A DNA stretch of 47,030 bases, taken from positions 1 through 47,030 of IMG/VR virus record IMGVR_UViG_3300044682_000032. The stretch is one strand, 5' to 3'. Shown here piece by piece: positions 1 to 47,030 of this stretch. Both the position numbers and the translations under genes were made by a program. The notes below the pieces were generated by a model. That model did not search any database. It was not told the DNA's origin and worked only from the letters and a program-made list of their open reading frames with translations. How positions within the stretch are numbered: the first letter of the stretch is position 1; each line of letters starts with the position of its first letter. This DNA is from a virus.

Positions 1-127
1 GTCATTACGGGTCGGCGGATTGGGTGTTCTGTGCTGACTGCGCAGAGCTTACAGAAGACGACGAGGAAGCAGACCGCGAAGCGACAGAAGGTCAGTGGTA
101 ACCAAGACAGCAACGAAGGCCCGGCCA
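1..127. repeat. Terminal direct repeat, copy 1 (circularisation overlap)
   Basis: Bases 1-127 are identical to 46904-47030. A perfect overlap of exactly 127 bases is what a large-k assembler leaves when it closes a circle, so I read it as a mark of completeness, not as phage terminal redundancy. Bases 1-101 are the 3' part of the small zinc-protein gene given whole at 46849-47004. Confidence 0.95.
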
Positions 128-142
128 TTCGGCCGGGCCTTC
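115..142. terminator. Strong bidirectional terminator hairpin
   Basis: GAAGGCCCGGCC (115-126), loop ATTC, GGCCGGGCCTTC (131-142): a perfect 12-bp stem. It stands 13 bp behind the stop at 99-101 of the integrase-operon gene (plus strand) and about 90 bp behind the end of the early minus operon (stop at 230), so it can end both convergent transcripts. I see no gene in 143-229. Confidence 0.85.
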
Positions 143-229
143 CGTATGACTGGCGACGCGTCAGCAGTTAGAGCCTATGCCCTGCCCCCTTGGGGTCAAC
201 GCGTTCTTACCTGCTCCCTGGCCAGTTAG

Positions 230-484
230 TTATGCTGGAATGTAGAGAGTGCCAGGGGTCTTAACCCAGTGGCAACGGTGCTCTTCGCACCGGTACCCCT
301 CGATAACGTAGAGGCGTCCGGGCTTGCCGCATGAGGGGCACGTCTTTCGCGGTGGAATCACACCGGGAGACAAGGCGTAAAGTGCCTCTATGTCCTTCTC
401 GCTCAGGCGCCTAACGCGGTCAAAGGGGTGCTGCCGGTCCTTGCACTTCGGGCAGTTGCAGCCCCAGTCCTTGGTGCAGATCAC
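230..484 (-). CDS. Small zinc-binding protein (early operon, last gene)
   Basis: 84 residues from a GTG that overlaps the stop of the preceding gene (GTGA). Two cysteine pairs are visible, CNCPKC near residues 9-14 and CPSCGKPG near 50-57, then a CEEHRCHW segment near 66-73. This suggests one or two zinc ribbons. It is the final gene of the minus-strand early operon. I do not recognise a specific family; a structural zinc site with nucleic-acid or protein binding is inferred from the spacing only. Confidence 0.7.
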   Translation of the reverse strand: MICTKDWGCNCPKCKDRQHPFDRVRRLSEKDIEALYALSPGVIPPRKTCPSCGKPGRLYVIEGYRCEEHRCHWVKTPGTLYIPA

Positions 485-903
485 ACTAGCTCAAACCCTC
501 CGGTGTAGCGCGGAGAGCAAGGGCACTTGCGCGCATAGCATTGTTCCAGGAGCTTCTCTTTCGCCGTCTCGATGCGCTCCATGACGTACCCAGGCGCCTT
601 GTCGTCTACCTGGACGCTTCGCTTGCAGAAGTCACAGGAGATGACGGAAGGTTTGGCCTGGACTCTTCGCATGGTTCCCCCCTTCTTCCTGGACTTGCCC
701 ATTTCGCTGGCCTGAGCTATCCGCAGAGCGCCTTCCGGGGTTGTCCAGGTACCAGTGGGGGCCTGGACCAATCCACGGCGCCTGAGAGAAGCTACGGACT
801 TGCAGCGGACGGCAGGGGTCCTGGAGTAGTTGACGCTCTGGTGCCTGTCGAAGAGATCGAGGCTTGAGAAGGTCTCCCCGCAGGGGGAGCACCGGTAACT
901 CAT
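481..903 (-). CDS. FDXHR-type putative zinc-binding protein with C-terminal Cys domain
   Basis: 140 residues from the ATG at 903, chosen because it forms an ATGA overlap with the stop of the preceding gene; a start at 936 would lie deeper inside that gene. The N-terminal ~50 residues carry YRCSPCGETF, then the FDRHQ motif and a TGTW segment, the pattern of the small actinophage FDXHR putative zinc-binding proteins. An internal MRRVQAKPS segment leads to a second part with SCDFCKRS and a CPCSP cluster. The C-terminal part may be a fused second zinc module, since FDXHR proteins are usually shorter. Function is unknown in the family. Confidence 0.7.
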   Translation of the reverse strand: MSYRCSPCGETFSSLDLFDRHQSVNYSRTPAVRCKSVASLRRRGLVQAPTGTWTTPEGALRIAQASEMGKSRKKGGTMRRVQAKPSVISCDFCKRSVQVDDKAPGYVMERIETAKEKLLEQCYARKCPCSPRYTGGFELV

Positions 904-1097
904 GCGGCTTCCTCTATGTCGAGCATGGGCCAGCAATGCACGAGGTCGCCATTGTCATGCTCAATAGCACACTCTCCCATCTCACTCCATGACAGAAGGA
1001 TGCCGGTAACTATCACGTGGGGCTGTTCGTCGTCCTTGCTGAGAGTGATCCGGACGCGCTTGCCCAGCAGGCCATCGGCGGAAACAGTGAATCCCAT
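900..1097 (-). CDS. Small hypothetical protein, early operon
   Basis: 65 residues beginning MGFTVSADGLLGKRVRITL. The ATG at 1097 is taken because the preceding gene ends at 1100; longer in-frame starts would overlap that gene. The short acidic/hydrophobic chain reads like a small beta-barrel with alternating polar and apolar residues. It overlaps the FDXHR gene by four bases, so the two are probably translationally coupled. No family recognised. Confidence 0.6.
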   Translation of the reverse strand: MGFTVSADGLLGKRVRITLSKDDEQPHVIVTGILLSWSEMGECAIEHDNGDLVHCWPMLDIEEAA

Positions 1098-1099
1098 TC

Positions 1100-1297
1100 C
1101 TACTCCATCAAGACTTGGCATCCGCAACCCTTGCGGGCACAGATGCGCCACGGGAACGTTGCCTCGGTACCGGTGTGGCAAGTGAGTGGGTGTTCGCAGT
1201 CATGCTCACCCTTGCCGCTGGCCACTGCGGCATCCTTCTCATTGCTCATCGCGGCGAGGTCGAGAGCGAACTCATAAAGTGAATCGCGAGGGTCCAT
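1100..1297 (-). CDS. Small Cys/His-rich hypothetical protein
   Basis: 65 residues, ATG sharing one base with the stop of the preceding gene (TGATG). The second half holds C-E-H-P-L-T-C-H followed by ICARKGCGC, a likely four-ligand zinc site. It is one of a dozen such small zinc-type proteins in this genome. No specific family recognised. Confidence 0.65.
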   Translation of the reverse strand: MDPRDSLYEFALDLAAMSNEKDAAVASGKGEHDCEHPLTCHTGTEATFPWRICARKGCGCQVLME

Positions 1298-2073
1298 CAG
1301 GCGTTCTCCACGCTCCGCTCGATGTCTTCCTCGTCTTCGTACATTTCCCGTTGGCGCGCAAGCGCTTGCACGATAGTCGCAGCTAGCCCAGTGTCAAACC
1401 CGAACTTCTCAAGCCCGGCTGCCCTTACGGCGCATTCGTAGCCGCAACCGGCATAGCCCGCGGCGTCAACCCATGAGTCACGCTTTCCCGGCGACCAGGC
1501 CAGGCGCGAGATCTTGAGCATCATCATGAAGATGGCCACGTCGTGACCCTGGAGGAGATTGCTGTTGACCCTGAAGCCAAAGGCATTCGCCATTCCCGCG
1601 GTGCGCTCGAAGTCCTGGGTCGGGGGACCATACTGGTTGTTCCGGTCGCCAGTGATGAGCTGGCGCGCTTCGTCCAGCGCGCTTGCGCGCGGGGAGTCAT
1701 CGAGCACGGGGGTGCCAATCGGCTCGAAGTACCAGTACGGCTGCTCGTTATAAGCTGCGCTTGGCTCCGCAAGCGTGAACTCCTTCCCTGTCCACTTGGC
1801 CACCTCAATCTCGCGCCTGGCACCTTCACTGGTTTCCCAGCCGGGAAGAAGAACGATCTCGTCAGCCTCCAGGACTTGCGCGAGATCGGCCTGGAGGTAG
1901 GTGGCAACATCCAGAGTCTTGTCGCCGTCGAAGTTGCGGGCCGGATTCAGTACCTCGTGGTCCGGCCACTGGCGCTTCAGCTCTGCCTCCACGGCCATGA
2001 AGGTGGGGTTGTTGTGCTCGGGAACCCCCCGCATTGGCCCGGAGATGTAACGCTTGTAGGTGTGCGACTTCAT
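1297..2073 (-). CDS. DUF4406-like / DUF6378-like fusion protein
   Basis: 258 residues from the ATG at 2073 (ATGA overlap with the MazG-like gene). Residues ~1-100 look like the DUF4406/nucleoside 2-deoxyribosyltransferase-like Rossmann fold: a YISGPMRG start, an ADEIVLLPGWETSEGA segment and REIEVA. Residues ~140-220 match the phage DUF6378 type: ITGDRNNQYG, then HDVAIFMMMLKISRL and a W.DAAGYAGCGYE segment. Both kinds occur in phage nucleotide-metabolism clusters, commonly as separate genes. Placement next to a MazG-like gene fits a role in nucleotide-pool handling; no enzymatic activity can be assigned with confidence. Confidence 0.75.
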   Translation of the reverse strand: MKSHTYKRYISGPMRGVPEHNNPTFMAVEAELKRQWPDHEVLNPARNFDGDKTLDVATYLQADLAQVLEADEIVLLPGWETSEGARREIEVAKWTGKEFTLAEPSAAYNEQPYWYFEPIGTPVLDDSPRASALDEARQLITGDRNNQYGPPTQDFERTAGMANAFGFRVNSNLLQGHDVAIFMMMLKISRLAWSPGKRDSWVDAAGYAGCGYECAVRAAGLEKFGFDTGLAATIVQALARQREMYEDEEDIERSVENA

Positions 2074-2393
2074 GCAGCTTCTTCCTCTTTCCATCCTCGC
2101 GACCGGATCACATCAAGCTTGTCCCTAACTGCCTTGTCAATGTCAATCCCAAGGCGTTCGGCAAAGACGGCCGCGGCGATTAGCACATCTGCGATCTCGT
2201 CTTTAATTTCCTGAGAGCTGCCATTACGGCGAGCCTTCCCGGCCCAGCGACGGTAGGCGCCAACTAGCTCTCCCGCTTCCTCTGCCACGCAGAGGGCTTG
2301 CACGTCAAGCTGATTCTCGTCAGTAATTCCTTCACGACGATTGAGCGCGAACTCGCGGTTCAGGTCGCATGCCTTGTCTCTAAGCTCACTCAC
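2070..2393 (-). CDS. MazG-like nucleoside triphosphate pyrophosphohydrolase
   Basis: 107 residues from a GTG overlapping the previous stop (GTGA). The MazG/dUTPase-like all-alpha signature is visible: VAEEAGELVGAYRRW (Glu38, Glu39, Glu42) followed by EIKDEIADVLI (Glu66, Asp69). These acidic residues bind the metal in this superfamily. The length suits a single-domain phage MazG. It probably hydrolyses non-canonical or signalling NTPs; the substrate cannot be read from the sequence. Confidence 0.85.
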   Translation of the reverse strand: MSELRDKACDLNREFALNRREGITDENQLDVQALCVAEEAGELVGAYRRWAGKARRNGSSQEIKDEIADVLIAAAVFAERLGIDIDKAVRDKLDVIRSRGWKEEEAA

Positions 2394-2797
2394 AGATACC
2401 TCCGGTCAACCCACTCGTTGTGCATTCCAGGGAAGTTCGCGGCACTTGCCCGATCGGGTGCGGTAGACGCCGCGTGTGTCTCGGTGTCCCCGCCTTCGGG
2501 AAGCTGGAAGACGCCGAGAAGGTGGCCCGCGGCGAGGGCATAAGAAGCCGCTGAGCCTTCGATCACTTCACCCGCGGTGCTCAGTGGGAGCTTTGAGAGC
2601 AGGGCGAGCAACTTAGAGAAGGCGATAGCAACAAACGCAGCACTCTCGGGAGATTCGGTAATCTCCGCGAGTCCCTCACTGATCGTGCGAGCCGCGCTGC
2701 CATACCGGGCGCGCTCCTGGTCGGACATGCATGAAGAGACACCCTCGGCTAGCTGCCGGGCTGACTCGCGAAGTTCTGAAGCTTCCGTGTCGTTCAC
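2390..2797 (-). CDS. Hypothetical helical protein
   Basis: 135 residues, GTG start overlapping the stop of the HTH gene (GTGA). Mostly alanine/leucine-rich amphipathic helix up to residue ~100, then a proline/threonine-containing tail. No motif or family recognised. Its place between the MazG-like and HTH genes in an unbroken overlap chain supports expression. Confidence 0.6.
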   Translation of the reverse strand: MNDTEASELRESARQLAEGVSSCMSDQERARYGSAARTISEGLAEITESPESAAFVAIAFSKLLALLSKLPLSTAGEVIEGSAASYALAAGHLLGVFQLPEGGDTETHAASTAPDRASAANFPGMHNEWVDRRYL

Positions 2798-2988
2798 TCG
2801 CCGGTCCTCTGAATGTAGTTGTCCACGTCACGCTGGGGAAAGCGGACGAAATGGCCGAGCTTGTGGCGCCGGAGACCCCAGTCTTTCCATCGCCGGTCTA
2901 CCGTCTTGCGGGAGACGCCGAGCTGGTCGGCTACTTGCTGGGGTGAGACGAGGACGTTACTGCCTCCGCGCATCGCGCCCCTCCCCAT
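2794..2988 (-). CDS. Excisionase-like helix-turn-helix DNA-binding protein
   Basis: 64 residues with a MerR/excisionase-type winged HTH: VSPQQVADQLGVSRKTVDRRW, then GLRRHKLGHFVRFPQRDVDNYI. This is the size and layout of phage excisionases and of AlpA-like regulators. The ATG at 2988 has GGAGGG upstream; an in-frame ATG at 2973 with GGAGG upstream is equally possible. In a phage with a tyrosine integrase it is the best candidate for the excisionase or a small regulator. It lies in the early operon, not beside the integrase gene. Confidence 0.75.
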   Translation of the reverse strand: MGRGAMRGGSNVLVSPQQVADQLGVSRKTVDRRWKDWGLRRHKLGHFVRFPQRDVDNYIQRTGE

Positions 2989-3340
2989 CCTGGGTGCCCT
3001 CCGGCGGTTCCGCCCACACGACGAGCCGCAGCGTGACGAAATCGGCGTCCCCTTCAGCGCAGCCCGTCTCGATCAGGCCGTCGATCAGGCCGTCTTCGCC
3101 TTTCATGAAGCGCATGTACTGCACTTCGCGGCTAATGTCGGGCTCGTGGGCCAGCGTCTCGCCGGACTGGCTGACCTCGATGAACAGGGTGTCGGAGTCG
3201 ATGACCGGGTTGCGGTAGCGGAACTCGGAGGCGGCGGCGCGGAGCGACTCCCACACGATCTCTGGTGAGATCATGTCGCGCCAGAGATCGGCCGAGAGCT
3301 GCGTGCAGGCGACGACCCGCTCCCGTGAGCTATTTATCAC
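2957..3340 (-). CDS. Hypothetical protein, early operon
   Basis: 127 residues if it begins at the GTG at 3340 (VINSSRERVV), which has GGGAGG about 9 bases upstream. A GTG at 3385 and an ATG at 3274 in the same frame are alternatives. The chain reads as alpha/beta with an acidic, Gly/Asp-rich C-terminus. It overlaps the HTH gene start by about 30 bases. No family recognised. Confidence 0.55.
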   Translation of the reverse strand: MINSSRERVVACTQLSADLWRDMISPEIVWESLRAAASEFRYRNPVIDSDTLFIEVSQSGETLAHEPDISREVQYMRFMKGEDGLIDGLIETGCAEGDADFVTLRLVVWAEPPEGTQDGEGRDARRQ

Positions 3341-3424
3341 TCTGCGCCGCCTCCCACTTGCAGAATCGACAGTTGCGACCGGCACATAGTGCCGAGAGTG
3401 CCCATCCTGGGCGCCAGTGCACCT

Positions 3425-3727
3425 TCACTTCTCTGGCACCAGCTTGCGCATTGGGCGGCAGGGAAACGTCTCGCTGCAGCCCAGGAAGGAACTCATCTCA
3501 CACCAAGGAAGCTTGGGATCTCCCGTGCGAAGATACTTAAGCCCATCGGCGGACAGGTAAACCTCACGCACCTCGTACGCGGGCTCGATAACCTTGCAGG
3601 AGTCAATCCGAACTTGCACCGTCTCCCGATCGCCATCACGGTAAAGATTAAGGTAAACCAGACCGATATCGCTTACCTCTCCGACGACCTTTGACTCGAC
3701 ACGAGCACCCTTGTATATCTCGCTCAC
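3425..3727 (-). CDS. Hypothetical protein
   Basis: 100 residues, GTG start in a GTGA overlap with the preceding gene. Beta-rich N-terminus (VSDIGLVYLNLYRDGDRE) and three Cys in the C-terminal third, too irregular for a clear zinc site. About 85 bases without a clear gene separate it from the next gene downstream. No family recognised. Confidence 0.6.
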   Translation of the reverse strand: MSEIYKGARVESKVVGEVSDIGLVYLNLYRDGDRETVQVRIDSCKVIEPAYEVREVYLSADGLKYLRTGDPKLPWCEMSSFLGCSETFPCRPMRKLVPEK

Positions 3728-4092
3728 TTCGCCTCTTTCATTTGTGCCTTGAATGCAGCGCGGGCCTGGTCAAGCTCACTCCCGCGCTTCTGGTCCCGAG
3801 TCTCGCGGCATTGCTCAAGCAAGCCGCGGGCAACGTTGCGGAAAGACTCATCGTCGGGCAGCATTCCCGGGATTGGAAATGCGTGCCAGATGTCCCCCTC
3901 GCCTGGGTTGGTGTTGCGGATGCTGACCATGACGAGCCACGCGGCACCTGGGCCGATCTCTTTACCCTCGGGGCTGACAAGGGGCCAGATTGAGGGACCG
4001 CAGACGGCATAGCCGAAGGGCTCGTTCAGCGCAGCATCCTTCAGTGCTCCCTTAACAACACCTTCGAGTCGCTGGGCGTGGTTAATGCTCAC
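3724..4092 (-). CDS. Hypothetical protein
   Basis: 122 residues from the GTG at 4092, five bases beyond the stop of the preceding gene, with GAGG upstream; the same frame stays open to 4212 but that part overlaps the neighbour. Contains WPLVSPEGKEIGPGAAW and IWHAFPIPGMLPDDESFRN, and a charged helical tail. No motif recognised. Confidence 0.6.
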   Translation of the reverse strand: MSINHAQRLEGVVKGALKDAALNEPFGYAVCGPSIWPLVSPEGKEIGPGAAWLVMVSIRNTNPGEGDIWHAFPIPGMLPDDESFRNVARGLLEQCRETRDQKRGSELDQARAAFKAQMKEAK

Positions 4093-4097
4093 TCGTC

Positions 4098-4517
4098 TTA
4101 GTCCTCTGTGGGGGCGAAGTAAGGGAAACGCCCGTACAATTCTTCCGGGGTGACGTCTGGGCGCTTTCCGATGTAGCGAAGCCGCTTGATAGCCAAGGTC
4201 TCGTCCTTGCAAAAGAAGACCGCCTCGGCCTGCCCGTCCGTCAGGCCCATGACGTCCCTGGCATATTCAAAAATGGCCTCAACATAATCCCCCTGCTTGT
4301 CATACAGGCTGCAGGGATTAACCATACTTCCCGCTGGTGCGGTGAGCAGGACGGCAAATCCCGCGAGACAGGCGGTTGTTTCGCATGACCCTTCCCGCAT
4401 TTCCTCCACGGGAACGCGGGGGGCATAAATGCCCGAACCTATAAAGGTGCCTTGGTCGTGGCGTGGGTTTTTTTTGGCCAGGGAGCACACGGCGTCGATC
4501 AGGAGCTTGTTAACCAT
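4098..4517 (-). CDS. Hypothetical protein with conserved Cys pairs
   Basis: 139 residues from the ATG at 4517, which overlaps the end of the pentapeptide-repeat gene by eight bases. Contains CETTACLAGFAVLL, then an AEAVFFCKDETLAIKRLRYIG helix and a VTPEELYGRFPYF segment. Proteins with a C-x-T-x-x-C-x-A-G-x-A pattern occur in several actinophages without known function. No enzymatic motif is evident. Confidence 0.6.
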   Translation of the reverse strand: MVNKLLIDAVCSLAKKNPRHDQGTFIGSGIYAPRVPVEEMREGSCETTACLAGFAVLLTAPAGSMVNPCSLYDKQGDYVEAIFEYARDVMGLTDGQAEAVFFCKDETLAIKRLRYIGKRPDVTPEELYGRFPYFAPTED

Positions 4518-5349
4518 TGAAGTCCTCTGCCTCTTCGCGGGTAATGAAGAAATGAATGCCATTACTGCATTCTTCCCAGCGATTGGGATCGAAACCGTCA
4601 GGGTGGACGGTTTCGCCTGCACGATAGACGAGCCGGGAACCTTGGCTCAAGTGGGAACTCAGGGCCGCGGCGGCCGGGCCGATAATTTCAAGAACTTCGG
4701 CATATTCGGCACGGCACTTACGGCCGGTGGAGTTCGAGCGCTTCGCGGCGGCTGGAATCCTGAGCTTTACAAGGACGCCACCCGCGCATTTCTTCCATCC
4801 GATGAGGTCACCTTCGGGAAGGATGGAAGCCTGGGCGGCGGCAAGGGGGGGGATATTCTGCGCCCCACGGAGGTTGGTTCCACGGAGGTTGGCCCCACGG
4901 AGGTTGGCCCCCTGGAGGTTGGCCCCATAGAGGTCGGCCTCATAGAGGTCGGCCCCACGGAGGTTGGCCTCATAGAGGCTGGCCCCACCACGGAGGCTGG
5001 CCCAACGGAGGTTGGCCTCAGCGAGGTCGGCCCCACGGAGGTTGGCCCCATAGAGGTTGGCCTCATGGAGGTCGGCCCAACGGAGGTTGGCCCCACGGAG
5101 GTTGGCCTCATGGAGGTCGGCCCCACGGAGGTTGGCCTCATGGAGGTCGGCCTCATGGAGGCTGGCCCCATCGAGGTTGGCCCCACGGAGGTTGGCCCCA
5201 TAGAGGTTGGCCTCATGGAGGTTGGCCCCACGGAGGTTGGCCCCATGGAGGTCGGCCCCACGGAGGTTGGCCCCACGGAGGTTGGCCCCACGGAGGTTGG
5301 CCGTTGGTTTAATTGTGTACTCGGTGCCGTTGATCTCCATCTTCGACAT
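4510..5349 (-). CDS. Pentapeptide-repeat protein with C-terminal DUF5758-like domain
   Basis: 279 residues. After a 16-residue leader come 29 consecutive A(N/D)LxX pentapeptides (residues 17-162), predicted to fold as a right-handed quadrilateral beta-helix. One unit near residue 120 has six residues (ASLRGG), which breaks the register once. From about residue 170 a second domain follows: LIGWKKC, RSNSTGRKCRAEYAEVLEI, FDPNRWEECSNGIHFFIT, the pattern of the DUF5758 domain found behind pentapeptide repeats in viruses and bacteria. Some pentapeptide proteins (MfpA/Qnr) mimic DNA and bind gyrase; whether this one does is unknown. It has its own promoter (5383-5405) within the early operon. Confidence 0.85.
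   Translation of the reverse strand: MSKMEINGTEYTIKPTANLRGANLRGANLRGADLHGANLRGANLHEANLYGANLRGANLDGASLHEADLHEANLRGADLHEANLRGANLRWADLHEANLYGANLRGADLAEANLRWASLRGGASLYEANLRGADLYEADLYGANLQGANLRGANLRGTNLRGAQNIPPLAAAQASILPEGDLIGWKKCAGGVLVKLRIPAAAKRSNSTGRKCRAEYAEVLEIIGPAAAALSSHLSQGSRLVYRAGETVHPDGFDPNRWEECSNGIHFFITREEAEDFNG
4864..5301 (-). repeat. 15-bp tandem repeat array encoding pentapeptides
   Basis: About 29 units of 15 bp, mostly GCCAACCTCCGTGGG-like on the coding strand, in the pentapeptide gene. The array keeps long frames open on both strands, which produces misleading antisense ORFs. One unit is 18 bp and marks the six-residue repeat. Confidence 0.9.
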
Positions 5350-5358
5350 GTCCCGCCT

Positions 5359-5373
5359 CTGGTTGCAAGTTGA
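5359..5373 (-). promoter_or_regulatory. Leader element TCAACTTGCAACCAG, site 1
   Basis: On the minus strand this reads TCAACTTGCAACCAG, followed by AGGCGGGAC and the ATG of the pentapeptide gene. It lies 9 bases downstream of the -10 proposed at 5383-5388, so at the very start of the mRNA. Near-identical copies lie in the same orientation before other genes. Confidence 0.6.
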
Positions 5374-5380
5374 TTTAAGC

Positions 5381-5605
5381 TCATCTTACTTCGAGGGCGC
5401 TACCATCATCCGCCACCCTCCAGTGGCGGTGAAAGCATTGCTCGGGAGACGGCACCCTGCCGGTACCATCGAACTCGCGCTCGCAAGCAAGGCACCTATC
5501 CTCCGGGTACACCACGCCATCACGCTCACCGGCGAGCACGCCCTTAAGGAGGCCGGGATCGTCCTGGTGATTGCTGCCGCCACGGCGGTACCCGGAACTC
5601 TTCAT
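5381..5605 (-). CDS. Small Cys/His-containing hypothetical protein
   Basis: 74 residues starting at the ATG at 5605 in an ATGA overlap with the exonuclease gene; the overlap picks this frame over a neighbouring open frame. Contains RCLACEREFD and QCFHRHW, a possible zinc site. No family recognised. Confidence 0.6.
   Translation of the reverse strand: MKSSGYRRGGSNHQDDPGLLKGVLAGERDGVVYPEDRCLACEREFDGTGRVPSPEQCFHRHWRVADDGSALEVR
5383..5405 (-). promoter_or_regulatory. Promoter with TGGTAGC box for the pentapeptide gene
   Basis: Minus strand: TGGTAGCG at 5405-5398, and counting 17 nt from its first base the -10 hexamer TAAGAT at 5388-5383. The same TGGTAGC-to-minus-10 geometry occurs at 8349-8372, 10240-10262, 10286-10309 and 45083-45111. 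It overlaps the end of the preceding gene, so it would give the distal part of the early operon an internal start. Confidence 0.5.
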
Positions 5606-6174
5606 GACACCTTCGGCTCCCAGAGTTTTGGCCCAGTCAGGAGACCCCTGCGTGTCAGCTCAAGACGGAGCTGCTGGTGCTGCCGCACGTCTCCAACGAC
5701 ACGCTCACGCGTCTTCTCGATGCCCGCGGGGGTAAGCCGGTTGGCTTCCCTCCAGTCCTGCTGTGACATGTGAATCTTGGGGGACTCGATACCCAGGGCC
5801 AGGCCGAGTTCTTCCTGACTCTTCGGCTGAGCCTGAAAGCTCCACTTCACCAGGTCTAGCTTTGTGTCGATCGTCAGCTTGGGACCGAGCGGGCCAATGC
5901 CCAGCTCGACCATCGCACCGTTGATAATGGGCAGGTCATGCCTGCGGATGTAATGACCCGTAACGATGTCTGCTGCCTCGTAGGCCACATGAAAAGCATT
6001 CAGCATATCCTCGGAGTACATGAGGCCAAGCTGGGCGCAAACAATCGCGCGGCCGTTGCCAGCGAAGCCGAACGCGATGGCTGTGATGTCCGCCGTTGTG
6101 AAATCGTTTCCCATGTAGGAGAGCGGGCGATTCTCGATGTCAAAGTCGAGGATCAGGGGCCGGTCAACGCTCAA
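5602..6174 (-). CDS. RNase H-like 3'-5' exonuclease (DnaQ/PolB exonuclease type)
   Basis: 190 residues from the TTG at 6174, which has GGAGG nine bases upstream. DEDD-type exonuclease features: LDFDIENRPLSY near residue 9 (Exo I, Asp and Glu), VTGHYIRRHDLPIINGAM near residue 75 (Exo II, His-Asp), and TIDTKLDLVKW near 105. The LDxE-RP-SY start is typical of the PolB-like exonuclease domain. No polymerase domain is attached and no DNA polymerase was found elsewhere, so it may act in recombination or as a proofreading helper for host polymerase. Confidence 0.75.
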   Translation of the reverse strand: MSVDRPLILDFDIENRPLSYMGNDFTTADITAIAFGFAGNGRAIVCAQLGLMYSEDMLNAFHVAYEAADIVTGHYIRRHDLPIINGAMVELGIGPLGPKLTIDTKLDLVKWSFQAQPKSQEELGLALGIESPKIHMSQQDWREANRLTPAGIEKTRERVVGDVRQHQQLRLELTRRGLLTGPKLWEPKVS

Positions 6175-6367
6175 CAAGGTAAACCTCCCCCGGCTCAATC
6201 TCGAAGGGCTTGCCTTCGGCAAGCGCGAGGTTCATAGCCTCTTCCAGTTCAGGGAGCTTCTCGGCTATCTCTTCGTCGGCCGCTAGCGTGTGCTTCAGCC
6301 GGATAGCCGCACGGGCGGCCTTGAGCACTGCCGTCTTCTGCCGCTCGATTGGTGTGGTGCGCCTCAT
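6164..6367 (-). CDS. Small helical hypothetical protein
   Basis: 67 residues; basic N-terminal helix (RRTTPIERQKTAVLKAARAAIRLK) followed by an acidic helix. ATG at 6367 forms an ATGA overlap with the 57-residue zinc protein before it. It could be a small DNA-binding or regulatory protein, but no motif is recognised. Confidence 0.6.
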   Translation of the reverse strand: MRRTTPIERQKTAVLKAARAAIRLKHTLAADEEIAEKLPELEEAMNLALAEGKPFEIEPGEVYLVER

Positions 6368-6537
6368 CGTGGCTTCCTTCTCGTCGCCTGGTGTCGCATG
6401 TCGGTCAGCATCCCTTTAGCTGTCCGCTTGTACCTGGCTTGCGATGCTCTCCGTAGTGCCTGGATTGACGGGCAGCGCTCTTCCGCGGTGCCCCTGTTGG
6501 CGTGGACCCCCGTGCACTCAGGGTGAGGGCACTTCAT
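6364..6537 (-). CDS. 57-residue CPHPEC zinc-type actinophage protein
   Basis: ATG at 6537 overlaps the stop of the primase TOPRIM gene (ATGA) and its own stop overlaps the next start (ATGA). The start MKCPHPECTGVHANRGT, then ERCPS and a basic SQARYKRTAKG tail, resembles small zinc-type proteins common in actinophages. Cys-x2-His...Cys...His...Cys could bind one metal ion. The function of the group is unknown. Confidence 0.75.
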   Translation of the reverse strand: MKCPHPECTGVHANRGTAEERCPSIQALRRASQARYKRTAKGMLTDMRHQATRRKPR

Positions 6538-7193
6538 TCATCCTCGTCCGTTGTCATCTGCGCGCGGAGGCCCCCTAGCTGGCCCTTGGCCGCAAGGCTT
6601 GAGATGTCCTCCCCATCAGGGAGACGTATTATCCGGCCGCGCCACCCGATACGCTCTGCCATCTCTTCCGAGAAATCACGTCCCGCCTGGTCGCCATCGC
6701 CAAAGATGAAGACCGACGTGAAATCCTTGAGGCCGGGAAGCCAGAAGTCTTTGAAATTCTCGACCCCCGGAACCCCGAGGGTTGGAATCCCAAGCACCTC
6801 AGTTGCCACCAGTGCGTCAATCTCCCCCTCGGCAAGGCCCAGGGTCTCCCCCGCGGCAAAGTAAGCGGGGGTATTGTAAAGCCGTGAGGCCTGGCCCTTG
6901 TGCTGCCCTATCTTCGAGGCCCGGCCAAAGAGGCGGAAACGAAGAGCGGTTACCCCCTTGGTGCTCAGGTACGGGATCGCAAGCGCCCCCCTGAAGCGCT
7001 CATCCCCCGGGAGGGGGTCTGCAACATAGCCGAGCTGGTACTTCTGGGCCATCTGGAAGGTAACACTATGATCCTTCAAATAGCCTCTGACGGAAGCGAG
7101 AGACTCGCTTCGGGCGTTCTTCCCGAACTGGTCCGCGTAGAGAGCCGACGCTTTGGCCAAGTACCGTTGCTGCGTACTCGATCGCATGCTCAC
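6534..7193 (-). CDS. DNA primase, TOPRIM catalytic part
   Basis: 219 residues from a GTG at 7193 (an in-frame ATG lies at 7187). After a helical linker come the DnaG-type segments KYQLGYVADPLPGDERFRGALAIP (shown by ends KYQLGYV and RGALAIPY) and the TOPRIM core: LAEGEIDALVATEVLG (Glu) and VFIFGDGDQAGRDF (D-x-D-x-x-G). It lacks the CHC2 zinc finger, which is encoded by the preceding gene in another frame. Together they would form a split DnaG-like primase that makes RNA primers for phage replication, next to the DnaB/RecA-like ATPase upstream. Confidence 0.85.
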   Translation of the reverse strand: MSMRSSTQQRYLAKASALYADQFGKNARSESLASVRGYLKDHSVTFQMAQKYQLGYVADPLPGDERFRGALAIPYLSTKGVTALRFRLFGRASKIGQHKGQASRLYNTPAYFAAGETLGLAEGEIDALVATEVLGIPTLGVPGVENFKDFWLPGLKDFTSVFIFGDGDQAGRDFSEEMAERIGWRGRIIRLPDGEDISSLAAKGQLGGLRAQMTTDEDE

Positions 7194-7410
7194 GATCCAG
7201 TTGCTCCCTCTCCATGAGCAGGGTCAGTGCCGTACCTTTCGCCCCGCAGGCAAGACAGGCAAAGGCACCCTTCTCCAGGTTGACTCTCGCGCTTGCCGTG
7301 CGATCGGGATGAAAGGGGCACTTTATTGTCTGCCATCCATGCTCTCGGGTGCGGTGAAGGTCGGCGCCGTAGTGTTCTAGGACGGCGGCGATGGAGAGGT
7401 CTTCCTGCAT
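7066..7410 (-). CDS. DNA primase, CHC2 zinc-finger part
   Basis: 114 residues from the ATG at 7410 (MQEDLSIAAVLEHYG); a TTG at 7419 is possible. CHC2 finger: IKCPFHPDRTASARV ... GAFACLACGAKGTALTLL, the Cys-His-Cys-Cys template-recognition site of DnaG-type primases. It ends with a basic tail (PKRVSRFRQRLF). Its last 128 bases overlap the TOPRIM gene in a different frame and both frames read like real primase sequence there. Split primases of this layout are known in actinophages. Confidence 0.85.
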   Translation of the reverse strand: MQEDLSIAAVLEHYGADLHRTREHGWQTIKCPFHPDRTASARVNLEKGAFACLACGAKGTALTLLMEREQLDREHAIEYAATVLGQSVGSLRGPVREERPKRVSRFRQRLFEGS

Positions 7411-7592
7411 GGCGCCCAATCCACTACCGTTTCGACAGTGATAACGCGTCGGATGACAATCGCGTCACCCAATTCGGCCACGCCTTCGGCTTCATCATAG
7501 GTGGGATAGATAACCAGAGGATCATCCTCGGTGCCGTCGTCGTCCCACCAGACGGCGAACTCTTCGCGCTCATTCGCAGTAAGGGTCACCAT
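7377..7592 (-). CDS. Hypothetical acidic protein
   Basis: 71 residues from the ATG at 7592, preceded by GGAAGCAGG. Starts MVTLTANEREEFAVWWDDDG, acidic in the middle, ending VDWAPCRKTSPSPPS. It overlaps both neighbours (Hjc-like nuclease and CHC2 primase). No family recognised. Confidence 0.6.
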   Translation of the reverse strand: MVTLTANEREEFAVWWDDDGTEDDPLVIYPTYDEAEGVAELGDAIVIRRVITVETVVDWAPCRKTSPSPPS

Positions 7593-7911
7593 AGCCTGCT
7601 TCCCGTAGAAGCCGGACAAGCTGCGAAAAGGGGAGAGTGGCGGGCCAGTCCCCAACGGTCGTGAGACCAAAGCCATCGGGCCTGTGGATCACGATTGGGA
7701 GACCGGGCTGAGTCTTGGCCTGACGAATCCAGGCCGGAAGGTCGAGCGCCCTGCGCGCCTTTACCTCTATCGCCAGTCCTGGGACGTTTTCCACGTCTGA
7801 CCCGGGAAGTGAGGCTGGCCTTCGCTTTGCGCAGGGCCATCCGTGGGTGGCGAGGTAGTCCGCCACGGCGCGTTCCGTCTCACGTCCCCGGCGCACTCTA
7901 CTGGAGGCCAT
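7570..7911 (-). CDS. PD-(D/E)XK nuclease, Holliday-junction-resolvase-like
   Basis: 113 residues. Layout of a small Hjc-like nuclease: basic N-terminus RRGRETERAVADYLATHGWP (catalytic Glu in GRETE), then GSDVENVPGLAIEVKARRALDL, where Asp and E-V-K form the PD-(D/E)XK core. An aromatic WIRQAKTQ helix and an IVIHRPDG strand complete the fold. Similar genes sit in replication operons of Streptomyces and other actinophages, often annotated as nuclease or Holliday junction resolvase. Confidence 0.8.
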   Translation of the reverse strand: MASSRVRRGRETERAVADYLATHGWPCAKRRPASLPGSDVENVPGLAIEVKARRALDLPAWIRQAKTQPGLPIVIHRPDGFGLTTVGDWPATLPFSQLVRLLREAGYGDPYCE

Positions 7912-7966
7912 TCAGCGGCCACCCAGAGTGTCTTGAGGCCAAAGATACGAAACCATCTCCCACTCC

Positions 7967-8317
7967 TCAGGCCTTGACGCTCTTGCATTGCTGCTGCCCG
8001 CGGGGAGCTGGGCATCCATAGAAGGCGTCGTAGGGCTTCCCGCCGTTCTTGCTGTAGCCAGCGGGGACAAACCGCATCTCCCCATGCTGGCAGCGGGGAA
8101 CGTTGTTCTGCTGTGCCTGCTCCTGCTGACCCTGGGGAGAAGATAGCCAGGGGTCTTCTTCCTGGTTCTGGCTCCCGGTGCTCTGCGGGCTCTGGGAATT
8201 TGGGGTAGGGGGGTTACTCTGCGTAGCGGAGTTCCCACCAAGGCGGGACACTACCGCGTCCGCAAGCTTCTGGATCGTCTCATCTTCGAGACCGACACTG
8301 AGAATCTCTATTGCCAT
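7967..8317 (-). CDS. Hypothetical protein with C-terminal CxHG...C...C zinc-type motif
   Basis: 116 residues from the ATG at 8317, with AAAGGGG upstream. N-terminal helix (MAIEILSVGLEDETIQKLADAVV shown here only by MAIEILSVGL), a ~45-residue Gln/Ser/Pro-rich linker, then PRCQHGEMRF...GKPYDAF.GCP...QCKSV. The tail resembles actinophage proteins with C-x-HG ... GKPY ... C ... QC. The layout suggests a flexible adaptor, perhaps nucleic-acid-associated. First gene after its own promoter at 8349-8372. Confidence 0.65.
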   Translation of the reverse strand: MAIEILSVGLEDETIQKLADAVVSRLGGNSATQSNPPTPNSQSPQSTGSQNQEEDPWLSSPQGQQEQAQQNNVPRCQHGEMRFVPAGYSKNGGKPYDAFYGCPAPRGQQQCKSVKA

Positions 8318-8334
8318 GTTTCCCCTTTGTGAAG

Positions 8335-8350
8335 CTGGTTGCAAGTTGAC
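8335..8350 (-). promoter_or_regulatory. Leader element GTCAACTTGCAACCAG, site 2
   Basis: Extended to 8334-8353 it is a 20-mer (plus strand GCTGGTTGCAAGTTGACATT) identical to 10213-10232. It lies between the -10 of the local promoter and the ribosome-binding site of the gene starting at 8317. Confidence 0.65.
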
Positions 8351-8372
8351 ATTACCACTTGATCCGCTACCA
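8349..8372 (-). promoter_or_regulatory. Promoter with TGGTAGC box upstream of 8317
   Basis: Minus strand: TGGTAGCG at 8372-8365 and a -10-like TAATGT at 8354-8349, 18 nt from the first base of the box. The area also holds a direct repeat of GATCA followed by GTGGTA. With the leader element behind it, it matches the sites at 5383-5405 and 10240-10262. Confidence 0.45.
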
Positions 8373-8376
8373 CTGA

Positions 8377-9138
8377 TCAGGTAACTTTTGGTGCGCGGCC
8401 TAGAGAGTGATCCTTGCTGGACATCTCCCAGTCGAACACCTTCTTGAGTGCAAGGAAGTACTCGAAGGCTTCGGGAATGTGGTATACGGGAACGAGAGTC
8501 GCCCCCCGCGGCCGGACATGCAGGATGGCGAACTTGTCGTACTTTGGGACCGGAAACTCCCCCGCGTCCGTGATGATAACCTCGGCTTTTGCTATCGCGG
8601 CAATCTGAGCTGCGGTCTCGGGGTAAACCCCTTTGCCGGTCTTGGTGTCCGCCAGAACGTGCCAGTCCCCGATATAGAAGCTCAGATCACCCGTTCCGGC
8701 GTAGCCGTACTTGTCGGACCACACCGTGAACTCGGACCCTGTGTACTGCGGGCTGTAGTGCGCTTCCCACTTCAGGAAGCTGTTCCACATCCACCGTACA
8801 GTGTTCGAGGCGTTCTGTACTTCGTCATGCGAAGGAGTGTCGCCTGTAATCCTGCGCTCTATCCAGTTGTGAACGATGTCCCCAGTGATCGAGGCTTCGG
8901 ACTTCTCGAACTGGCTCTCGCGAATGAGCGTAACGCGCTCCTGGGGGGTGAGCGGAGTTAGCCGCTCCCAGTTGTCCACGGTGTAGTGAGCGGCCTTGGT
9001 CACCATGGACACATTGATCGCTGGCTTGTTGTGGCGCCGCAGGATGTTGGTGATCGAGGGAAGGCGCGTATCGGTACCGGGCTTCCAGTAGTGACGGCCC
9101 TTGCCGGGCTCGTCTACTGCGTACTTTGGGGTTGTCAA
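8377..9138 (-). CDS. RecB/Cas4-like PD-(D/E)XK exonuclease
   Basis: 253 residues from a TTG at 9138 that overlaps the preceding stop (TTGA). Features of the phage RecB-like nuclease family: LPSITNILRRHNKP near the N-terminus, GDIVHNWIERR (the GxxxH helix) near residue 86, GYAGTGDLSFYIGDWHVLADTKTGK near residue 145-170 (Asp, then D-T-K in place of E-V-K), then ETAAQIAAIAKAE, the QxxxY-like helix. Probably acts in recombination or DNA end processing. Confidence 0.8.
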   Translation of the reverse strand: MTTPKYAVDEPGKGRHYWKPGTDTRLPSITNILRRHNKPAINVSMVTKAAHYTVDNWERLTPLTPQERVTLIRESQFEKSEASITGDIVHNWIERRITGDTPSHDEVQNASNTVRWMWNSFLKWEAHYSPQYTGSEFTVWSDKYGYAGTGDLSFYIGDWHVLADTKTGKGVYPETAAQIAAIAKAEVIITDAGEFPVPKYDKFAILHVRPRGATLVPVYHIPEAFEYFLALKKVFDWEMSSKDHSLGRAPKVT

Positions 9139-9938
9139 AGCTCTTCCTCGTATCGATCGGTGACCTTGAGGCTCTCCTGAACATCAAAGAGCATCCACTT
9201 TGTGGCGTCGGGGTATTGCGGGCCATTGGTGTTCTTCACTGCGCAGACGCACAGTGCGCGCTCATTTGCCGCGGTGGTCAGCACCAGGCGGGGGATCTGG
9301 GTAATCTTCCCCTGGATCGCCGCACGCGGAACAGGGTCCGCAGCGGACCCCCACCCCTCGCTGGCGTGATGAAGGACGCAAATGTGGCTCTTGGTCTCGC
9401 GGGCAAGCTGGTCGAGCCCATTGGTCATGTCGCGCATGTAGCCCCAGTCGTCGGTACTTGGCGCGAAGTTGATGAGGTTATCCAGGAACACGATGTCTGG
9501 GTAAGACCCGTCGCGCGAAAATGCCTCATAGGTATTCAGCCGGTCGGCAACCTCATCCATCTCAAGGGCGCGGTACTCGAAGAGTGTCCCTGACAGGGAG
9601 TGCAGTGCCGGGAGGTACTTCGAGTAGTGGCGGTTGATGAAGTCGGCATCAACTTGCTGGGATGGTGTATTCGTGAGGATTCCCGCAAGCCTCCGGGCAA
9701 CGGTGTGCTCATCACTGTCGGCCGAGAAGTACAGAGCTGAATACCCTGCCTGCACCCAGCGTGTCAGAAGGTTGAGCGCTAGCACGCTCTTGAAGCTCCC
9801 GGGTTTACCGGCAATCATCGACGTCGCACCGTACCGGAAGCGGATGTTGTTCACGTCGAAGATTGGGTAAGGTGATTCGAGTGGCTGCCCTAGGCGGCCA
9901 GTGCGGGAGGCGAACTTATGGATTGAGAACAAGTTCAC
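9135..9938 (-). CDS. DnaB/RecA-like ATPase (replicative helicase candidate)
   Basis: 267 residues from a GTG at 9938 in a GTGA overlap. Walker A AGKPGSFKS at residues 43-51, Walker B DIVFLDNL near 148-155, then CVLHHASEG near 195, the His-containing sensor of the RecA fold. It has only the ATPase core, with no DnaB N-terminal domain. Similar short ATPases in actinophage replication operons are called DnaB-like helicases or RepA-like proteins. Works presumably with the split primase. A second, RepA-like ATPase is encoded at 14093-15046. Confidence 0.8.
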   Translation of the reverse strand: MNLFSIHKFASRTGRLGQPLESPYPIFDVNNIRFRYGATSMIAGKPGSFKSVLALNLLTRWVQAGYSALYFSADSDEHTVARRLAGILTNTPSQQVDADFINRHYSKYLPALHSLSGTLFEYRALEMDEVADRLNTYEAFSRDGSYPDIVFLDNLINFAPSTDDWGYMRDMTNGLDQLARETKSHICVLHHASEGWGSAADPVPRAAIQGKITQIPRLVLTTAANERALCVCAVKNTNGPQYPDATKWMLFDVQESLKVTDRYEEEL

Positions 9939-10054
9939 TTACCTCCGGTGAACAGATAAGCCCCACCAATGACCAGTAGTGCGACCACCAGAACAATGAA
10001 GGCGACTCGCAAATCAAGAATCTGGCCTTGCAGAACGTAGAGCTGATGTTTCAC
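9935..10054 (-). CDS. 39-residue single-pass membrane peptide
   Basis: GTG at 10054 overlaps the preceding stop (GTGA); the stop overlaps the helicase start. A short N-terminus (VKHQLYVLQGQILDL) is followed by one clear membrane segment, AFIVLVVALLVIGGAYLF. Function unknown. The overlaps on both sides make it likely to be translated. Confidence 0.6.
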   Translation of the reverse strand: MKHQLYVLQGQILDLRVAFIVLVVALLVIGGAYLFTGGK

Positions 10055-10197
10055 TCGGCATCCTTCCGGTTCTGCTTCTTGCGGAGGCTCTCCAGGGTTG
10101 GCATGGTCGGAGCGCGAGAGAGCCCGCGAGCCGCTAGGCGAGCGGGGTAGTTGCTCCTGCCGCGGTCGGGATGCTTGGTGTTGTACTTGCGAGAGAT
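10051..10197 (-). CDS. 48-residue basic protein with an apparent ATC start
   Basis: The frame reads (I/M)SRKYNTKHPDRGRSNYPARL... to ...SLRKKQNRKDAE and ends in an overlap with the next gene (GAGTGA). The product resembles small basic actinophage proteins of the RKYNTxHPxRGRSNYPxRLxARGL kind. Between the upstream in-frame stop and the conserved part there is no ATG, GTG or TTG; GGAGG stands just ahead of ATC at 10197. ATC is therefore the best start. It is the first gene of the early operon. If ATC is not used, translation would have to start at the ATG at 10104 and give a fragment. Confidence 0.6.
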   Translation of the reverse strand: MSRKYNTKHPDRGRSNYPARLAARGLSRAPTMPTLESLRKKQNRKDAE

Positions 10198-10212
10198 GGT
10201 TCCTCCAGGTGG

Positions 10213-10232
10213 GCTGGTTGCAAGTTGACATT
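10213..10232 (-). promoter_or_regulatory. Leader element, site 3 (20 bp identical to 8334-8353)
   Basis: Plus-strand GCTGGTTGCAAGTTGACATT; on the gene strand AATGTCAACTTGCAACCAGC, followed by the GGAGG of the first early gene. It is in the transcribed leader of the promoter at 10240-10262. Confidence 0.65.
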
Positions 10233-10239
10233 CGGGTCA

Positions 10240-10262
10240 ATCCTACCTGGTAGTCGCTACCA
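10240..10262 (-). promoter_or_regulatory. Early minus-strand promoter with TGGTAGC operator
   Basis: Minus strand: TGGTAGCG at 10262-10255, -10 TAGGAT at 10245-10240, 17 nt from the first base of the box. The box is part of a perfect inverted repeat CTGGTAGTCGCTACCAG (plus strand 10247-10263), so a dimeric regulator could bind across the spacer. It would drive the whole 10 kb early operon. Confidence 0.55.
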
Positions 10263-10285
10263 GCAGCCTGGCTGCAGGTGGAGGG

Positions 10286-10309
10286 TGGTAGCGAGGTGGT
10301 GGATACACT
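10286..10309 (+). promoter_or_regulatory. Divergent plus-strand promoter with TGGTAGC box
   Basis: TGGTAGCG at 10286-10293 and -10 TACACT at 10304-10309, 18 nt from the first base of the box. It faces the genes at 10491-13493 and is 23 bp from the divergent early promoter. The predicted start falls into the 15-bp tandem repeat 10312-10341. Confidence 0.5.
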
Positions 10310-10311
10310 GG

Positions 10312-10341
10312 GTTAAGAACTTAAGCGTTAAGAACTTAAGC
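10312..10341. repeat. Two tandem copies of GTTAAGAACTTAAGC
   Basis: Perfect 15-bp direct repeats at 10312-10326 and 10327-10341, with GTTAG continuing. At the join they form the inverted repeat CTTAAGCGTTAAG. Their position over the predicted transcription start suggests an operator. Confidence 0.7.
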
Positions 10342-10345
10342 GTTA

Positions 10346-10427
10346 GGTGACCGTAGGCAATAAGCCGAAGGTCACCAGTGGTACAGGTTGTAAGTGTACG
10401 TAGTTAATAGCGCCCTTAATGGGCGCT
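10346..10427 (+). promoter_or_regulatory. Structured leader: three hairpins including a terminator-like stem
   Basis: In order: GGTGACC/GGTCACC (10346-10352 with 10370-10376), GTACA/TGTAC (10381-10385 with 10395-10399), and AGCGCCC TTAAT GGGCGCT (10409-10427), the last followed by CGTTAGTTTC. They lie between the promoter at 10286-10309 and the first gene at 10491. This could be an attenuator or an RNA of ~115 nt ending at the third stem. Confidence 0.55.
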
Positions 10428-10490
10428 CGTTAGTTTCTAAGTGATGTACATGTAGGCGGTAACGTACAGGTAGTAGAGAGCTGGGGCGCA

Positions 10491-10676
10491 GTGAGCTGGA
10501 CTGTGGATATTGAGTGGATTGATGGTCGTAGTGCTAGGTACTACTACGTTAGTGAGTATCCGGCCACGTCAACCTCTGCCCAGTCCCTTTGCCTCCGAGA
10601 GGCAGACGGTAACCTTCGCCACCTTCCCCTAGGGCAAATCCGGTCCTGGAAGGCAACCATCCATGAGTACCTCTAA
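10491..10676 (+). CDS. Small hypothetical protein
   Basis: 61 residues, GTG start (SWTVDIEWIDGRSARYYYV), ending WKATIHEYL. Short beta-rich chain. First gene of the plus-strand operon behind the structured leader; overlaps the next gene by 14 bases. No family recognised, and no strong ribosome-binding site is visible. Confidence 0.5.
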   Translation: MSWTVDIEWIDGRSARYYYVSEYPATSTSAQSLCLREADGNLRHLPLGQIRSWKATIHEYL

Positions 10677-10920
10677 CCTCACCTGGCTCAATGCCTACTG
10701 GGGTCTCTGGCTTGCCATGTTCCTGGTACCTGAGCTGTACTGGCTGTTCACCAACGCACGCTACACCTTGAGTGAGACCGTGTGGACCCTGGAGAACCTG
10801 AACACATCTCAGCCTTTCGACTTTCCTATGTGGACTGATCTTCACTGGGCTCTTGCCTGCCTGGTGTGGGCACTCTTCCTTTGGCTTAGCCTTCACCTTC
10901 CATTTGGGATGCTTCGATGA
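10663..10920 (+). CDS. Membrane protein, two to three segments
   Basis: 85 residues. Hydrophobic stretches WGLWLAMFLVPELYWLF (~13-29) and HWALACLVWALFLWLSLHL (~61-79), rich in Trp. ATGA overlap with the next gene. No family recognised; with its neighbour it could be a small holin-like or lysogeny-related membrane pair, but nothing in the sequence decides this. Confidence 0.65.
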   Translation: MSTSNLTWLNAYWGLWLAMFLVPELYWLFTNARYTLSETVWTLENLNTSQPFDFPMWTDLHWALACLVWALFLWLSLHLPFGMLR

Positions 10921-11087
10921 ACTGGAACTCCTGTACCAACCATGCCAAGTTCATCCTCTTCTGGACACTGGCACTGATAGCTACCATCCTGTGGATTGCG
11001 CTGGACGTTGCAGTGAAGGCGGCTGACTATCTGTGCATGCGCGTGGGCCGCTGGCTGGTAAAGCTATGTAAGTGGGTGGAGAAGTGA
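10917..11087 (+). CDS. 56-residue single-pass membrane protein
   Basis: ATG at 10917 overlaps the preceding stop (ATGA) and the stop overlaps the next start (GTGA). One membrane segment, ILFWTLALIATILWIALDV, then a basic, Cys-containing C-terminus (RVGRWLVKLCKWVEK). Function unknown. Confidence 0.65.
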   Translation: MNWNSCTNHAKFILFWTLALIATILWIALDVAVKAADYLCMRVGRWLVKLCKWVEK

Positions 11088-11461
11088 CCTACCATGTGGT
11101 TAACGTCACCGTAGGTGGGGACAACTCCCCCGTAGACCAAGCTAATGCCGAAGGTAATGTTGTGGCCGTTCCCTCGGGAACCATGTGGCCTGACACCAAC
11201 GACAATGCCATCGTGCCCATGGTCGTACAGGGAACCCTCGGAGATGGCCTCAATGGCGCAACTGCTGGTGAGTGCATCATTCAGCTTGTCGCTTCCGACA
11301 GCTTCGCGGCAGGAATCCTGAACTGGGACTTCATTATCAACCTTCGTGGCTTCCCTACCGTTAGCGTTCAGGGTTGTGCGGTTGACTACTCCAACGGTGC
11401 AAGCCAGAACATCTGGAACATCCTGACTGCCGCCGGATGGGCTCCGGTGAGCATGCCATGA
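11084..11461 (+). CDS. Putative tail-fibre-associated beta protein
   Basis: 125 residues from the GTG at 11084 (GTGA overlap). Beta-rich: VVNVTVGGDNSPVDQANAEGNVV, PSGTMWPDTNDNAIVPMVVQG, ILNWDFIINLRGFP, QNIWNILTAAGWAP. This pattern is like the small beta-sandwich modules of actinophage receptor-binding proteins, as is the N-terminus of the fibre encoded at 11751. I infer a structural or fibre-accessory role from this resemblance and the neighbourhood. Confidence 0.5.
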   Translation: MTYHVVNVTVGGDNSPVDQANAEGNVVAVPSGTMWPDTNDNAIVPMVVQGTLGDGLNGATAGECIIQLVASDSFAAGILNWDFIINLRGFPTVSVQGCAVDYSNGASQNIWNILTAAGWAPVSMP

Positions 11462-11631
11462 CCTGCACTCTGCGCCATAGGCTGCTGTGCCGCCTTGGCC
11501 GCCATCGCTTCTGGACGTATCGCTTGCAGATGTCCGATGAGCTGCCCGCCTACGTGACCACCATTGATCAATGTGAGCACTGCGGGCACATCGGCTACGC
11601 CGTCGCCGCCGTCTACCACTGTAACAGGTAA
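11458..11631 (+). CDS. 57-residue zinc-ribbon-like protein
   Basis: ATG at 11458 in an ATGA overlap. Contains LLCRLGRHRFW and DQCEHCGHIGYAVAAVYHC, the CxxC plus C pattern of small actinophage proteins of the CxxGRHxW type. Its last two codons and stop fall in the first GTAACAG heptad of the repeat at 11621-11641. Confidence 0.65.
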   Translation: MTCTLRHRLLCRLGRHRFWTYRLQMSDELPAYVTTIDQCEHCGHIGYAVAAVYHCNR

Positions 11632-11641
11632 CAGGTAACAG
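11621..11641. repeat. GTAAC heptad array 1 (three GTAACAG units)
   Basis: GTAACAG at 11621, 11628 and 11635: three perfect units with an exact 7-bp period. Equivalent triplets, in either orientation, are at 18447-18467, 18624-18644 and 43457-43477. The region 11642-11750 behind it holds no gene I can see. Confidence 0.8.
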
Positions 11642-11750
11642 AACCGCGCCGTCCGGTAGGCCGTACCTATCCATAGAGGCCTCCACACCTCAACCCCGGT
11701 GTGACTGGCTAGGGACGGGGGTTCAGCGCCTCTACGAAAAGGCAGGCCTC

Positions 11751-13493
11751 TTGTCGCTCAACTACGTAACCCTCAAGGGCACCATCCCCGGGGTGGCTGG
11801 TGCCTTCGTGAGCTTTGCCCCCACTGGCTGGCTTATCGACAGCACCGACCACCTGGACGTACCTCCCTCTACCCAGACGGTGCAGCTCACTGCGGCTGGA
11901 ACCTTCGAGGTTTCACTGCTTGCCACCGATAATGCCAACATCCCGGGCGGCTGGCTCTGGACGGTAGGCGTCTCGGGGATCGTGGGCGTAGACCCCTGGA
12001 CCTTCAGTTTTGAGCTGCCTTACGCCAGTGGTGCAACGCAGTACCTCGACCAGCTCAGTCCAGCTCAGCCAACCCCGGGCATGACGGCCTATTTGCCACT
12101 GACGTACCCCAATGGTGCTGCGGCTAACTATGTGTGGACCTGCAACGCCGAGGGAGTTGGCTCCTGGGAACCCCCGCCTGGAGGTGTTAGTGAGGTCAAC
12201 GGGCAGACTGGCAATGTAGTCCTCACGGCTGCAGAGGTTGGCGCCGATCCTTCGGGCTCCGCTGCCGCAGCGATTGCCGCTTGCCTGCCAACCCTCACTG
12301 AGGTCAGTGTCTCCGCAAGTGCGGCCCTCGCACTGAACAAGGTAACCGAGGTGACAGCATCGTCACCCCTGACGATGACGCTCCCGGCTTCGGTTGGGAA
12401 CTCGCTCATCGTGGCCGAACGCGCTTCGGCAAGCACGGCCAATGTGACCGTGACGGGCAATATCCGCGGTGTCTCCAGTTCCAGCATCACACTTCAGCTG
12501 GGCAGTGAATCCGAGATGTTCTTCGGTGATGGCGTCACCTGGTGGCCGATTGCCGGGCACAAGACCCTCACGTCTCTCCAGGCCCTCTTTCTGCAAATCG
12601 CGAACAACCTAAGTGACCTCTCGTCCCCCGCAACCGCGAGGGCCAACCTTGGTCTTGGCACTGCCGCCACGCAAGCCTCGACTGCCTTCGATGCGAGTGG
12701 GCTGGCTGGAACCGCCCAGAGTAACGCTGAGTCGTTTGCAACCGCAGCGGTAGCCACCGAGACAAGCCGCGCTGAAGCTGCCGAAGCTGCCGCACTGCAG
12801 AAGTCCAGTAACCTCTCAGACCTTCAGTCTGCCAGCACGGCCAGGACGAACCTTGGCCTGGGAACCGCTGCCACGCAAGCGGCCTCGTCGTTTGACAGCT
12901 CGGGCGCGGCGACCGCAGTAGAGACTTACGCAAATGCAACCTTCGTTCCCTTGTCTGAAGTTGCCGCCGCAAACGGCGTTGCATCCCTGGGCGGTGGCAC
13001 AACGGTTCCCACTTCACAGTTGCCCGCTGCTACCTCTTCTGCCATCGGTGCCGTAAAGCTCCCCGCTGCATCGGTAAGCTTTCATCCATCCAACCCAACC
13101 GGAACTGCCAGTCTGACGCAGGTAATGATGGGCCTCGGGTCAGCCATTACCTACACCCCCACGGGGAGCGGCAAGGTTATAGTCACCATCACGGCGGTTC
13201 TGGCTACGCCAACCGCAGCTTCTGCGGCAACGATCGGTGGCAGGTACAGCGGCGGGACCGCGCCCTCCAATGGTGCAGGGAACACCGGTACCGCTTTTGG
13301 CCCAACGACAGATGAGACCGAGCGGAGCCCTAATGCTGCATCCACGAGCGGCGGCCAGTTCGTGGTCACTGACCGGCTATCCCTAACCCCAAATAGCACG
13401 TACTGGTTCGACCTGTCCGTGGCGTCCGTCTCGACGGGGGACACTGTTGAAGTCATCAGTATTTGCGCTGTGATAGCCGAGCAATTGTCATAG
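11751..13493 (+). CDS. Tail fibre / receptor-binding protein
   Basis: 580 residues from a TTG at 11751; no better start is visible. Residues ~1-105 resemble the N-terminal attachment module of actinophage fibres (VTLKGTIPGVAGAFVSFAP, then TFEVSLLATDNANIPGGWLW). Then VSEVNGQTGNVVLTAAEVGA, the phage-fibre V-x-G-x-x-G-x-V linker. The middle repeats NLSDL.S..TAR.NLGLGTAATQA twice (~290 and ~355), separated by an AEAAEAAA helix. The last ~150 residues are a beta-rich, Ser/Thr/Gly-rich head. It is 16 kb upstream of the tail module (28 kb on), an odd place for a fibre. Confidence 0.8.
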   Translation: MSLNYVTLKGTIPGVAGAFVSFAPTGWLIDSTDHLDVPPSTQTVQLTAAGTFEVSLLATDNANIPGGWLWTVGVSGIVGVDPWTFSFELPYASGATQYLDQLSPAQPTPGMTAYLPLTYPNGAAANYVWTCNAEGVGSWEPPPGGVSEVNGQTGNVVLTAAEVGADPSGSAAAAIAACLPTLTEVSVSASAALALNKVTEVTASSPLTMTLPASVGNSLIVAERASASTANVTVTGNIRGVSSSSITLQLGSESEMFFGDGVTWWPIAGHKTLTSLQALFLQIANNLSDLSSPATARANLGLGTAATQASTAFDASGLAGTAQSNAESFATAAVATETSRAEAAEAAALQKSSNLSDLQSASTARTNLGLGTAATQAASSFDSSGAATAVETYANATFVPLSEVAAANGVASLGGGTTVPTSQLPAATSSAIGAVKLPAASVSFHPSNPTGTASLTQVMMGLGSAITYTPTGSGKVIVTITAVLATPTAASAATIGGRYSGGTAPSNGAGNTGTAFGPTTDETERSPNAASTSGGQFVVTDRLSLTPNSTYWFDLSVASVSTGDTVEVISICAVIAEQLS

Positions 13494-13495
13494 TC

Positions 13496-13744
13496 ACCCG
13501 GAGGGCCTACCACCCAAAGACGACTAGCGCTAGGAGGGCCTTCCAAGCGCTAGCGCGCTCAGCGCTGCTAGCAGTCGCCTGCTAGTGCCTCATGCGGAGT
13601 CCGCCAGCTTAGTTAGCCCAGCTTAGCTAGCCATGGTCTTTAGCCATGTTCCCTGGCGCCAACTCTGCAGGTCATCCTTGATGGCCATCTATGATAGCTA
13701 TCTTTGTGCTAGTAAGCCAACTCACATAGCCAGGGTATGAGGAC
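13496..13744. other. Intergenic region with a cluster of 10-bp palindromes
   Basis: No gene seen. Three perfect 10-bp palindromes stand close together: CTAGCGCTAG (13524-13533), GCGCTAGCGC (13547-13556) and CTGCTAGCAG (13565-13574), followed by further GCTTAGTTAGCC/GCTTAGCTAGCC repeats around 13610-13633. It follows the fibre gene and precedes the HNH gene. It may be a terminator cluster or part of a cos/pac region. Confidence 0.5.
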
Positions 13745-14080
13745 ATGCTTAAGCGCCCCTGCAGGGTTTGCGGCGTCCCTAGCCGCATCGGAGTTTGCGC
13801 CGCCCACCTTGACCGAGATCGCCATCATAAAATCCCCAGGTCATCCAGAGGCTATAATGCCGAGTATGATCGTGCGCGACGAGCGATTAAAGATAATTGC
13901 AATGACATATGGGCGCACGGTGGTGCCGTCTCCTGCTACCTCTGCGGGAAGTCGATTGCTGGCCCCGCACAGCTCTCAGTCGAGCACCTGACCCCACTGC
14001 GACATGGCGGGGGGTCGGCTCCTCAGAACCTCGCCCCCGCACATCGCAGTTGCAACTACGCGCGCCGGACGCGCGCCTAG
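13745..14080 (+). CDS. HNH endonuclease
   Basis: 111 residues, ATG at 13745 with GAGGAC upstream. Zinc and catalytic features in order: PCRVCGVPS and CAAHLDRDR (residues ~5-25), CYLCGKSI (~64-71), SVEHLTPLRHGGGSAPQNL (~80-98, the His of the HNH core) and HRSCNYARR (~101-109). Small HNH proteins beside the terminase genes take part in cos cleavage in many siphoviruses. Here a 4 kb minus-strand block separates it from TerS. Confidence 0.85.
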   Translation: MLKRPCRVCGVPSRIGVCAAHLDRDRHHKIPRSSRGYNAEYDRARRAIKDNCNDIWAHGGAVSCYLCGKSIAGPAQLSVEHLTPLRHGGGSAPQNLAPAHRSCNYARRTRA

Positions 14081-14092
14081 TTGTTACTTGTT

Positions 14093-15046
14093 TCAGTTGT
14101 GGTGCATCTCCAGTGGCGGGAGGTCCTCTGGCTTGCGCTCGGACCATGACCCACGCTCGGGCTGGTAAACCAGCTGCCTGCCCTTCAGGCGCGTCAGTGC
14201 GACGCGCACGTTGCCGTAGGAGTCGTTGACCTCCCTGGCCACCTCTTGGGTTTCGAGCGGCTTGTCGGACTGCCTGAGCACCGTCAGGACACGTTCGGCC
14301 GTTGTTGGTTCGTGAGCTGCGGTAGCGACGTCATCGGGCAGCCCCACGTACTGAACATGCACTGAGGTCGGCCCGTCGCCAGTGATGACGTAGGCCAGAT
14401 CCGGCACACTGTCGGACGCCACGTTTGTCTTCTCGACGTGAATCAGGCGAACACGGTCATTCTGCACGGACCGGCTGACACGCAGGACCATGCGGACACC
14501 ATCCACTAGGGACTTGCTTCCGCCGATCTTGCCATCCTTCGTGACGTGCCCTACCGGCACAATTGCGCAGCCGGAGTCAAACGCCACCTGATCCAGCGGA
14601 CGCAGGAGCTTCCGCCGGATGGTTACCACGTCCGAGGTCAGGGCGACAGAGGAGACGTTCGCCAGTGGGTCAAGGGTGACCATGCGAACGTCTCCGATCT
14701 CATCGATCATCTCTCGGAGCTTGGGTAGCGAGTCAGGTATCACCAGGTCGTCAGGAGCTTGGTAAACCTTGGTCATGTCGGCTCCGGCTGCGTGAAGACG
14801 CCACCATGTGGACCGGTTGGGGTCATCCTCGGTTGCGCCAAGAATGACACTGCCGAGCGGTGGCCCCTGACTGCCGTCAGGCATCGGAGAGCCGGTAGTG
14901 ATACGCGCGGCGAGATCGGCAAGCAGCATACTCTTGCCGATGCCACCCTCACCTGCCATGAGTGTTACTTGCTGCAGGGGGATGTATCCCTGCTCAAGCC
15001 ACTCCACTTGCATGGGCGTAACATCGCTAAACGGTGTGGGTTCCAT
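14093..15046 (-). CDS. RepA-like AAA ATPase (primase-helicase type)
   Basis: 317 residues from the ATG at 15046, which has AAGGGGG upstream; an in-frame ATG at 15091 has no such site. Walker A MAGEGGIGKS at 30-39, TEDDPNRSTWWRL near 70, Walker B MVTLDPLANVS near 125, and VGHVTKDGKIGGSKSLVDG near 160-178, as in the AAA_25/RepA-like family of phages and actinobacterial elements. The last ~75 residues look like a winged helix (TAERVLTVLRQSDKPLETQEVA). It is a second replication-type ATPase, besides that at 9135-9938. Confidence 0.8.
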   Translation of the reverse strand: MEPTPFSDVTPMQVEWLEQGYIPLQQVTLMAGEGGIGKSMLLADLAARITTGSPMPDGSQGPPLGSVILGATEDDPNRSTWWRLHAAGADMTKVYQAPDDLVIPDSLPKLREMIDEIGDVRMVTLDPLANVSSVALTSDVVTIRRKLLRPLDQVAFDSGCAIVPVGHVTKDGKIGGSKSLVDGVRMVLRVSRSVQNDRVRLIHVEKTNVASDSVPDLAYVITGDGPTSVHVQYVGLPDDVATAAHEPTTAERVLTVLRQSDKPLETQEVAREVNDSYGNVRVALTRLKGRQLVYQPERGSWSERKPEDLPPLEMHHN

Positions 15047-15098
15047 CGAAACCCCCTTTCTTCTTGCATGCCCGTTCGTTTGAGCGGACATAGCCGCA

Positions 15099-15112
15099 CT
15101 GGTTGCAAGTTG
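15099..15112 (-). promoter_or_regulatory. Leader element, site 4, within a hairpin
   Basis: Gene strand CAACTTGCAACCAG, upstream of the RepA-like gene. Here the element is the 3' part of an inverted repeat, GCACTGGT...AACCAGTGC, so it can pair in RNA. No promoter is evident; it lies in an operon gap. Confidence 0.5.
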
Positions 15113-15140
15113 CGATTGCGACCAGTGCGACCATGAGCGT

Positions 15141-15653
15141 TCAGACCCGTGCGGCGTATACAGGAATGTCGGTCAGGTGCTCCAAGGCGTCTAGATTCAG
15201 GGGTACTATCACCCTCGCGAAGCGCTCCGGCAGTTTGCGCGCGAACCGAATTCCAGCACGGAACGCGGGTGGTTCGAGGGCGAGACTTGAGCCGTCGCGC
15301 TGGTGAATGTGCGCGAACTCATGGGCAAGGGTAGTGGAGGCAAGCACCTCCCCCGGTATCCCGTACTCTCCGGCAAAGAGCTGTGTGCTATACGGGTTAA
15401 GGAAAGTGCGGGGTCGTGCGACCTTCACTGGCGGGGGCAGCGTGAAGCGGTCAGACACCGTCATCCCGAACGCTCCCATCGCCTCCTCGTAGGTCTCAAT
15501 GAAGAACTCGAAAGGCATCTCGGAAAATGCGTCCATCATGTCAGTGGAGACTGACCAGTTGGCCTGCGTCATGGCTTGGTGCAAGCCAGGGTCGTACACC
15601 CGGACCACGTCTAGGGCCGAGGTGATCAATTCATTGTGCAGGTTGTATTCCAT
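15141..15653 (-). CDS. HExxH metallopeptidase-like protein
   Basis: 170 residues, ATG at 15653 with AAGGACG upstream. The zinc-peptidase helix TTLAHEFAHIHQRDG is at residues ~107-121. The layout (N-terminal helical part, HExxH, short tail) recalls ImmA/IrrE-like peptidases or small gluzincins. ImmA-like proteins cleave phage or ICE repressors; no HTH is fused here and no repressor is next to it. A role in repressor turnover is only a possibility. Confidence 0.65.
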   Translation of the reverse strand: MEYNLHNELITSALDVVRVYDPGLHQAMTQANWSVSTDMMDAFSEMPFEFFIETYEEAMGAFGMTVSDRFTLPPPVKVARPRTFLNPYSTQLFAGEYGIPGEVLASTTLAHEFAHIHQRDGSSLALEPPAFRAGIRFARKLPERFARVIVPLNLDALEHLTDIPVYAARV

Positions 15654-15732
15654 TGCCCGCGTCCTTTCGGTTGGCTAGACGGACATAGGACCCCACAAGC
15701 CGAAGCTTGCGAAGCCCTAAACCCGTGCGAAC

Positions 15733-15924
15733 TCAGGCGCGTTCGCTGGCGTGAATCTCGCGATGCTCGCTCACTTCAGTGATCAGTGGCGAGCGCACGT
15801 AATGGTCTTCCCTGGGAACCTCAATTGACACGCCGTACATGACGGCACTGGACTCTTCCCAGGTCACCCACACGCGGTGCCAGACCTTGCGAATGACGGA
15901 CTTGCCGTGCTTGCCCTTGCTCAT
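15733..15924 (-). CDS. Small basic hypothetical protein
   Basis: 63 residues from the ATG at 15924 (MSKGKHGKSVIRKVWHRVWV), with GGGAG eight bases upstream; another ATG lies at 15930. Basic aromatic start, then acidic end. No family recognised. Confidence 0.55.
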   Translation of the reverse strand: MSKGKHGKSVIRKVWHRVWVTWEESSAVMYGVSIEVPREDHYVRSPLITEVSEHREIHASERA

Positions 15925-15941
15925 GTTCATCGCTCCCGTGG

Positions 15942-16373
15942 CTAGTAGCGGCGTAGGTAGGCGTAAAGGGTCAGCGCTATGTCCGGTGCCGTGATCGCCA
16001 GCACTTCGTACTTTATGCAGATCGCCGGGAGCATTCCCCATCCGTACAGGGTTGGTACGATCAGCTCCATCAACAGCACCACAGCCAGAATGAGCATGCG
16101 ATTCCGGTTGCGCTTGATGGCGCGCTCATCTTCGATCTTCTGGCGCTCTTCTTCCGCCGAATCGATCAGAGTGCGGACATGCTCGTCCGCAGCTTCGGGC
16201 CAACTGCCCGACACGCGGGTCTTGGTGTCTTCCTTGGAGTCGTAGTTGACGCGTTCGCCGTCAAGGTGGGTCGTCTCATGTGAGTCATTGTCGCGAGTGA
16301 CTGTGACGTCGGTTGGAGTGTCGCTGGCATTGGCCAGGGCAACACGCTCTTGAGTGGTGGTTGAGTCGGTCAC
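15942..16373 (-). CDS. Membrane protein with long charged N-terminus
   Basis: 143 residues from a GTG at 16373 preceded by GGAG. Residues 1-90 are hydrophilic with a charged helix (EEERQKIEDERAIKRNRNR); residues ~91-140 hold two hydrophobic stretches, MLILAVVLLMELIVPTLYGW and EVLAITAPDIALTLYAYL. Looks like a cytoplasmic coiled coil anchored by a hairpin of membrane segments. No family recognised. Confidence 0.6.
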   Translation of the reverse strand: MTDSTTTQERVALANASDTPTDVTVTRDNDSHETTHLDGERVNYDSKEDTKTRVSGSWPEAADEHVRTLIDSAEEERQKIEDERAIKRNRNRMLILAVVLLMELIVPTLYGWGMLPAICIKYEVLAITAPDIALTLYAYLRRY

Positions 16374-16430
16374 GGTGAACTCCGTTCAGAGTTGCCTTGA
16401 CACGGGGCAAGACGCCACGTATCCCGCAAC

Positions 16431-16449
16431 GCCCGCGCTTCGCGCGGGC
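16431..16449. terminator. Hairpin GCCCGCGC/GCGCGGGC
   Basis: Perfect 8-bp stem with a 3-base loop, between the genes ending at 16480 and starting at 16373. No T-tract follows on the minus strand, so it may be a weak terminator or an mRNA-processing stem. Confidence 0.45.
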
Positions 16450-16465
16450 ATCACGGCAAACGGAC

Positions 16466-16479
16466 GGCTGCAGGTTGAC
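16466..16479 (-). promoter_or_regulatory. Variant of the leader element (GTCAACCTGCAGCC)
   Basis: Two changes from the consensus of sites 1-3; same orientation toward the gene starting at 16373. Further variants: GCTGACCTGCAACAATG on the minus strand near 18165-18181 and CCAACGTGCAACTAG upstream of 17214. Weak on its own. Confidence 0.35.
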
Positions 16480-16566
16480 TCAGTGAGTGTCGAGGTAGTA
16501 GTACACCCCGAACGCGGTCCACATAATCACGTTTGCGGTCACCAGAATGACCGCGATCAGCATCAT
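16480..16566 (-). CDS. 28-residue membrane peptide
   Basis: Starts MMLIAVILVTANVIMWTAFG, one membrane helix, ending YYYLDTH. ATG at 16566 overlaps the preceding stop (ATGA), which supports translation. Function unknown. Confidence 0.5.
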   Translation of the reverse strand: MMLIAVILVTANVIMWTAFGVYYYLDTH

Positions 16567-16802
16567 GCCGGGAACTCCTGGTCATGTAGTTCTTGCTCGA
16601 TTTCAGCCTCGCTTATCCGTGCCCACAATTGCTCGGACTCTTTGTTGCGCGTGGCGATGTCCAGTGCGTGTGTCCACATGGTGTGGAACTCCGTACTGAG
16701 AGGCTCTGGCAGGAATCTCACCACGCGGGCGACTTCCCAGGGGTTCAATGCGGCGACTGCCTCACAGGTGAAGTAGCCGGAGAACGGCCGGTAAGTTTCC
16801 AT
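16563..16802 (-). CDS. Hypothetical helical protein
   Basis: 79 residues, beginning METYRPFSGYFTCEAVAAL; mostly helical and acidic at the end (EIEQELHDQEFPA). It directly follows a 23-residue membrane peptide and overlaps a 28-residue one. No motif recognised. Confidence 0.6.
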   Translation of the reverse strand: METYRPFSGYFTCEAVAALNPWEVARVVRFLPEPLSTEFHTMWTHALDIATRNKESEQLWARISEAEIEQELHDQEFPA

Positions 16803-16804
16803 GG

Positions 16805-16876
16805 CTAGCTCCCTATGGCAAACAGGCCGATGATCGCGAAGAGGGTAAGTGCGGCCATGATGACGATGACGATCAT
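16805..16876 (-). CDS. 23-residue membrane peptide
   Basis: MIVIVIMAALTLFAIIGLF is nearly the whole chain, ending AIGS. GGAAG stands just upstream of the ATG at 16876, and it is packed between two genes. Peptides this short cannot be proven coding by sequence alone. Confidence 0.45.
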   Translation of the reverse strand: MIVIVIMAALTLFAIIGLFAIGS

Positions 16877-16878
16877 TG

Positions 16879-17214
16879 CTACTTCCTAACCATGTTGAGG
16901 TACTGACGGAACCATGTTCCTTGCAGTGTGGAGACTCCCGTTCCCTTACCGCTCAGGAGTTGCGAGATAGCCGCAGTATTCTCGGAGACGCTAACCTGCT
17001 GCGGCCCTTGCTGCCAGTGCCCGTTGCTTCCGCACACAAGCGTTGCATGCGCAGGGGTGGTGAACACCGCATTACCGTCTCGGAAGACGTATATGGCTTG
17101 CCCTGGCAGCGCGTGACCGCACTCCACGCGGTGTGGTTCGTGCGCCGCGTATCCCGCAGCGAACGAAGACAGGGCAATCGTGCCTGCAAGACACGCGGCG
17201 ATGACTGATCTCAT
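16879..17214 (-). CDS. Predicted secreted protein carrying a tape-measure-derived peptide
   Basis: 111 residues. Residues 1-24 form a signal peptide (MRSVIAACLAGTIALSSFAA, likely cut after AYAA-like GYAA). Mature part: two cysteines (VECGH, LVCGS) that could pair. Residues ~73-97, QVSVSENTAA...GVSTL, are encoded by 75 bp identical to bases 32341-32415 of the tape-measure gene and read in the same frame. After this come only 14 residues (QGTWFRQYLNMVRK). The first ~72 residues look like an independent secreted protein to which the segment was added. No known family recognised. Function inferred only: it could act outside the membrane of a lysogen and interfere with incoming tape measure. Confidence 0.65.
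   Translation of the reverse strand: MRSVIAACLAGTIALSSFAAGYAAHEPHRVECGHALPGQAIYVFRDGNAVFTTPAHATLVCGSNGHWQQGPQQVSVSENTAAISQLLSGKGTGVSTLQGTWFRQYLNMVRK
16925..16999 (-). repeat. 75-bp exact inverted copy of a tape-measure segment, copy A
   Basis: The minus strand here equals plus strand 32341-32415 in all 75 positions; the identity stops abruptly at both ends. There is not one synonymous difference, so the duplication is recent or the DNA itself is under constraint. Confidence 0.9.
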
Positions 17215-17297
17215 GAATCCTCCCTACCTAGTTGCACGTTGGCGCAATTTCTTTAGGAAGCCAACGAATGCCTTCCCGGTTAGCCTGCCATCATCAG

Positions 17298-17336
17298 GGC
17301 GCGTAGGCTAGGTCGCGCCGACCGGCCGCAGCCGGT
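17298..17336 (-). terminator. Two hairpins behind the 17342-17635 gene
   Basis: ACCGGC CGCA GCCGGT (17321-17336) lies five bases behind the stop of the gene ending at 17342, followed on the minus strand by GGCGCG...CGCGCC (17298-17303 with 17314-17319). They could end the small upstream transcript. The rest of 17215-17341 shows no gene. Confidence 0.5.
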
Positions 17337-17341
17337 TTCGA

Positions 17342-17635
17342 CTAGTTACAGTTCCCGGCTGCGGAGGTCAGCACGAAAGGCTCACCTTGCAGCCACATCA
17401 GCAGCACACCGTCAACGTAGCTGGCCCAGGCGGGGAGTCCGGGGCTGGTCACGGCCGGCTTCGTCGTGGTCGTGGTCGTGGTCGTGGTTGCCATGATCGT
17501 TCCTCTCGCGCCGATCTCATCCGCGAAGTATCCATCCGGAAGGGTCACGAACGACTCGTAGTAGTACTCTCCGTAGTAGTTCACCGGCCGGTCGGTGCGG
17601 AAAGCCAGACCTTTAGAAGTAACATAAATTTCCAT
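17342..17635 (-). CDS. Hypothetical protein with internal Thr9 tract (57-bp repeat copy A)
   Basis: 97 residues from the ATG at 17635, with GGCGGAG upstream. Beta-rich N-terminus (MEIYVTSKGLAF, NYYGEYYYESF), then residues 43-60 encoded by the 57-bp repeat, including MATTTTTTTTTKPA, then a hydrophobic C-terminus (YVDGVLLMWLQGEPFVL). The repeat carries a ribosome-binding site and ATG of its own (17494), so a 50-residue shorter product starting MATTT is also possible. No family recognised. Confidence 0.55.
   Translation of the reverse strand: MEIYVTSKGLAFRTDRPVNYYGEYYYESFVTLPDGYFADEIGARGTIMATTTTTTTTTKPAVTSPGLPAWASYVDGVLLMWLQGEPFVLTSAAGNCN
17452..17508 (-). repeat. 57-bp direct repeat, copy A
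   Basis: Identical to 17773-17829. It contains, on the minus strand, GAGAGGAACGATC-ATG and codons for A-T9-K-P-A. In this copy it is in frame inside a longer gene. Confidence 0.9.
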
Positions 17636-17650
17636 GAACTCCGCCTCTCG

Positions 17651-17815
17651 TCAGCGCTGGTAGTAACTGGCGCGCTCACACCAGTACGGGTGTTCGCTCT
17701 CACGCGGCTCGCAGACCTGGCACTCGGTGCAGTGCTTGCGCGCGGTCTCGCCACAACGCTTGCAGTGCTTGTCGGCCGGCTTCGTCGTGGTCGTGGTCGT
17801 GGTCGTGGTTGCCAT
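17651..17815 (-). CDS. 54-residue zinc-ribbon protein with N-terminal Thr9
   Basis: ATG at 17815, with GAGAGG ten bases upstream, both inside the 57-bp repeat. MA-T9-KPADKH is followed by CKRCGETARKHCTECQVCE and HPYWCERASYYQR: at least six cysteines and several His, room for a zinc ribbon. The Thr tract would be a flexible tail, and in Actinobacteria such Thr-rich stretches can be O-mannosylated only if exported, for which no signal is seen. Confidence 0.65.
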   Translation of the reverse strand: MATTTTTTTTTKPADKHCKRCGETARKHCTECQVCEPRESEHPYWCERASYYQR

Positions 17816-17829
17816 GATCGTTCCTCTCG
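17773..17829 (-). repeat. 57-bp direct repeat, copy B
   Basis: Exact copy of 17452-17508, 321 bp away. Here it forms the translation-initiation region of the zinc-ribbon gene. Confidence 0.9.
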
Positions 17830-17836
17830 TCGGTGC

Positions 17837-17947
17837 TTACGTCCTGACCGCGAGGTGTGACCTCGTATCGCGCGCGCTCGCTACATAGGGATAGGTCTTG
17901 GCGTGCCGATCGGTCAGGTTGCGCAGCTTTGAGAGCGTTCGTTCCAT
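17837..17947 (-). CDS. 36-residue basic peptide
   Basis: MERTLSKLRNLTDRH...SHLAVRT. Its ATG at 17947 shares a base with the stop of an upstream frame (TGATG), and its stop is 21 bases before the next start. Basic, probably helical. Too short for a family call. Confidence 0.4.
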   Translation of the reverse strand: MERTLSKLRNLTDRHAKTYPYVASARDTRSHLAVRT

Positions 17948-18102
17948 CACCACGCCGGTGCGGCGTGATCGCTCTGGGATTCGGCGATCGCCTCACGCTC
18001 ACGCGTGTGGAGTGACCTTACCCGATGGTGGTACCCGTCCGCTTCGTCCCGCGTGCGCCTTCGCGCCATTCGGGCTGGTAGAAGCGGCCTGTCCCCGACC
18101 AC
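17947..18102 (-). CDS. Possible small basic protein, uncertain start
   Basis: The frame ends in a one-base overlap with the next gene. A GTG at 18102 with GGAGG ~10 bases upstream gives 51 residues (VVGDRPLLPARMARRRTRDE...). Two other frames with ATGs at 18108-18120 (33-36 residues) compete. Low certainty about which is used. Confidence 0.3.
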   Translation of the reverse strand: MVGDRPLLPARMARRRTRDEADGYHHRVRSLHTREREAIAESQSDHAAPAW

Positions 18103-18198
18103 TTGCCATGCACCTCCATGTCTACTGCAACCAGGGGAGCTGTGGGTAAAGGAATGGTAAAGCTTATCATTGTTGCAGGTCAGCCTGCGTACAGAAGT

Positions 18199-18225
18199 TG
18201 TGATCACAGTCTCACATCGTGAGAC
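18199..18225. promoter_or_regulatory. Two adjacent palindromic operator candidates
   Basis: TGTGATCACA (18199-18208) is directly followed by GTCTCACATCGTGAGAC (18209-18225), a 7-bp inverted repeat with a 3-base centre. They stand ~100 bp upstream of the minus-strand accessory genes and ~440 bp upstream of TerS. Two dimeric regulators, or one regulator with two sites, could bind here. Confidence 0.5.
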
Positions 18226-18446
18226 GGATCCACTTGCTGCCAGCATGCGGTCAGGTTGTTACCGTCTGGCCGCCAGCCCGGCAAGCCTGCAACCATACTC
18301 ACCGTAGGTTCCTGTTACGACGCATTGTTACATGATCACTAGCATTTCCCCTGGTCAGAGGATTGTTACCTGTTAGCAAGGCTAAATGCATCGCTAACGA
18401 CCCCACGATGACATCGTTAGCAAGGCTAACCAACTCGTTAGCAAGG

Positions 18447-18467
18447 GTAACTAGTAACATGTAACAC
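18447..18467. repeat. GTAAC heptad array 2
   Basis: GTAAC at 18447, 18454 and 18461, exact 7-bp period (GTAACTA, GTAACAT, GTAACAC). It runs out of the third iteron and is opposed, 160 bp further, by array 3 in the other orientation. Confidence 0.8.
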
Positions 18468-18623
18468 CGCAGGTCAGAGGCCGGGGGGGCACCTTGATCT
18501 TCACGCCCATGTGTCGACTGGGACCGTCCACCGGTCACGCGTAAATCGCCTCGAAATTACGCGATTTTTCGCTGAACTGCACAAATACAACAAAAAACTC
18601 CCTGACCTGCGCAAATTTGCGTT

Positions 18624-18644
18624 GTTACTTGTTACAAGTTACGA
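18624..18644. repeat. GTTAC heptad array 3
   Basis: GTTAC at 18624, 18631 and 18638, exact 7-bp period (GTTACTT, GTTACAA, GTTACGA), 23 bp upstream of the TerS start codon. Confidence 0.8.
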
Positions 18645-18666
18645 GGCACCATAGAGAGGCGATGCA

Positions 18667-19143
18667 GTGGCCAGAGGGCGACCCAGGGTTCCGCTTGAGC
18701 GAATGCAGGCACGCTCCCCCGATGGCAAGACGCCCGGAAAGCGAAATCTACCGGCGAAGGTTTCGCTTCAGGTTGACCGAACCGTCCCTGAGACGCCTTC
18801 TGAAATCACTGGCCGGGGCTTTATCGAGTGGGAGAAGCTTTGGCAGGCCGGATGGTGGCTTCAGCGCGAGCAGGACTACCCATGGATCGAAATGATTTGC
18901 CATGCGTACATGGACATCGAAACATGGCGGGAACGTGTAGCCGAGGACGGTCTTGTTGTCACTGGCTACGCGGGCCAGGTGGTGGCGCACCCCCTCATTG
19001 CGGAGATTCGCAAGGCCGAGGCAACTATTCAGAAGTGCCTGCAGGTGCTGGGTTTCTCGCCAACTGACCGAGCCAAGCTTGCCATAAACCAGAGAAAGGC
19101 CATGAGCGCGCTCGAAGAGATGATTACCGCCTCTCAGGACTGA
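18667..19143 (+). CDS. Terminase small subunit, P27-like
   Basis: 158 residues from a GTG at 18667 with GAGAGGCG upstream. Basic start MARGRPRVPLERM, then ITGRGFIEWEKLWQAG...DYPWIEMICHAYMD, GYAGQVVAHPLIAEIRKAEATIQKCLQVLGFSPTDRAKL (shown by VVAHPLIAEIRKAE and LGFSPTDRAKL). The hPxxxxxr..e.....l...LGL.P..R pattern is that of P27-family small terminases. It recognises the packaging site and hands DNA to TerL; the GTTAC-box region just upstream is a natural candidate target. Confidence 0.85.
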   Translation: MARGRPRVPLERMQARSPDGKTPGKRNLPAKVSLQVDRTVPETPSEITGRGFIEWEKLWQAGWWLQREQDYPWIEMICHAYMDIETWRERVAEDGLVVTGYAGQVVAHPLIAEIRKAEATIQKCLQVLGFSPTDRAKLAINQRKAMSALEEMITASQD

Positions 19144-19181
19144 GTGGTAGCTAACCGCATGCTAACCTTAAAGGAGGGTTA

Positions 19182-19508
19182 ATGATCGAGCGACTACTGG
19201 GCGCGTTTAACCGCTGGTTCGCTTCGGCCGCTGGCGTTCTCCAAACCTTCCTGATGGTTACTGCCATAGTGGTCTGGGAGCGCTTCTACCCTCACGCTGA
19301 CGAGCATGGCTTCTGGCTTCTGTATTGGCTCACGGTCTATTCCGCCGTCACTCAGCCCGCGCTGGCCTATATTGCCCGCAAGAGTGGCGATGATCAGGGT
19401 GCAACTGGTGCCCGGCAAGAAGAAATCCTTCATCATGTTGAGGCTATCCTTTCGCACGTAAGGGACTCGCCCCCTGACCAGGAAGCCCAAGACAGCGATG
19501 ACAGTTGA
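19182..19508 (+). CDS. Membrane protein between TerS and TerL
   Basis: 108 residues, ATG at 19182 behind AAGGAGG. Two membrane segments, VLQTFLMVTAIVVWERF (~19-35) and FWLLYWLTVYSAVTQPALAYIA (~44-65), then a charged cytoplasmic tail. A TGGTAGC box at 19145-19151 lies upstream but the -10 there is weak. Two-segment proteins of this size can be holins; no direct evidence. Confidence 0.7.
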   Translation: MIERLLGAFNRWFASAAGVLQTFLMVTAIVVWERFYPHADEHGFWLLYWLTVYSAVTQPALAYIARKSGDDQGATGARQEEILHHVEAILSHVRDSPPDQEAQDSDDS

Positions 19509-19782
19509 GTCGATTGGCCTGGTCCTCATTCCGGTCACGCTCTTTGTGTTTGGCGCGGTAGTGGCAGGCGTCCGTGGGGCAATCCGCTTCGCTCAGTACA
19601 TGGTTCGCTCAGAGGAGGCGCAACAGCGCACGGCGGACCTTCTGGAGGAGATTGCCGGGCGACTCGGCAAGGCCGAGATGCGCCTAGGTGATCACGATAA
19701 GCAGTTGGCGGTAATCCAATGGGAGATCGATCGCCGGAACGGGCGGGGTAATGCGGGACGCACGGCGATCGAGCCCAGTTAG
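19498..19782 (+). CDS. Single-pass membrane protein with coiled coil
   Basis: 94 residues; overlaps the previous gene. Membrane segment SIGLVLIPVTLFVFGAVVAGV (~5-25), then a long helix RSEEAQQRTADLLEEIAGRL with heptad character. N-in or N-out topology cannot be decided. A lysis (spanin- or holin-like) or virion role is possible. Confidence 0.65.
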   Translation: MTVESIGLVLIPVTLFVFGAVVAGVRGAIRFAQYMVRSEEAQQRTADLLEEIAGRLGKAEMRLGDHDKQLAVIQWEIDRRNGRGNAGRTAIEPS

Positions 19783-20074
19783 TATCGCGGTAGTTGCCTC
19801 ACTGGTGGTTGTCGCGTTCGTGCTTTTTACCGCTGCGGGCCTGGGTGTCGAGGGCTACCTTCAGTGGCATAACCAGGAAACGCAGTCATCGCAGACAAAG
19901 CAGCAATCTGAACAAGAGCTGCAGGGAATCTGCCACACACTTGGCGCGATTGCCGCACTGAAGCCACCCGCGGGAAATGGCAGCGAGAATCCCTCCCGTG
20001 AATATGAGCAGCGATTCCATGCAGTCATAGACCAATTGAGGCCCGACCTAGGATGCACGCCCGCCCGCTCATAG
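19751..20074 (+). CDS. Single-pass membrane protein, spanin-like layout
   Basis: 107 residues; overlaps both neighbours. N-terminal membrane anchor VSIAVVASLVVVAFVLFTAAG (~9-29), then a hydrophilic part with Gln-rich helix and two Cys (QGICHTLG, DLGCTP). The small anchored helix pattern appears in actinophages at this position. No recognised function. Confidence 0.65.
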   Translation: MRDARRSSPVSIAVVASLVVVAFVLFTAAGLGVEGYLQWHNQETQSSQTKQQSEQELQGICHTLGAIAALKPPAGNGSENPSREYEQRFHAVIDQLRPDLGCTPARS

Positions 20075-21579
20075 AGACGCCGGTACCTCAGGCTGACATA
20101 GAGCGCGGTGACGGAATCCGCGTCTGCCAATTCACCGAAAACTTTTGCCACCTGACCAAGGATGGCGTTGCTGCCAGGGCAGGCGAGGCGATCGAGCTTC
20201 GGCCTTGGCAATCGGAACTAACCGGCAAGGTCTACGCGAGGCGCCCTGACGGGCGCCGACGTCATCGTGAAGCGCTGGTTGGCCTTCCACGGAAGAACTC
20301 CAAGAGCGCTCAGGGTTCTTCGTTTGCGCTCCACGGCCTTCTGTTCTCCGGGCAGGGTGCCGAGGTTTACTCCTGCGCCGCGGACAAGGACCAGGCGAAA
20401 ATCGTCTTCGGTGTCGCCAAGCGCATGGTCGAGATGTCCGACGAGCTGTCGAGTCTCATTGTCTGCTATCGGGACGTGCTAGAGGTTCCCTCTACTGGCT
20501 CAATTTACAAGGCCCTGTCTAGTGAGGCGTTCAGCAAGGAAGGGCTCAACCCGAGCGCTGTCATCTACGACGAACTGCACGCCGCGCCCAATGACGAGCT
20601 TTACCAGGTCATGTCTCTTGGTTCTGGTACTCGCCGCGATCCCCTGCTCATCGCAATTACGACTGCAGGCGTTAAGTACGACATCACCGGTCAGGATTCG
20701 ATCTGTTACCGCCGCTATCAGTACGGCTGCAAGATAGCTGCAGGCGAAATAGATGACCCCTTCTTTTTTATGTGCTGGTACGGCGCCACAAAGGGTGCCG
20801 ACCACCGTGATCCAAGCGTCTGGGAAGCAGCTAACCCCGCATATGGGGACTTCCTGGACCCTGACGACTTCCGTGCGGCACTTGGCCGCGTCACTGAGAA
20901 CGACTTCCGGACCAAGCGGCTCAATCAGTGGGTCGATTCGGTTCAGGCATGGCTGCCCGATGGGGCCTGGAGGGCATGCCGTACCGATGCTGAGCTTGTT
21001 GCGCCAGCTCGGGGTGTGGTTCTGGGCTTTGACGGCTCTAAGAACGGCGACAGTACAGCCCTGGTAGCCGTATCGGTGTCTCCTGACCCGTGGGTCAGGG
21101 TAATCGGATGCTGGGAAAAGCCGCAGGGTCGCGAAGAGTGGCGAGTGCCGCGGGCAGAGGTCAAGGACGCGATCCGGGCAGCCTGCCGCGAGTACAGGGT
21201 TCGCGAGATCGCGGCCGACCGCTACGAGTGGCTAGATGCGCTCGAAGAACTGGAGGCTGAAGGCCTCCCGGTAGTTGAGTTCCCGCAGACACTGCAGCGC
21301 ATGGCGCCCGCTACCCAGCGATTTTACGAAGCCGTAGCCAACCAGCGCATACGCCACAACGGCGATCCGCGCATGGCACGGCATCTCTCTAACGCTCAAC
21401 TCAAGGTGGACTCACGTGGGGCACGTCTCCAGAAGGACGCTCGCAACTCTCCGCGAAAGATTGACCTCGCAGTTGCGTCCGTCATGGCTCTTGAGCGTGC
21501 GGACTACTGGCTCAATGATTCAGAGGGTCCTGAGTACATCGATGGCGTGCCTGTCGAAGACGTCCGTTTCGTTTGGTAG
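20053..21579 (+). CDS. Terminase large subunit
   Basis: 508 residues. ATPase: adenine-side RPWQ (~50), Walker A-like GLPRKNSKS at 78-86, Walker B VIYDELH at 170-176, coupling motif ITTAG (~202-206). Nuclease: GFDGSKNGDSTA with Asp327, then IAADRYEW (~397) and a C-terminal DLAVASVMALERA helix with the last acidic residue. This is the HK97-like TerL type. It cuts concatemers and pumps DNA into the prohead. Confidence 0.92.
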   Translation: MHARPLIETPVPQADIERGDGIRVCQFTENFCHLTKDGVAARAGEAIELRPWQSELTGKVYARRPDGRRRHREALVGLPRKNSKSAQGSSFALHGLLFSGQGAEVYSCAADKDQAKIVFGVAKRMVEMSDELSSLIVCYRDVLEVPSTGSIYKALSSEAFSKEGLNPSAVIYDELHAAPNDELYQVMSLGSGTRRDPLLIAITTAGVKYDITGQDSICYRRYQYGCKIAAGEIDDPFFFMCWYGATKGADHRDPSVWEAANPAYGDFLDPDDFRAALGRVTENDFRTKRLNQWVDSVQAWLPDGAWRACRTDAELVAPARGVVLGFDGSKNGDSTALVAVSVSPDPWVRVIGCWEKPQGREEWRVPRAEVKDAIRAACREYRVREIAADRYEWLDALEELEAEGLPVVEFPQTLQRMAPATQRFYEAVANQRIRHNGDPRMARHLSNAQLKVDSRGARLQKDARNSPRKIDLAVASVMALERADYWLNDSEGPEYIDGVPVEDVRFVW

Positions 21580-21718
21580 CAAGCGCACCAACCGCGTCCT
21601 GGTTGGCCAGCTTGCCCTTGCGGCTATCGCGTGGCGCGGTCTGGCTGACTGGTCCTTTCCTGGTGCCCTGGTGGCGCTCGGTGTTCTGGGCATAGCAGTC
21701 CTGGAGGTCCGCGGGTGA
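21542..21718 (+). CDS. Small membrane protein
   Basis: 58 residues from the ATG at 21542, overlapping the TerL end by 38 bases and the portal start by four. Basic start, then two weak hydrophobic stretches (LVGQLALAAIAW, FPGALVALGVLGIAVLEV). The only in-frame start is this ATG. No family recognised. Confidence 0.5.
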   Translation: MACLSKTSVSFGSKRTNRVLVGQLALAAIAWRGLADWSFPGALVALGVLGIAVLEVRG

Positions 21719-23019
21719 GCCTTCTCTACCGCCCCCAGGAGTGGCGCCCACCGGTCACTGAGAAACGGGCGGTAGTCACGACCGGTTCCCCTACCTACAA
21801 CCCGTTCGACAACCCTGCAGTACCGCTCCAGTCGGTGGGATTCGATAGCGTCTTCGGTCAGAATAACACCGATGCTGGCGAGTCCGTTACCCCGGACACT
21901 GCCGCTGGCGTTGCCACCTTCTACCGCTGTCTTTTCCTGCTTAGCTCCGTGGTTGCCAGTTGCCCGATCGAAGTCTTCCATAAAAGAGATCATGAGCTGG
22001 TAGACAACCCACTATTTGACTCGGCCAACGAGGGGATGACCTACACCCAGTTTGAGCTATGGCAACTGGTGATGGTCTACCGCCTTGTGTGGGGTAACTC
22101 GTTCGTCTTCAAGAAGCGCGATGGTATGGAACGCATCGTGGACCTGAAGCCGATTCACCCGGAGCTGGTAACGGTCAAGCCGGGACCCGGCGGTCACAAG
22201 ATTTTCGTCGTCAAGCACATAAAGGAAGATGGCTCGATAGACGATAACCGCAAGCCGCAAATGTTCACGGACCTGGAGATTATGCATGTTCCCGGTCTCG
22301 GGTTCGACGGTCTTCAGGGCTTTCCCGTAGTTGCGCTCATGGCGCAGACGCTAGGAACGAGTATCGCAGCCGACCGCTTGGCCGCGCGCTTCTATAGCCG
22401 GGGCTCGCAGCTAGGCGGCATCATCAAGGTCAAGGCACCGCTACGTTCCCAGACGCAAGCGGAGGGCATCAAAGCGCGGTGGATGCAGAACAATGCTGGC
22501 GTTGCTCACGCAGGCGATGTGGCAGTCCTAGACGCGGAGACAGATTTTCAGACGGTAACCATCCCCCCCGAGCAGCTCCAGTTTCTCGAAAGCCGACGCT
22601 GGCAGACAACTGAAATCGCCCGCTGGTTCGGTGTCCCCCCCCACCTGGTTGGCGACGTGGAGCGCTCTACGTCCTGGGGGAGTGGCATCGAGCAGCAGAA
22701 CATAGGGCTTAACAGCTACACCCTGGATGGGCATGTTGTCCCGCTTGAGCAGCGGATTACCCGCGAGGTTGTGCAGACCCGCGGGCATTTCGCCAAGTTT
22801 AATCTTGACTCTCTGATGCGTGGCAGCACTGCCGAGCGCTATCAATCGCTTCAGACTGCCGTTGGCGGCCCATGGATGAGCGTTGATGAAGCACGTATCT
22901 CCGAGGGCCGGAAGCCAAAGGGTGGGAAGTACGACGAAATTCTGCCGCCGCAGGGGATTGGACCGGACGGCGCCGAAGAGAATGGCCCCGGGGCAGGGCC
23001 TTCAGCCAAGGAAGATTGA
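21715..23019 (+). CDS. Portal protein, HK97 family
   Basis: 434 residues, GTG start. Family features: TPDTAAGVATFYRCLFLLSSVVA (~58-80), QFELWQLVMVYRLVWGNSFVF (~112-132), DLKPIHPELV, GIKVK-like GGIIKVKAP (~235), RWQTTEIARWFGVPPHLVGD (~295-314) and QQNIGLNSYTLDGHVVPLEQ (~327). Forms the dodecameric ring at the head vertex. Confidence 0.92.
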   Translation: MSLLYRPQEWRPPVTEKRAVVTTGSPTYNPFDNPAVPLQSVGFDSVFGQNNTDAGESVTPDTAAGVATFYRCLFLLSSVVASCPIEVFHKRDHELVDNPLFDSANEGMTYTQFELWQLVMVYRLVWGNSFVFKKRDGMERIVDLKPIHPELVTVKPGPGGHKIFVVKHIKEDGSIDDNRKPQMFTDLEIMHVPGLGFDGLQGFPVVALMAQTLGTSIAADRLAARFYSRGSQLGGIIKVKAPLRSQTQAEGIKARWMQNNAGVAHAGDVAVLDAETDFQTVTIPPEQLQFLESRRWQTTEIARWFGVPPHLVGDVERSTSWGSGIEQQNIGLNSYTLDGHVVPLEQRITREVVQTRGHFAKFNLDSLMRGSTAERYQSLQTAVGGPWMSVDEARISEGRKPKGGKYDEILPPQGIGPDGAEENGPGAGPSAKED

Positions 23020-23393
23020 TGTCTGCTGACATTACCTTTGAAACGACCGTCCTGCCTGATGCGTATCCCTATGTGCCCTACGAGGCGAGCATAGCTATCA
23101 GTGGGGCCGCTTCCGTGATTAGTGCGGGCAGTAAGGCTACCGGCACATTCCCGCCCGGCCTGGCAATTGCCTCGGACCATGTGCGCATCACTGGAACCGT
23201 CGCGGGTGTCCAGGCAGCGCTCCCGAAGGTTTACACCTTCACTCTCAGTCTTACCGACACTGCAGGCGCCGTGACTTCCGGAACCTACACCATCACGGTT
23301 CGGGAACCCCAGGCGGGTGCAGCCAAGGCGGGTGGCGTTCAGGCGTTGCCCGTTCAGTCGCAAATGTGCGCAATGTGGCCGGGGCAGTTCTGA
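23019..23393 (+). CDS. Ig-like (He_PIG-type) domain protein
   Basis: 124 residues from the ATG at 23019, sharing a base with the portal stop. Matches the putative-Ig pattern: LPDAYPYVPYEASIAISGAA, GTFPPGLAIASDHVRITGT, YTFTLSLTDTAGAVTSGTYTITV. Two similar Ig domains are in the minor tail protein at 33304. Between portal and protease it could decorate the capsid or portal; Ig domains on virions often bind cell-surface sugars. Confidence 0.75.
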   Translation: MSADITFETTVLPDAYPYVPYEASIAISGAASVISAGSKATGTFPPGLAIASDHVRITGTVAGVQAALPKVYTFTLSLTDTAGAVTSGTYTITVREPQAGAAKAGGVQALPVQSQMCAMWPGQF

Positions 23394-24466
23394 TGGAGTA
23401 TCGCGAGTTCCGGGGAGAAAAGCCTGGAGAGAAGGACGGCAAGCTTTACGGCGTGGCCGCTCCCTTCAGCAGCGAAACGACCATTGGGGACGTGGAGCAC
23501 GGTGGCTGGCGGGAAGAGGTTGCCCCCGGCGCCTTCAAGAAGACCATCAGCGAAGGCCACACGATCATTCTCTGCGACCATCGCATGGACCAGCCCCTAG
23601 CCCGCACCGACGCCGGAACCCTGACCCTTCGCGAGACAGCCCGCGGTCTGGAGTTCGAGGCCAATCCGGTTGACACGTCCTACTCCCGTGACCTTCAGGC
23701 CAACATCAGGGCCGGGAACAAGGGGGGCATGTCTATTGGATTTGAGCCCATCAAGGACGACTGGTATGACGACCAGGGCAAGCCTTCCGACCGTTTCTGT
23801 GGTAGCAGGCGCGTGCTCAGAGAGGTTCGCCTGCCCGAGATATCCGTCGTGACCAATCCGGCCTACAGGGACACGAGCGTGTCAGCGCGGGACGAACTGC
23901 TCGCAGCGCGCGAGGAGCGCGCGGGCGACGTGGACACCGCGACCCGGAAGAGGCTTGCGGCCAAGGGGCATGCCCTGCCGGACGGCTCCTATCCGATTCC
24001 CGATAAGTCACACCTGCATGCCGCAGCCGTACTCGCTGCCTCTAAGCACGGGGACTACAAGGCGGCCAAGAGGCTCATTCGCAAGCGCGCCGCCGCACTG
24101 GGGGTGGATGTAAATACCCTTCCCGGCTTCGGGGGCAAGAACCGGAGTGCCGGTTCAGGCAAGGAAATCCGAATCAAGAAGAGCAGTGCGAAGCGGGTAC
24201 TTCAGTCCCACGCAGAGCTTAAGGCGGCACTTGAAGAGTTTGGCAAGTGTGACGTAAGCAAGCTTCCCCCCGAGGCACAGGCAGCGCTGGCCATGGTTTC
24301 CAGCGCCAAAGAGCACGTGGGCCACATTGCCCACAAGGAAAAGCTGGACGGGAAGTCTCTTACCCGTTCCAAGGAGCCGGATACCTCCACTCCTGACGAG
24401 CAGGACGATCTAGCACTTCGCATGGGTATGCGGAGCCGTGAAATCGAAATGCTTCTTGAGGCATAA
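23393..24466 (+). CDS. Prohead protease with C-terminal extension
   Basis: 357 residues from the ATG at 23393 (TGATG). Residues ~1-170 are an HK97-type (U35) protease: LYGVAAPFSSETTI, APGAFKKTI, ILCDHRMDQPLART (His) and LPEISVVTNPAYRDT (Ser region). Residues ~185-240 add the KRLAAKGHALPDGSYPIPDK...AKRLIRKRAAALGV module seen fused to many actinophage head proteins. The remaining ~110 residues are helical, perhaps a scaffold function. It cleaves the capsid N-terminal delta domain. Confidence 0.88.
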   Translation: MEYREFRGEKPGEKDGKLYGVAAPFSSETTIGDVEHGGWREEVAPGAFKKTISEGHTIILCDHRMDQPLARTDAGTLTLRETARGLEFEANPVDTSYSRDLQANIRAGNKGGMSIGFEPIKDDWYDDQGKPSDRFCGSRRVLREVRLPEISVVTNPAYRDTSVSARDELLAAREERAGDVDTATRKRLAAKGHALPDGSYPIPDKSHLHAAAVLAASKHGDYKAAKRLIRKRAAALGVDVNTLPGFGGKNRSAGSGKEIRIKKSSAKRVLQSHAELKAALEEFGKCDVSKLPPEAQAALAMVSSAKEHVGHIAHKEKLDGKSLTRSKEPDTSTPDEQDDLALRMGMRSREIEMLLEA

Positions 24467-24482
24467 GTCAATTTGCAACCAG
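24467..24482 (+). promoter_or_regulatory. Leader element GTCAATTTGCAACCAG before the capsid gene
   Basis: One change from sites 2 and 3. It begins right behind the protease stop and precedes GTGGAGGA and the ATG of the capsid gene, in the same orientation to its gene as the minus-strand copies. No promoter is evident here, so a role in the mRNA is more likely than one in initiation. Confidence 0.6.
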
Positions 24483-24501
24483 ATAGTGGAGGAATACAGT
24501 T

Positions 24502-25983
24502 ATGGCTACTGGCCTGACTGAGCGCGAGCGAGAGCTTCGCGAGCAAGTAAAGACCCTGTACGAAGCCAATCTCCCCCTGATTGAGAAGGTTGGCCGTGGT
24601 GAGGGCCTGACTGCCGAAGAGCGGACCGCCTACGACCAGCGGGATCAAGACCTGGTCAAGGCGCGTGACGAACTCAAGCTTGTCGTGCGAATGCGGGACA
24701 CCAAGAGCCTTGAGGCCGAGACTCGCGAAGAGCCAGACTCCCGCGGCGCCCGGGGAGACGAGAAGGTGGAGACCGAGGTTCGCGAGATGGCCGCGTTCTC
24801 GAAGTGGTTCATCGGCGGCGAAGCCGCACTTACGCCTGAAGATCGCGGCCTTCTGGTTCCCCAGGCCCGGGGCGAATCGCTGGAACTGGCAAACCAGTTC
24901 CGGGGACGCTTCCTGGTTGAGCAGCGTACCGGTCCCGCTGGCGACACTGCCCCTATGCAGGATTCGCCCCTAGCGGTCTCGATCACTGGTGGTTCTGCTG
25001 GTGGCTACATGGTCCCCGCGGCCTTCTGGCAGAACCTCCAGATTGCCATGAAGGCATTCGGTGGCCTGTATCCGCACTTCAGGCAGGTGGACACGGACAC
25101 TGGTGCCCCGATGTCATGGCCGACCACCAACCCAACCAGCCTGGTCGCCCAGCTCCTGACTGAAAACACTCAGGTGACCCCGCAGGACGTGTCCTTTGGG
25201 CTCGGGCAGCTCCTGTCGTACACCTTCGTTGCTGGGCCGTTCCTGGCATCGATTCAGTTGCTGAACGACTCGGCATTCAGCGTTGATGGCTTCGTGCGCG
25301 AGCGCATCTCCGAGGCGATCGGCCGTGCGCAGGCTGCCTACGCGTGGACCGGTACCGGCTCGTCTCAGCCCCTGGGCCTGAGTACCGCGCTGGTCGCAGC
25401 CGGCGCGGTGTCCGGGCAGAGCGGTGGCGTCCTGGTGGAGGGTGCGGCTATCCCCGTGACCACCTTCGGGAACGTTGCGACTCCGCTGACCTCGGAATCG
25501 GTTGCCGGGGCCATGTCCTTCCAGACGGTCTACAACCTGATCGGTGCTATCGACCCCGCTTACCGCGGTGTTGCCAACGCAGGGCCATCCGTGACCCCCG
25601 GGAATCCGGCTTGGTACATGAACGACGCAACCCTTCAGGCCGAGCGCAAGGTGACTGACCAGATGGGCCGCCCATTGATCCAGCAGAGCGTGAATATGGG
25701 TGGCAACACTCTCGGTGAGACGCTCGGTGGCTATCCGGTTGTCATTGACAACAACGCTCCGTCGATTGCGGGCAACTCTAGCCCGACCGTTGCCGAAGCG
25801 TCCGGGCCTGTCTTTGGTTCCCTTCATCACGCGATGGTCGCACGCAATGTGCGTCAGGTCGGCGTCATGAGGCTGAACGAGAGGTATGCCGACTACCTGG
25901 CCGTTGCGTGGCTTGGCTATATGCGTTACGACATTCGATCGAACGACATGCGAGCCGTTGTTCAGGCGTCTTACCACTCCTGA
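24502..25983 (+). CDS. Major capsid protein, HK97 fold
   Basis: 493 residues, strong GGAGGA upstream. N-terminal ~100-150 residues form the charged helical delta domain (EEANL-like YEANLPLIEKVGRGEGLTAEE, DQDLVKARDELK). Then the capsid body: GGSAGGYMVPAAFWQNLQ (~168-185), LLSYTFVAGPFLASIQLLNDSAF (~240), the P-loop-like region FQTVYNLIGAIDPAYR, WYMNDATLQAERKV (~390), LGGYPVVIDNNAP (~415), and FGSLHHAMVARNV...LNERYADYLAVAWLGYMRYD at the end. Classic HK97-type layout. Confidence 0.92.
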   Translation: MATGLTERERELREQVKTLYEANLPLIEKVGRGEGLTAEERTAYDQRDQDLVKARDELKLVVRMRDTKSLEAETREEPDSRGARGDEKVETEVREMAAFSKWFIGGEAALTPEDRGLLVPQARGESLELANQFRGRFLVEQRTGPAGDTAPMQDSPLAVSITGGSAGGYMVPAAFWQNLQIAMKAFGGLYPHFRQVDTDTGAPMSWPTTNPTSLVAQLLTENTQVTPQDVSFGLGQLLSYTFVAGPFLASIQLLNDSAFSVDGFVRERISEAIGRAQAAYAWTGTGSSQPLGLSTALVAAGAVSGQSGGVLVEGAAIPVTTFGNVATPLTSESVAGAMSFQTVYNLIGAIDPAYRGVANAGPSVTPGNPAWYMNDATLQAERKVTDQMGRPLIQQSVNMGGNTLGETLGGYPVVIDNNAPSIAGNSSPTVAEASGPVFGSLHHAMVARNVRQVGVMRLNERYADYLAVAWLGYMRYDIRSNDMRAVVQASYHS

Positions 25984-26069
25984 TCCAAGCTGGGGCGGCC
26001 CATGGCGGGCCTCACCTTGGGTCGCCCCTTCATCACCTTTTCCTTGAGGCATCCGGAGGCAAGAGGCAT

Positions 26070-26285
26070 ATGGCTGGCACACGTCAGTATCACTACTTCG
26101 TCATCAATCAGCTTGGGCAGTCCGCAGACCGTCGTGGCCCTTTCGAGAGCCGCGAGGCGGCTACCGAGTGGGCGGCCACACGCTATGGCTACCCCGCCTG
26201 GATTCTCTCTGCGGAGCCAGCTAACGACAAGGCTCGCACGCTTCGCGTGCTTGACAAGGACGGCAATCCCGTAACGGAGGGGTAA
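26070..26285 (+). CDS. Small hypothetical protein behind the capsid gene
   Basis: 71 residues from the ATG at 26070 (GGAGGCAAGAGG upstream). MAGTRQYHYFVINQLGQSADRRGPFESREAATEWA (ends shown: QYHYFVINQLG, FESREAATEWA) reads like the small phage proteins with one alpha/beta unit. Function unknown; position suggests a head protein. Confidence 0.65.
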   Translation: MAGTRQYHYFVINQLGQSADRRGPFESREAATEWAATRYGYPAWILSAEPANDKARTLRVLDKDGNPVTEG

Positions 26286-26942
26286 GTGACGAACATTGTC
26301 ACACTGGAGCAGGCAAAGACCTACCTCCAGATTCCCAATCCGTCATCTGCGTCGGAATGGGACACCGTGATTCAGTGGCTCATTAATGCCGCTGACCTGG
26401 TTATCCAGTACGAGTGTGACGACATTCTGCCAACGTTGTGGGACGAGCATTACGACGGGGGTAACTACTCGATCCATCTTCGCCACCGGCCAATCCTCTC
26501 CGTCGAGAACGTAGAGGAAGGCTGGGGGTGGATCAATTACGAACTCGACTTCGCTGAGGTCAACTCCCCGGCGCCCACTACGTCAATGTTCGCCTACTCG
26601 ATCGACAGTCACTCCAATGCCGAGATAAGTCGCCGCTCCGCGGGCAACGTTCAAATCCCCTTCATGGTGGGCGACAACAATATCCACGTCGTCTACCGAA
26701 CCGGCGAGCAGGAAGTACCCGGCAATGTATTTCTTGCCGAACTGGAGCTAGTTTCTCACTGGTTCCAGAACTCACAGCTTCGTGCGGTAGCGCTTGCGGG
26801 TGCCAATGTGGGATACGACGCGGTTGCGGGGCAGGCCTTTACCCGCGATACGGAGACTGGTGTTCAGAACGTGAACATAGGCGTTCCGTACCGGATTCTA
26901 GAGATGATCAAATCTCATCGGCATGGCCCCTTCTTCGCTTAA
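26286..26942 (+). CDS. Head-tail connector protein
   Basis: 218 residues, GTG behind GGAGGGG. Starts VTLEQAKTYLQIPNPSSASEWDTVIQWLINAADLVIQYE (ends shown: VTLEQAKTYLQI, LINAADLVIQYE), the helical start of the gp6/gp15-like adaptor family; the middle is beta-rich and the end helical (YRILEMIKSHRH). It would sit below the portal and link head and tail. Confidence 0.75.
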   Translation: MTNIVTLEQAKTYLQIPNPSSASEWDTVIQWLINAADLVIQYECDDILPTLWDEHYDGGNYSIHLRHRPILSVENVEEGWGWINYELDFAEVNSPAPTTSMFAYSIDSHSNAEISRRSAGNVQIPFMVGDNNIHVVYRTGEQEVPGNVFLAELELVSHWFQNSQLRAVALAGANVGYDAVAGQAFTRDTETGVQNVNIGVPYRILEMIKSHRHGPFFA

Positions 26943-26951
26943 GGCAATCCC

Positions 26952-27404
26952 ATGGCTGCCAGTGTTCCCACGGCAATACCTGCCCTGACCTCCATCTTCC
27001 AGGGTGCCCTGCCGGACAATTTCCAGGTTGGCCTAGGGCAGGTGTTCACTCCCTATATCGCTCCCCAGACACTTCTGATAACCGGCATTCACTTCACTGA
27101 AGATGAATATGCCGAGATGGCACCCACCTACAAGCATGAAGAGCATTACAACGTTCAGTGCTGCCTGATTAGCACCGCGGGGGATAACGGCTACGACGCA
27201 CAGGCTAGCCGGCTTCAAGAGGTCTACACCCTTTACCAGGGCATTCAGGTAGCGGTGGCCAATAACCCCAACATCAGCAACACGGTAAGGCTCGGCTGGT
27301 GCAGGCAACTCGACTACATGCCAAGCGCCGACATTAAGGGCATGAGCGCAGGAGTCCTTAACTTCGAGGTCGAAATCCAGGCGCGCGTCACTTCTCTTAC
27401 CTAG
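26952..27404 (+). CDS. Tail terminator-like protein
   Basis: 150 residues. IPALTSIFQGALPDNFQVGLG at the start, then TGIHFTEDEYAEM and a QEVYTLYQGIQVAVANNP helix, ending in a strand FEVEIQARVTSLT. This is the outline of phage tail-terminator/completion proteins. The assignment rests mostly on size, fold pattern and place ahead of the tail tube. Confidence 0.6.
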   Translation: MAASVPTAIPALTSIFQGALPDNFQVGLGQVFTPYIAPQTLLITGIHFTEDEYAEMAPTYKHEEHYNVQCCLISTAGDNGYDAQASRLQEVYTLYQGIQVAVANNPNISNTVRLGWCRQLDYMPSADIKGMSAGVLNFEVEIQARVTSLT

Positions 27405-27412
27405 GAACCCTA

Positions 27413-27550
27413 GTGCTTCTTCAGTTCATAAAGCCGTTTGGGCACCACAAGCCAGGCGACGTAATCGAGGTGCCGGACGGCGCCGAGTTCGACCACTCCT
27501 ATCTAACGGAAGTGGAATCCGGCAATAACGAAGTTGAGGATAGCGAATGA
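27413..27550 (+). CDS. 45-residue hypothetical protein
   Basis: GTG at 27413; stop overlaps the tail-tube start (ATGA). Sequence LLQFIKPFGHHKPGDVIEVPDGAEF then an acidic tail. The KPGDVxEVxD strand pair recalls small phage head-tail proteins. Translational coupling with the tail-tube gene is likely. Confidence 0.6.
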   Translation: MLLQFIKPFGHHKPGDVIEVPDGAEFDHSYLTEVESGNNEVEDSE

Positions 27551-28635
27551 CCATCGCGGTTGGTTCTGGTCTAAGTAGCCAGATAGTCGTTAAGGACGAG
27601 AGCACTTACGGCGTTGCGCCATCGCTGACCTCGGGGGTGGATAGCTTCGAGTTCAACTCCGAGACCCTTGAACTGAAGAAGACTGCAGTCACCGGCAAGG
27701 GCCTGGCTGCCGGTCACGTCTACCTGCGCACCAAGCGGCGCATCGTGACCAGCTACGCCGTTGGCGGGGACCTTAAGATGGACCTCCCTACGCGGAATCT
27801 CGGGTACTTTCTCCGGTATATGGTGGGCGACTTTACGGAGACCCCCACGGAGGTAGGCACTACTGGTATTTACCTGACTACCTTTCAGCCGAAGTCGTCC
27901 ATGTTTGGCCACTCATTCTCCCTTCAGAAGGGTGTCCCCACAACGGACAACGCCACCGTTGAGCCCTTCACTTACGTGGGCACAAAGATTTCGTCGTGGG
28001 AAATCGGCGTATCCACTGGCGCGATTGCCAGCCTGTCCCTGAGTATGACGGGGCGAAACGAGCTTGCCGGAGCCGGAAACAGTGACCCCCTGAATGGGAC
28101 CGTCCCCGCGCTGGCCACCTTTGCCACCCCGACCTCGGGGCAGGGTACTAGCGTCTTCCACTTTCGCGAGGGAACTCTCTACAGTGGGGGAACTCCAACC
28201 ATGACAAGTGGCGTGGTGTCCCTGGCCAGCGAGACGGCTCTCGGGAACGTTACCGACTGCACCGTCAAGCAGTCCATTACCTATGACGATAAGCGGCTGT
28301 TCGTTGGGTCGAACGGATTCATCACGGAGCCGATCGAGGATGACTACCGCGCTCTTAGTGGCTCCCTCACGGTGGAATGGTTGTCCAGCGAGGCAATTTA
28401 CAACGCCTTTGCGGACGACACCACGACCAGCCTTGAGCTTAAGTTCGTCGGCTCTACGGTTGGTTCTTCCAACTACCTGCTCGATATCATCATCCCGAAC
28501 ATCAAGTTCGAGGGCGAGAGCCCTAAGGTATCTGGCCCGAAGGTGGTCACCCAGGCAGCCAACTTCACCGGCCTGGACGATGAGACGACCGTGCCCCTTC
28601 AGATTGCTTACCAGTCTGAAGATGCCGCCTTCTAA
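27547..28635 (+). CDS. Major tail (tube) protein
   Basis: 362 residues. SSQIVVKDESTYGVAPSLTS near the start is a common opening of phage tail-tube proteins of this type; then VDSFEFNSETLELKK, a long beta-rich body, GNVTDCTVKQSITYDDKRLFVGS (~235-257) and a C-terminal strand pair. It follows the terminator-like gene and precedes the chaperones, the normal place. Longer than minimal tube proteins (~200 residues), so an extra surface domain is probable. Confidence 0.8.
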   Translation: MTIAVGSGLSSQIVVKDESTYGVAPSLTSGVDSFEFNSETLELKKTAVTGKGLAAGHVYLRTKRRIVTSYAVGGDLKMDLPTRNLGYFLRYMVGDFTETPTEVGTTGIYLTTFQPKSSMFGHSFSLQKGVPTTDNATVEPFTYVGTKISSWEIGVSTGAIASLSLSMTGRNELAGAGNSDPLNGTVPALATFATPTSGQGTSVFHFREGTLYSGGTPTMTSGVVSLASETALGNVTDCTVKQSITYDDKRLFVGSNGFITEPIEDDYRALSGSLTVEWLSSEAIYNAFADDTTTSLELKFVGSTVGSSNYLLDIIIPNIKFEGESPKVSGPKVVTQAANFTGLDDETTVPLQIAYQSEDAAF

Positions 28636-29018
28636 TGGCGGACAACGCTGTACGGGCCGGACTTAAGGCTGCCGCTGACAGCTTTGCCAGGCGAATGCGC
28701 GTGGTTGCGGCTACCCGGACTCGCAGAGCCGCCGCAGCGGTACACACAGCCTGGTCTAGCGCCAATTCCATCTCAGTGCTGGCAGGTACCGATATCGGTC
28801 CTTACGGCTGGGAACCCATTACTGCCTTGATGTTCGATGACGACCTCAGGCACCCACTCTTCGGGAACAAAAGGCACTGGTACTTCCAAGCCTACAAAAA
28901 GGGTGGGCTTGCTATCACCGAAATCACAGAGCAAACAGGAATCGAAGATGCCACCGAGGCATTTGCCGACGCGGCATTTGAAGTGCTCATCGCTAAGTAC
29001 GGATACGAAGACAAGTAA
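28635..29018 (+). CDS. Hypothetical tail-region protein (HK97-gp10-like possible)
   Basis: 127 residues, TAATG overlap with the tail-tube gene. Basic N-terminal helix (LKAAADSFARRMRVVAATRTRRAAAAV), middle YGWEPITALMFDDDLRHPLFGNKRHWYFQ, helical end. The size and DxxRHPLxGN segment are like HK97-gp10/neck proteins, which usually come before the tail tube; here it comes after. Confidence 0.6.
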   Translation: MADNAVRAGLKAAADSFARRMRVVAATRTRRAAAAVHTAWSSANSISVLAGTDIGPYGWEPITALMFDDDLRHPLFGNKRHWYFQAYKKGGLAITEITEQTGIEDATEAFADAAFEVLIAKYGYEDK

Positions 29019-29035
29019 ACGAGAGGCACCTGTAA

Positions 29036-29359
29036 ATGAATGTCACCTTTGACGGCGAGGAATACAAGCTCGACCTGGACGAGATTGACCTTTCCGAGGC
29101 GCGCTACATCAAGCGCCAGACCGGCCTGACCCTGATGAAGCTCCAGGAAGGGCTAAAGGAAGTTGATGGCGACAGTCTGGCCGCACTCTACTGGCTCATG
29201 CTCAAGCAAAGCGGCAAGGTCGCAGACCTTGGCAAGCTCAACTTTGCAATTGTGAAGTTTGCCGCGGCTCTCTCCGATGCGGCAGAGCGCGAATCCGAGA
29301 AGGAAGCGGAAAAGGAAAACCCTACCCCGGCCGAGGAAGTCGCGCCTGCGACGACCTGA
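29036..29359 (+). CDS. Tail assembly chaperone, upstream (G-type) product
   Basis: 107 residues. MNVTFDGEEYKLDLDEIDLSEARYIKRQTGLT start (ends shown: MNVTFDGEEYKLD, EARYIKRQTGLT), typical for actinophage tail chaperones, and a charged Glu/Lys tail. Ends at the TGA at 29357-29359. A slippery heptamer at 29317-29323 can shift ribosomes into the downstream frame. Confidence 0.85.
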   Translation: MNVTFDGEEYKLDLDEIDLSEARYIKRQTGLTLMKLQEGLKEVDGDSLAALYWLMLKQSGKVADLGKLNFAIVKFAAALSDAAERESEKEAEKENPTPAEEVAPATT

Positions 29360-29541
29360 GAATAAGGCGTCTACTAGACGGTGACCCGGACGAGCTGCGC
29401 GGGCGATATTTGTTCGACCTCGCGTACCTCTGCCATATTCCGGCGCCACTAGTAGACGCCTTGCGCTTTATGGACTTCGTTAACTATGTCCTCGGCATTG
29501 ACGCTTACCACGAAGCCATAAACAAGCAGAACGAGCAGTGA
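29036..29541 (+). CDS. Tail assembly chaperone, frameshift (GT-type) product
   Basis: The -1 frame is open from well before the G stop to the TGA at 29539-29541. It encodes DDLRIRRLLDGDPDELRGRY...FVNYVLGIDAYHEAINKQNEQ, the helical T domain of such chaperones, and it has no good start of its own. Slippage on A-AAC-CCT (29317-29323) would give ~169 residues. Both products guide tape-measure folding and tail length. Confidence 0.8.
29317..29323 (+). promoter_or_regulatory. Slippery heptamer AAACCCT for -1 frameshift
   Basis: In the G frame the codons are A-AAC-CCT, i.e. X-XXY-YYZ with X=A, Y=C, Z=T. Re-pairing after a -1 slip gives AAA and CCC. It lies 34 bases before the G stop, inside the overlap of the two frames. 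Confidence 0.75.
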
Positions 29542-29551
29542 AGGGGGGGCC

Positions 29552-32500
29552 ATGGCAGTTCGCCGCGTAGAGATCGTCATTACGGGGGATGACAACGGTG
29601 CGGGCAGGCTTATGGCCGCCCTTCAGGTTCAGGCGGACAAGCTTGCCGCTACCTCGATCGATATTTCGATTAATCTCCCCGGCCTTACCGAGACCATGGC
29701 GGGCCTGGAGGCGCTAAGCGCCAAGCTTGACGACATCAAGGCTAAGACTGGCGACCTCGGTAACCTGGATATCGGCACGGCGGATGTTCAAGCGAAACTA
29801 GCGCTTGTCCGAGCTGAAATAGATGCCCTGCACGATGCTACCGAGAACATTGATGTTGATATAAACGACGCGGGGGCTATAGCGAGACTTGCCGCCCTTA
29901 AGGCGGCAACGTCGGCACTGGGTGGCCAAGTTATCGCGCCTGATTTCAAGGCAAGTGACCTTGACCTTGTGGCCCATCGGCTACTGGCCATTTCGTACGC
30001 AACAAAGACCCTGGAAACGAGTTCCGATACCGCTGCCCCCGCAGTGAGGCGCTTCCTTGGTTCCGTTGCACTCTGGGGTGGCGCCGCTGCGGTCGGTGGC
30101 CTTCATCTCTGGATTGATGGCCTGGTCGAACTCTTCGCGATTCTTGGGCCTGCCACTGTCGCGGCTGTCACCTTTGGTGTGGCGCTCGCGGGAACGGCAC
30201 CAACACTTCAGGTCATCTATGACCGGGAGATGGCTCTGTACACAGCTACAGACCTGCTGAACACGGGCCTCCCGGGTCTTGGCCATTCGCTCACCAGTCT
30301 TCAGGCCGCCGTTAAGCCGGGGGTCTTCGAGGTCTGGGGAGACGCTCTTACCGTCGCGACCCATGGCACTGGCGAGTTCGGCCAGATTATGGATACTGCG
30401 GTTAACTGGGTTGATAACTTCGCGGCTCGCGTGACTGTTGCACTGGATAGCAGCTCCGGTGCATTTGACAAGCTTCTTCAAGACGGAGCGCGCGATCTAG
30501 CACTACTAGGTAACTTCTTCGGAACCCTGGGTGACATTCTGGTCAACCTCTTTAGGGTTACCCAGATTACGCACGTTGCAGAAGACCTGCTCGTTGTCGC
30601 AACTGCCATTGCGACGGTTATCAAGTGGATTACCGAACTTCCCACACCCCTTCTCGCTGCAGCGATCGGCATTCACGCCCTCTGGCTGTGGGGTGGCCTG
30701 CTTGCAACCGGCCTGATTAAGGTCGGGGCAGCGGTAGTCGGCTTCGTGAGGGACCTTGGCCTCTTCAAGGCAATGAACGCCATCTGGCCAGAGGCCACCC
30801 AGGGAGTTACCAGCTTCCTTATTAAGATGGGACTCCTGAAGGGTGCCCAGACTGATGCCGATGTACTAATAGGGGCCACTGGTAATGCTGCTGCGGTCTC
30901 CGGTGCCAAGCTTGACGCTGCAGCCGACGCTACAGGCGTCTTCGGCAAGGCCCTTGCGTTCGCCTCTACCCCTGCAGGTGCTTTTACTGTTGCCGCGGGG
31001 GCCATTGTCGTCGGCTTGATCGCGCTGGCAATTCACTTCGGTGACGCTAAGGACGCTACCGAGACCTGGATTACCTCGATGAATCAGGGGATCGCGAAGG
31101 TCTCCAATAACCAGGCGTTCAGCCTGCTAGCCGAGGACGCGGGTCTCGTGTCCCAGCAGATTCACGCGATGTCCGGTGCGGTGCAGACCACAATGAACGG
31201 CCCCATGGGCCGCTGGGGTCCGTACATGACCTCAGCGGGTCAGGACACCAACGCGCTGAAGAATGAGCTTGGCGGACTCACTGGCCAGATGACCAACTTC
31301 GGTACCGGCGTGGGCTGGGTCATGGCGCGCTTCCATGTTACCTACCCCGAAGCTCTGGCTATCGCCACGCAGGCAAATGTCAAGCTCACTTCGAGTCTCT
31401 ATGGCTCAAGCACAGCGGCAAAGGTTGCCCAGCAGAAGATCATTGGCCTTGTCACTGGATTCACCCAGCTTCAGACCCCCGCAGGTCTCGCCGGGCAGGA
31501 CTTCATGGCGCTGGCTTACGACGCCAACGACATCACTAGCAAGATTAGCCAGCTCGATTCTTCCTGGGATGCCTGGGAGAAGTCCGTAACTGGCTCACAG
31601 AGTGCCTTTGACACCTTTGCCCAGGGCCTGCAGACAATGTCCACGAGCGGTGGCACCCTGACCGAACGACTGGGCGACCTCAAGGATGTTTACACCTACA
31701 CCAGGTCACCCATAGACAAGCTGACCACCTCGGGCATTGCGCTTAACCAGGCCTTCATGGACGAAGCCGGGAACCTCGGCTCCTGGGCCGACGCCATGCG
31801 CACCGCGGGCATGGCCGCCGATGGTGCCAACGATGCCAACTCCCAGCTTGTCAAGGGTATGAAGGCTGGCGTTGCTGCCATGCTGCCTTATGCTGCGGGC
31901 AGCAAGGAAGCCACTTCGGTTCTGTACGCCCTGGCCCAGCAGGCGGACTATACCGGTGGCGATTCTATCAAGAATCTTGCCGATTGGGCAGGCATAAAGG
32001 CACCTGCAGCGCTGGCCATCCTTAAGGCGCAAACCAACAGTGCGACTACTGCCGCATCAAGCCTCGCCAACACGATCTCCAATCTCCTGAATGTTCAGTT
32101 CCAGAACGACATTGTCAAGGCTAGTGGTGCTAGCGCTGCACTGGAGAAGTACACCCAGGACCTGGTTAATAACAAGAGCCAGACGGATGCGGGCAGGTCT
32201 GCCAGAGCGCAGCTAATAGCCGACCTCGAAAAGACCGGCATGAGTGCGTCGGCGGCAACTTCATATGTCGATCATCTCTCTGTCTCCCTTGGCAAGATTC
32301 CGAAGAACGAGAATGCCAGCATTAACGTTAATGCCAAGGGGCAGGTTAGCGTCTCCGAGAATACTGCGGCTATCTCGCAACTCCTGAGCGGTAAGGGAAC
32401 GGGAGTCTCCACACTCCCGCTTCCTGGTGGGCGCAAGTCTGGCTGGCGTGTTCCTGGCTTTGGTGGCGGCGACAAGTGGCCCGCACTCCTTGAGGGTGGA

Positions 32501-33304
32501 GAGGCAGTCGTACCCAAGCATCTCGTTCCCGCGATTGAGCCCTTCTTGCATCACCATAAGGTTCCAGGATTTGCCTCGGGTGGCATCGCGGGCGTGGGTA
32601 ACTATACGGGGAGCGCCTCGGGTATTTCTAACTGGTCTGGCGAAGCATACGCAGGGATCAATAACGCGGCAATCACTGATACCACGAAGGCCCTAGCCTC
32701 CGCAATGCTCGGGGCGGCGTCGGCAATGAACTCCTTCTCCGGCGCCACCACGAAGGGCAATGTTGCTGGGTGGATTATGCAGGCCCTTCGGATTACCCAT
32801 GAGCCCATGTCGTGGCTCGGGACCCTTGAACGCTTGGTGTCCATGGAGTCGAGCGGTAACCCTACCGCCGTTGACCCAATCTCGGTTGGCGGGCAGCACG
32901 CATCGGGGCTTTTCCAGACGCTGCCCTCGACCTTTGCCGCATACAGTCTCGGTGGCTCCATGTTCAATGCTGTAGCCGACGCCGTTGCGGGTATTCGCTA
33001 CATCGCGTCGCGCTATGGGTCGCCAATGAACATTCCTGGCCTGCTCGGTGGCAACTATCACGGCTACGCCAACGAGGGCTGGATTCGTGAGCCGGTCTTT
33101 GGTGTGGGCATGCGCAGCGGGTCGGCCTATGGGATTGCGGAGAACGGTGCGGAGTACGTGGGTCACCAGGCCACCTCTGGCGGCAATACCTATCACATCT
33201 ACACCCTCGACGATACCTACAGCGATGCCAGGGCTCTTCGCACGATTCAGACAGTGCGCAAGTACAAGACCAGGCACGGCAACGTGCCTACAGGGATCGG
33301 CTAA
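29552..33304 (+). CDS. Tape measure protein with C-terminal transglycosylase-like domain
   Basis: 1250 residues, ATG behind AAGGGGGGG. Residues 1-160 helical; hydrophobic segments near 168-215, 365-400 and 475-495 (e.g. FTVAAGAIVVGLIALAI). Residues 931-955 are the segment copied at 16925-16999. Then GGGDKWPALLEGGEAVVPKH (~965-985), a common tape-measure motif. Residues ~1080-1180 look like a soluble lytic transglycosylase: LERLVSMESSGNPTAVDP with Glu ~1099, GLFQTLPSTFAAY. Length sets tail length (about 0.15 nm per residue in known phages); the enzyme part would open peptidoglycan during entry. Confidence 0.9.
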   Translation: MAVRRVEIVITGDDNGAGRLMAALQVQADKLAATSIDISINLPGLTETMAGLEALSAKLDDIKAKTGDLGNLDIGTADVQAKLALVRAEIDALHDATENIDVDINDAGAIARLAALKAATSALGGQVIAPDFKASDLDLVAHRLLAISYATKTLETSSDTAAPAVRRFLGSVALWGGAAAVGGLHLWIDGLVELFAILGPATVAAVTFGVALAGTAPTLQVIYDREMALYTATDLLNTGLPGLGHSLTSLQAAVKPGVFEVWGDALTVATHGTGEFGQIMDTAVNWVDNFAARVTVALDSSSGAFDKLLQDGARDLALLGNFFGTLGDILVNLFRVTQITHVAEDLLVVATAIATVIKWITELPTPLLAAAIGIHALWLWGGLLATGLIKVGAAVVGFVRDLGLFKAMNAIWPEATQGVTSFLIKMGLLKGAQTDADVLIGATGNAAAVSGAKLDAAADATGVFGKALAFASTPAGAFTVAAGAIVVGLIALAIHFGDAKDATETWITSMNQGIAKVSNNQAFSLLAEDAGLVSQQIHAMSGAVQTTMNGPMGRWGPYMTSAGQDTNALKNELGGLTGQMTNFGTGVGWVMARFHVTYPEALAIATQANVKLTSSLYGSSTAAKVAQQKIIGLVTGFTQLQTPAGLAGQDFMALAYDANDITSKISQLDSSWDAWEKSVTGSQSAFDTFAQGLQTMSTSGGTLTERLGDLKDVYTYTRSPIDKLTTSGIALNQAFMDEAGNLGSWADAMRTAGMAADGANDANSQLVKGMKAGVAAMLPYAAGSKEATSVLYALAQQADYTGGDSIKNLADWAGIKAPAALAILKAQTNSATTAASSLANTISNLLNVQFQNDIVKASGASAALEKYTQDLVNNKSQTDAGRSARAQLIADLEKTGMSASAATSYVDHLSVSLGKIPKNENASINVNAKGQVSVSENTAAISQLLSGKGTGVSTLPLPGGRKSGWRVPGFGGGDKWPALLEGGEAVVPKHLVPAIEPFLHHHKVPGFASGGIAGVGNYTGSASGISNWSGEAYAGINNAAITDTTKALASAMLGAASAMNSFSGATTKGNVAGWIMQALRITHEPMSWLGTLERLVSMESSGNPTAVDPISVGGQHASGLFQTLPSTFAAYSLGGSMFNAVADAVAGIRYIASRYGSPMNIPGLLGGNYHGYANEGWIREPVFGVGMRSGSAYGIAENGAEYVGHQATSGGNTYHIYTLDDTYSDARALRTIQTVRKYKTRHGNVPTGIG
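32341..32415 (+). repeat. 75-bp repeat, copy B (in tape measure gene)
   Basis: Identical to the complement of 16925-16999. It encodes the same residues in both genes. In the tape measure it lies between NVNAKG and PLPGGRK. Confidence 0.9.
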
Positions 33305-36300
33305 TGACAGGCCCGCAGTTCGTTCAGAATGTGGTCTCAGGAACCACGTCTTCTGGCGCAAGCGTGACTGCCACCCTTGGGTCAGTCACTACCACCGTTG
33401 GGCATCAGCTAATCCTCTATGCCCGCGGTGCGAGCGGCTCAAAGCTAACTTCGGTTACAGACTCAGCGGGAAACACCTGGCAGGTTGACAAGGCTGGGAC
33501 TGCTACCACCTCAGACTCCGGTACGGCGTCCTGCATTATTGCCACCGGAAAGGCCCTAAGCTCCGGTTCTACCATCACGGCCAACTTCTCGTCGTCTCAG
33601 CTAAACCCCATATTTGGGGTGGCAGAGTTCTCGGGCCTCGCGCAGACTGGCGGGCAGCCTGCAACCGACCAGACCGCAAACAACCACAACGCCAGTGGTG
33701 GTTCCGTCACGGTTGCAACCACAACCAATAGTGCTGCAGGCGACCTCGCCTTTAGTGCGTACGGCAACACAGCTAGTGTCCTGACGTCCAGCATCGGGAA
33801 CCCGGACGCTGAGTCGGGGGGGACGTGGACAGCCCTTACATACATAGCTGAAGGCATTGGCGCGGCCTATCAGGTGGGTGGTGCGGCATCCCTCTACTCC
33901 GCAGCATGGAGTAGCTCAGGTTCGCCAACCAACTCTGACGCATGCCTGGTGACCTACAAGGCTTCGCCGGTTGTAACTACCTCCAGTCTGCCCGCTGGTA
34001 ATGAGGGAACCCCGTATTCCCAGACTCTTGCTGCAGAGTGGGGAATTGGCGGCTACACGTGGTCGGTTACCTCAGGGGTACTTCCTCCGGGGCTGAGTCT
34101 TGCAGGCTCTACCGGGATCATCTCCGGTACACCAACGATCGCCGGAAGCTCTTCCTTCACGGTTACGGTGACCGACGCTCATGGCAACGTGGGCACGCAG
34201 GCCCTGGCAATTGCCGTCGCCTCGAACCTGACGGTCACAACCACCTCACTGCCTACGGCAACCCTCACGGTTGCCTATGCCGAGACTCTGGCAGCTACTG
34301 GCGGCACCGGCCCCTACGCGTGGTCGATCATTAGCTCTGGCTCCTTTGCACCGGGACTCTCGTTCTCGTCGGCAGGGCAGATTACAGGCACACCCTCGGC
34401 AGTTGGGTCCTGGACCTTCACGGCTGAAGTAACGGACTCGCTAAGTAACACTGCGACACAGTCACTTGTTCTTACTGTTACTCCTCCGACACCCCCCGCG
34501 CTCTATCTTCCCAATAACCTGCTGAGTAACCAGGACTCAGACTTTGAGGGCAGCGGGGGCACCTGGACTGCAGAGGTTAGCGCAGGTGCGCCCGTCCCTG
34601 CCGCGGGTGACTCGGTCACAGGCGAACAGTGCCTTCAGTGGCTAAGCAACGTCGCAAGCGGCACCACTGGCCCAACGCAGGTACATTCGGGACTCTATCC
34701 GGCGCTCGCGCTCAAGCCCTACATTGCATCCCTCTGGCTGAAGGCCGACTCGTTCTCCGACTGTTATATCGGGCTTGAGTGGTACAACTCCACGGGCACC
34801 CTGATCTCCACTTCGACGGGAGGAGACAATCCCTGCGTTCCTGGCATCTGGCAGCCGATGACAATTGCGACAGCAGCTCCCGCTGGGGCGACGCAGGTAA
34901 GCCTCTTTGTTCAGGTTGCCGATTCGTCACAGGGTGACATAGAGAAGATTGACACCTGTTACATTGCGCAGACCGGCACTCAGGTCCTGGTGGACTGGTT
35001 CAATCCAACGTTCGCCGCAAGCTCTCAGGCTGGCGAAGACTTCATGGACGTGTCCTGCTTCGTGCGCATGGATGCAGGCATTACCATCAACGGTGGGCGA
35101 CAGGATGCCATCTCGGAGACTCAGCCGGGATCGATGACCTTCGCTCTTCAGAATGACAGTGGCGTCTTTACCCAGGACAACCTGTTCTCGCCCATCGTTA
35201 TCAATGGCGGGACGGTTGACCTTCAGCGGCGCATTCAAATCAACTACGCCGATGAGCAAGCTAACTGGTGGACCCGTGCCGATGGCCCCGTCTCTGAACT
35301 CGACTATGCGGGGGACTCGACCGGTAACACGAACCAGTGCAGCGTATCGGGTACGGACATTCTTGCGGAGCTGAACCGCGAGGATGTTATGCAGTGCTGG
35401 ACTAGGGAGCGCGTCTTTCAGGATGGCCCCGCCTATCATTGGTCACTGAACGATGAGGGGAACAATGTCGGCGCCGGGGTAGCGGCCGAAAGCTCGGGGA
35501 ACAATGGTCCGCCCATGCGCATTTTCCAGGGTGGCAGCCTGACGGGGGCAGCACTTACATGGCAGGACAGTTCGGGCGGCGTTGAGACCCTTGCAGACGC
35601 CGTGGCCGCGGGACAGCCAGACGGAAGCGAGTACTGGCTTGCTGGGCAAATACAGCCCACCTCCCTGACTCGGGGCCTGGACGCAGGTACGCAGGGAACC
35701 TATACCGTTGCGCTACCGGGGCTTGGCCTGGGGGACTACACCACTCCATCTATCCCAATCCCCTCGGTTACCCTCACGCCCGATCTTACGGCTCAAGGCT
35801 CACAGAATCAGTTCCTTGGGAACGGGGGGTATTACCTCCAGACTCAGTTGCCGAACCCAATCGCTCCTTCAGGGGGGAACGATTATGCCATTGAGATGTG
35901 GTTCACGATGGACCCGGCAGTTGGGGAGCACAGTAGCTCCCAGTATGGTCCCTATATTGCCCTGTCGCTAGGTAACTCACAGAACCAGGATTGCATAGCC
36001 GCAGGAATCTACCTGCCCACTAGTTTCAAGATTGCCTATTACGACAACCCTCCCGCATGGGCTGGGCGTAACTTCTCCACGACAAGTGCGCCTTCGCCTA
36101 CGGCATCTCTTTCGGAAGCGATAACCCTAGACTCTGCACGACTGCCCCATCATCTAGTACTCAACATTCACAGTAACGCTACGGTTGGCACCGTTACGGC
36201 GTTCCTTGATGGCCAGCAAATAGGGACCTCGTTTACCCTTGCCGCCGGAGAGCAGTTCGACACAATTACGGTGGGTGCTGCTTACGGTTCCGGCGGGGGC

Positions 36301-38529
36301 TGGTACGGAAACCTCTCCCTTGTCAGCATCTACGAGTTCCGTATGCCGCAGAGCATGATTAACACTCATTGCCAGTTCGGGCAGTACGGCATGTGGGAAT
36401 GCCCGACCGACGACTGTATCGCACAGCTCGGGCAATTCTCGCTAATGCCCCCGTTCTGGAATAATCTGACGGCTCAGCATTCGGCGCTATCCCTAACGGA
36501 CTACTACAACATCTCGGGCACTAACGCCCTGGACAACATGCAGCTTTATGAGCAGACGGAAATGGGCCTGCTCTTCGTGAACCGTCAGGGTGGCCTGACT
36601 TACCACACCCGGGATTGGCGTATGGGTTACGGTGCTCCCGACCTGATGCTACCTCCGGGGTCATTCGATGCCGCCATGGGTGAGCAGGTTGTCGATCAGT
36701 ATCAATGCAACGAGCAGGCAGTCAATACCAACTCCTTCTCTGCCGGAACGGCATACACCAACCAGTCGAGCCAGGATCAGTACGGCGCCTATGTGACCGA
36801 TGGCCCCGCTTCCCCGCTAACCCTTCCTCTGATCACGTGGGCTCGTGCCTTTGCGGAGGTCGGGGTTAACGGCTATGGCTTGTGGTCCGACCCGTGCCTT
36901 ACTGACTACTGCGCATGGCTCGCGAACTCCCGCAGTACTTCCTACATGCTGCCCGGGAGCCTGACGGTCGACGTTCTCACAATCGGGAATGACCCAGAGA
37001 TTGACCTAGTGCCGTCTCAGTTGTTCGCACTGGAGATCGACAATATGATTGCCCCTACGGGGGTGATGCCGCAGTCGTTCCCCAATCAGACCGGTGTGTC
37101 TGAGTGGTTCATTGAGGGCATCAACGAAACCAAGAGCAACACACAGCATACGATCCAGTTCTACTGCTCACCTGCAGCATACCAGCGAGCCTGGATACCT
37201 GGCAGCGCCACCTATGGCCAGCTCGACGCCACGGCGCGAATCGGTATTTCAGCCGCGGACCTTTCCATAACGCAAGCCGATGGCAAGGATGTTAGCCACG
37301 ACGCCGGGGGGCCTTACTGGACACCCACGTTCGACACGCCACTGAACAATCCATCGAACAACGGGCACAGCTTCATTGGCATGACGGAGATGCGTGGCCT
37401 GGTAAGCAACCTTCAGAACGCACTGCAGCCTCCCATTAGTGCCGTTGGTGCTGTTTCCACGTCCCAGACTATCGGCAACGGTCCCGTTACGGCTCCCCAG
37501 GTTCTGTGGGATCAGCTCTACGTTGACACGGCCAGTGGTATGGGCGTGATGCCAGGGTGGCCCAACTGGTATGTGTGCGTGCTCCCTGGCTGGTATGAGA
37601 TCGATGCTCAGCTCGTCTACGAGCTGGACAACACAAGCGGCGGCTTCGGGATGGCTGGCTGGCTGATTGTTGCCCAGGCTGCCGCACAAGCAGTGACGGG
37701 CGGGACGGGAACACCGCTCACCGTAGGCCAGTACGTGTGCCCCATTGGGGAAATCCAGCGTCGCAACACCGCAAGTGCGAACACTATCTGTGCTCCCAGC
37801 ACGCGCATGTACCTAGGGCTCGGGGACATGGTAACCCTTGGAGCCCAGCAGGATTCAGGTGCCCCCTGGTCGACCGGTACGGACTTCATGGGTTCGTACA
37901 TGAGTCTCCGTTATATCGGCATGGGCACGCAGGACGACAGGACTCAGGTCAACACGTCCGTGGCAACCGGTGGGAGTGTTGTAACTCCGGCCGTGATCAC
38001 GCGCTCTTCCGCATCGTTCCAGAACACTGGGACCTATAGCTATTACGGGGCTACGTCCACCAGTAATCCCTATGGCTTGCGCAACACAAACGGCAACGTG
38101 TACCAGGGCTCCCCCTCCAATCAGTGGGCAACCATCGGGTCTCAGTTCGCGCAGATTGTATTCAACGTGTCCGCGATACGTACCGCACTTAGCGGTATGA
38201 CAATCGATGGCCTTACCCTGGAGTGCCAGTGCATAGGTGCCTGGTACCCCACTGGCGCAAAGCTGATGGTGGGCTATTTCGAGGATTCTCCGGGTGGGGC
38301 AACCTGGACCCCCGGCGATAATGCGGGGAACATCCGCAACATTGTCAGTGAGGATTTCCGGCGCAATCAGACTAAGACCTTCAGTCTCCCCCTCCAGGTT
38401 GCCACCAGCCTGCTTGGGAGCGCTAACGGCCTGTGGGTTGGCGATGACAACACGAGCAATCTTAACAACACGGGGATATGGGCAGGCGGCGCCGACGCAT
38501 GGACCCTGACGTTTAGGTACCACTCATGA
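33304..38529 (+). CDS. Very large multidomain minor tail protein
   Basis: 1741 residues. Order: ~1-220 beta-sandwich; ~222-305 and ~306-395 two Ig-like He_PIG domains (LPAGNEGTPYSQTL, LPPGLSLAG...ISGTP; LPTATLTVAYAETL...ITGTPSAVG); ~400-560 carbohydrate-binding-like jelly roll (FEGSGGTWTAEV, IASLWLKAD); ~560-760 conserved actinophage minor-tail region (SMTFALQNDSGVFTQDN, AYHWSLNDEG); ~830-1030 LamG-like (YAIEMWFTMDP, ITVGAAYGSGGGWYGNLS); ~1380-1540 TNF/C1q-like jelly roll (GWYEIDAQLVYEL); ~1560-1741 another beta domain. Probably forms the tail tip and fuses functions usually split over several genes; surface binding is likely. Confidence 0.8.
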   Translation: MTGPQFVQNVVSGTTSSGASVTATLGSVTTTVGHQLILYARGASGSKLTSVTDSAGNTWQVDKAGTATTSDSGTASCIIATGKALSSGSTITANFSSSQLNPIFGVAEFSGLAQTGGQPATDQTANNHNASGGSVTVATTTNSAAGDLAFSAYGNTASVLTSSIGNPDAESGGTWTALTYIAEGIGAAYQVGGAASLYSAAWSSSGSPTNSDACLVTYKASPVVTTSSLPAGNEGTPYSQTLAAEWGIGGYTWSVTSGVLPPGLSLAGSTGIISGTPTIAGSSSFTVTVTDAHGNVGTQALAIAVASNLTVTTTSLPTATLTVAYAETLAATGGTGPYAWSIISSGSFAPGLSFSSAGQITGTPSAVGSWTFTAEVTDSLSNTATQSLVLTVTPPTPPALYLPNNLLSNQDSDFEGSGGTWTAEVSAGAPVPAAGDSVTGEQCLQWLSNVASGTTGPTQVHSGLYPALALKPYIASLWLKADSFSDCYIGLEWYNSTGTLISTSTGGDNPCVPGIWQPMTIATAAPAGATQVSLFVQVADSSQGDIEKIDTCYIAQTGTQVLVDWFNPTFAASSQAGEDFMDVSCFVRMDAGITINGGRQDAISETQPGSMTFALQNDSGVFTQDNLFSPIVINGGTVDLQRRIQINYADEQANWWTRADGPVSELDYAGDSTGNTNQCSVSGTDILAELNREDVMQCWTRERVFQDGPAYHWSLNDEGNNVGAGVAAESSGNNGPPMRIFQGGSLTGAALTWQDSSGGVETLADAVAAGQPDGSEYWLAGQIQPTSLTRGLDAGTQGTYTVALPGLGLGDYTTPSIPIPSVTLTPDLTAQGSQNQFLGNGGYYLQTQLPNPIAPSGGNDYAIEMWFTMDPAVGEHSSSQYGPYIALSLGNSQNQDCIAAGIYLPTSFKIAYYDNPPAWAGRNFSTTSAPSPTASLSEAITLDSARLPHHLVLNIHSNATVGTVTAFLDGQQIGTSFTLAAGEQFDTITVGAAYGSGGGWYGNLSLVSIYEFRMPQSMINTHCQFGQYGMWECPTDDCIAQLGQFSLMPPFWNNLTAQHSALSLTDYYNISGTNALDNMQLYEQTEMGLLFVNRQGGLTYHTRDWRMGYGAPDLMLPPGSFDAAMGEQVVDQYQCNEQAVNTNSFSAGTAYTNQSSQDQYGAYVTDGPASPLTLPLITWARAFAEVGVNGYGLWSDPCLTDYCAWLANSRSTSYMLPGSLTVDVLTIGNDPEIDLVPSQLFALEIDNMIAPTGVMPQSFPNQTGVSEWFIEGINETKSNTQHTIQFYCSPAAYQRAWIPGSATYGQLDATARIGISAADLSITQADGKDVSHDAGGPYWTPTFDTPLNNPSNNGHSFIGMTEMRGLVSNLQNALQPPISAVGAVSTSQTIGNGPVTAPQVLWDQLYVDTASGMGVMPGWPNWYVCVLPGWYEIDAQLVYELDNTSGGFGMAGWLIVAQAAAQAVTGGTGTPLTVGQYVCPIGEIQRRNTASANTICAPSTRMYLGLGDMVTLGAQQDSGAPWSTGTDFMGSYMSLRYIGMGTQDDRTQVNTSVATGGSVVTPAVITRSSASFQNTGTYSYYGATSTSNPYGLRNTNGNVYQGSPSNQWATIGSQFAQIVFNVSAIRTALSGMTIDGLTLECQCIGAWYPTGAKLMVGYFEDSPGGATWTPGDNAGNIRNIVSEDFRRNQTKTFSLPLQVATSLLGSANGLWVGDDNTSNLNNTGIWAGGADAWTLTFRYHS

Positions 38530-39074
38530 GCACGATTACGCTCCCCCCGGCGTTGCCACCGTTCGCCGCGGGCCAGGTGGCCTCGTCCACCTACCTGTCT
38601 AACCTGGCTGCCGCCGTCAACTTCCTGAATGCCCGGCCATTGTGCCAGGTGGTCGCCACCACTGGTGGCCGCTCAATCTCGTCCAGTGGGAACACGAGCG
38701 CTATCGAATGGGACTCGTATAACTTTGACAACTCGGGGATGTTCAGCTCAGCAAATCCTGACTACGTGACAATCCAGACGCCGGGCTGGTACAAGGTCCG
38801 GTACTCGATCGTCGTCAACACCGAAGGTGGCGGGGTCTTTAATGGGTATGCCACGACCCTTGCCAGTGGTGTCACGTCCAGCAATTACATTGCCTCGACC
38901 GGGGATTCGGCCACCTCGGTACCCGTGTGCGCCTTCGGCGCCTCGGGCCTCTGGCCCTTTTACCTCGCGACTGGGACAAAGCTAACCCTGTGGGTACAGT
39001 CCAGCGTTAGCGGCTCTGTCACAGATGTAACCCCATGCGGGTCAATGATGAGCCTTGAATATGTGAGTATCTGA
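38526..39074 (+). CDS. Jelly-roll minor tail protein
   Basis: 182 residues, ATGA overlap. YLSNLAAAVNFLNARPLC at the start, then TNF/C1q-like beta pattern with PGWYKVRYSIVVN and GTKLTLWVQSS. The same kind of domain recurs in the preceding protein (~1380-1540) and in the N-terminal half of the next one, so these are three related modules in a row. Expected at the tail tip. Confidence 0.7.
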   Translation: MSTITLPPALPPFAAGQVASSTYLSNLAAAVNFLNARPLCQVVATTGGRSISSSGNTSAIEWDSYNFDNSGMFSSANPDYVTIQTPGWYKVRYSIVVNTEGGGVFNGYATTLASGVTSSNYIASTGDSATSVPVCAFGASGLWPFYLATGTKLTLWVQSSVSGSVTDVTPCGSMMSLEYVSI

Positions 39075-40594
39075 TGGCAACGCTTCCCGGGAACCCACTC
39101 CCTCTGTTCGCGTCGAACGACTACTCAGTAACGGACCTCCAGGCTCTTGCGTATGGTGTTCAGTTCTGGAGTGACAATGATGTGCGGCCAACTTGGCACT
39201 TCTACAAGACGGCGACCCAGTCGCTAACCGCAAACACATGGAACGAACCTCAGTTTGGTGCAGTTGCCTTCGATTCGGACAGTGTCCATAACGGCTCTTC
39301 GGCTACGATTGTCACGCAGGGAAACTATGCCGTTGAGGCATGCATACAGGTAGAAGCTGGAACGTCTGGCATCGGGTTGCTGGCGGGGTTTCAGGTAACC
39401 GCAGGTGCAAACAACCCCGCCTACTCGTCCGGCACGACGCAAATCTTCGGGCTGCGAGGTGGCCTAACCGTTCAGTCCGGTGCCGATGCCGCATTGTGCG
39501 TGAGTGCGGTTGTGCCCTGGGTACTCTACCCGGGCGACATTGTGGTGCCTATCGTCTACCCGTCTGCCGCAGTGACTCTTGACAATAACACCAATAGTTC
39601 ATATATCAACGGCCGGTATGTCTGCAACTTCACTGGTCTGTACATTGGCCAGGCGTCCGCATCTGGTGGCGGTGGAGGTGGAGGTGGCACCGGGAGTCTT
39701 TATGGTCTCGTGGGCGCAACCATTGCCCCCCCGACATATGGTCTGGCGAACACCAAGGCCGTTCAGGCGGCGAACGAACTTGACGGCTACATTGGCCAGC
39801 CTCTCGCACTGACGGTGCAGCGGCTTTACACGGGCGGCGAGGGTCTCTGGACGATGCCCGTGCAGACGCCATATCTTGTAGCTCAGGGTTGCAAGATTCA
39901 GATGTGCGTGAAGCCGGACCGGGTTCTTGCGTCTTCTGAGCAAACCAACCTGCTTGGCCTTATCGCAGACCTCATTGCCATGGGCGCCAACTTCGAGATC
40001 ACGCCCTGGACAGAGTTCAATCTCAACGACCCGAGCGGAAACCCGTTCTTTCCTTACGATGGCGTGACGTTTGCCCAGTACTGGAACTATTACGTTTCCG
40101 CAATCAAGGGCACCTATCCAGACGTAATCTGCAACTACAATCCCGGCACCTTTGCAACTGCCTACCCCAACGGTGTGAACTGGTTCAGTGCGTGCAGTCC
40201 TGTACCCGATAGGTTCTACTGCGACTACTACGGGAACGACTGGAATAACGGGGTGTTCCTCGACTCGCCCTCGGGCGGCTCGTCGGTAAGTATGATGTCC
40301 CTTGCCGATGGTGCCGATATCCCCTTCGGTATTGCTGAGATGGGTGGTGGGTCAAATCATGCGGCCATGCTTTCCAACTCGAACTGGAAGGCATATGTCA
40401 ACGACCTGATCAACCTCTTCCAGACACGGGTTACTGACGGCAAGACCAATGCGGACATCATCCCCTTCTGCACCCTGCTAGGTGGCGGAACTAGCGCCAA
40501 CATCATTACGAGCAGCACGGACATTAAGACCGGGAACATCGCTGGTTACCCTGGCTACTCGCAGATGTACCTGCAACTCTCGTCATCGGCCTGA
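39074..40594 (+). CDS. Minor tail protein: jelly roll, poly-Gly linker, glycoside-hydrolase-like barrel
   Basis: 506 residues. ~1-195 jelly roll (PLFASNDYSVTDLQALAYGV, NYAVEACIQVEAG). ~198-207 linker SGGGGGGGGTG. ~215-506 TIM-barrel-like hydrolase: ALTVQRLYTGGEGLW, GCKIQMCVKPDR, ITPWTEFNLNDPSG (Glu, acid/base position), DRFYCDYYGNDW, and FGIAEMGGGSN (second Glu, nucleophile position). The barrel is a paralogue of the protein at 41702-42676. It may degrade a surface or capsule polysaccharide during adsorption; substrate unknown. Confidence 0.7.
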   Translation: MATLPGNPLPLFASNDYSVTDLQALAYGVQFWSDNDVRPTWHFYKTATQSLTANTWNEPQFGAVAFDSDSVHNGSSATIVTQGNYAVEACIQVEAGTSGIGLLAGFQVTAGANNPAYSSGTTQIFGLRGGLTVQSGADAALCVSAVVPWVLYPGDIVVPIVYPSAAVTLDNNTNSSYINGRYVCNFTGLYIGQASASGGGGGGGGTGSLYGLVGATIAPPTYGLANTKAVQAANELDGYIGQPLALTVQRLYTGGEGLWTMPVQTPYLVAQGCKIQMCVKPDRVLASSEQTNLLGLIADLIAMGANFEITPWTEFNLNDPSGNPFFPYDGVTFAQYWNYYVSAIKGTYPDVICNYNPGTFATAYPNGVNWFSACSPVPDRFYCDYYGNDWNNGVFLDSPSGGSSVSMMSLADGADIPFGIAEMGGGSNHAAMLSNSNWKAYVNDLINLFQTRVTDGKTNADIIPFCTLLGGGTSANIITSSTDIKTGNIAGYPGYSQMYLQLSSSA

Positions 40595-40609
40595 TGGCGG
40601 GTTGCCGCC

Positions 40610-40615
40610 TATACT
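40610..40615 (+). promoter_or_regulatory. Possible late promoter -10 (TATACT)
   Basis: TATACT lies in the 63-bp gap between the tail hydrolase gene and the lysin-like gene, inside GCCTATACTTAAATAGGGC. No good -35 is visible at 17 nt. It could give the lysis-type genes a separate start. Confidence 0.3.
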
Positions 40616-40657
40616 TAAATAGGGCCTGCGCCCACTCTTCCACCCTGTGAGATCGTC

Positions 40658-41356
40658 TTGACATTCACCTGTTATGACTCAATCGACGCTGACAACCTGC
40701 CCGATGGCGGGGATGCGTACCTGGCATACGTGGATGGCATCTACGAAAACTGGAATGCCGTCAAGGCCAGGTTCCCGAAAGCTTACCTGATCGGCGTTGC
40801 CGTCTTCCCCGCGGGTAAGGCACTCATGGCAGACGACGAGCCTGGTGATTTTACCAATGCGCAGGTAGCGGCCTGGTTTCCTGACGATGCCAAGACTTAC
40901 GCCCGTCCAATCCTCTACACAGATGCATCCAACATGGATGCCCTGGTCGCTGAAATGCAGGCCACCGGAGACAATCGCTCGGCTTACCGGTGCTTCTCGG
41001 CTCACTATGGCTGGTCTGGTGGCGCTCACATCTGTGGCCCCGGCTCGTGCAATGCCTGCCAGACGCAGTGTGATGCCACACAGTGGGCGAGCAATGACTT
41101 TTACGACACCTCACAGCTTAGCGACAACTTCTTTGGAGACCCCGTGACCAGTAAGTGGGTTCAGTGGACTTGCGGTGGCGAGGACTCTGCTATGACCTTT
41201 GCCAACGCTTCGGGACTCCGTGTCTCAACCTGGCTCAGAATGCAGATTGTGCTTGGGGGAGCCTTCAGTGCTTCCATGAGCAACTATCTGGCAGGCGGGG
41301 ACCTACGGGCAACAATGCCCGCGGGAACCGTTGTATGGGCTCTAGTCAAGAGCTAA
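40658..41356 (+). CDS. GH25-like / DUF1906-like hydrolase, endolysin candidate
   Basis: 232 residues from a TTG at 40658. MTFTCYDSIDADNLPDGGDAYLAYVDGIYENW...FPKAYLIGVAVFPAG (ends shown: FTCYDSIDADNLP, FPKAYLIGVAVF), ALMADDEPGDFTNAQVAAW (~55-73), YARPILYTDASNMDAL, SAHYGWSGGAHICGPGSC and CDATQW. This is the barrel of GH25-like lysozymes/Rv2525c-like proteins, with an acidic DDEPGD at the expected catalytic strand. The last ~75 residues may bind the wall. It is the best lysin candidate in the genome. Confidence 0.6.
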   Translation: MTFTCYDSIDADNLPDGGDAYLAYVDGIYENWNAVKARFPKAYLIGVAVFPAGKALMADDEPGDFTNAQVAAWFPDDAKTYARPILYTDASNMDALVAEMQATGDNRSAYRCFSAHYGWSGGAHICGPGSCNACQTQCDATQWASNDFYDTSQLSDNFFGDPVTSKWVQWTCGGEDSAMTFANASGLRVSTWLRMQIVLGGAFSASMSNYLAGGDLRATMPAGTVVWALVKS

Positions 41357-41390
41357 CCGTAAGTCAGCTTACAACCCTGGAGAAAAGTTA

Positions 41391-41696
41391 ATGCCTGCAG
41401 TACCTTCCGCTAGTGCCCCGTCAATCGTGTCCATCTCGTTCGACCAGTCGGCCTACGCTCCTGGTGAGACCATCACGGCAACCGTCACTTATGCTCCGGG
41501 CGTGTCCCTGGAGACCGAAGTCTTTACCGGTATTCCGACTGACACTGTGAGCGACCTCAAGGGCGCTACCGTGACAGAGAACTTCGTCATCTCCCAGAAT
41601 GACTCTACCAGTGTCGCTGTTTCCGACTCGGGTAACCGGACCTGGACACCGGTCTCAAACACTGGCACCGTCGCGGTCTTCACGGCTACCGCCTAA
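41391..41696 (+). CDS. Small Ig-like beta-sandwich protein
   Basis: 101 residues; SIVSISFDQSAYAPGETITATVTYAP, then ENFVISQNDSTSV and TGTVAVFTATA. The Y.PGETI.A.VTY pattern is that of bacterial Ig-like domains. Between two hydrolases; perhaps a virion decoration or binding partner. Confidence 0.65.
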   Translation: MPAVPSASAPSIVSISFDQSAYAPGETITATVTYAPGVSLETEVFTGIPTDTVSDLKGATVTENFVISQNDSTSVAVSDSGNRTWTPVSNTGTVAVFTATA

Positions 41697-41701
41697 GTCT
41701 G

Positions 41702-42676
41702 ATGTCCATGACGAGCTATACGCTCGCCGCGGAGGCGCTCGACTCTGCCACCCAGAAGACGGGTGCAGGGTCGGCGCTTTTCTCGGTAGGGCCAATCGCC
41801 ATGATTCCGGGGTCCGGTGCCACGGTCAACGGAACCACGTACGGGCTGAACGCCAACGACAGTATTGCCGCTGCTCAGATGTTCAATCAGTACGTCGGGG
41901 GGCAGCCCGCACTCAATGTCCAGCGCTGGTACATGACGGAGACGGAGTCATACGCTTCACTTCCCGCAGGGTTGTCTGCGCTGCTGAATGCGGGGTGCGG
42001 GATTCAGCTCTGCGTCAAGCCCAGTCGCACGGTCACATCCGCAACCAAGTCTTCCCTTAGTTCCTTCCTGGGACTCGTGGCGAGCGCCATGGAGGAGGCG
42101 GGGACACCACAGAGCGCAACGGATGTGTCTCTCTGGTGTGAGCCGGACATCACCTTTGCCACTAGTAACCCCGGGATTACTTTCGCTGCCTACTGGGCTG
42201 ACTATCAGCCCGTCATCAAGGACGCCGGGTTCAAGGTCTGTTACAACTCAGCGTGCAACCTGGAGTCGTATGCGGATGCGATCTCTTACTTCCAGAGCCT
42301 GACCATCTTGCCGGATAAGTTCGGTGTGGACTGGTACGGCACACCGTGGAGTAATAGCATTTTTCCCGACCAGACACCTAGCGGAATGTCCACCAACCTT
42401 ATGGCACTGGCGGATGCAAACGACCTGCCATTTGGGTGGTTCGAGTACGGGTCGTGCTCCAACGGAGCGGCACCCCTTACTCAAACGCAGTGGGGGCAGT
42501 TCATGTCATATGGGCAGAACCTGTTCACAACGCGCACGAGCAAGGGGAAGAAGAACGCCAATATCATCTATTTCGGAACCGCCGGTACCGGCACGAACGG
42601 GGATGGTAACGCGATCTTCTCGTCGTCGGACTTCCGCTGCGGCTCCATCCTTCAGACTTACCGGATGTTCACGTAG
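41702..42676 (+). CDS. Glycoside-hydrolase-like barrel, paralogue of the 39074-40594 C-terminus
   Basis: 324 residues (ATG at 41702; another ATG at 41708). Aligns by eye with the preceding barrel: GGQPALNVQRWYMTETES, GCGIQLCVKPSR, VSLWCEPDITF (Glu), DKFGVDWYGTPWSNSIFPD and FGWFEYGSCSN (Glu). No jelly roll is attached. Two Glu on strands 4 and 7 are the retaining clan GH-A layout. Probably a second tail-borne or released glycanase, with divergent substrate. Confidence 0.65.
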   Translation: MSMTSYTLAAEALDSATQKTGAGSALFSVGPIAMIPGSGATVNGTTYGLNANDSIAAAQMFNQYVGGQPALNVQRWYMTETESYASLPAGLSALLNAGCGIQLCVKPSRTVTSATKSSLSSFLGLVASAMEEAGTPQSATDVSLWCEPDITFATSNPGITFAAYWADYQPVIKDAGFKVCYNSACNLESYADAISYFQSLTILPDKFGVDWYGTPWSNSIFPDQTPSGMSTNLMALADANDLPFGWFEYGSCSNGAAPLTQTQWGQFMSYGQNLFTTRTSKGKKNANIIYFGTAGTGTNGDGNAIFSSSDFRCGSILQTYRMFT

Positions 42677-42683
42677 GAGAGTA

Positions 42684-43457
42684 ATGCGCTTCAAGTACGG
42701 CCGGTTGCCGCGCGACTTCTCGAAGTACGCGCCCACACTGGAGAACTACCTGTCCGCTGCAGGCCTGCCGTCCGCCCCACTCTGCATTGACCGTGCGTCT
42801 AAGGTGGCATCGTGGCCCATGTACATGAATGGTCCCGACCCGGCCAATCCGCCCGCCAGCCCTGACGGCATCGAAGACTGCACCTGTGCGGCGCCGGGGC
42901 ATATCGTGCAGGGCTGGACGGCCTACGCTGGCACCGGGGTAACCCTTCCGGATTCAGCCATCCTGACGGCCTATGAGGCCGTCTCGGGATACAACCCGGC
43001 CACTGGTGCCAATGACAACGGTGCCGAGATGGCCGATGTGTGCGCGTACTGGCAGAAGACGGGATTCGGCACGCACAAGCTAGCCGGGTATGCCGCACTG
43101 GGCGACCCCACGGACATCGCTCTGCTGGGCCAGATCCTCAACACCTTCGGAACTGTGTACGTGGGCATCAACTGTCCTGAGTCCGCACAGACTCAGTTCG
43201 GGGACATCTGGACGTACAGCCCTGGTTCGCCTATCGAGGGTGGTCATGCTATCTGCCTGCAGCAGACCGTGACGGATCAGATGGGCTGTCTCCACTTCGT
43301 GACGTGGGGCGCACTCCAGAAGGCTGAAGTCGCCTTCGTTGAGCACTACGTGGAAGAGGCATGGTGCGTCGTGTCGGAGGACTGGATTGACGCCAACGGG
43401 ACCACGATCGAGGGCCTGGACCTGACTCAGCTCATAGCCGACTCGCAGGACGTGTAG
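42684..43457 (+). CDS. Papain-fold cysteine peptidase-like protein
   Basis: 257 residues from the ATG at 42684 (GGAGAG upstream); the frame runs open upstream but overlaps the preceding gene there. MRFKYGRLPRDFSKYAPTL is typical of an actinophage/actinobacterial family with a C39/C1-like fold: GIEDCTCAAPGHIVQGW (Cys near 67), DNGAEMADVCAYWQKTGFG, IEGGHAICLQ (His near 190), WGALQKAEVAF. Biochemical role unknown; last gene of the late operon. Confidence 0.65.
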   Translation: MRFKYGRLPRDFSKYAPTLENYLSAAGLPSAPLCIDRASKVASWPMYMNGPDPANPPASPDGIEDCTCAAPGHIVQGWTAYAGTGVTLPDSAILTAYEAVSGYNPATGANDNGAEMADVCAYWQKTGFGTHKLAGYAALGDPTDIALLGQILNTFGTVYVGINCPESAQTQFGDIWTYSPGSPIEGGHAICLQQTVTDQMGCLHFVTWGALQKAEVAFVEHYVEEAWCVVSEDWIDANGTTIEGLDLTQLIADSQDV

Positions 43458-43477
43458 TTACCTGTTACTTGTTACAG
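43457..43477. repeat. GTTAC heptad array 4
   Basis: GTTAC at 43457, 43464 and 43471 with exact 7-bp period (GTTACCT, GTTACTT, GTTACAG). It starts on the last base of the stop codon of the final late gene and ends four bases before the terminator stem. Confidence 0.8.
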
Positions 43478-43480
43478 CAA

Positions 43481-43511
43481 GAAACCCCCGGTGCTACTGG
43501 CCGGGGGTTTC
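43481..43511. terminator. Strong bidirectional terminator between convergent operons
   Basis: GAAACCCCCGG (43481-43491), loop TGCTACTGG, CCGGGGGTTTC (43501-43511): 11-bp perfect stem with A/T flanks on both sides. It separates the late plus operon from the minus genes ending at 43525. Confidence 0.9.
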
Positions 43512-43524
43512 GCTTTGGGTGGGG

Positions 43525-44085
43525 CTACACGCTCGCGCGCTTGACTGCCTTCCTGGCTGCTGACCTGTCCACGTACCCAAGCCGCTTGGCTATCTGCCCG
43601 TACGATAGACCCTCAACCTCCCGTAGGGCGAGGGCCGAAGCCGCTCGTTGCCGTTTGGGGCTTAGCTTGGCGGGCTGGTCTTCCCTGATCTCCCTCTCCT
43701 TTGATCTCCAGGCTCTCTTGCGCTCGCGTTCCCGCTCTAGGTACCGGGCGCGATAGCCAGGCTGCTGGCGATGCCACCTATTGTAGTGCCAGTTACACAG
43801 TCCGCGCTTGGCTGCAGGTCTTACCGCCTTCCCGGCACGGTTCGTGGTGGCGCATTCGATGCACGCCTTGGGGGGTGGGTACTTGTACGGCTGAAGCTCA
43901 CCCGAGCGCTGTGCCGACTTGAGGTGTGCCCAGCACATCCCCCTAGCCCCGAGGCGCTTTCCCGTGGCGGCATCCTTCAGGGGCTTGCCGCATCCGTAGA
44001 TGAAACAGTGCTCCCCGCGAGGGACTTCCATGGTCACATCGAGGCGCACTGGCACCTCGCGTGGCTTCAGCAGTGGACCCGGCAT
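43525..44085 (-). CDS. HTH / zinc-containing DNA-binding protein
   Basis: 186 residues; ATG shares a base with the preceding stop (TGATG). N-terminal half Cys/His-rich (CFIYGCGKPL, MCWAHLK, KACIECATTN, LCNWHYNRWHR), which recalls HNH-like or zinc-bound folds. A very basic helix follows (ERERERKRAWRSKERE) and a C-terminal sigma-r4-like HTH, VEGLSYGQIAKRLGYVDRSAARKAVKR. Last gene of a three-gene minus operon; a regulator candidate. Confidence 0.65.
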   Translation of the reverse strand: MPGPLLKPREVPVRLDVTMEVPRGEHCFIYGCGKPLKDAATGKRLGARGMCWAHLKSAQRSGELQPYKYPPPKACIECATTNRAGKAVRPAAKRGLCNWHYNRWHRQQPGYRARYLERERERKRAWRSKEREIREDQPAKLSPKRQRAASALALREVEGLSYGQIAKRLGYVDRSAARKAVKRASV

Positions 44086-44645
44086 CAGGCCCTGGCCAAT
44101 GCTTCTGCCGCCGCTTCCTGACCTTCGGGGATTCTGATCCCCGCAGCGTAAGCAAAGGGGATATAGGGTCCCGACTCAGCCTCTTCCATGAAGCGGAAGA
44201 TGCCGTGGTTGACGCCGCGCCTATTACTGGAGTACTCGACCACACAGCTTGGGTGGTAGCGCTTAATGGCCGTCCAGGTGGACTCACCTAGGAGGTGCGG
44301 TTTTCCGCCCGCAGACCATAGCTGTGCCTTGCCAGGGTGCTCGGCTACGCTCCACTCTGTGGGCCGGGCTATCTTCCAGTCCCGGCCGGTTAGGTATTCA
44401 AAGTACCGTTCAATCCGCCAAGCTGGGTCCGGCGCTTGCCCCGTGGCCTGCGGCTCCGGCCCCTTGGAGACCGTGAGCTTGTAGGGTCCGTCTGGCATGT
44501 CCTTGAAGTCGTCCGACTCCGTGATGTTCAGCAGGACGTACTGATCGGTCAGCCAGCGATCCCCGCAGTTCTCCGTGGCGAGCCATACGGCCGAAGGCTG
44601 ATACATGATGGCGCGGATGTGGCGCCAGTACTCCTCAGGCTGCAA
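44085..44645 (-). CDS. Hypothetical protein
   Basis: 186 residues from the TTG at 44645; ATGs at 44675 and 44606 in the same frame are alternatives. QPEEYWRHIRAIMYQPSAVWL, RWLTDQYVLLNIT, DPAWRIERYFEYLTG, HPSCVVEYSSNRRGVNHGIFRF (shown in parts). Mixed alpha/beta with many aromatics. No family recognised; operon context suggests a link to the lysogeny genes. Confidence 0.55.
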   Translation of the reverse strand: MQPEEYWRHIRAIMYQPSAVWLATENCGDRWLTDQYVLLNITESDDFKDMPDGPYKLTVSKGPEPQATGQAPDPAWRIERYFEYLTGRDWKIARPTEWSVAEHPGKAQLWSAGGKPHLLGESTWTAIKRYHPSCVVEYSSNRRGVNHGIFRFMEEAESGPYIPFAYAAGIRIPEGQEAAAEALARA

Positions 44646-45006
44646 CGCGCAACCCCCCATCACTGCGGATCGCATCCGCCATCAGGTAGATGCGATCAGT
44701 GCGGCGCTTCGACTTGAAGAGGTTGGAGCCAAGTCGTTCCAGCACCTCTTCACGCATGTGCCCCTGGGAGAGCATGTATGCGGCGGCTACGTCACGCTCA
44801 ATCCAGGTAAGGCGCACTGGCCTTGTCTTGTCGGCCGCTACCTCGATGGCGATGAAGTCCAGGATTCCATCATTGGGGATCGAATCAAGTGCGGCGGGGC
44901 CATGGAAGGCCGCTCCGTGCGTCTTACAGCAGTCTTCTATCTCTGCATCAGTCCTGCACCCAGGCACTTTGCAGACCCCTTGGGGGCGAGTGGGCGTGGT
45001 TGGCAT
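44635..45006 (-). CDS. Small zinc/HTH-like protein, first gene of the immunity-candidate operon
   Basis: 123 residues; GAAGGGGAT upstream of the ATG at 45006. N-terminal CKVPGCRTDAEIEDCCKTHG can bind zinc. After a beta-rich middle, WIERDVAAAYMLSQGHMREEVLERLGSN looks like a helix-turn-helix in which GHMREEVLERLG is the recognition part, then KSKRRTDRIYLMADAIRSDG. Driven by a good promoter at 45083-45111. The best repressor-like candidate by position, but not a member of a known repressor family that I recognise. Confidence 0.55.
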   Translation of the reverse strand: MPTTPTRPQGVCKVPGCRTDAEIEDCCKTHGAAFHGPAALDSIPNDGILDFIAIEVAADKTRPVRLTWIERDVAAAYMLSQGHMREEVLERLGSNLFKSKRRTDRIYLMADAIRSDGGLRVAA

Positions 45007-45082
45007 CTATCCCCTTCCGACAGCTTCAGGTACTTGTGTTACCTCTGGTCGCAGCCACCCCCAAGGGTGACCGCGTGCCCCC

Positions 45083-45111
45083 ATAGTAATGTAAACCTGC
45101 TACCAGGTCAA
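45083..45111 (-). promoter_or_regulatory. Sigma-70-type promoter with TGGTAGC in the spacer
   Basis: Minus strand: -35 TTGACC (45111-45106), 17-nt spacer beginning TGGTAGCAGG, -10 TACTAT (45088-45083). The spacer start forms the palindrome ACCTGGTAGCAGGT with the -35 end. It is the strongest-looking promoter of the window and faces the three genes 45006-43525. Confidence 0.7.
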
Positions 45112-45166
45112 GTACTGGCTCAAGGATGCCGGGGGCGAGTGAGTGCCTGACTTCTAGCTGACCTCA

Positions 45167-45185
45167 GAACCCTGCGCGGGGGTTC
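45167..45185. terminator. Hairpin GAACCC/GGGTTC
   Basis: Six-base stem with a GC-rich loop and CCG behind it, in the intergenic region between the minus operon promoter and the integrase genes. A TGGTAGC box on the plus strand (45195-45201) lies just after it but has no good -10. Confidence 0.4.
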
Positions 45186-45217
45186 CGTTGCAGGTGGTAG
45201 CTCCTGGGTATGAGTTA

Positions 45218-45244
45218 GCCCCTCCATCTCATGCACGGAGGGGC
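45218..45244 (+). terminator. Terminator hairpin GCCCCTCC/GGAGGGGC
   Basis: Perfect 8-bp stem, 11-base loop, then CTCTT. It insulates the integrase operon from transcription entering from the left. Confidence 0.65.
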
Positions 45245-45258
45245 CTCTTGGTATCTAG

Positions 45259-45313
45259 CAGGGTTTTCCCAGGTCAACCAGGGTTTTCTCCCCGATCTCA
45301 CCTGTTCGGGTGA
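45259..45313. other. attP arm-site candidate region
   Basis: CAGGGTTTTC at 45259-45268 and 45279-45288, 20 bp apart (two helical turns), followed by the inverted repeat TCACC...GGTGA (45298-45313). Direct repeats near an integrase gene often are arm-type sites. No tRNA 3' end or other core is recognisable in 45245-45465, so attP is not proven. Confidence 0.4.
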
Positions 45314-45401
45314 TCATTTAGTTTACCCAGGTTAGGACACTGGTGGACTCTGTCGCTTATCCCGGCTCTGACTTTTCCCTGACGTGATCATGGTCCTGGA
45401 A

Positions 45402-45416
45402 TCAACCTGCAACCAG
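45402..45416 (+). promoter_or_regulatory. Leader element TCAACCTGCAACCAG, site near integrase genes
   Basis: One change from the consensus, pointing to the gene at 45466, ~50 bp upstream of its ATG. No clear promoter ahead of it; ATGATCATGG-type sequence precedes. Confidence 0.5.
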
Positions 45417-45465
45417 CATGGTTATGTCAACTGGGAACCAGCAAACGATCAGGGAGAGGGAAGCG

Positions 45466-45648
45466 ATGGATCATCACTACGCCTACAGGGACTACCCGGG
45501 GTACCGGGATGCCATGGCCGAGTACGGCGACACGCGCTTTGCCATCTGGTACTGCAAGACCTACCCGTGGGGTGTGGACCACATAGACGACGCCTACAAC
45601 GAGTGGGAAGCGCACTGGCTTCGTGAGCACCCAAGGGGGGACGCATGA
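45466..45648 (+). CDS. Small acidic/aromatic hypothetical protein
   Basis: 60 residues from the ATG at 45466, with AGGGAGAGGG upstream; an earlier in-frame start at 45418 lacks this. MDHHYAYRDYPGYRDAMAEYG...WGVDHIDDAYNEWE. Ends in an ATGA overlap with the next gene. Rich in Tyr, Trp, Asp; no family recognised. Confidence 0.6.
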   Translation: MDHHYAYRDYPGYRDAMAEYGDTRFAIWYCKTYPWGVDHIDDAYNEWEAHWLREHPRGDA

Positions 45649-45821
45649 GGCACGTCTGCACCAAGCGCTGCTACCACGATCGCATCGCCGCAAGCATGGC
45701 GCTCATGCGGCTGCAGCGGCAGGACAAGCTAGACCACACGGAGCAGCGCGCTTACTACCACAAGCCCTGCAAGGCGTGGCATCTCACGAGCCGGGAGACC
45801 CCACCATGCCTGCACCCGTAA
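45645..45821 (+). CDS. 58-residue zinc-type protein upstream of integrase
   Basis: ATG in an ATGA overlap; stop lies 13 bases inside the integrase gene. CTKRCYHDRIAASMALMRLQRQD, then RAYYHKPCKAWHLTS. The pattern C..(K/R)C...A..A...L.......R.Y.C..C..WHLTS is found in many actinobacterial small proteins near integrases and replication genes. Here one Cys is replaced by His/Lys, but metal binding is still possible. Confidence 0.7.
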   Translation: MRHVCTKRCYHDRIAASMALMRLQRQDKLDHTEQRAYYHKPCKAWHLTSRETPPCLHP

Positions 45822-46852
45822 TCATCAAGGGCAAGAACGCCCGCAAACCCTACACGGTGCGCTACTGGGCTGACGGCAGGCAGCGTGAGAAGAGCTTCGA
45901 GCGCAAGACCGGCCCCGATGGTGCCGAGGCGTTCCGGGCGAAGGCCGACCATGACATCCGGGCGAACATCTTCGTTGACCCGAAGATTGCACAGCGCAAG
46001 CTTAAGGATGTGGCAGCCGAATGGCTGCCCCGGAAACAGATAGCCGACAAGACGCGCCAGAACTACGAGATGGCGCTGAGGCTGCACATCCTTCCGGTGT
46101 TCGGTGACCGCGGTCTGGCCGAGGTGGCCAGCGACCGCGAGGGGGTCGAGCGCTTCCTCCGGGTCACTTTGCCAGAAAGCGGTCTCGGGCCTTCGATGGT
46201 GCGAACATGCTTCCTCGTGCTCAACGGGATCGTGAACGATGCTATGCGCGCTGGTAAGCTGCAGCAGTCGCGACTGAGGGGGATCAAGTTGCCCGCGCTG
46301 GGCGAAAGAGCTGAGATCGTGTTCATTACGCGCATGCGGGTCGAGTATATGGGGGACAAGATGCCTCACCCATACCAGTGGACGATCTACCTGATGCGTG
46401 GGTGTGGCCTCAGGATGGGCGAGGCTCTGGGGGTCCGCAAGGAAGACATCCGGGGTACCACGCTTCGCGTGAGCCGTCAGCTTAACGATAAGGGCGAGTA
46501 CGCGCCGCTCAAGCATCGCGGCGAGGATGACTACCGCGACGTGCCGATACCGCAGTACGTCCTGGATGCTATGCCAAAGGACTTCGAGTCTTTCCCAGCG
46601 GTCGGGCACCGTACCTACCGTGAGTGGTTCAACAGGGCCAGGAACGGGGCAAACCTGCCCACCACTTTCACGCCTCACACACTGCGGCACATCTTCGCCA
46701 GCATTGCGCTTGCAGGTGGAGTGCCGATCACTGACGTGAGCAAGTGGCTAGGGCACCGCTCAATCCAGGTCACCTTCGGAATCTACGGGCACCTGGTGCC
46801 CGAGTCCTGGGACCGTGCGAGGGTGGTTCTGGATAGGGAGTGGGAGTCATGA
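45806..46852 (+). CDS. int: Tyrosine integrase
   Basis: 348 residues from the ATG at 45806. The frame is open back to 45623, but that part overlaps the zinc-protein gene and is low-complexity. N-terminal arm-binding region (YTVRYWADGRQREKSFERK), SAM-like core-binding domain ~60-160, catalytic domain with Arg203 (CGLRMGEALGV), Lys236 (LKHRGEDDYRDVPIP), His291/Arg294 (HTLRHIFAS), His317 (LGHRS) and Tyr327 (FGIYGHLV). All catalytic residues are present. It integrates the phage into the host chromosome and identifies it as temperate. Confidence 0.93.
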   Translation: MPAPVIIKGKNARKPYTVRYWADGRQREKSFERKTGPDGAEAFRAKADHDIRANIFVDPKIAQRKLKDVAAEWLPRKQIADKTRQNYEMALRLHILPVFGDRGLAEVASDREGVERFLRVTLPESGLGPSMVRTCFLVLNGIVNDAMRAGKLQQSRLRGIKLPALGERAEIVFITRMRVEYMGDKMPHPYQWTIYLMRGCGLRMGEALGVRKEDIRGTTLRVSRQLNDKGEYAPLKHRGEDDYRDVPIPQYVLDAMPKDFESFPAVGHRTYREWFNRARNGANLPTTFTPHTLRHIFASIALAGGVPITDVSKWLGHRSIQVTFGIYGHLVPESWDRARVVLDREWES

Positions 46853-47004
46853 GCGACCTTGTTCCCGGCTACTGTCATCGCTGCCGTATCCCAGTTGGTC
46901 CCTGTCATTACGGGTCGGCGGATTGGGTGTTCTGTGCTGACTGCGCAGAGCTTACAGAAGACGACGAGGAAGCAGACCGCGAAGCGACAGAAGGTCAGTG
47001 GTAA
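46849..47004 (+). CDS. 51-residue zinc-finger-like protein spanning the circle junction
   Basis: ATG in an ATGA overlap with the integrase. MSDLVPGYCHRCRIPVGP, then VFCADCAELTEDDEEAD: two CxxC pairs 19 residues apart, and an acidic tail. Resembles small zinc ribbons near actinophage integrases. Its 3' part is repeated at 1-101. Followed by the terminator at 115-142. Confidence 0.7.
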   Translation: MSDLVPGYCHRCRIPVGPCHYGSADWVFCADCAELTEDDEEADREATEGQW

Positions 47005-47030
47005 CCAAGACAGCAACGAAGGCCCGGCCA
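46904..47030. repeat. Terminal direct repeat, copy 2
   Basis: Exact copy of bases 1-127. Joining the two ends makes the small gene after the integrase continuous and puts the strong terminator at 115-142 right behind it. The gene is intact across the junction, which supports a true circle. Confidence 0.95.

Follow-up and report, generated by a model that had tools for sequence, protein, structure and literature searches.

The cluster A mycobacteriophage stoperators (L5, Bxb1) are, by analogy, the nearest functional parallel to the arrays described here, with differences in the build and number of sites. Like these arrays, stoperators are short, mainly intergenic sites that stand at many operon boundaries and vary in sequence among relatives, and the Bxb1 stoperator consensus GTTACGWDTCAAG starts with GTTAC (PMC3029335). 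However, stoperators are single 13-bp asymmetric sites, present in 24-34 copies per genome and in one orientation to transcription, whereas in the window (the whole stretch of DNA analysed, a virus record of 47030 bases) the boxes are 5 bp long and grouped in threes, with about 5 groups in the genome, mixed orientation, no array in the early divergent region and no recognised two-domain repressor. Direct repeats with a 7-bp step in non-coding DNA are also found in omega/parS of pSM19035, where 7-10 contiguous heptads occur and at least 4 are needed for ParA activation (PMC9499535). There the unit is WATCACW and the reader a ribbon-helix-helix (RHH) protein, whereas here the units number three and RHH was not detected. 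HK97 likewise has a cos-type TerS, probably of the same fold as the one encoded here, and a conserved block lies just right of the probable cosN in the window; in contrast to heptad arrays, HK97 TerS uses one site and needs only 15 bp, +15 to +29 from cos, A-tract included (PMC11331095). The phages with the closest named TerL and TerS after Pontimonas phage phiPsal1, the phiC31 group (Lomovskayavirus; about 41% and 25-28% identity), differ in that phiBT1 and Euratis have no GTTAC array in their terS upstream stretches.

The ends of the window are identical over 127 bp (1-127 and 46904-47030), and the contig is therefore probably complete and circularly assembled. The phage is temperate and encodes a tyrosine integrase, and its host is probably an actinobacterium, since the nearest TerL is that of phiPsal1, followed by the phiC31 group. 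Megablast of window positions 10-34 kb against the phage collection gave no match, and a tape-measure search for relatives found none; TerL searches yielded fragments of the same family. Transcription units were drawn from our own codon-usage gene calls:

230-10240, leftward: early genes
about 10.5-14.08 kb, rightward: short genes, fibre gene and HNH gene
13745..14080, plus strand: HNH endonuclease
from about 18.2 kb to 14093, leftward: RepA-like operon, starting near array L
14093..15091, minus strand: RepA-like AAA_25 ATPase, the final gene of this operon
18667-43457, rightward: late genes
18667..19143, plus strand: TerS (Pfam Terminase_4)
43525-44967, leftward: further genes, with the integrase beyond, rightward

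A sequence-only reading had proposed that GTTAC boxes occur as triplets at an exact 7-bp period at four operon boundaries. We confirm four exact triplets (GTTAC-N2-GTTAC-N2-GTTAC) in the 47 kb, at the positions given there, all of them outside genes or overlapping a stop codon only. Allowing up to 2 mismatches, 5 are found where dinucleotide shuffles predict 0.02. In a scan over words and periods, GTAAC at period 7 is the sole dispersed pentamer with a high triple-tandem count; the remaining high counts have periods of 6 or 15 and look like tandem repeats within genes, and in order-3 Markov sequences no combination of word and period exceeds 1. An unbiased comparison also ranks GTAACA highest for enrichment in intergenic DNA (14 copies in 5 kb intergenic versus 12 in 42 kb genic). 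Among 396 actinobacterial genomes (over 1 Gb), counted with a reversed-pattern control alongside, 9 triplets were found in total, in 3 genomes. Several or longer GTTAC heptamer tracts occur in three unrelated contigs, G007 (L069), G009 and G037.

The arrays and associated boxes are:

11621..11639, minus strand: fibre-side array, between a short gene and the fibre gene
14083-14094, plus strand: degenerate two-box array GTTACttGTTTC / GTTACTTGTTTC, filling the 12 bp that separate the HNH gene from the convergent RepA-like gene
18258..18451, no strand: dispersed GTTAC/GTTAG boxes, in the stretch that separates array L from the start of the RepA operon
18447..18465, minus strand: array L, GTTACATGTTACTAGTTAC, pairing with array R as inverted arms
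18624..18642, plus strand: array R, GTTACTTGTTACAAGTTAC, 25 bp upstream of terS, its position kept in relatives L005 and L007
43457..43475, plus strand: late-end array, adjoining the stop codon of the last late gene

Two of the locations first described hold with small corrections: the array placed before the fibre gene overlaps the stop of the short gene (TAA, 11629-11631), and the one placed between the last late stop and its terminator includes the last base of the TAG. This late-end array is directly followed by a strong terminator-like hairpin (about 43481-43511), and a G+C hairpin lies just before the 14083 pair; the folded stretch predicted after the 11621 array is weak (z -1.5). Taken alone, the 14083 pair is weak evidence, because the window has 20 such pairs at two mismatches, where 5.4 would be expected; it is its position that singles it out. 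Since this pair occupies the space that separates the HNH stop from that of RepA, no boundary of transcription units from 11.6 to 43.5 kb is without an array, whether full or degenerate, while the early-half boundaries (10.2-10.5 kb, 45.0-45.4 kb and 47.0/0.2 kb) have none. Among the dispersed boxes, 15-bp palindromes of the form GTTAGCaagG(C/G)TAAC (GTTAGCaagGCTAAC) occur at 18372, 18416 and 18437.

Arrays L and R form 25-nt inverted arms (88%), 146 nt apart, around what we consider a probable cos site:

18468..18477, plus strand: CGCAGGTCAG, adjoining array L; an exact inverted copy (18602-18611) adjoins array R
18522..18536, no strand: probable cosN, a palindrome GACCG-N5-CGGTC that is unique in the window
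18532..18573, plus strand: conserved block GGTCACGCG..CTCGAAATTA..TTTTTCGC, present in L005, L007, L400 and L404 and weaker in L398 and L385

The geometry of the palindrome is the same in L007. The contigs of L005, L394, L398 and L404 start 1-14 bases before the conserved block or its counterpart, as would be expected if linear virion DNA ended at this point. By analogy with HK97, the block is a possible TerS site. The sequence CCTGACCTGCG occurs twice before terS in L400, and similar sequences are found in L385 and L147. Two further regularities were considered and dropped: no spacer length was enriched over all stretches that would make a 5-N5-5 palindrome geometry common among the relatives, and the distance from block to array differs among them.

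A TerS search of viral contigs returned L005 and L007 alone, whose TerS are ~60% identical to that of the window. In both, an array stands just 5' of terS, in steps of 7 and then 8 bp and with one L005 box reading GTTTC; all GTAACA words of these loci (3/3 in L005, 5/5 in L007) fall within the terS upstream stretch, and the DNA flanking the boxes is poorly alignable. The expectation that relatives carry the array at the same boundary is borne out before terS, while nothing equivalent to the arrays at 11621 and 43457 is seen in the available relatives and L007 shows no left array within the stretch available. Different words occupy this place in more distant relatives: L400 carries TATGCA six times (0.02 expected), to the left and to the right of its cos block, and in L404 the word is TATTCA, present five times (0.03 expected). 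Such single cases carry selection bias, because they were found by a word scan of one short stretch per relative. In G452, the complete 42.5-kb genome of L400, six of eight TATGCA copies lie at cos/terS; exact boxes are found only there, the other operon ends being without boxes. This change of word at a constant place suggests that the boxes are bound by a DNA-binding protein specific to the lineage. L384 has a clearly related counterpart of the last late gene (67%), which does not lie at an operon end, and no array is found there. L385 has HNH, RepA and cos in the same order as the window; to the left of its cos, at 5400-6000, a 12-bp direct repeat (TGCCTAGGTCAC) also recurs at least four times, before the leftward RepA-like operon.

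We note that TerS looks HK97-like, though the resemblance is weak: the best fold match of its AlphaFold model is 8pop (Foldseek probability 0.84, E 0.39). No helix-turn-helix (HTH) was seen in the model, and an AT-hook-like RGRPR lies at the N-terminus. The suggestion that an omega-like RHH protein reads the arrays is not upheld, with three heptads here against 7-10 in omega and no RHH domain in the window or in complete G452, either by a six-frame Pfam RHH_1 search (which matches all 14 control genomes) or with a home-made RHH profile. No ParA was seen in the phage. The candidate readers are:

2794..2988, minus strand: HTH_17 protein, probably of excisionase type
43525..44085, minus strand: Cys-rich protein with a C-terminal HTH, adjoining the 43457 array

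A further HTH candidate (44635-44967) had no PDB match, and none of the candidate HTH proteins is common to the window and G452. The broader proposal that a factor reads the arrays is nevertheless strengthened: they lie in non-coding DNA, L005 and L007 retain one before terS, and distant relatives have another word in its place. RHH identity falls away, and of all the arrays only the two that flank cos could have a packaging role.

We tentatively favour, at a little short of an even chance, the explanation that the arrays are putative binding sites of a protein specific to this phage lineage, acting as operator and roadblock to insulate the late units and the cos/terS start in a somewhat stoperator-like manner. 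The protein would bind three near-palindromic GTWAC boxes side by side, in 7-bp steps over 21 bp or two helical turns. At 18447 and 18624 it would control the divergent leftward and late promoters and keep transcription out of cos, and at 11621, 14083 and 43457 it may serve as a roadblock at gene ends, as stoperators do. The exceptional frequency, the non-coding location, the placement at unit boundaries and the terS-side conservation in two relatives all argue for it, as do the word replacement in L400 and L404, the hairpins beside 43457 and 14083, and the absence of an array in L384, where there is no operon end. On the other side, the orientation of the arrays relative to transcription is inconstant, no sigma-70-like promoter was found at the arrays, the folding predicted after 11621 is weak, and the exact boxes of G452 are confined to cos/terS. 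Our confidence is kept low because the readers named are candidates, with no HTH candidate in common with G452, and because of the missing counterparts of the 11621 and 43457 arrays in the available relatives. An immunity-operator reading is not favoured: the early divergent region lacks an array and has different repeats, a tandem 15-mer (GTTAAGAACTTAAGC, two copies, 10312-10341) that is itself a candidate operator, so that the arrays are not obviously immunity operators.

A role in packaging, in which the cos-flanking arrays are cosB/cosQ-like and read by the terminase during cos cleavage while the distant copies are by-products, is unlikely but has to be weighed seriously. Arrays L and R face each other as inverted arms across the probable cos, relatives show boxes only on the cos/terS side, the box word shifts along with TerS divergence, and the L400 boxes flank cos even though its left neighbour is an HNH gene and no divergent operon lies there. 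However, a long distance separates the arrays at 11621, 14083 and 43457 from cos, and L007 again lacks a left array in the available stretch. About 90 bp lie between the probable cosN and the start of array R, more than the roughly 30 bp within which the TerS site of an HK97-type cos is found, and the 15-bp site of HK97 (PMC11331095) fits the conserved block better than the arrays. We rank packaging second, after the operator/roadblock explanation, because TerS looks HK97-like, with no HTH seen, and the site that HK97 TerS recognises is next to cosN. Reading the heptads as a partition centromere or as replication iterons, with an omega-like RHH ParB or the Rep protein of the RepA-like operon binding them, would account for their resemblance to omega sites, for the AAA_25 RepA-like gene in the adjacent operon and for the 12-bp tandem repeats left of cos in L385, which has a related RepA. 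The absence of an RHH domain, the presence of only three contiguous heptads, the tyrosine integrase, and the boxes of L400, in which no homologue of the window RepA was found, make this improbable.

Somewhat less doubtful than partition, although still rather unlikely, are heptamer repeats with no regulatory role, spread to inter-module gaps and tagging recombination joints. Heptamer tracts of this kind in G007, G009 and G037 agree with this, as do the flanking of modules by arrays and the shared orientation of 11621 with 18447 and of 18624 with 43457. The fibre module also moves, its homologue in L006 lying elsewhere (2385, between TerL and portal). Yet each full array has exactly three units with varying N2 linkers, homology past the boxes is limited to the 25-nt arms at cos, and the arrays are retained in L005 and L007 despite diverged flanks. 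Recognition by a GTnAC-type regulator of the host (GlnR, MtrA) is very improbable: the box matches GlnR half-sites (PMC10704036), but GlnR spacing is n6 (11 bp) against n2 (7 bp) in all arrays here, the word varies among relatives and the triplet is almost absent from actinobacterial genomes. Chance, in favour of which we found nothing, is refuted by frequency and conservation and deserves practically no weight.

A further reading, which we regard as speculative and not much likelier than the heptamer-repeat alternative, is a new insulator-type system of this phage group in which a small protein of the phage, distinct from classical immunity repressors, would coat the arrays flanking cos and every late unit end and so separate transcription from genome cutting, its word changing between relatives. 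If right, this would tie the control of transcription to cos cutting, in a way that can be tested, in a phage group about which little is known; and since relatives carry different words at one place, the reader could be tracked down through protein changes that go along with those of the box.

Other features of the window include, within the RepA operon, a protein with an HExxH motif (HEFAHIH) and no family match (15141-15653), and MATTTTTTTTTKPA, from a short coding repeat, common to two neighbouring small genes (17342-17815). Near-identical copies of TCAAcTTGCAACCAG lie shortly 5' of gene starts at 5361, 8337, 10216 and 15101 (minus strand) and at 24468 and 45402 (plus strand); sites of this type resemble the start-associated sequences of some mycobacteriophages.
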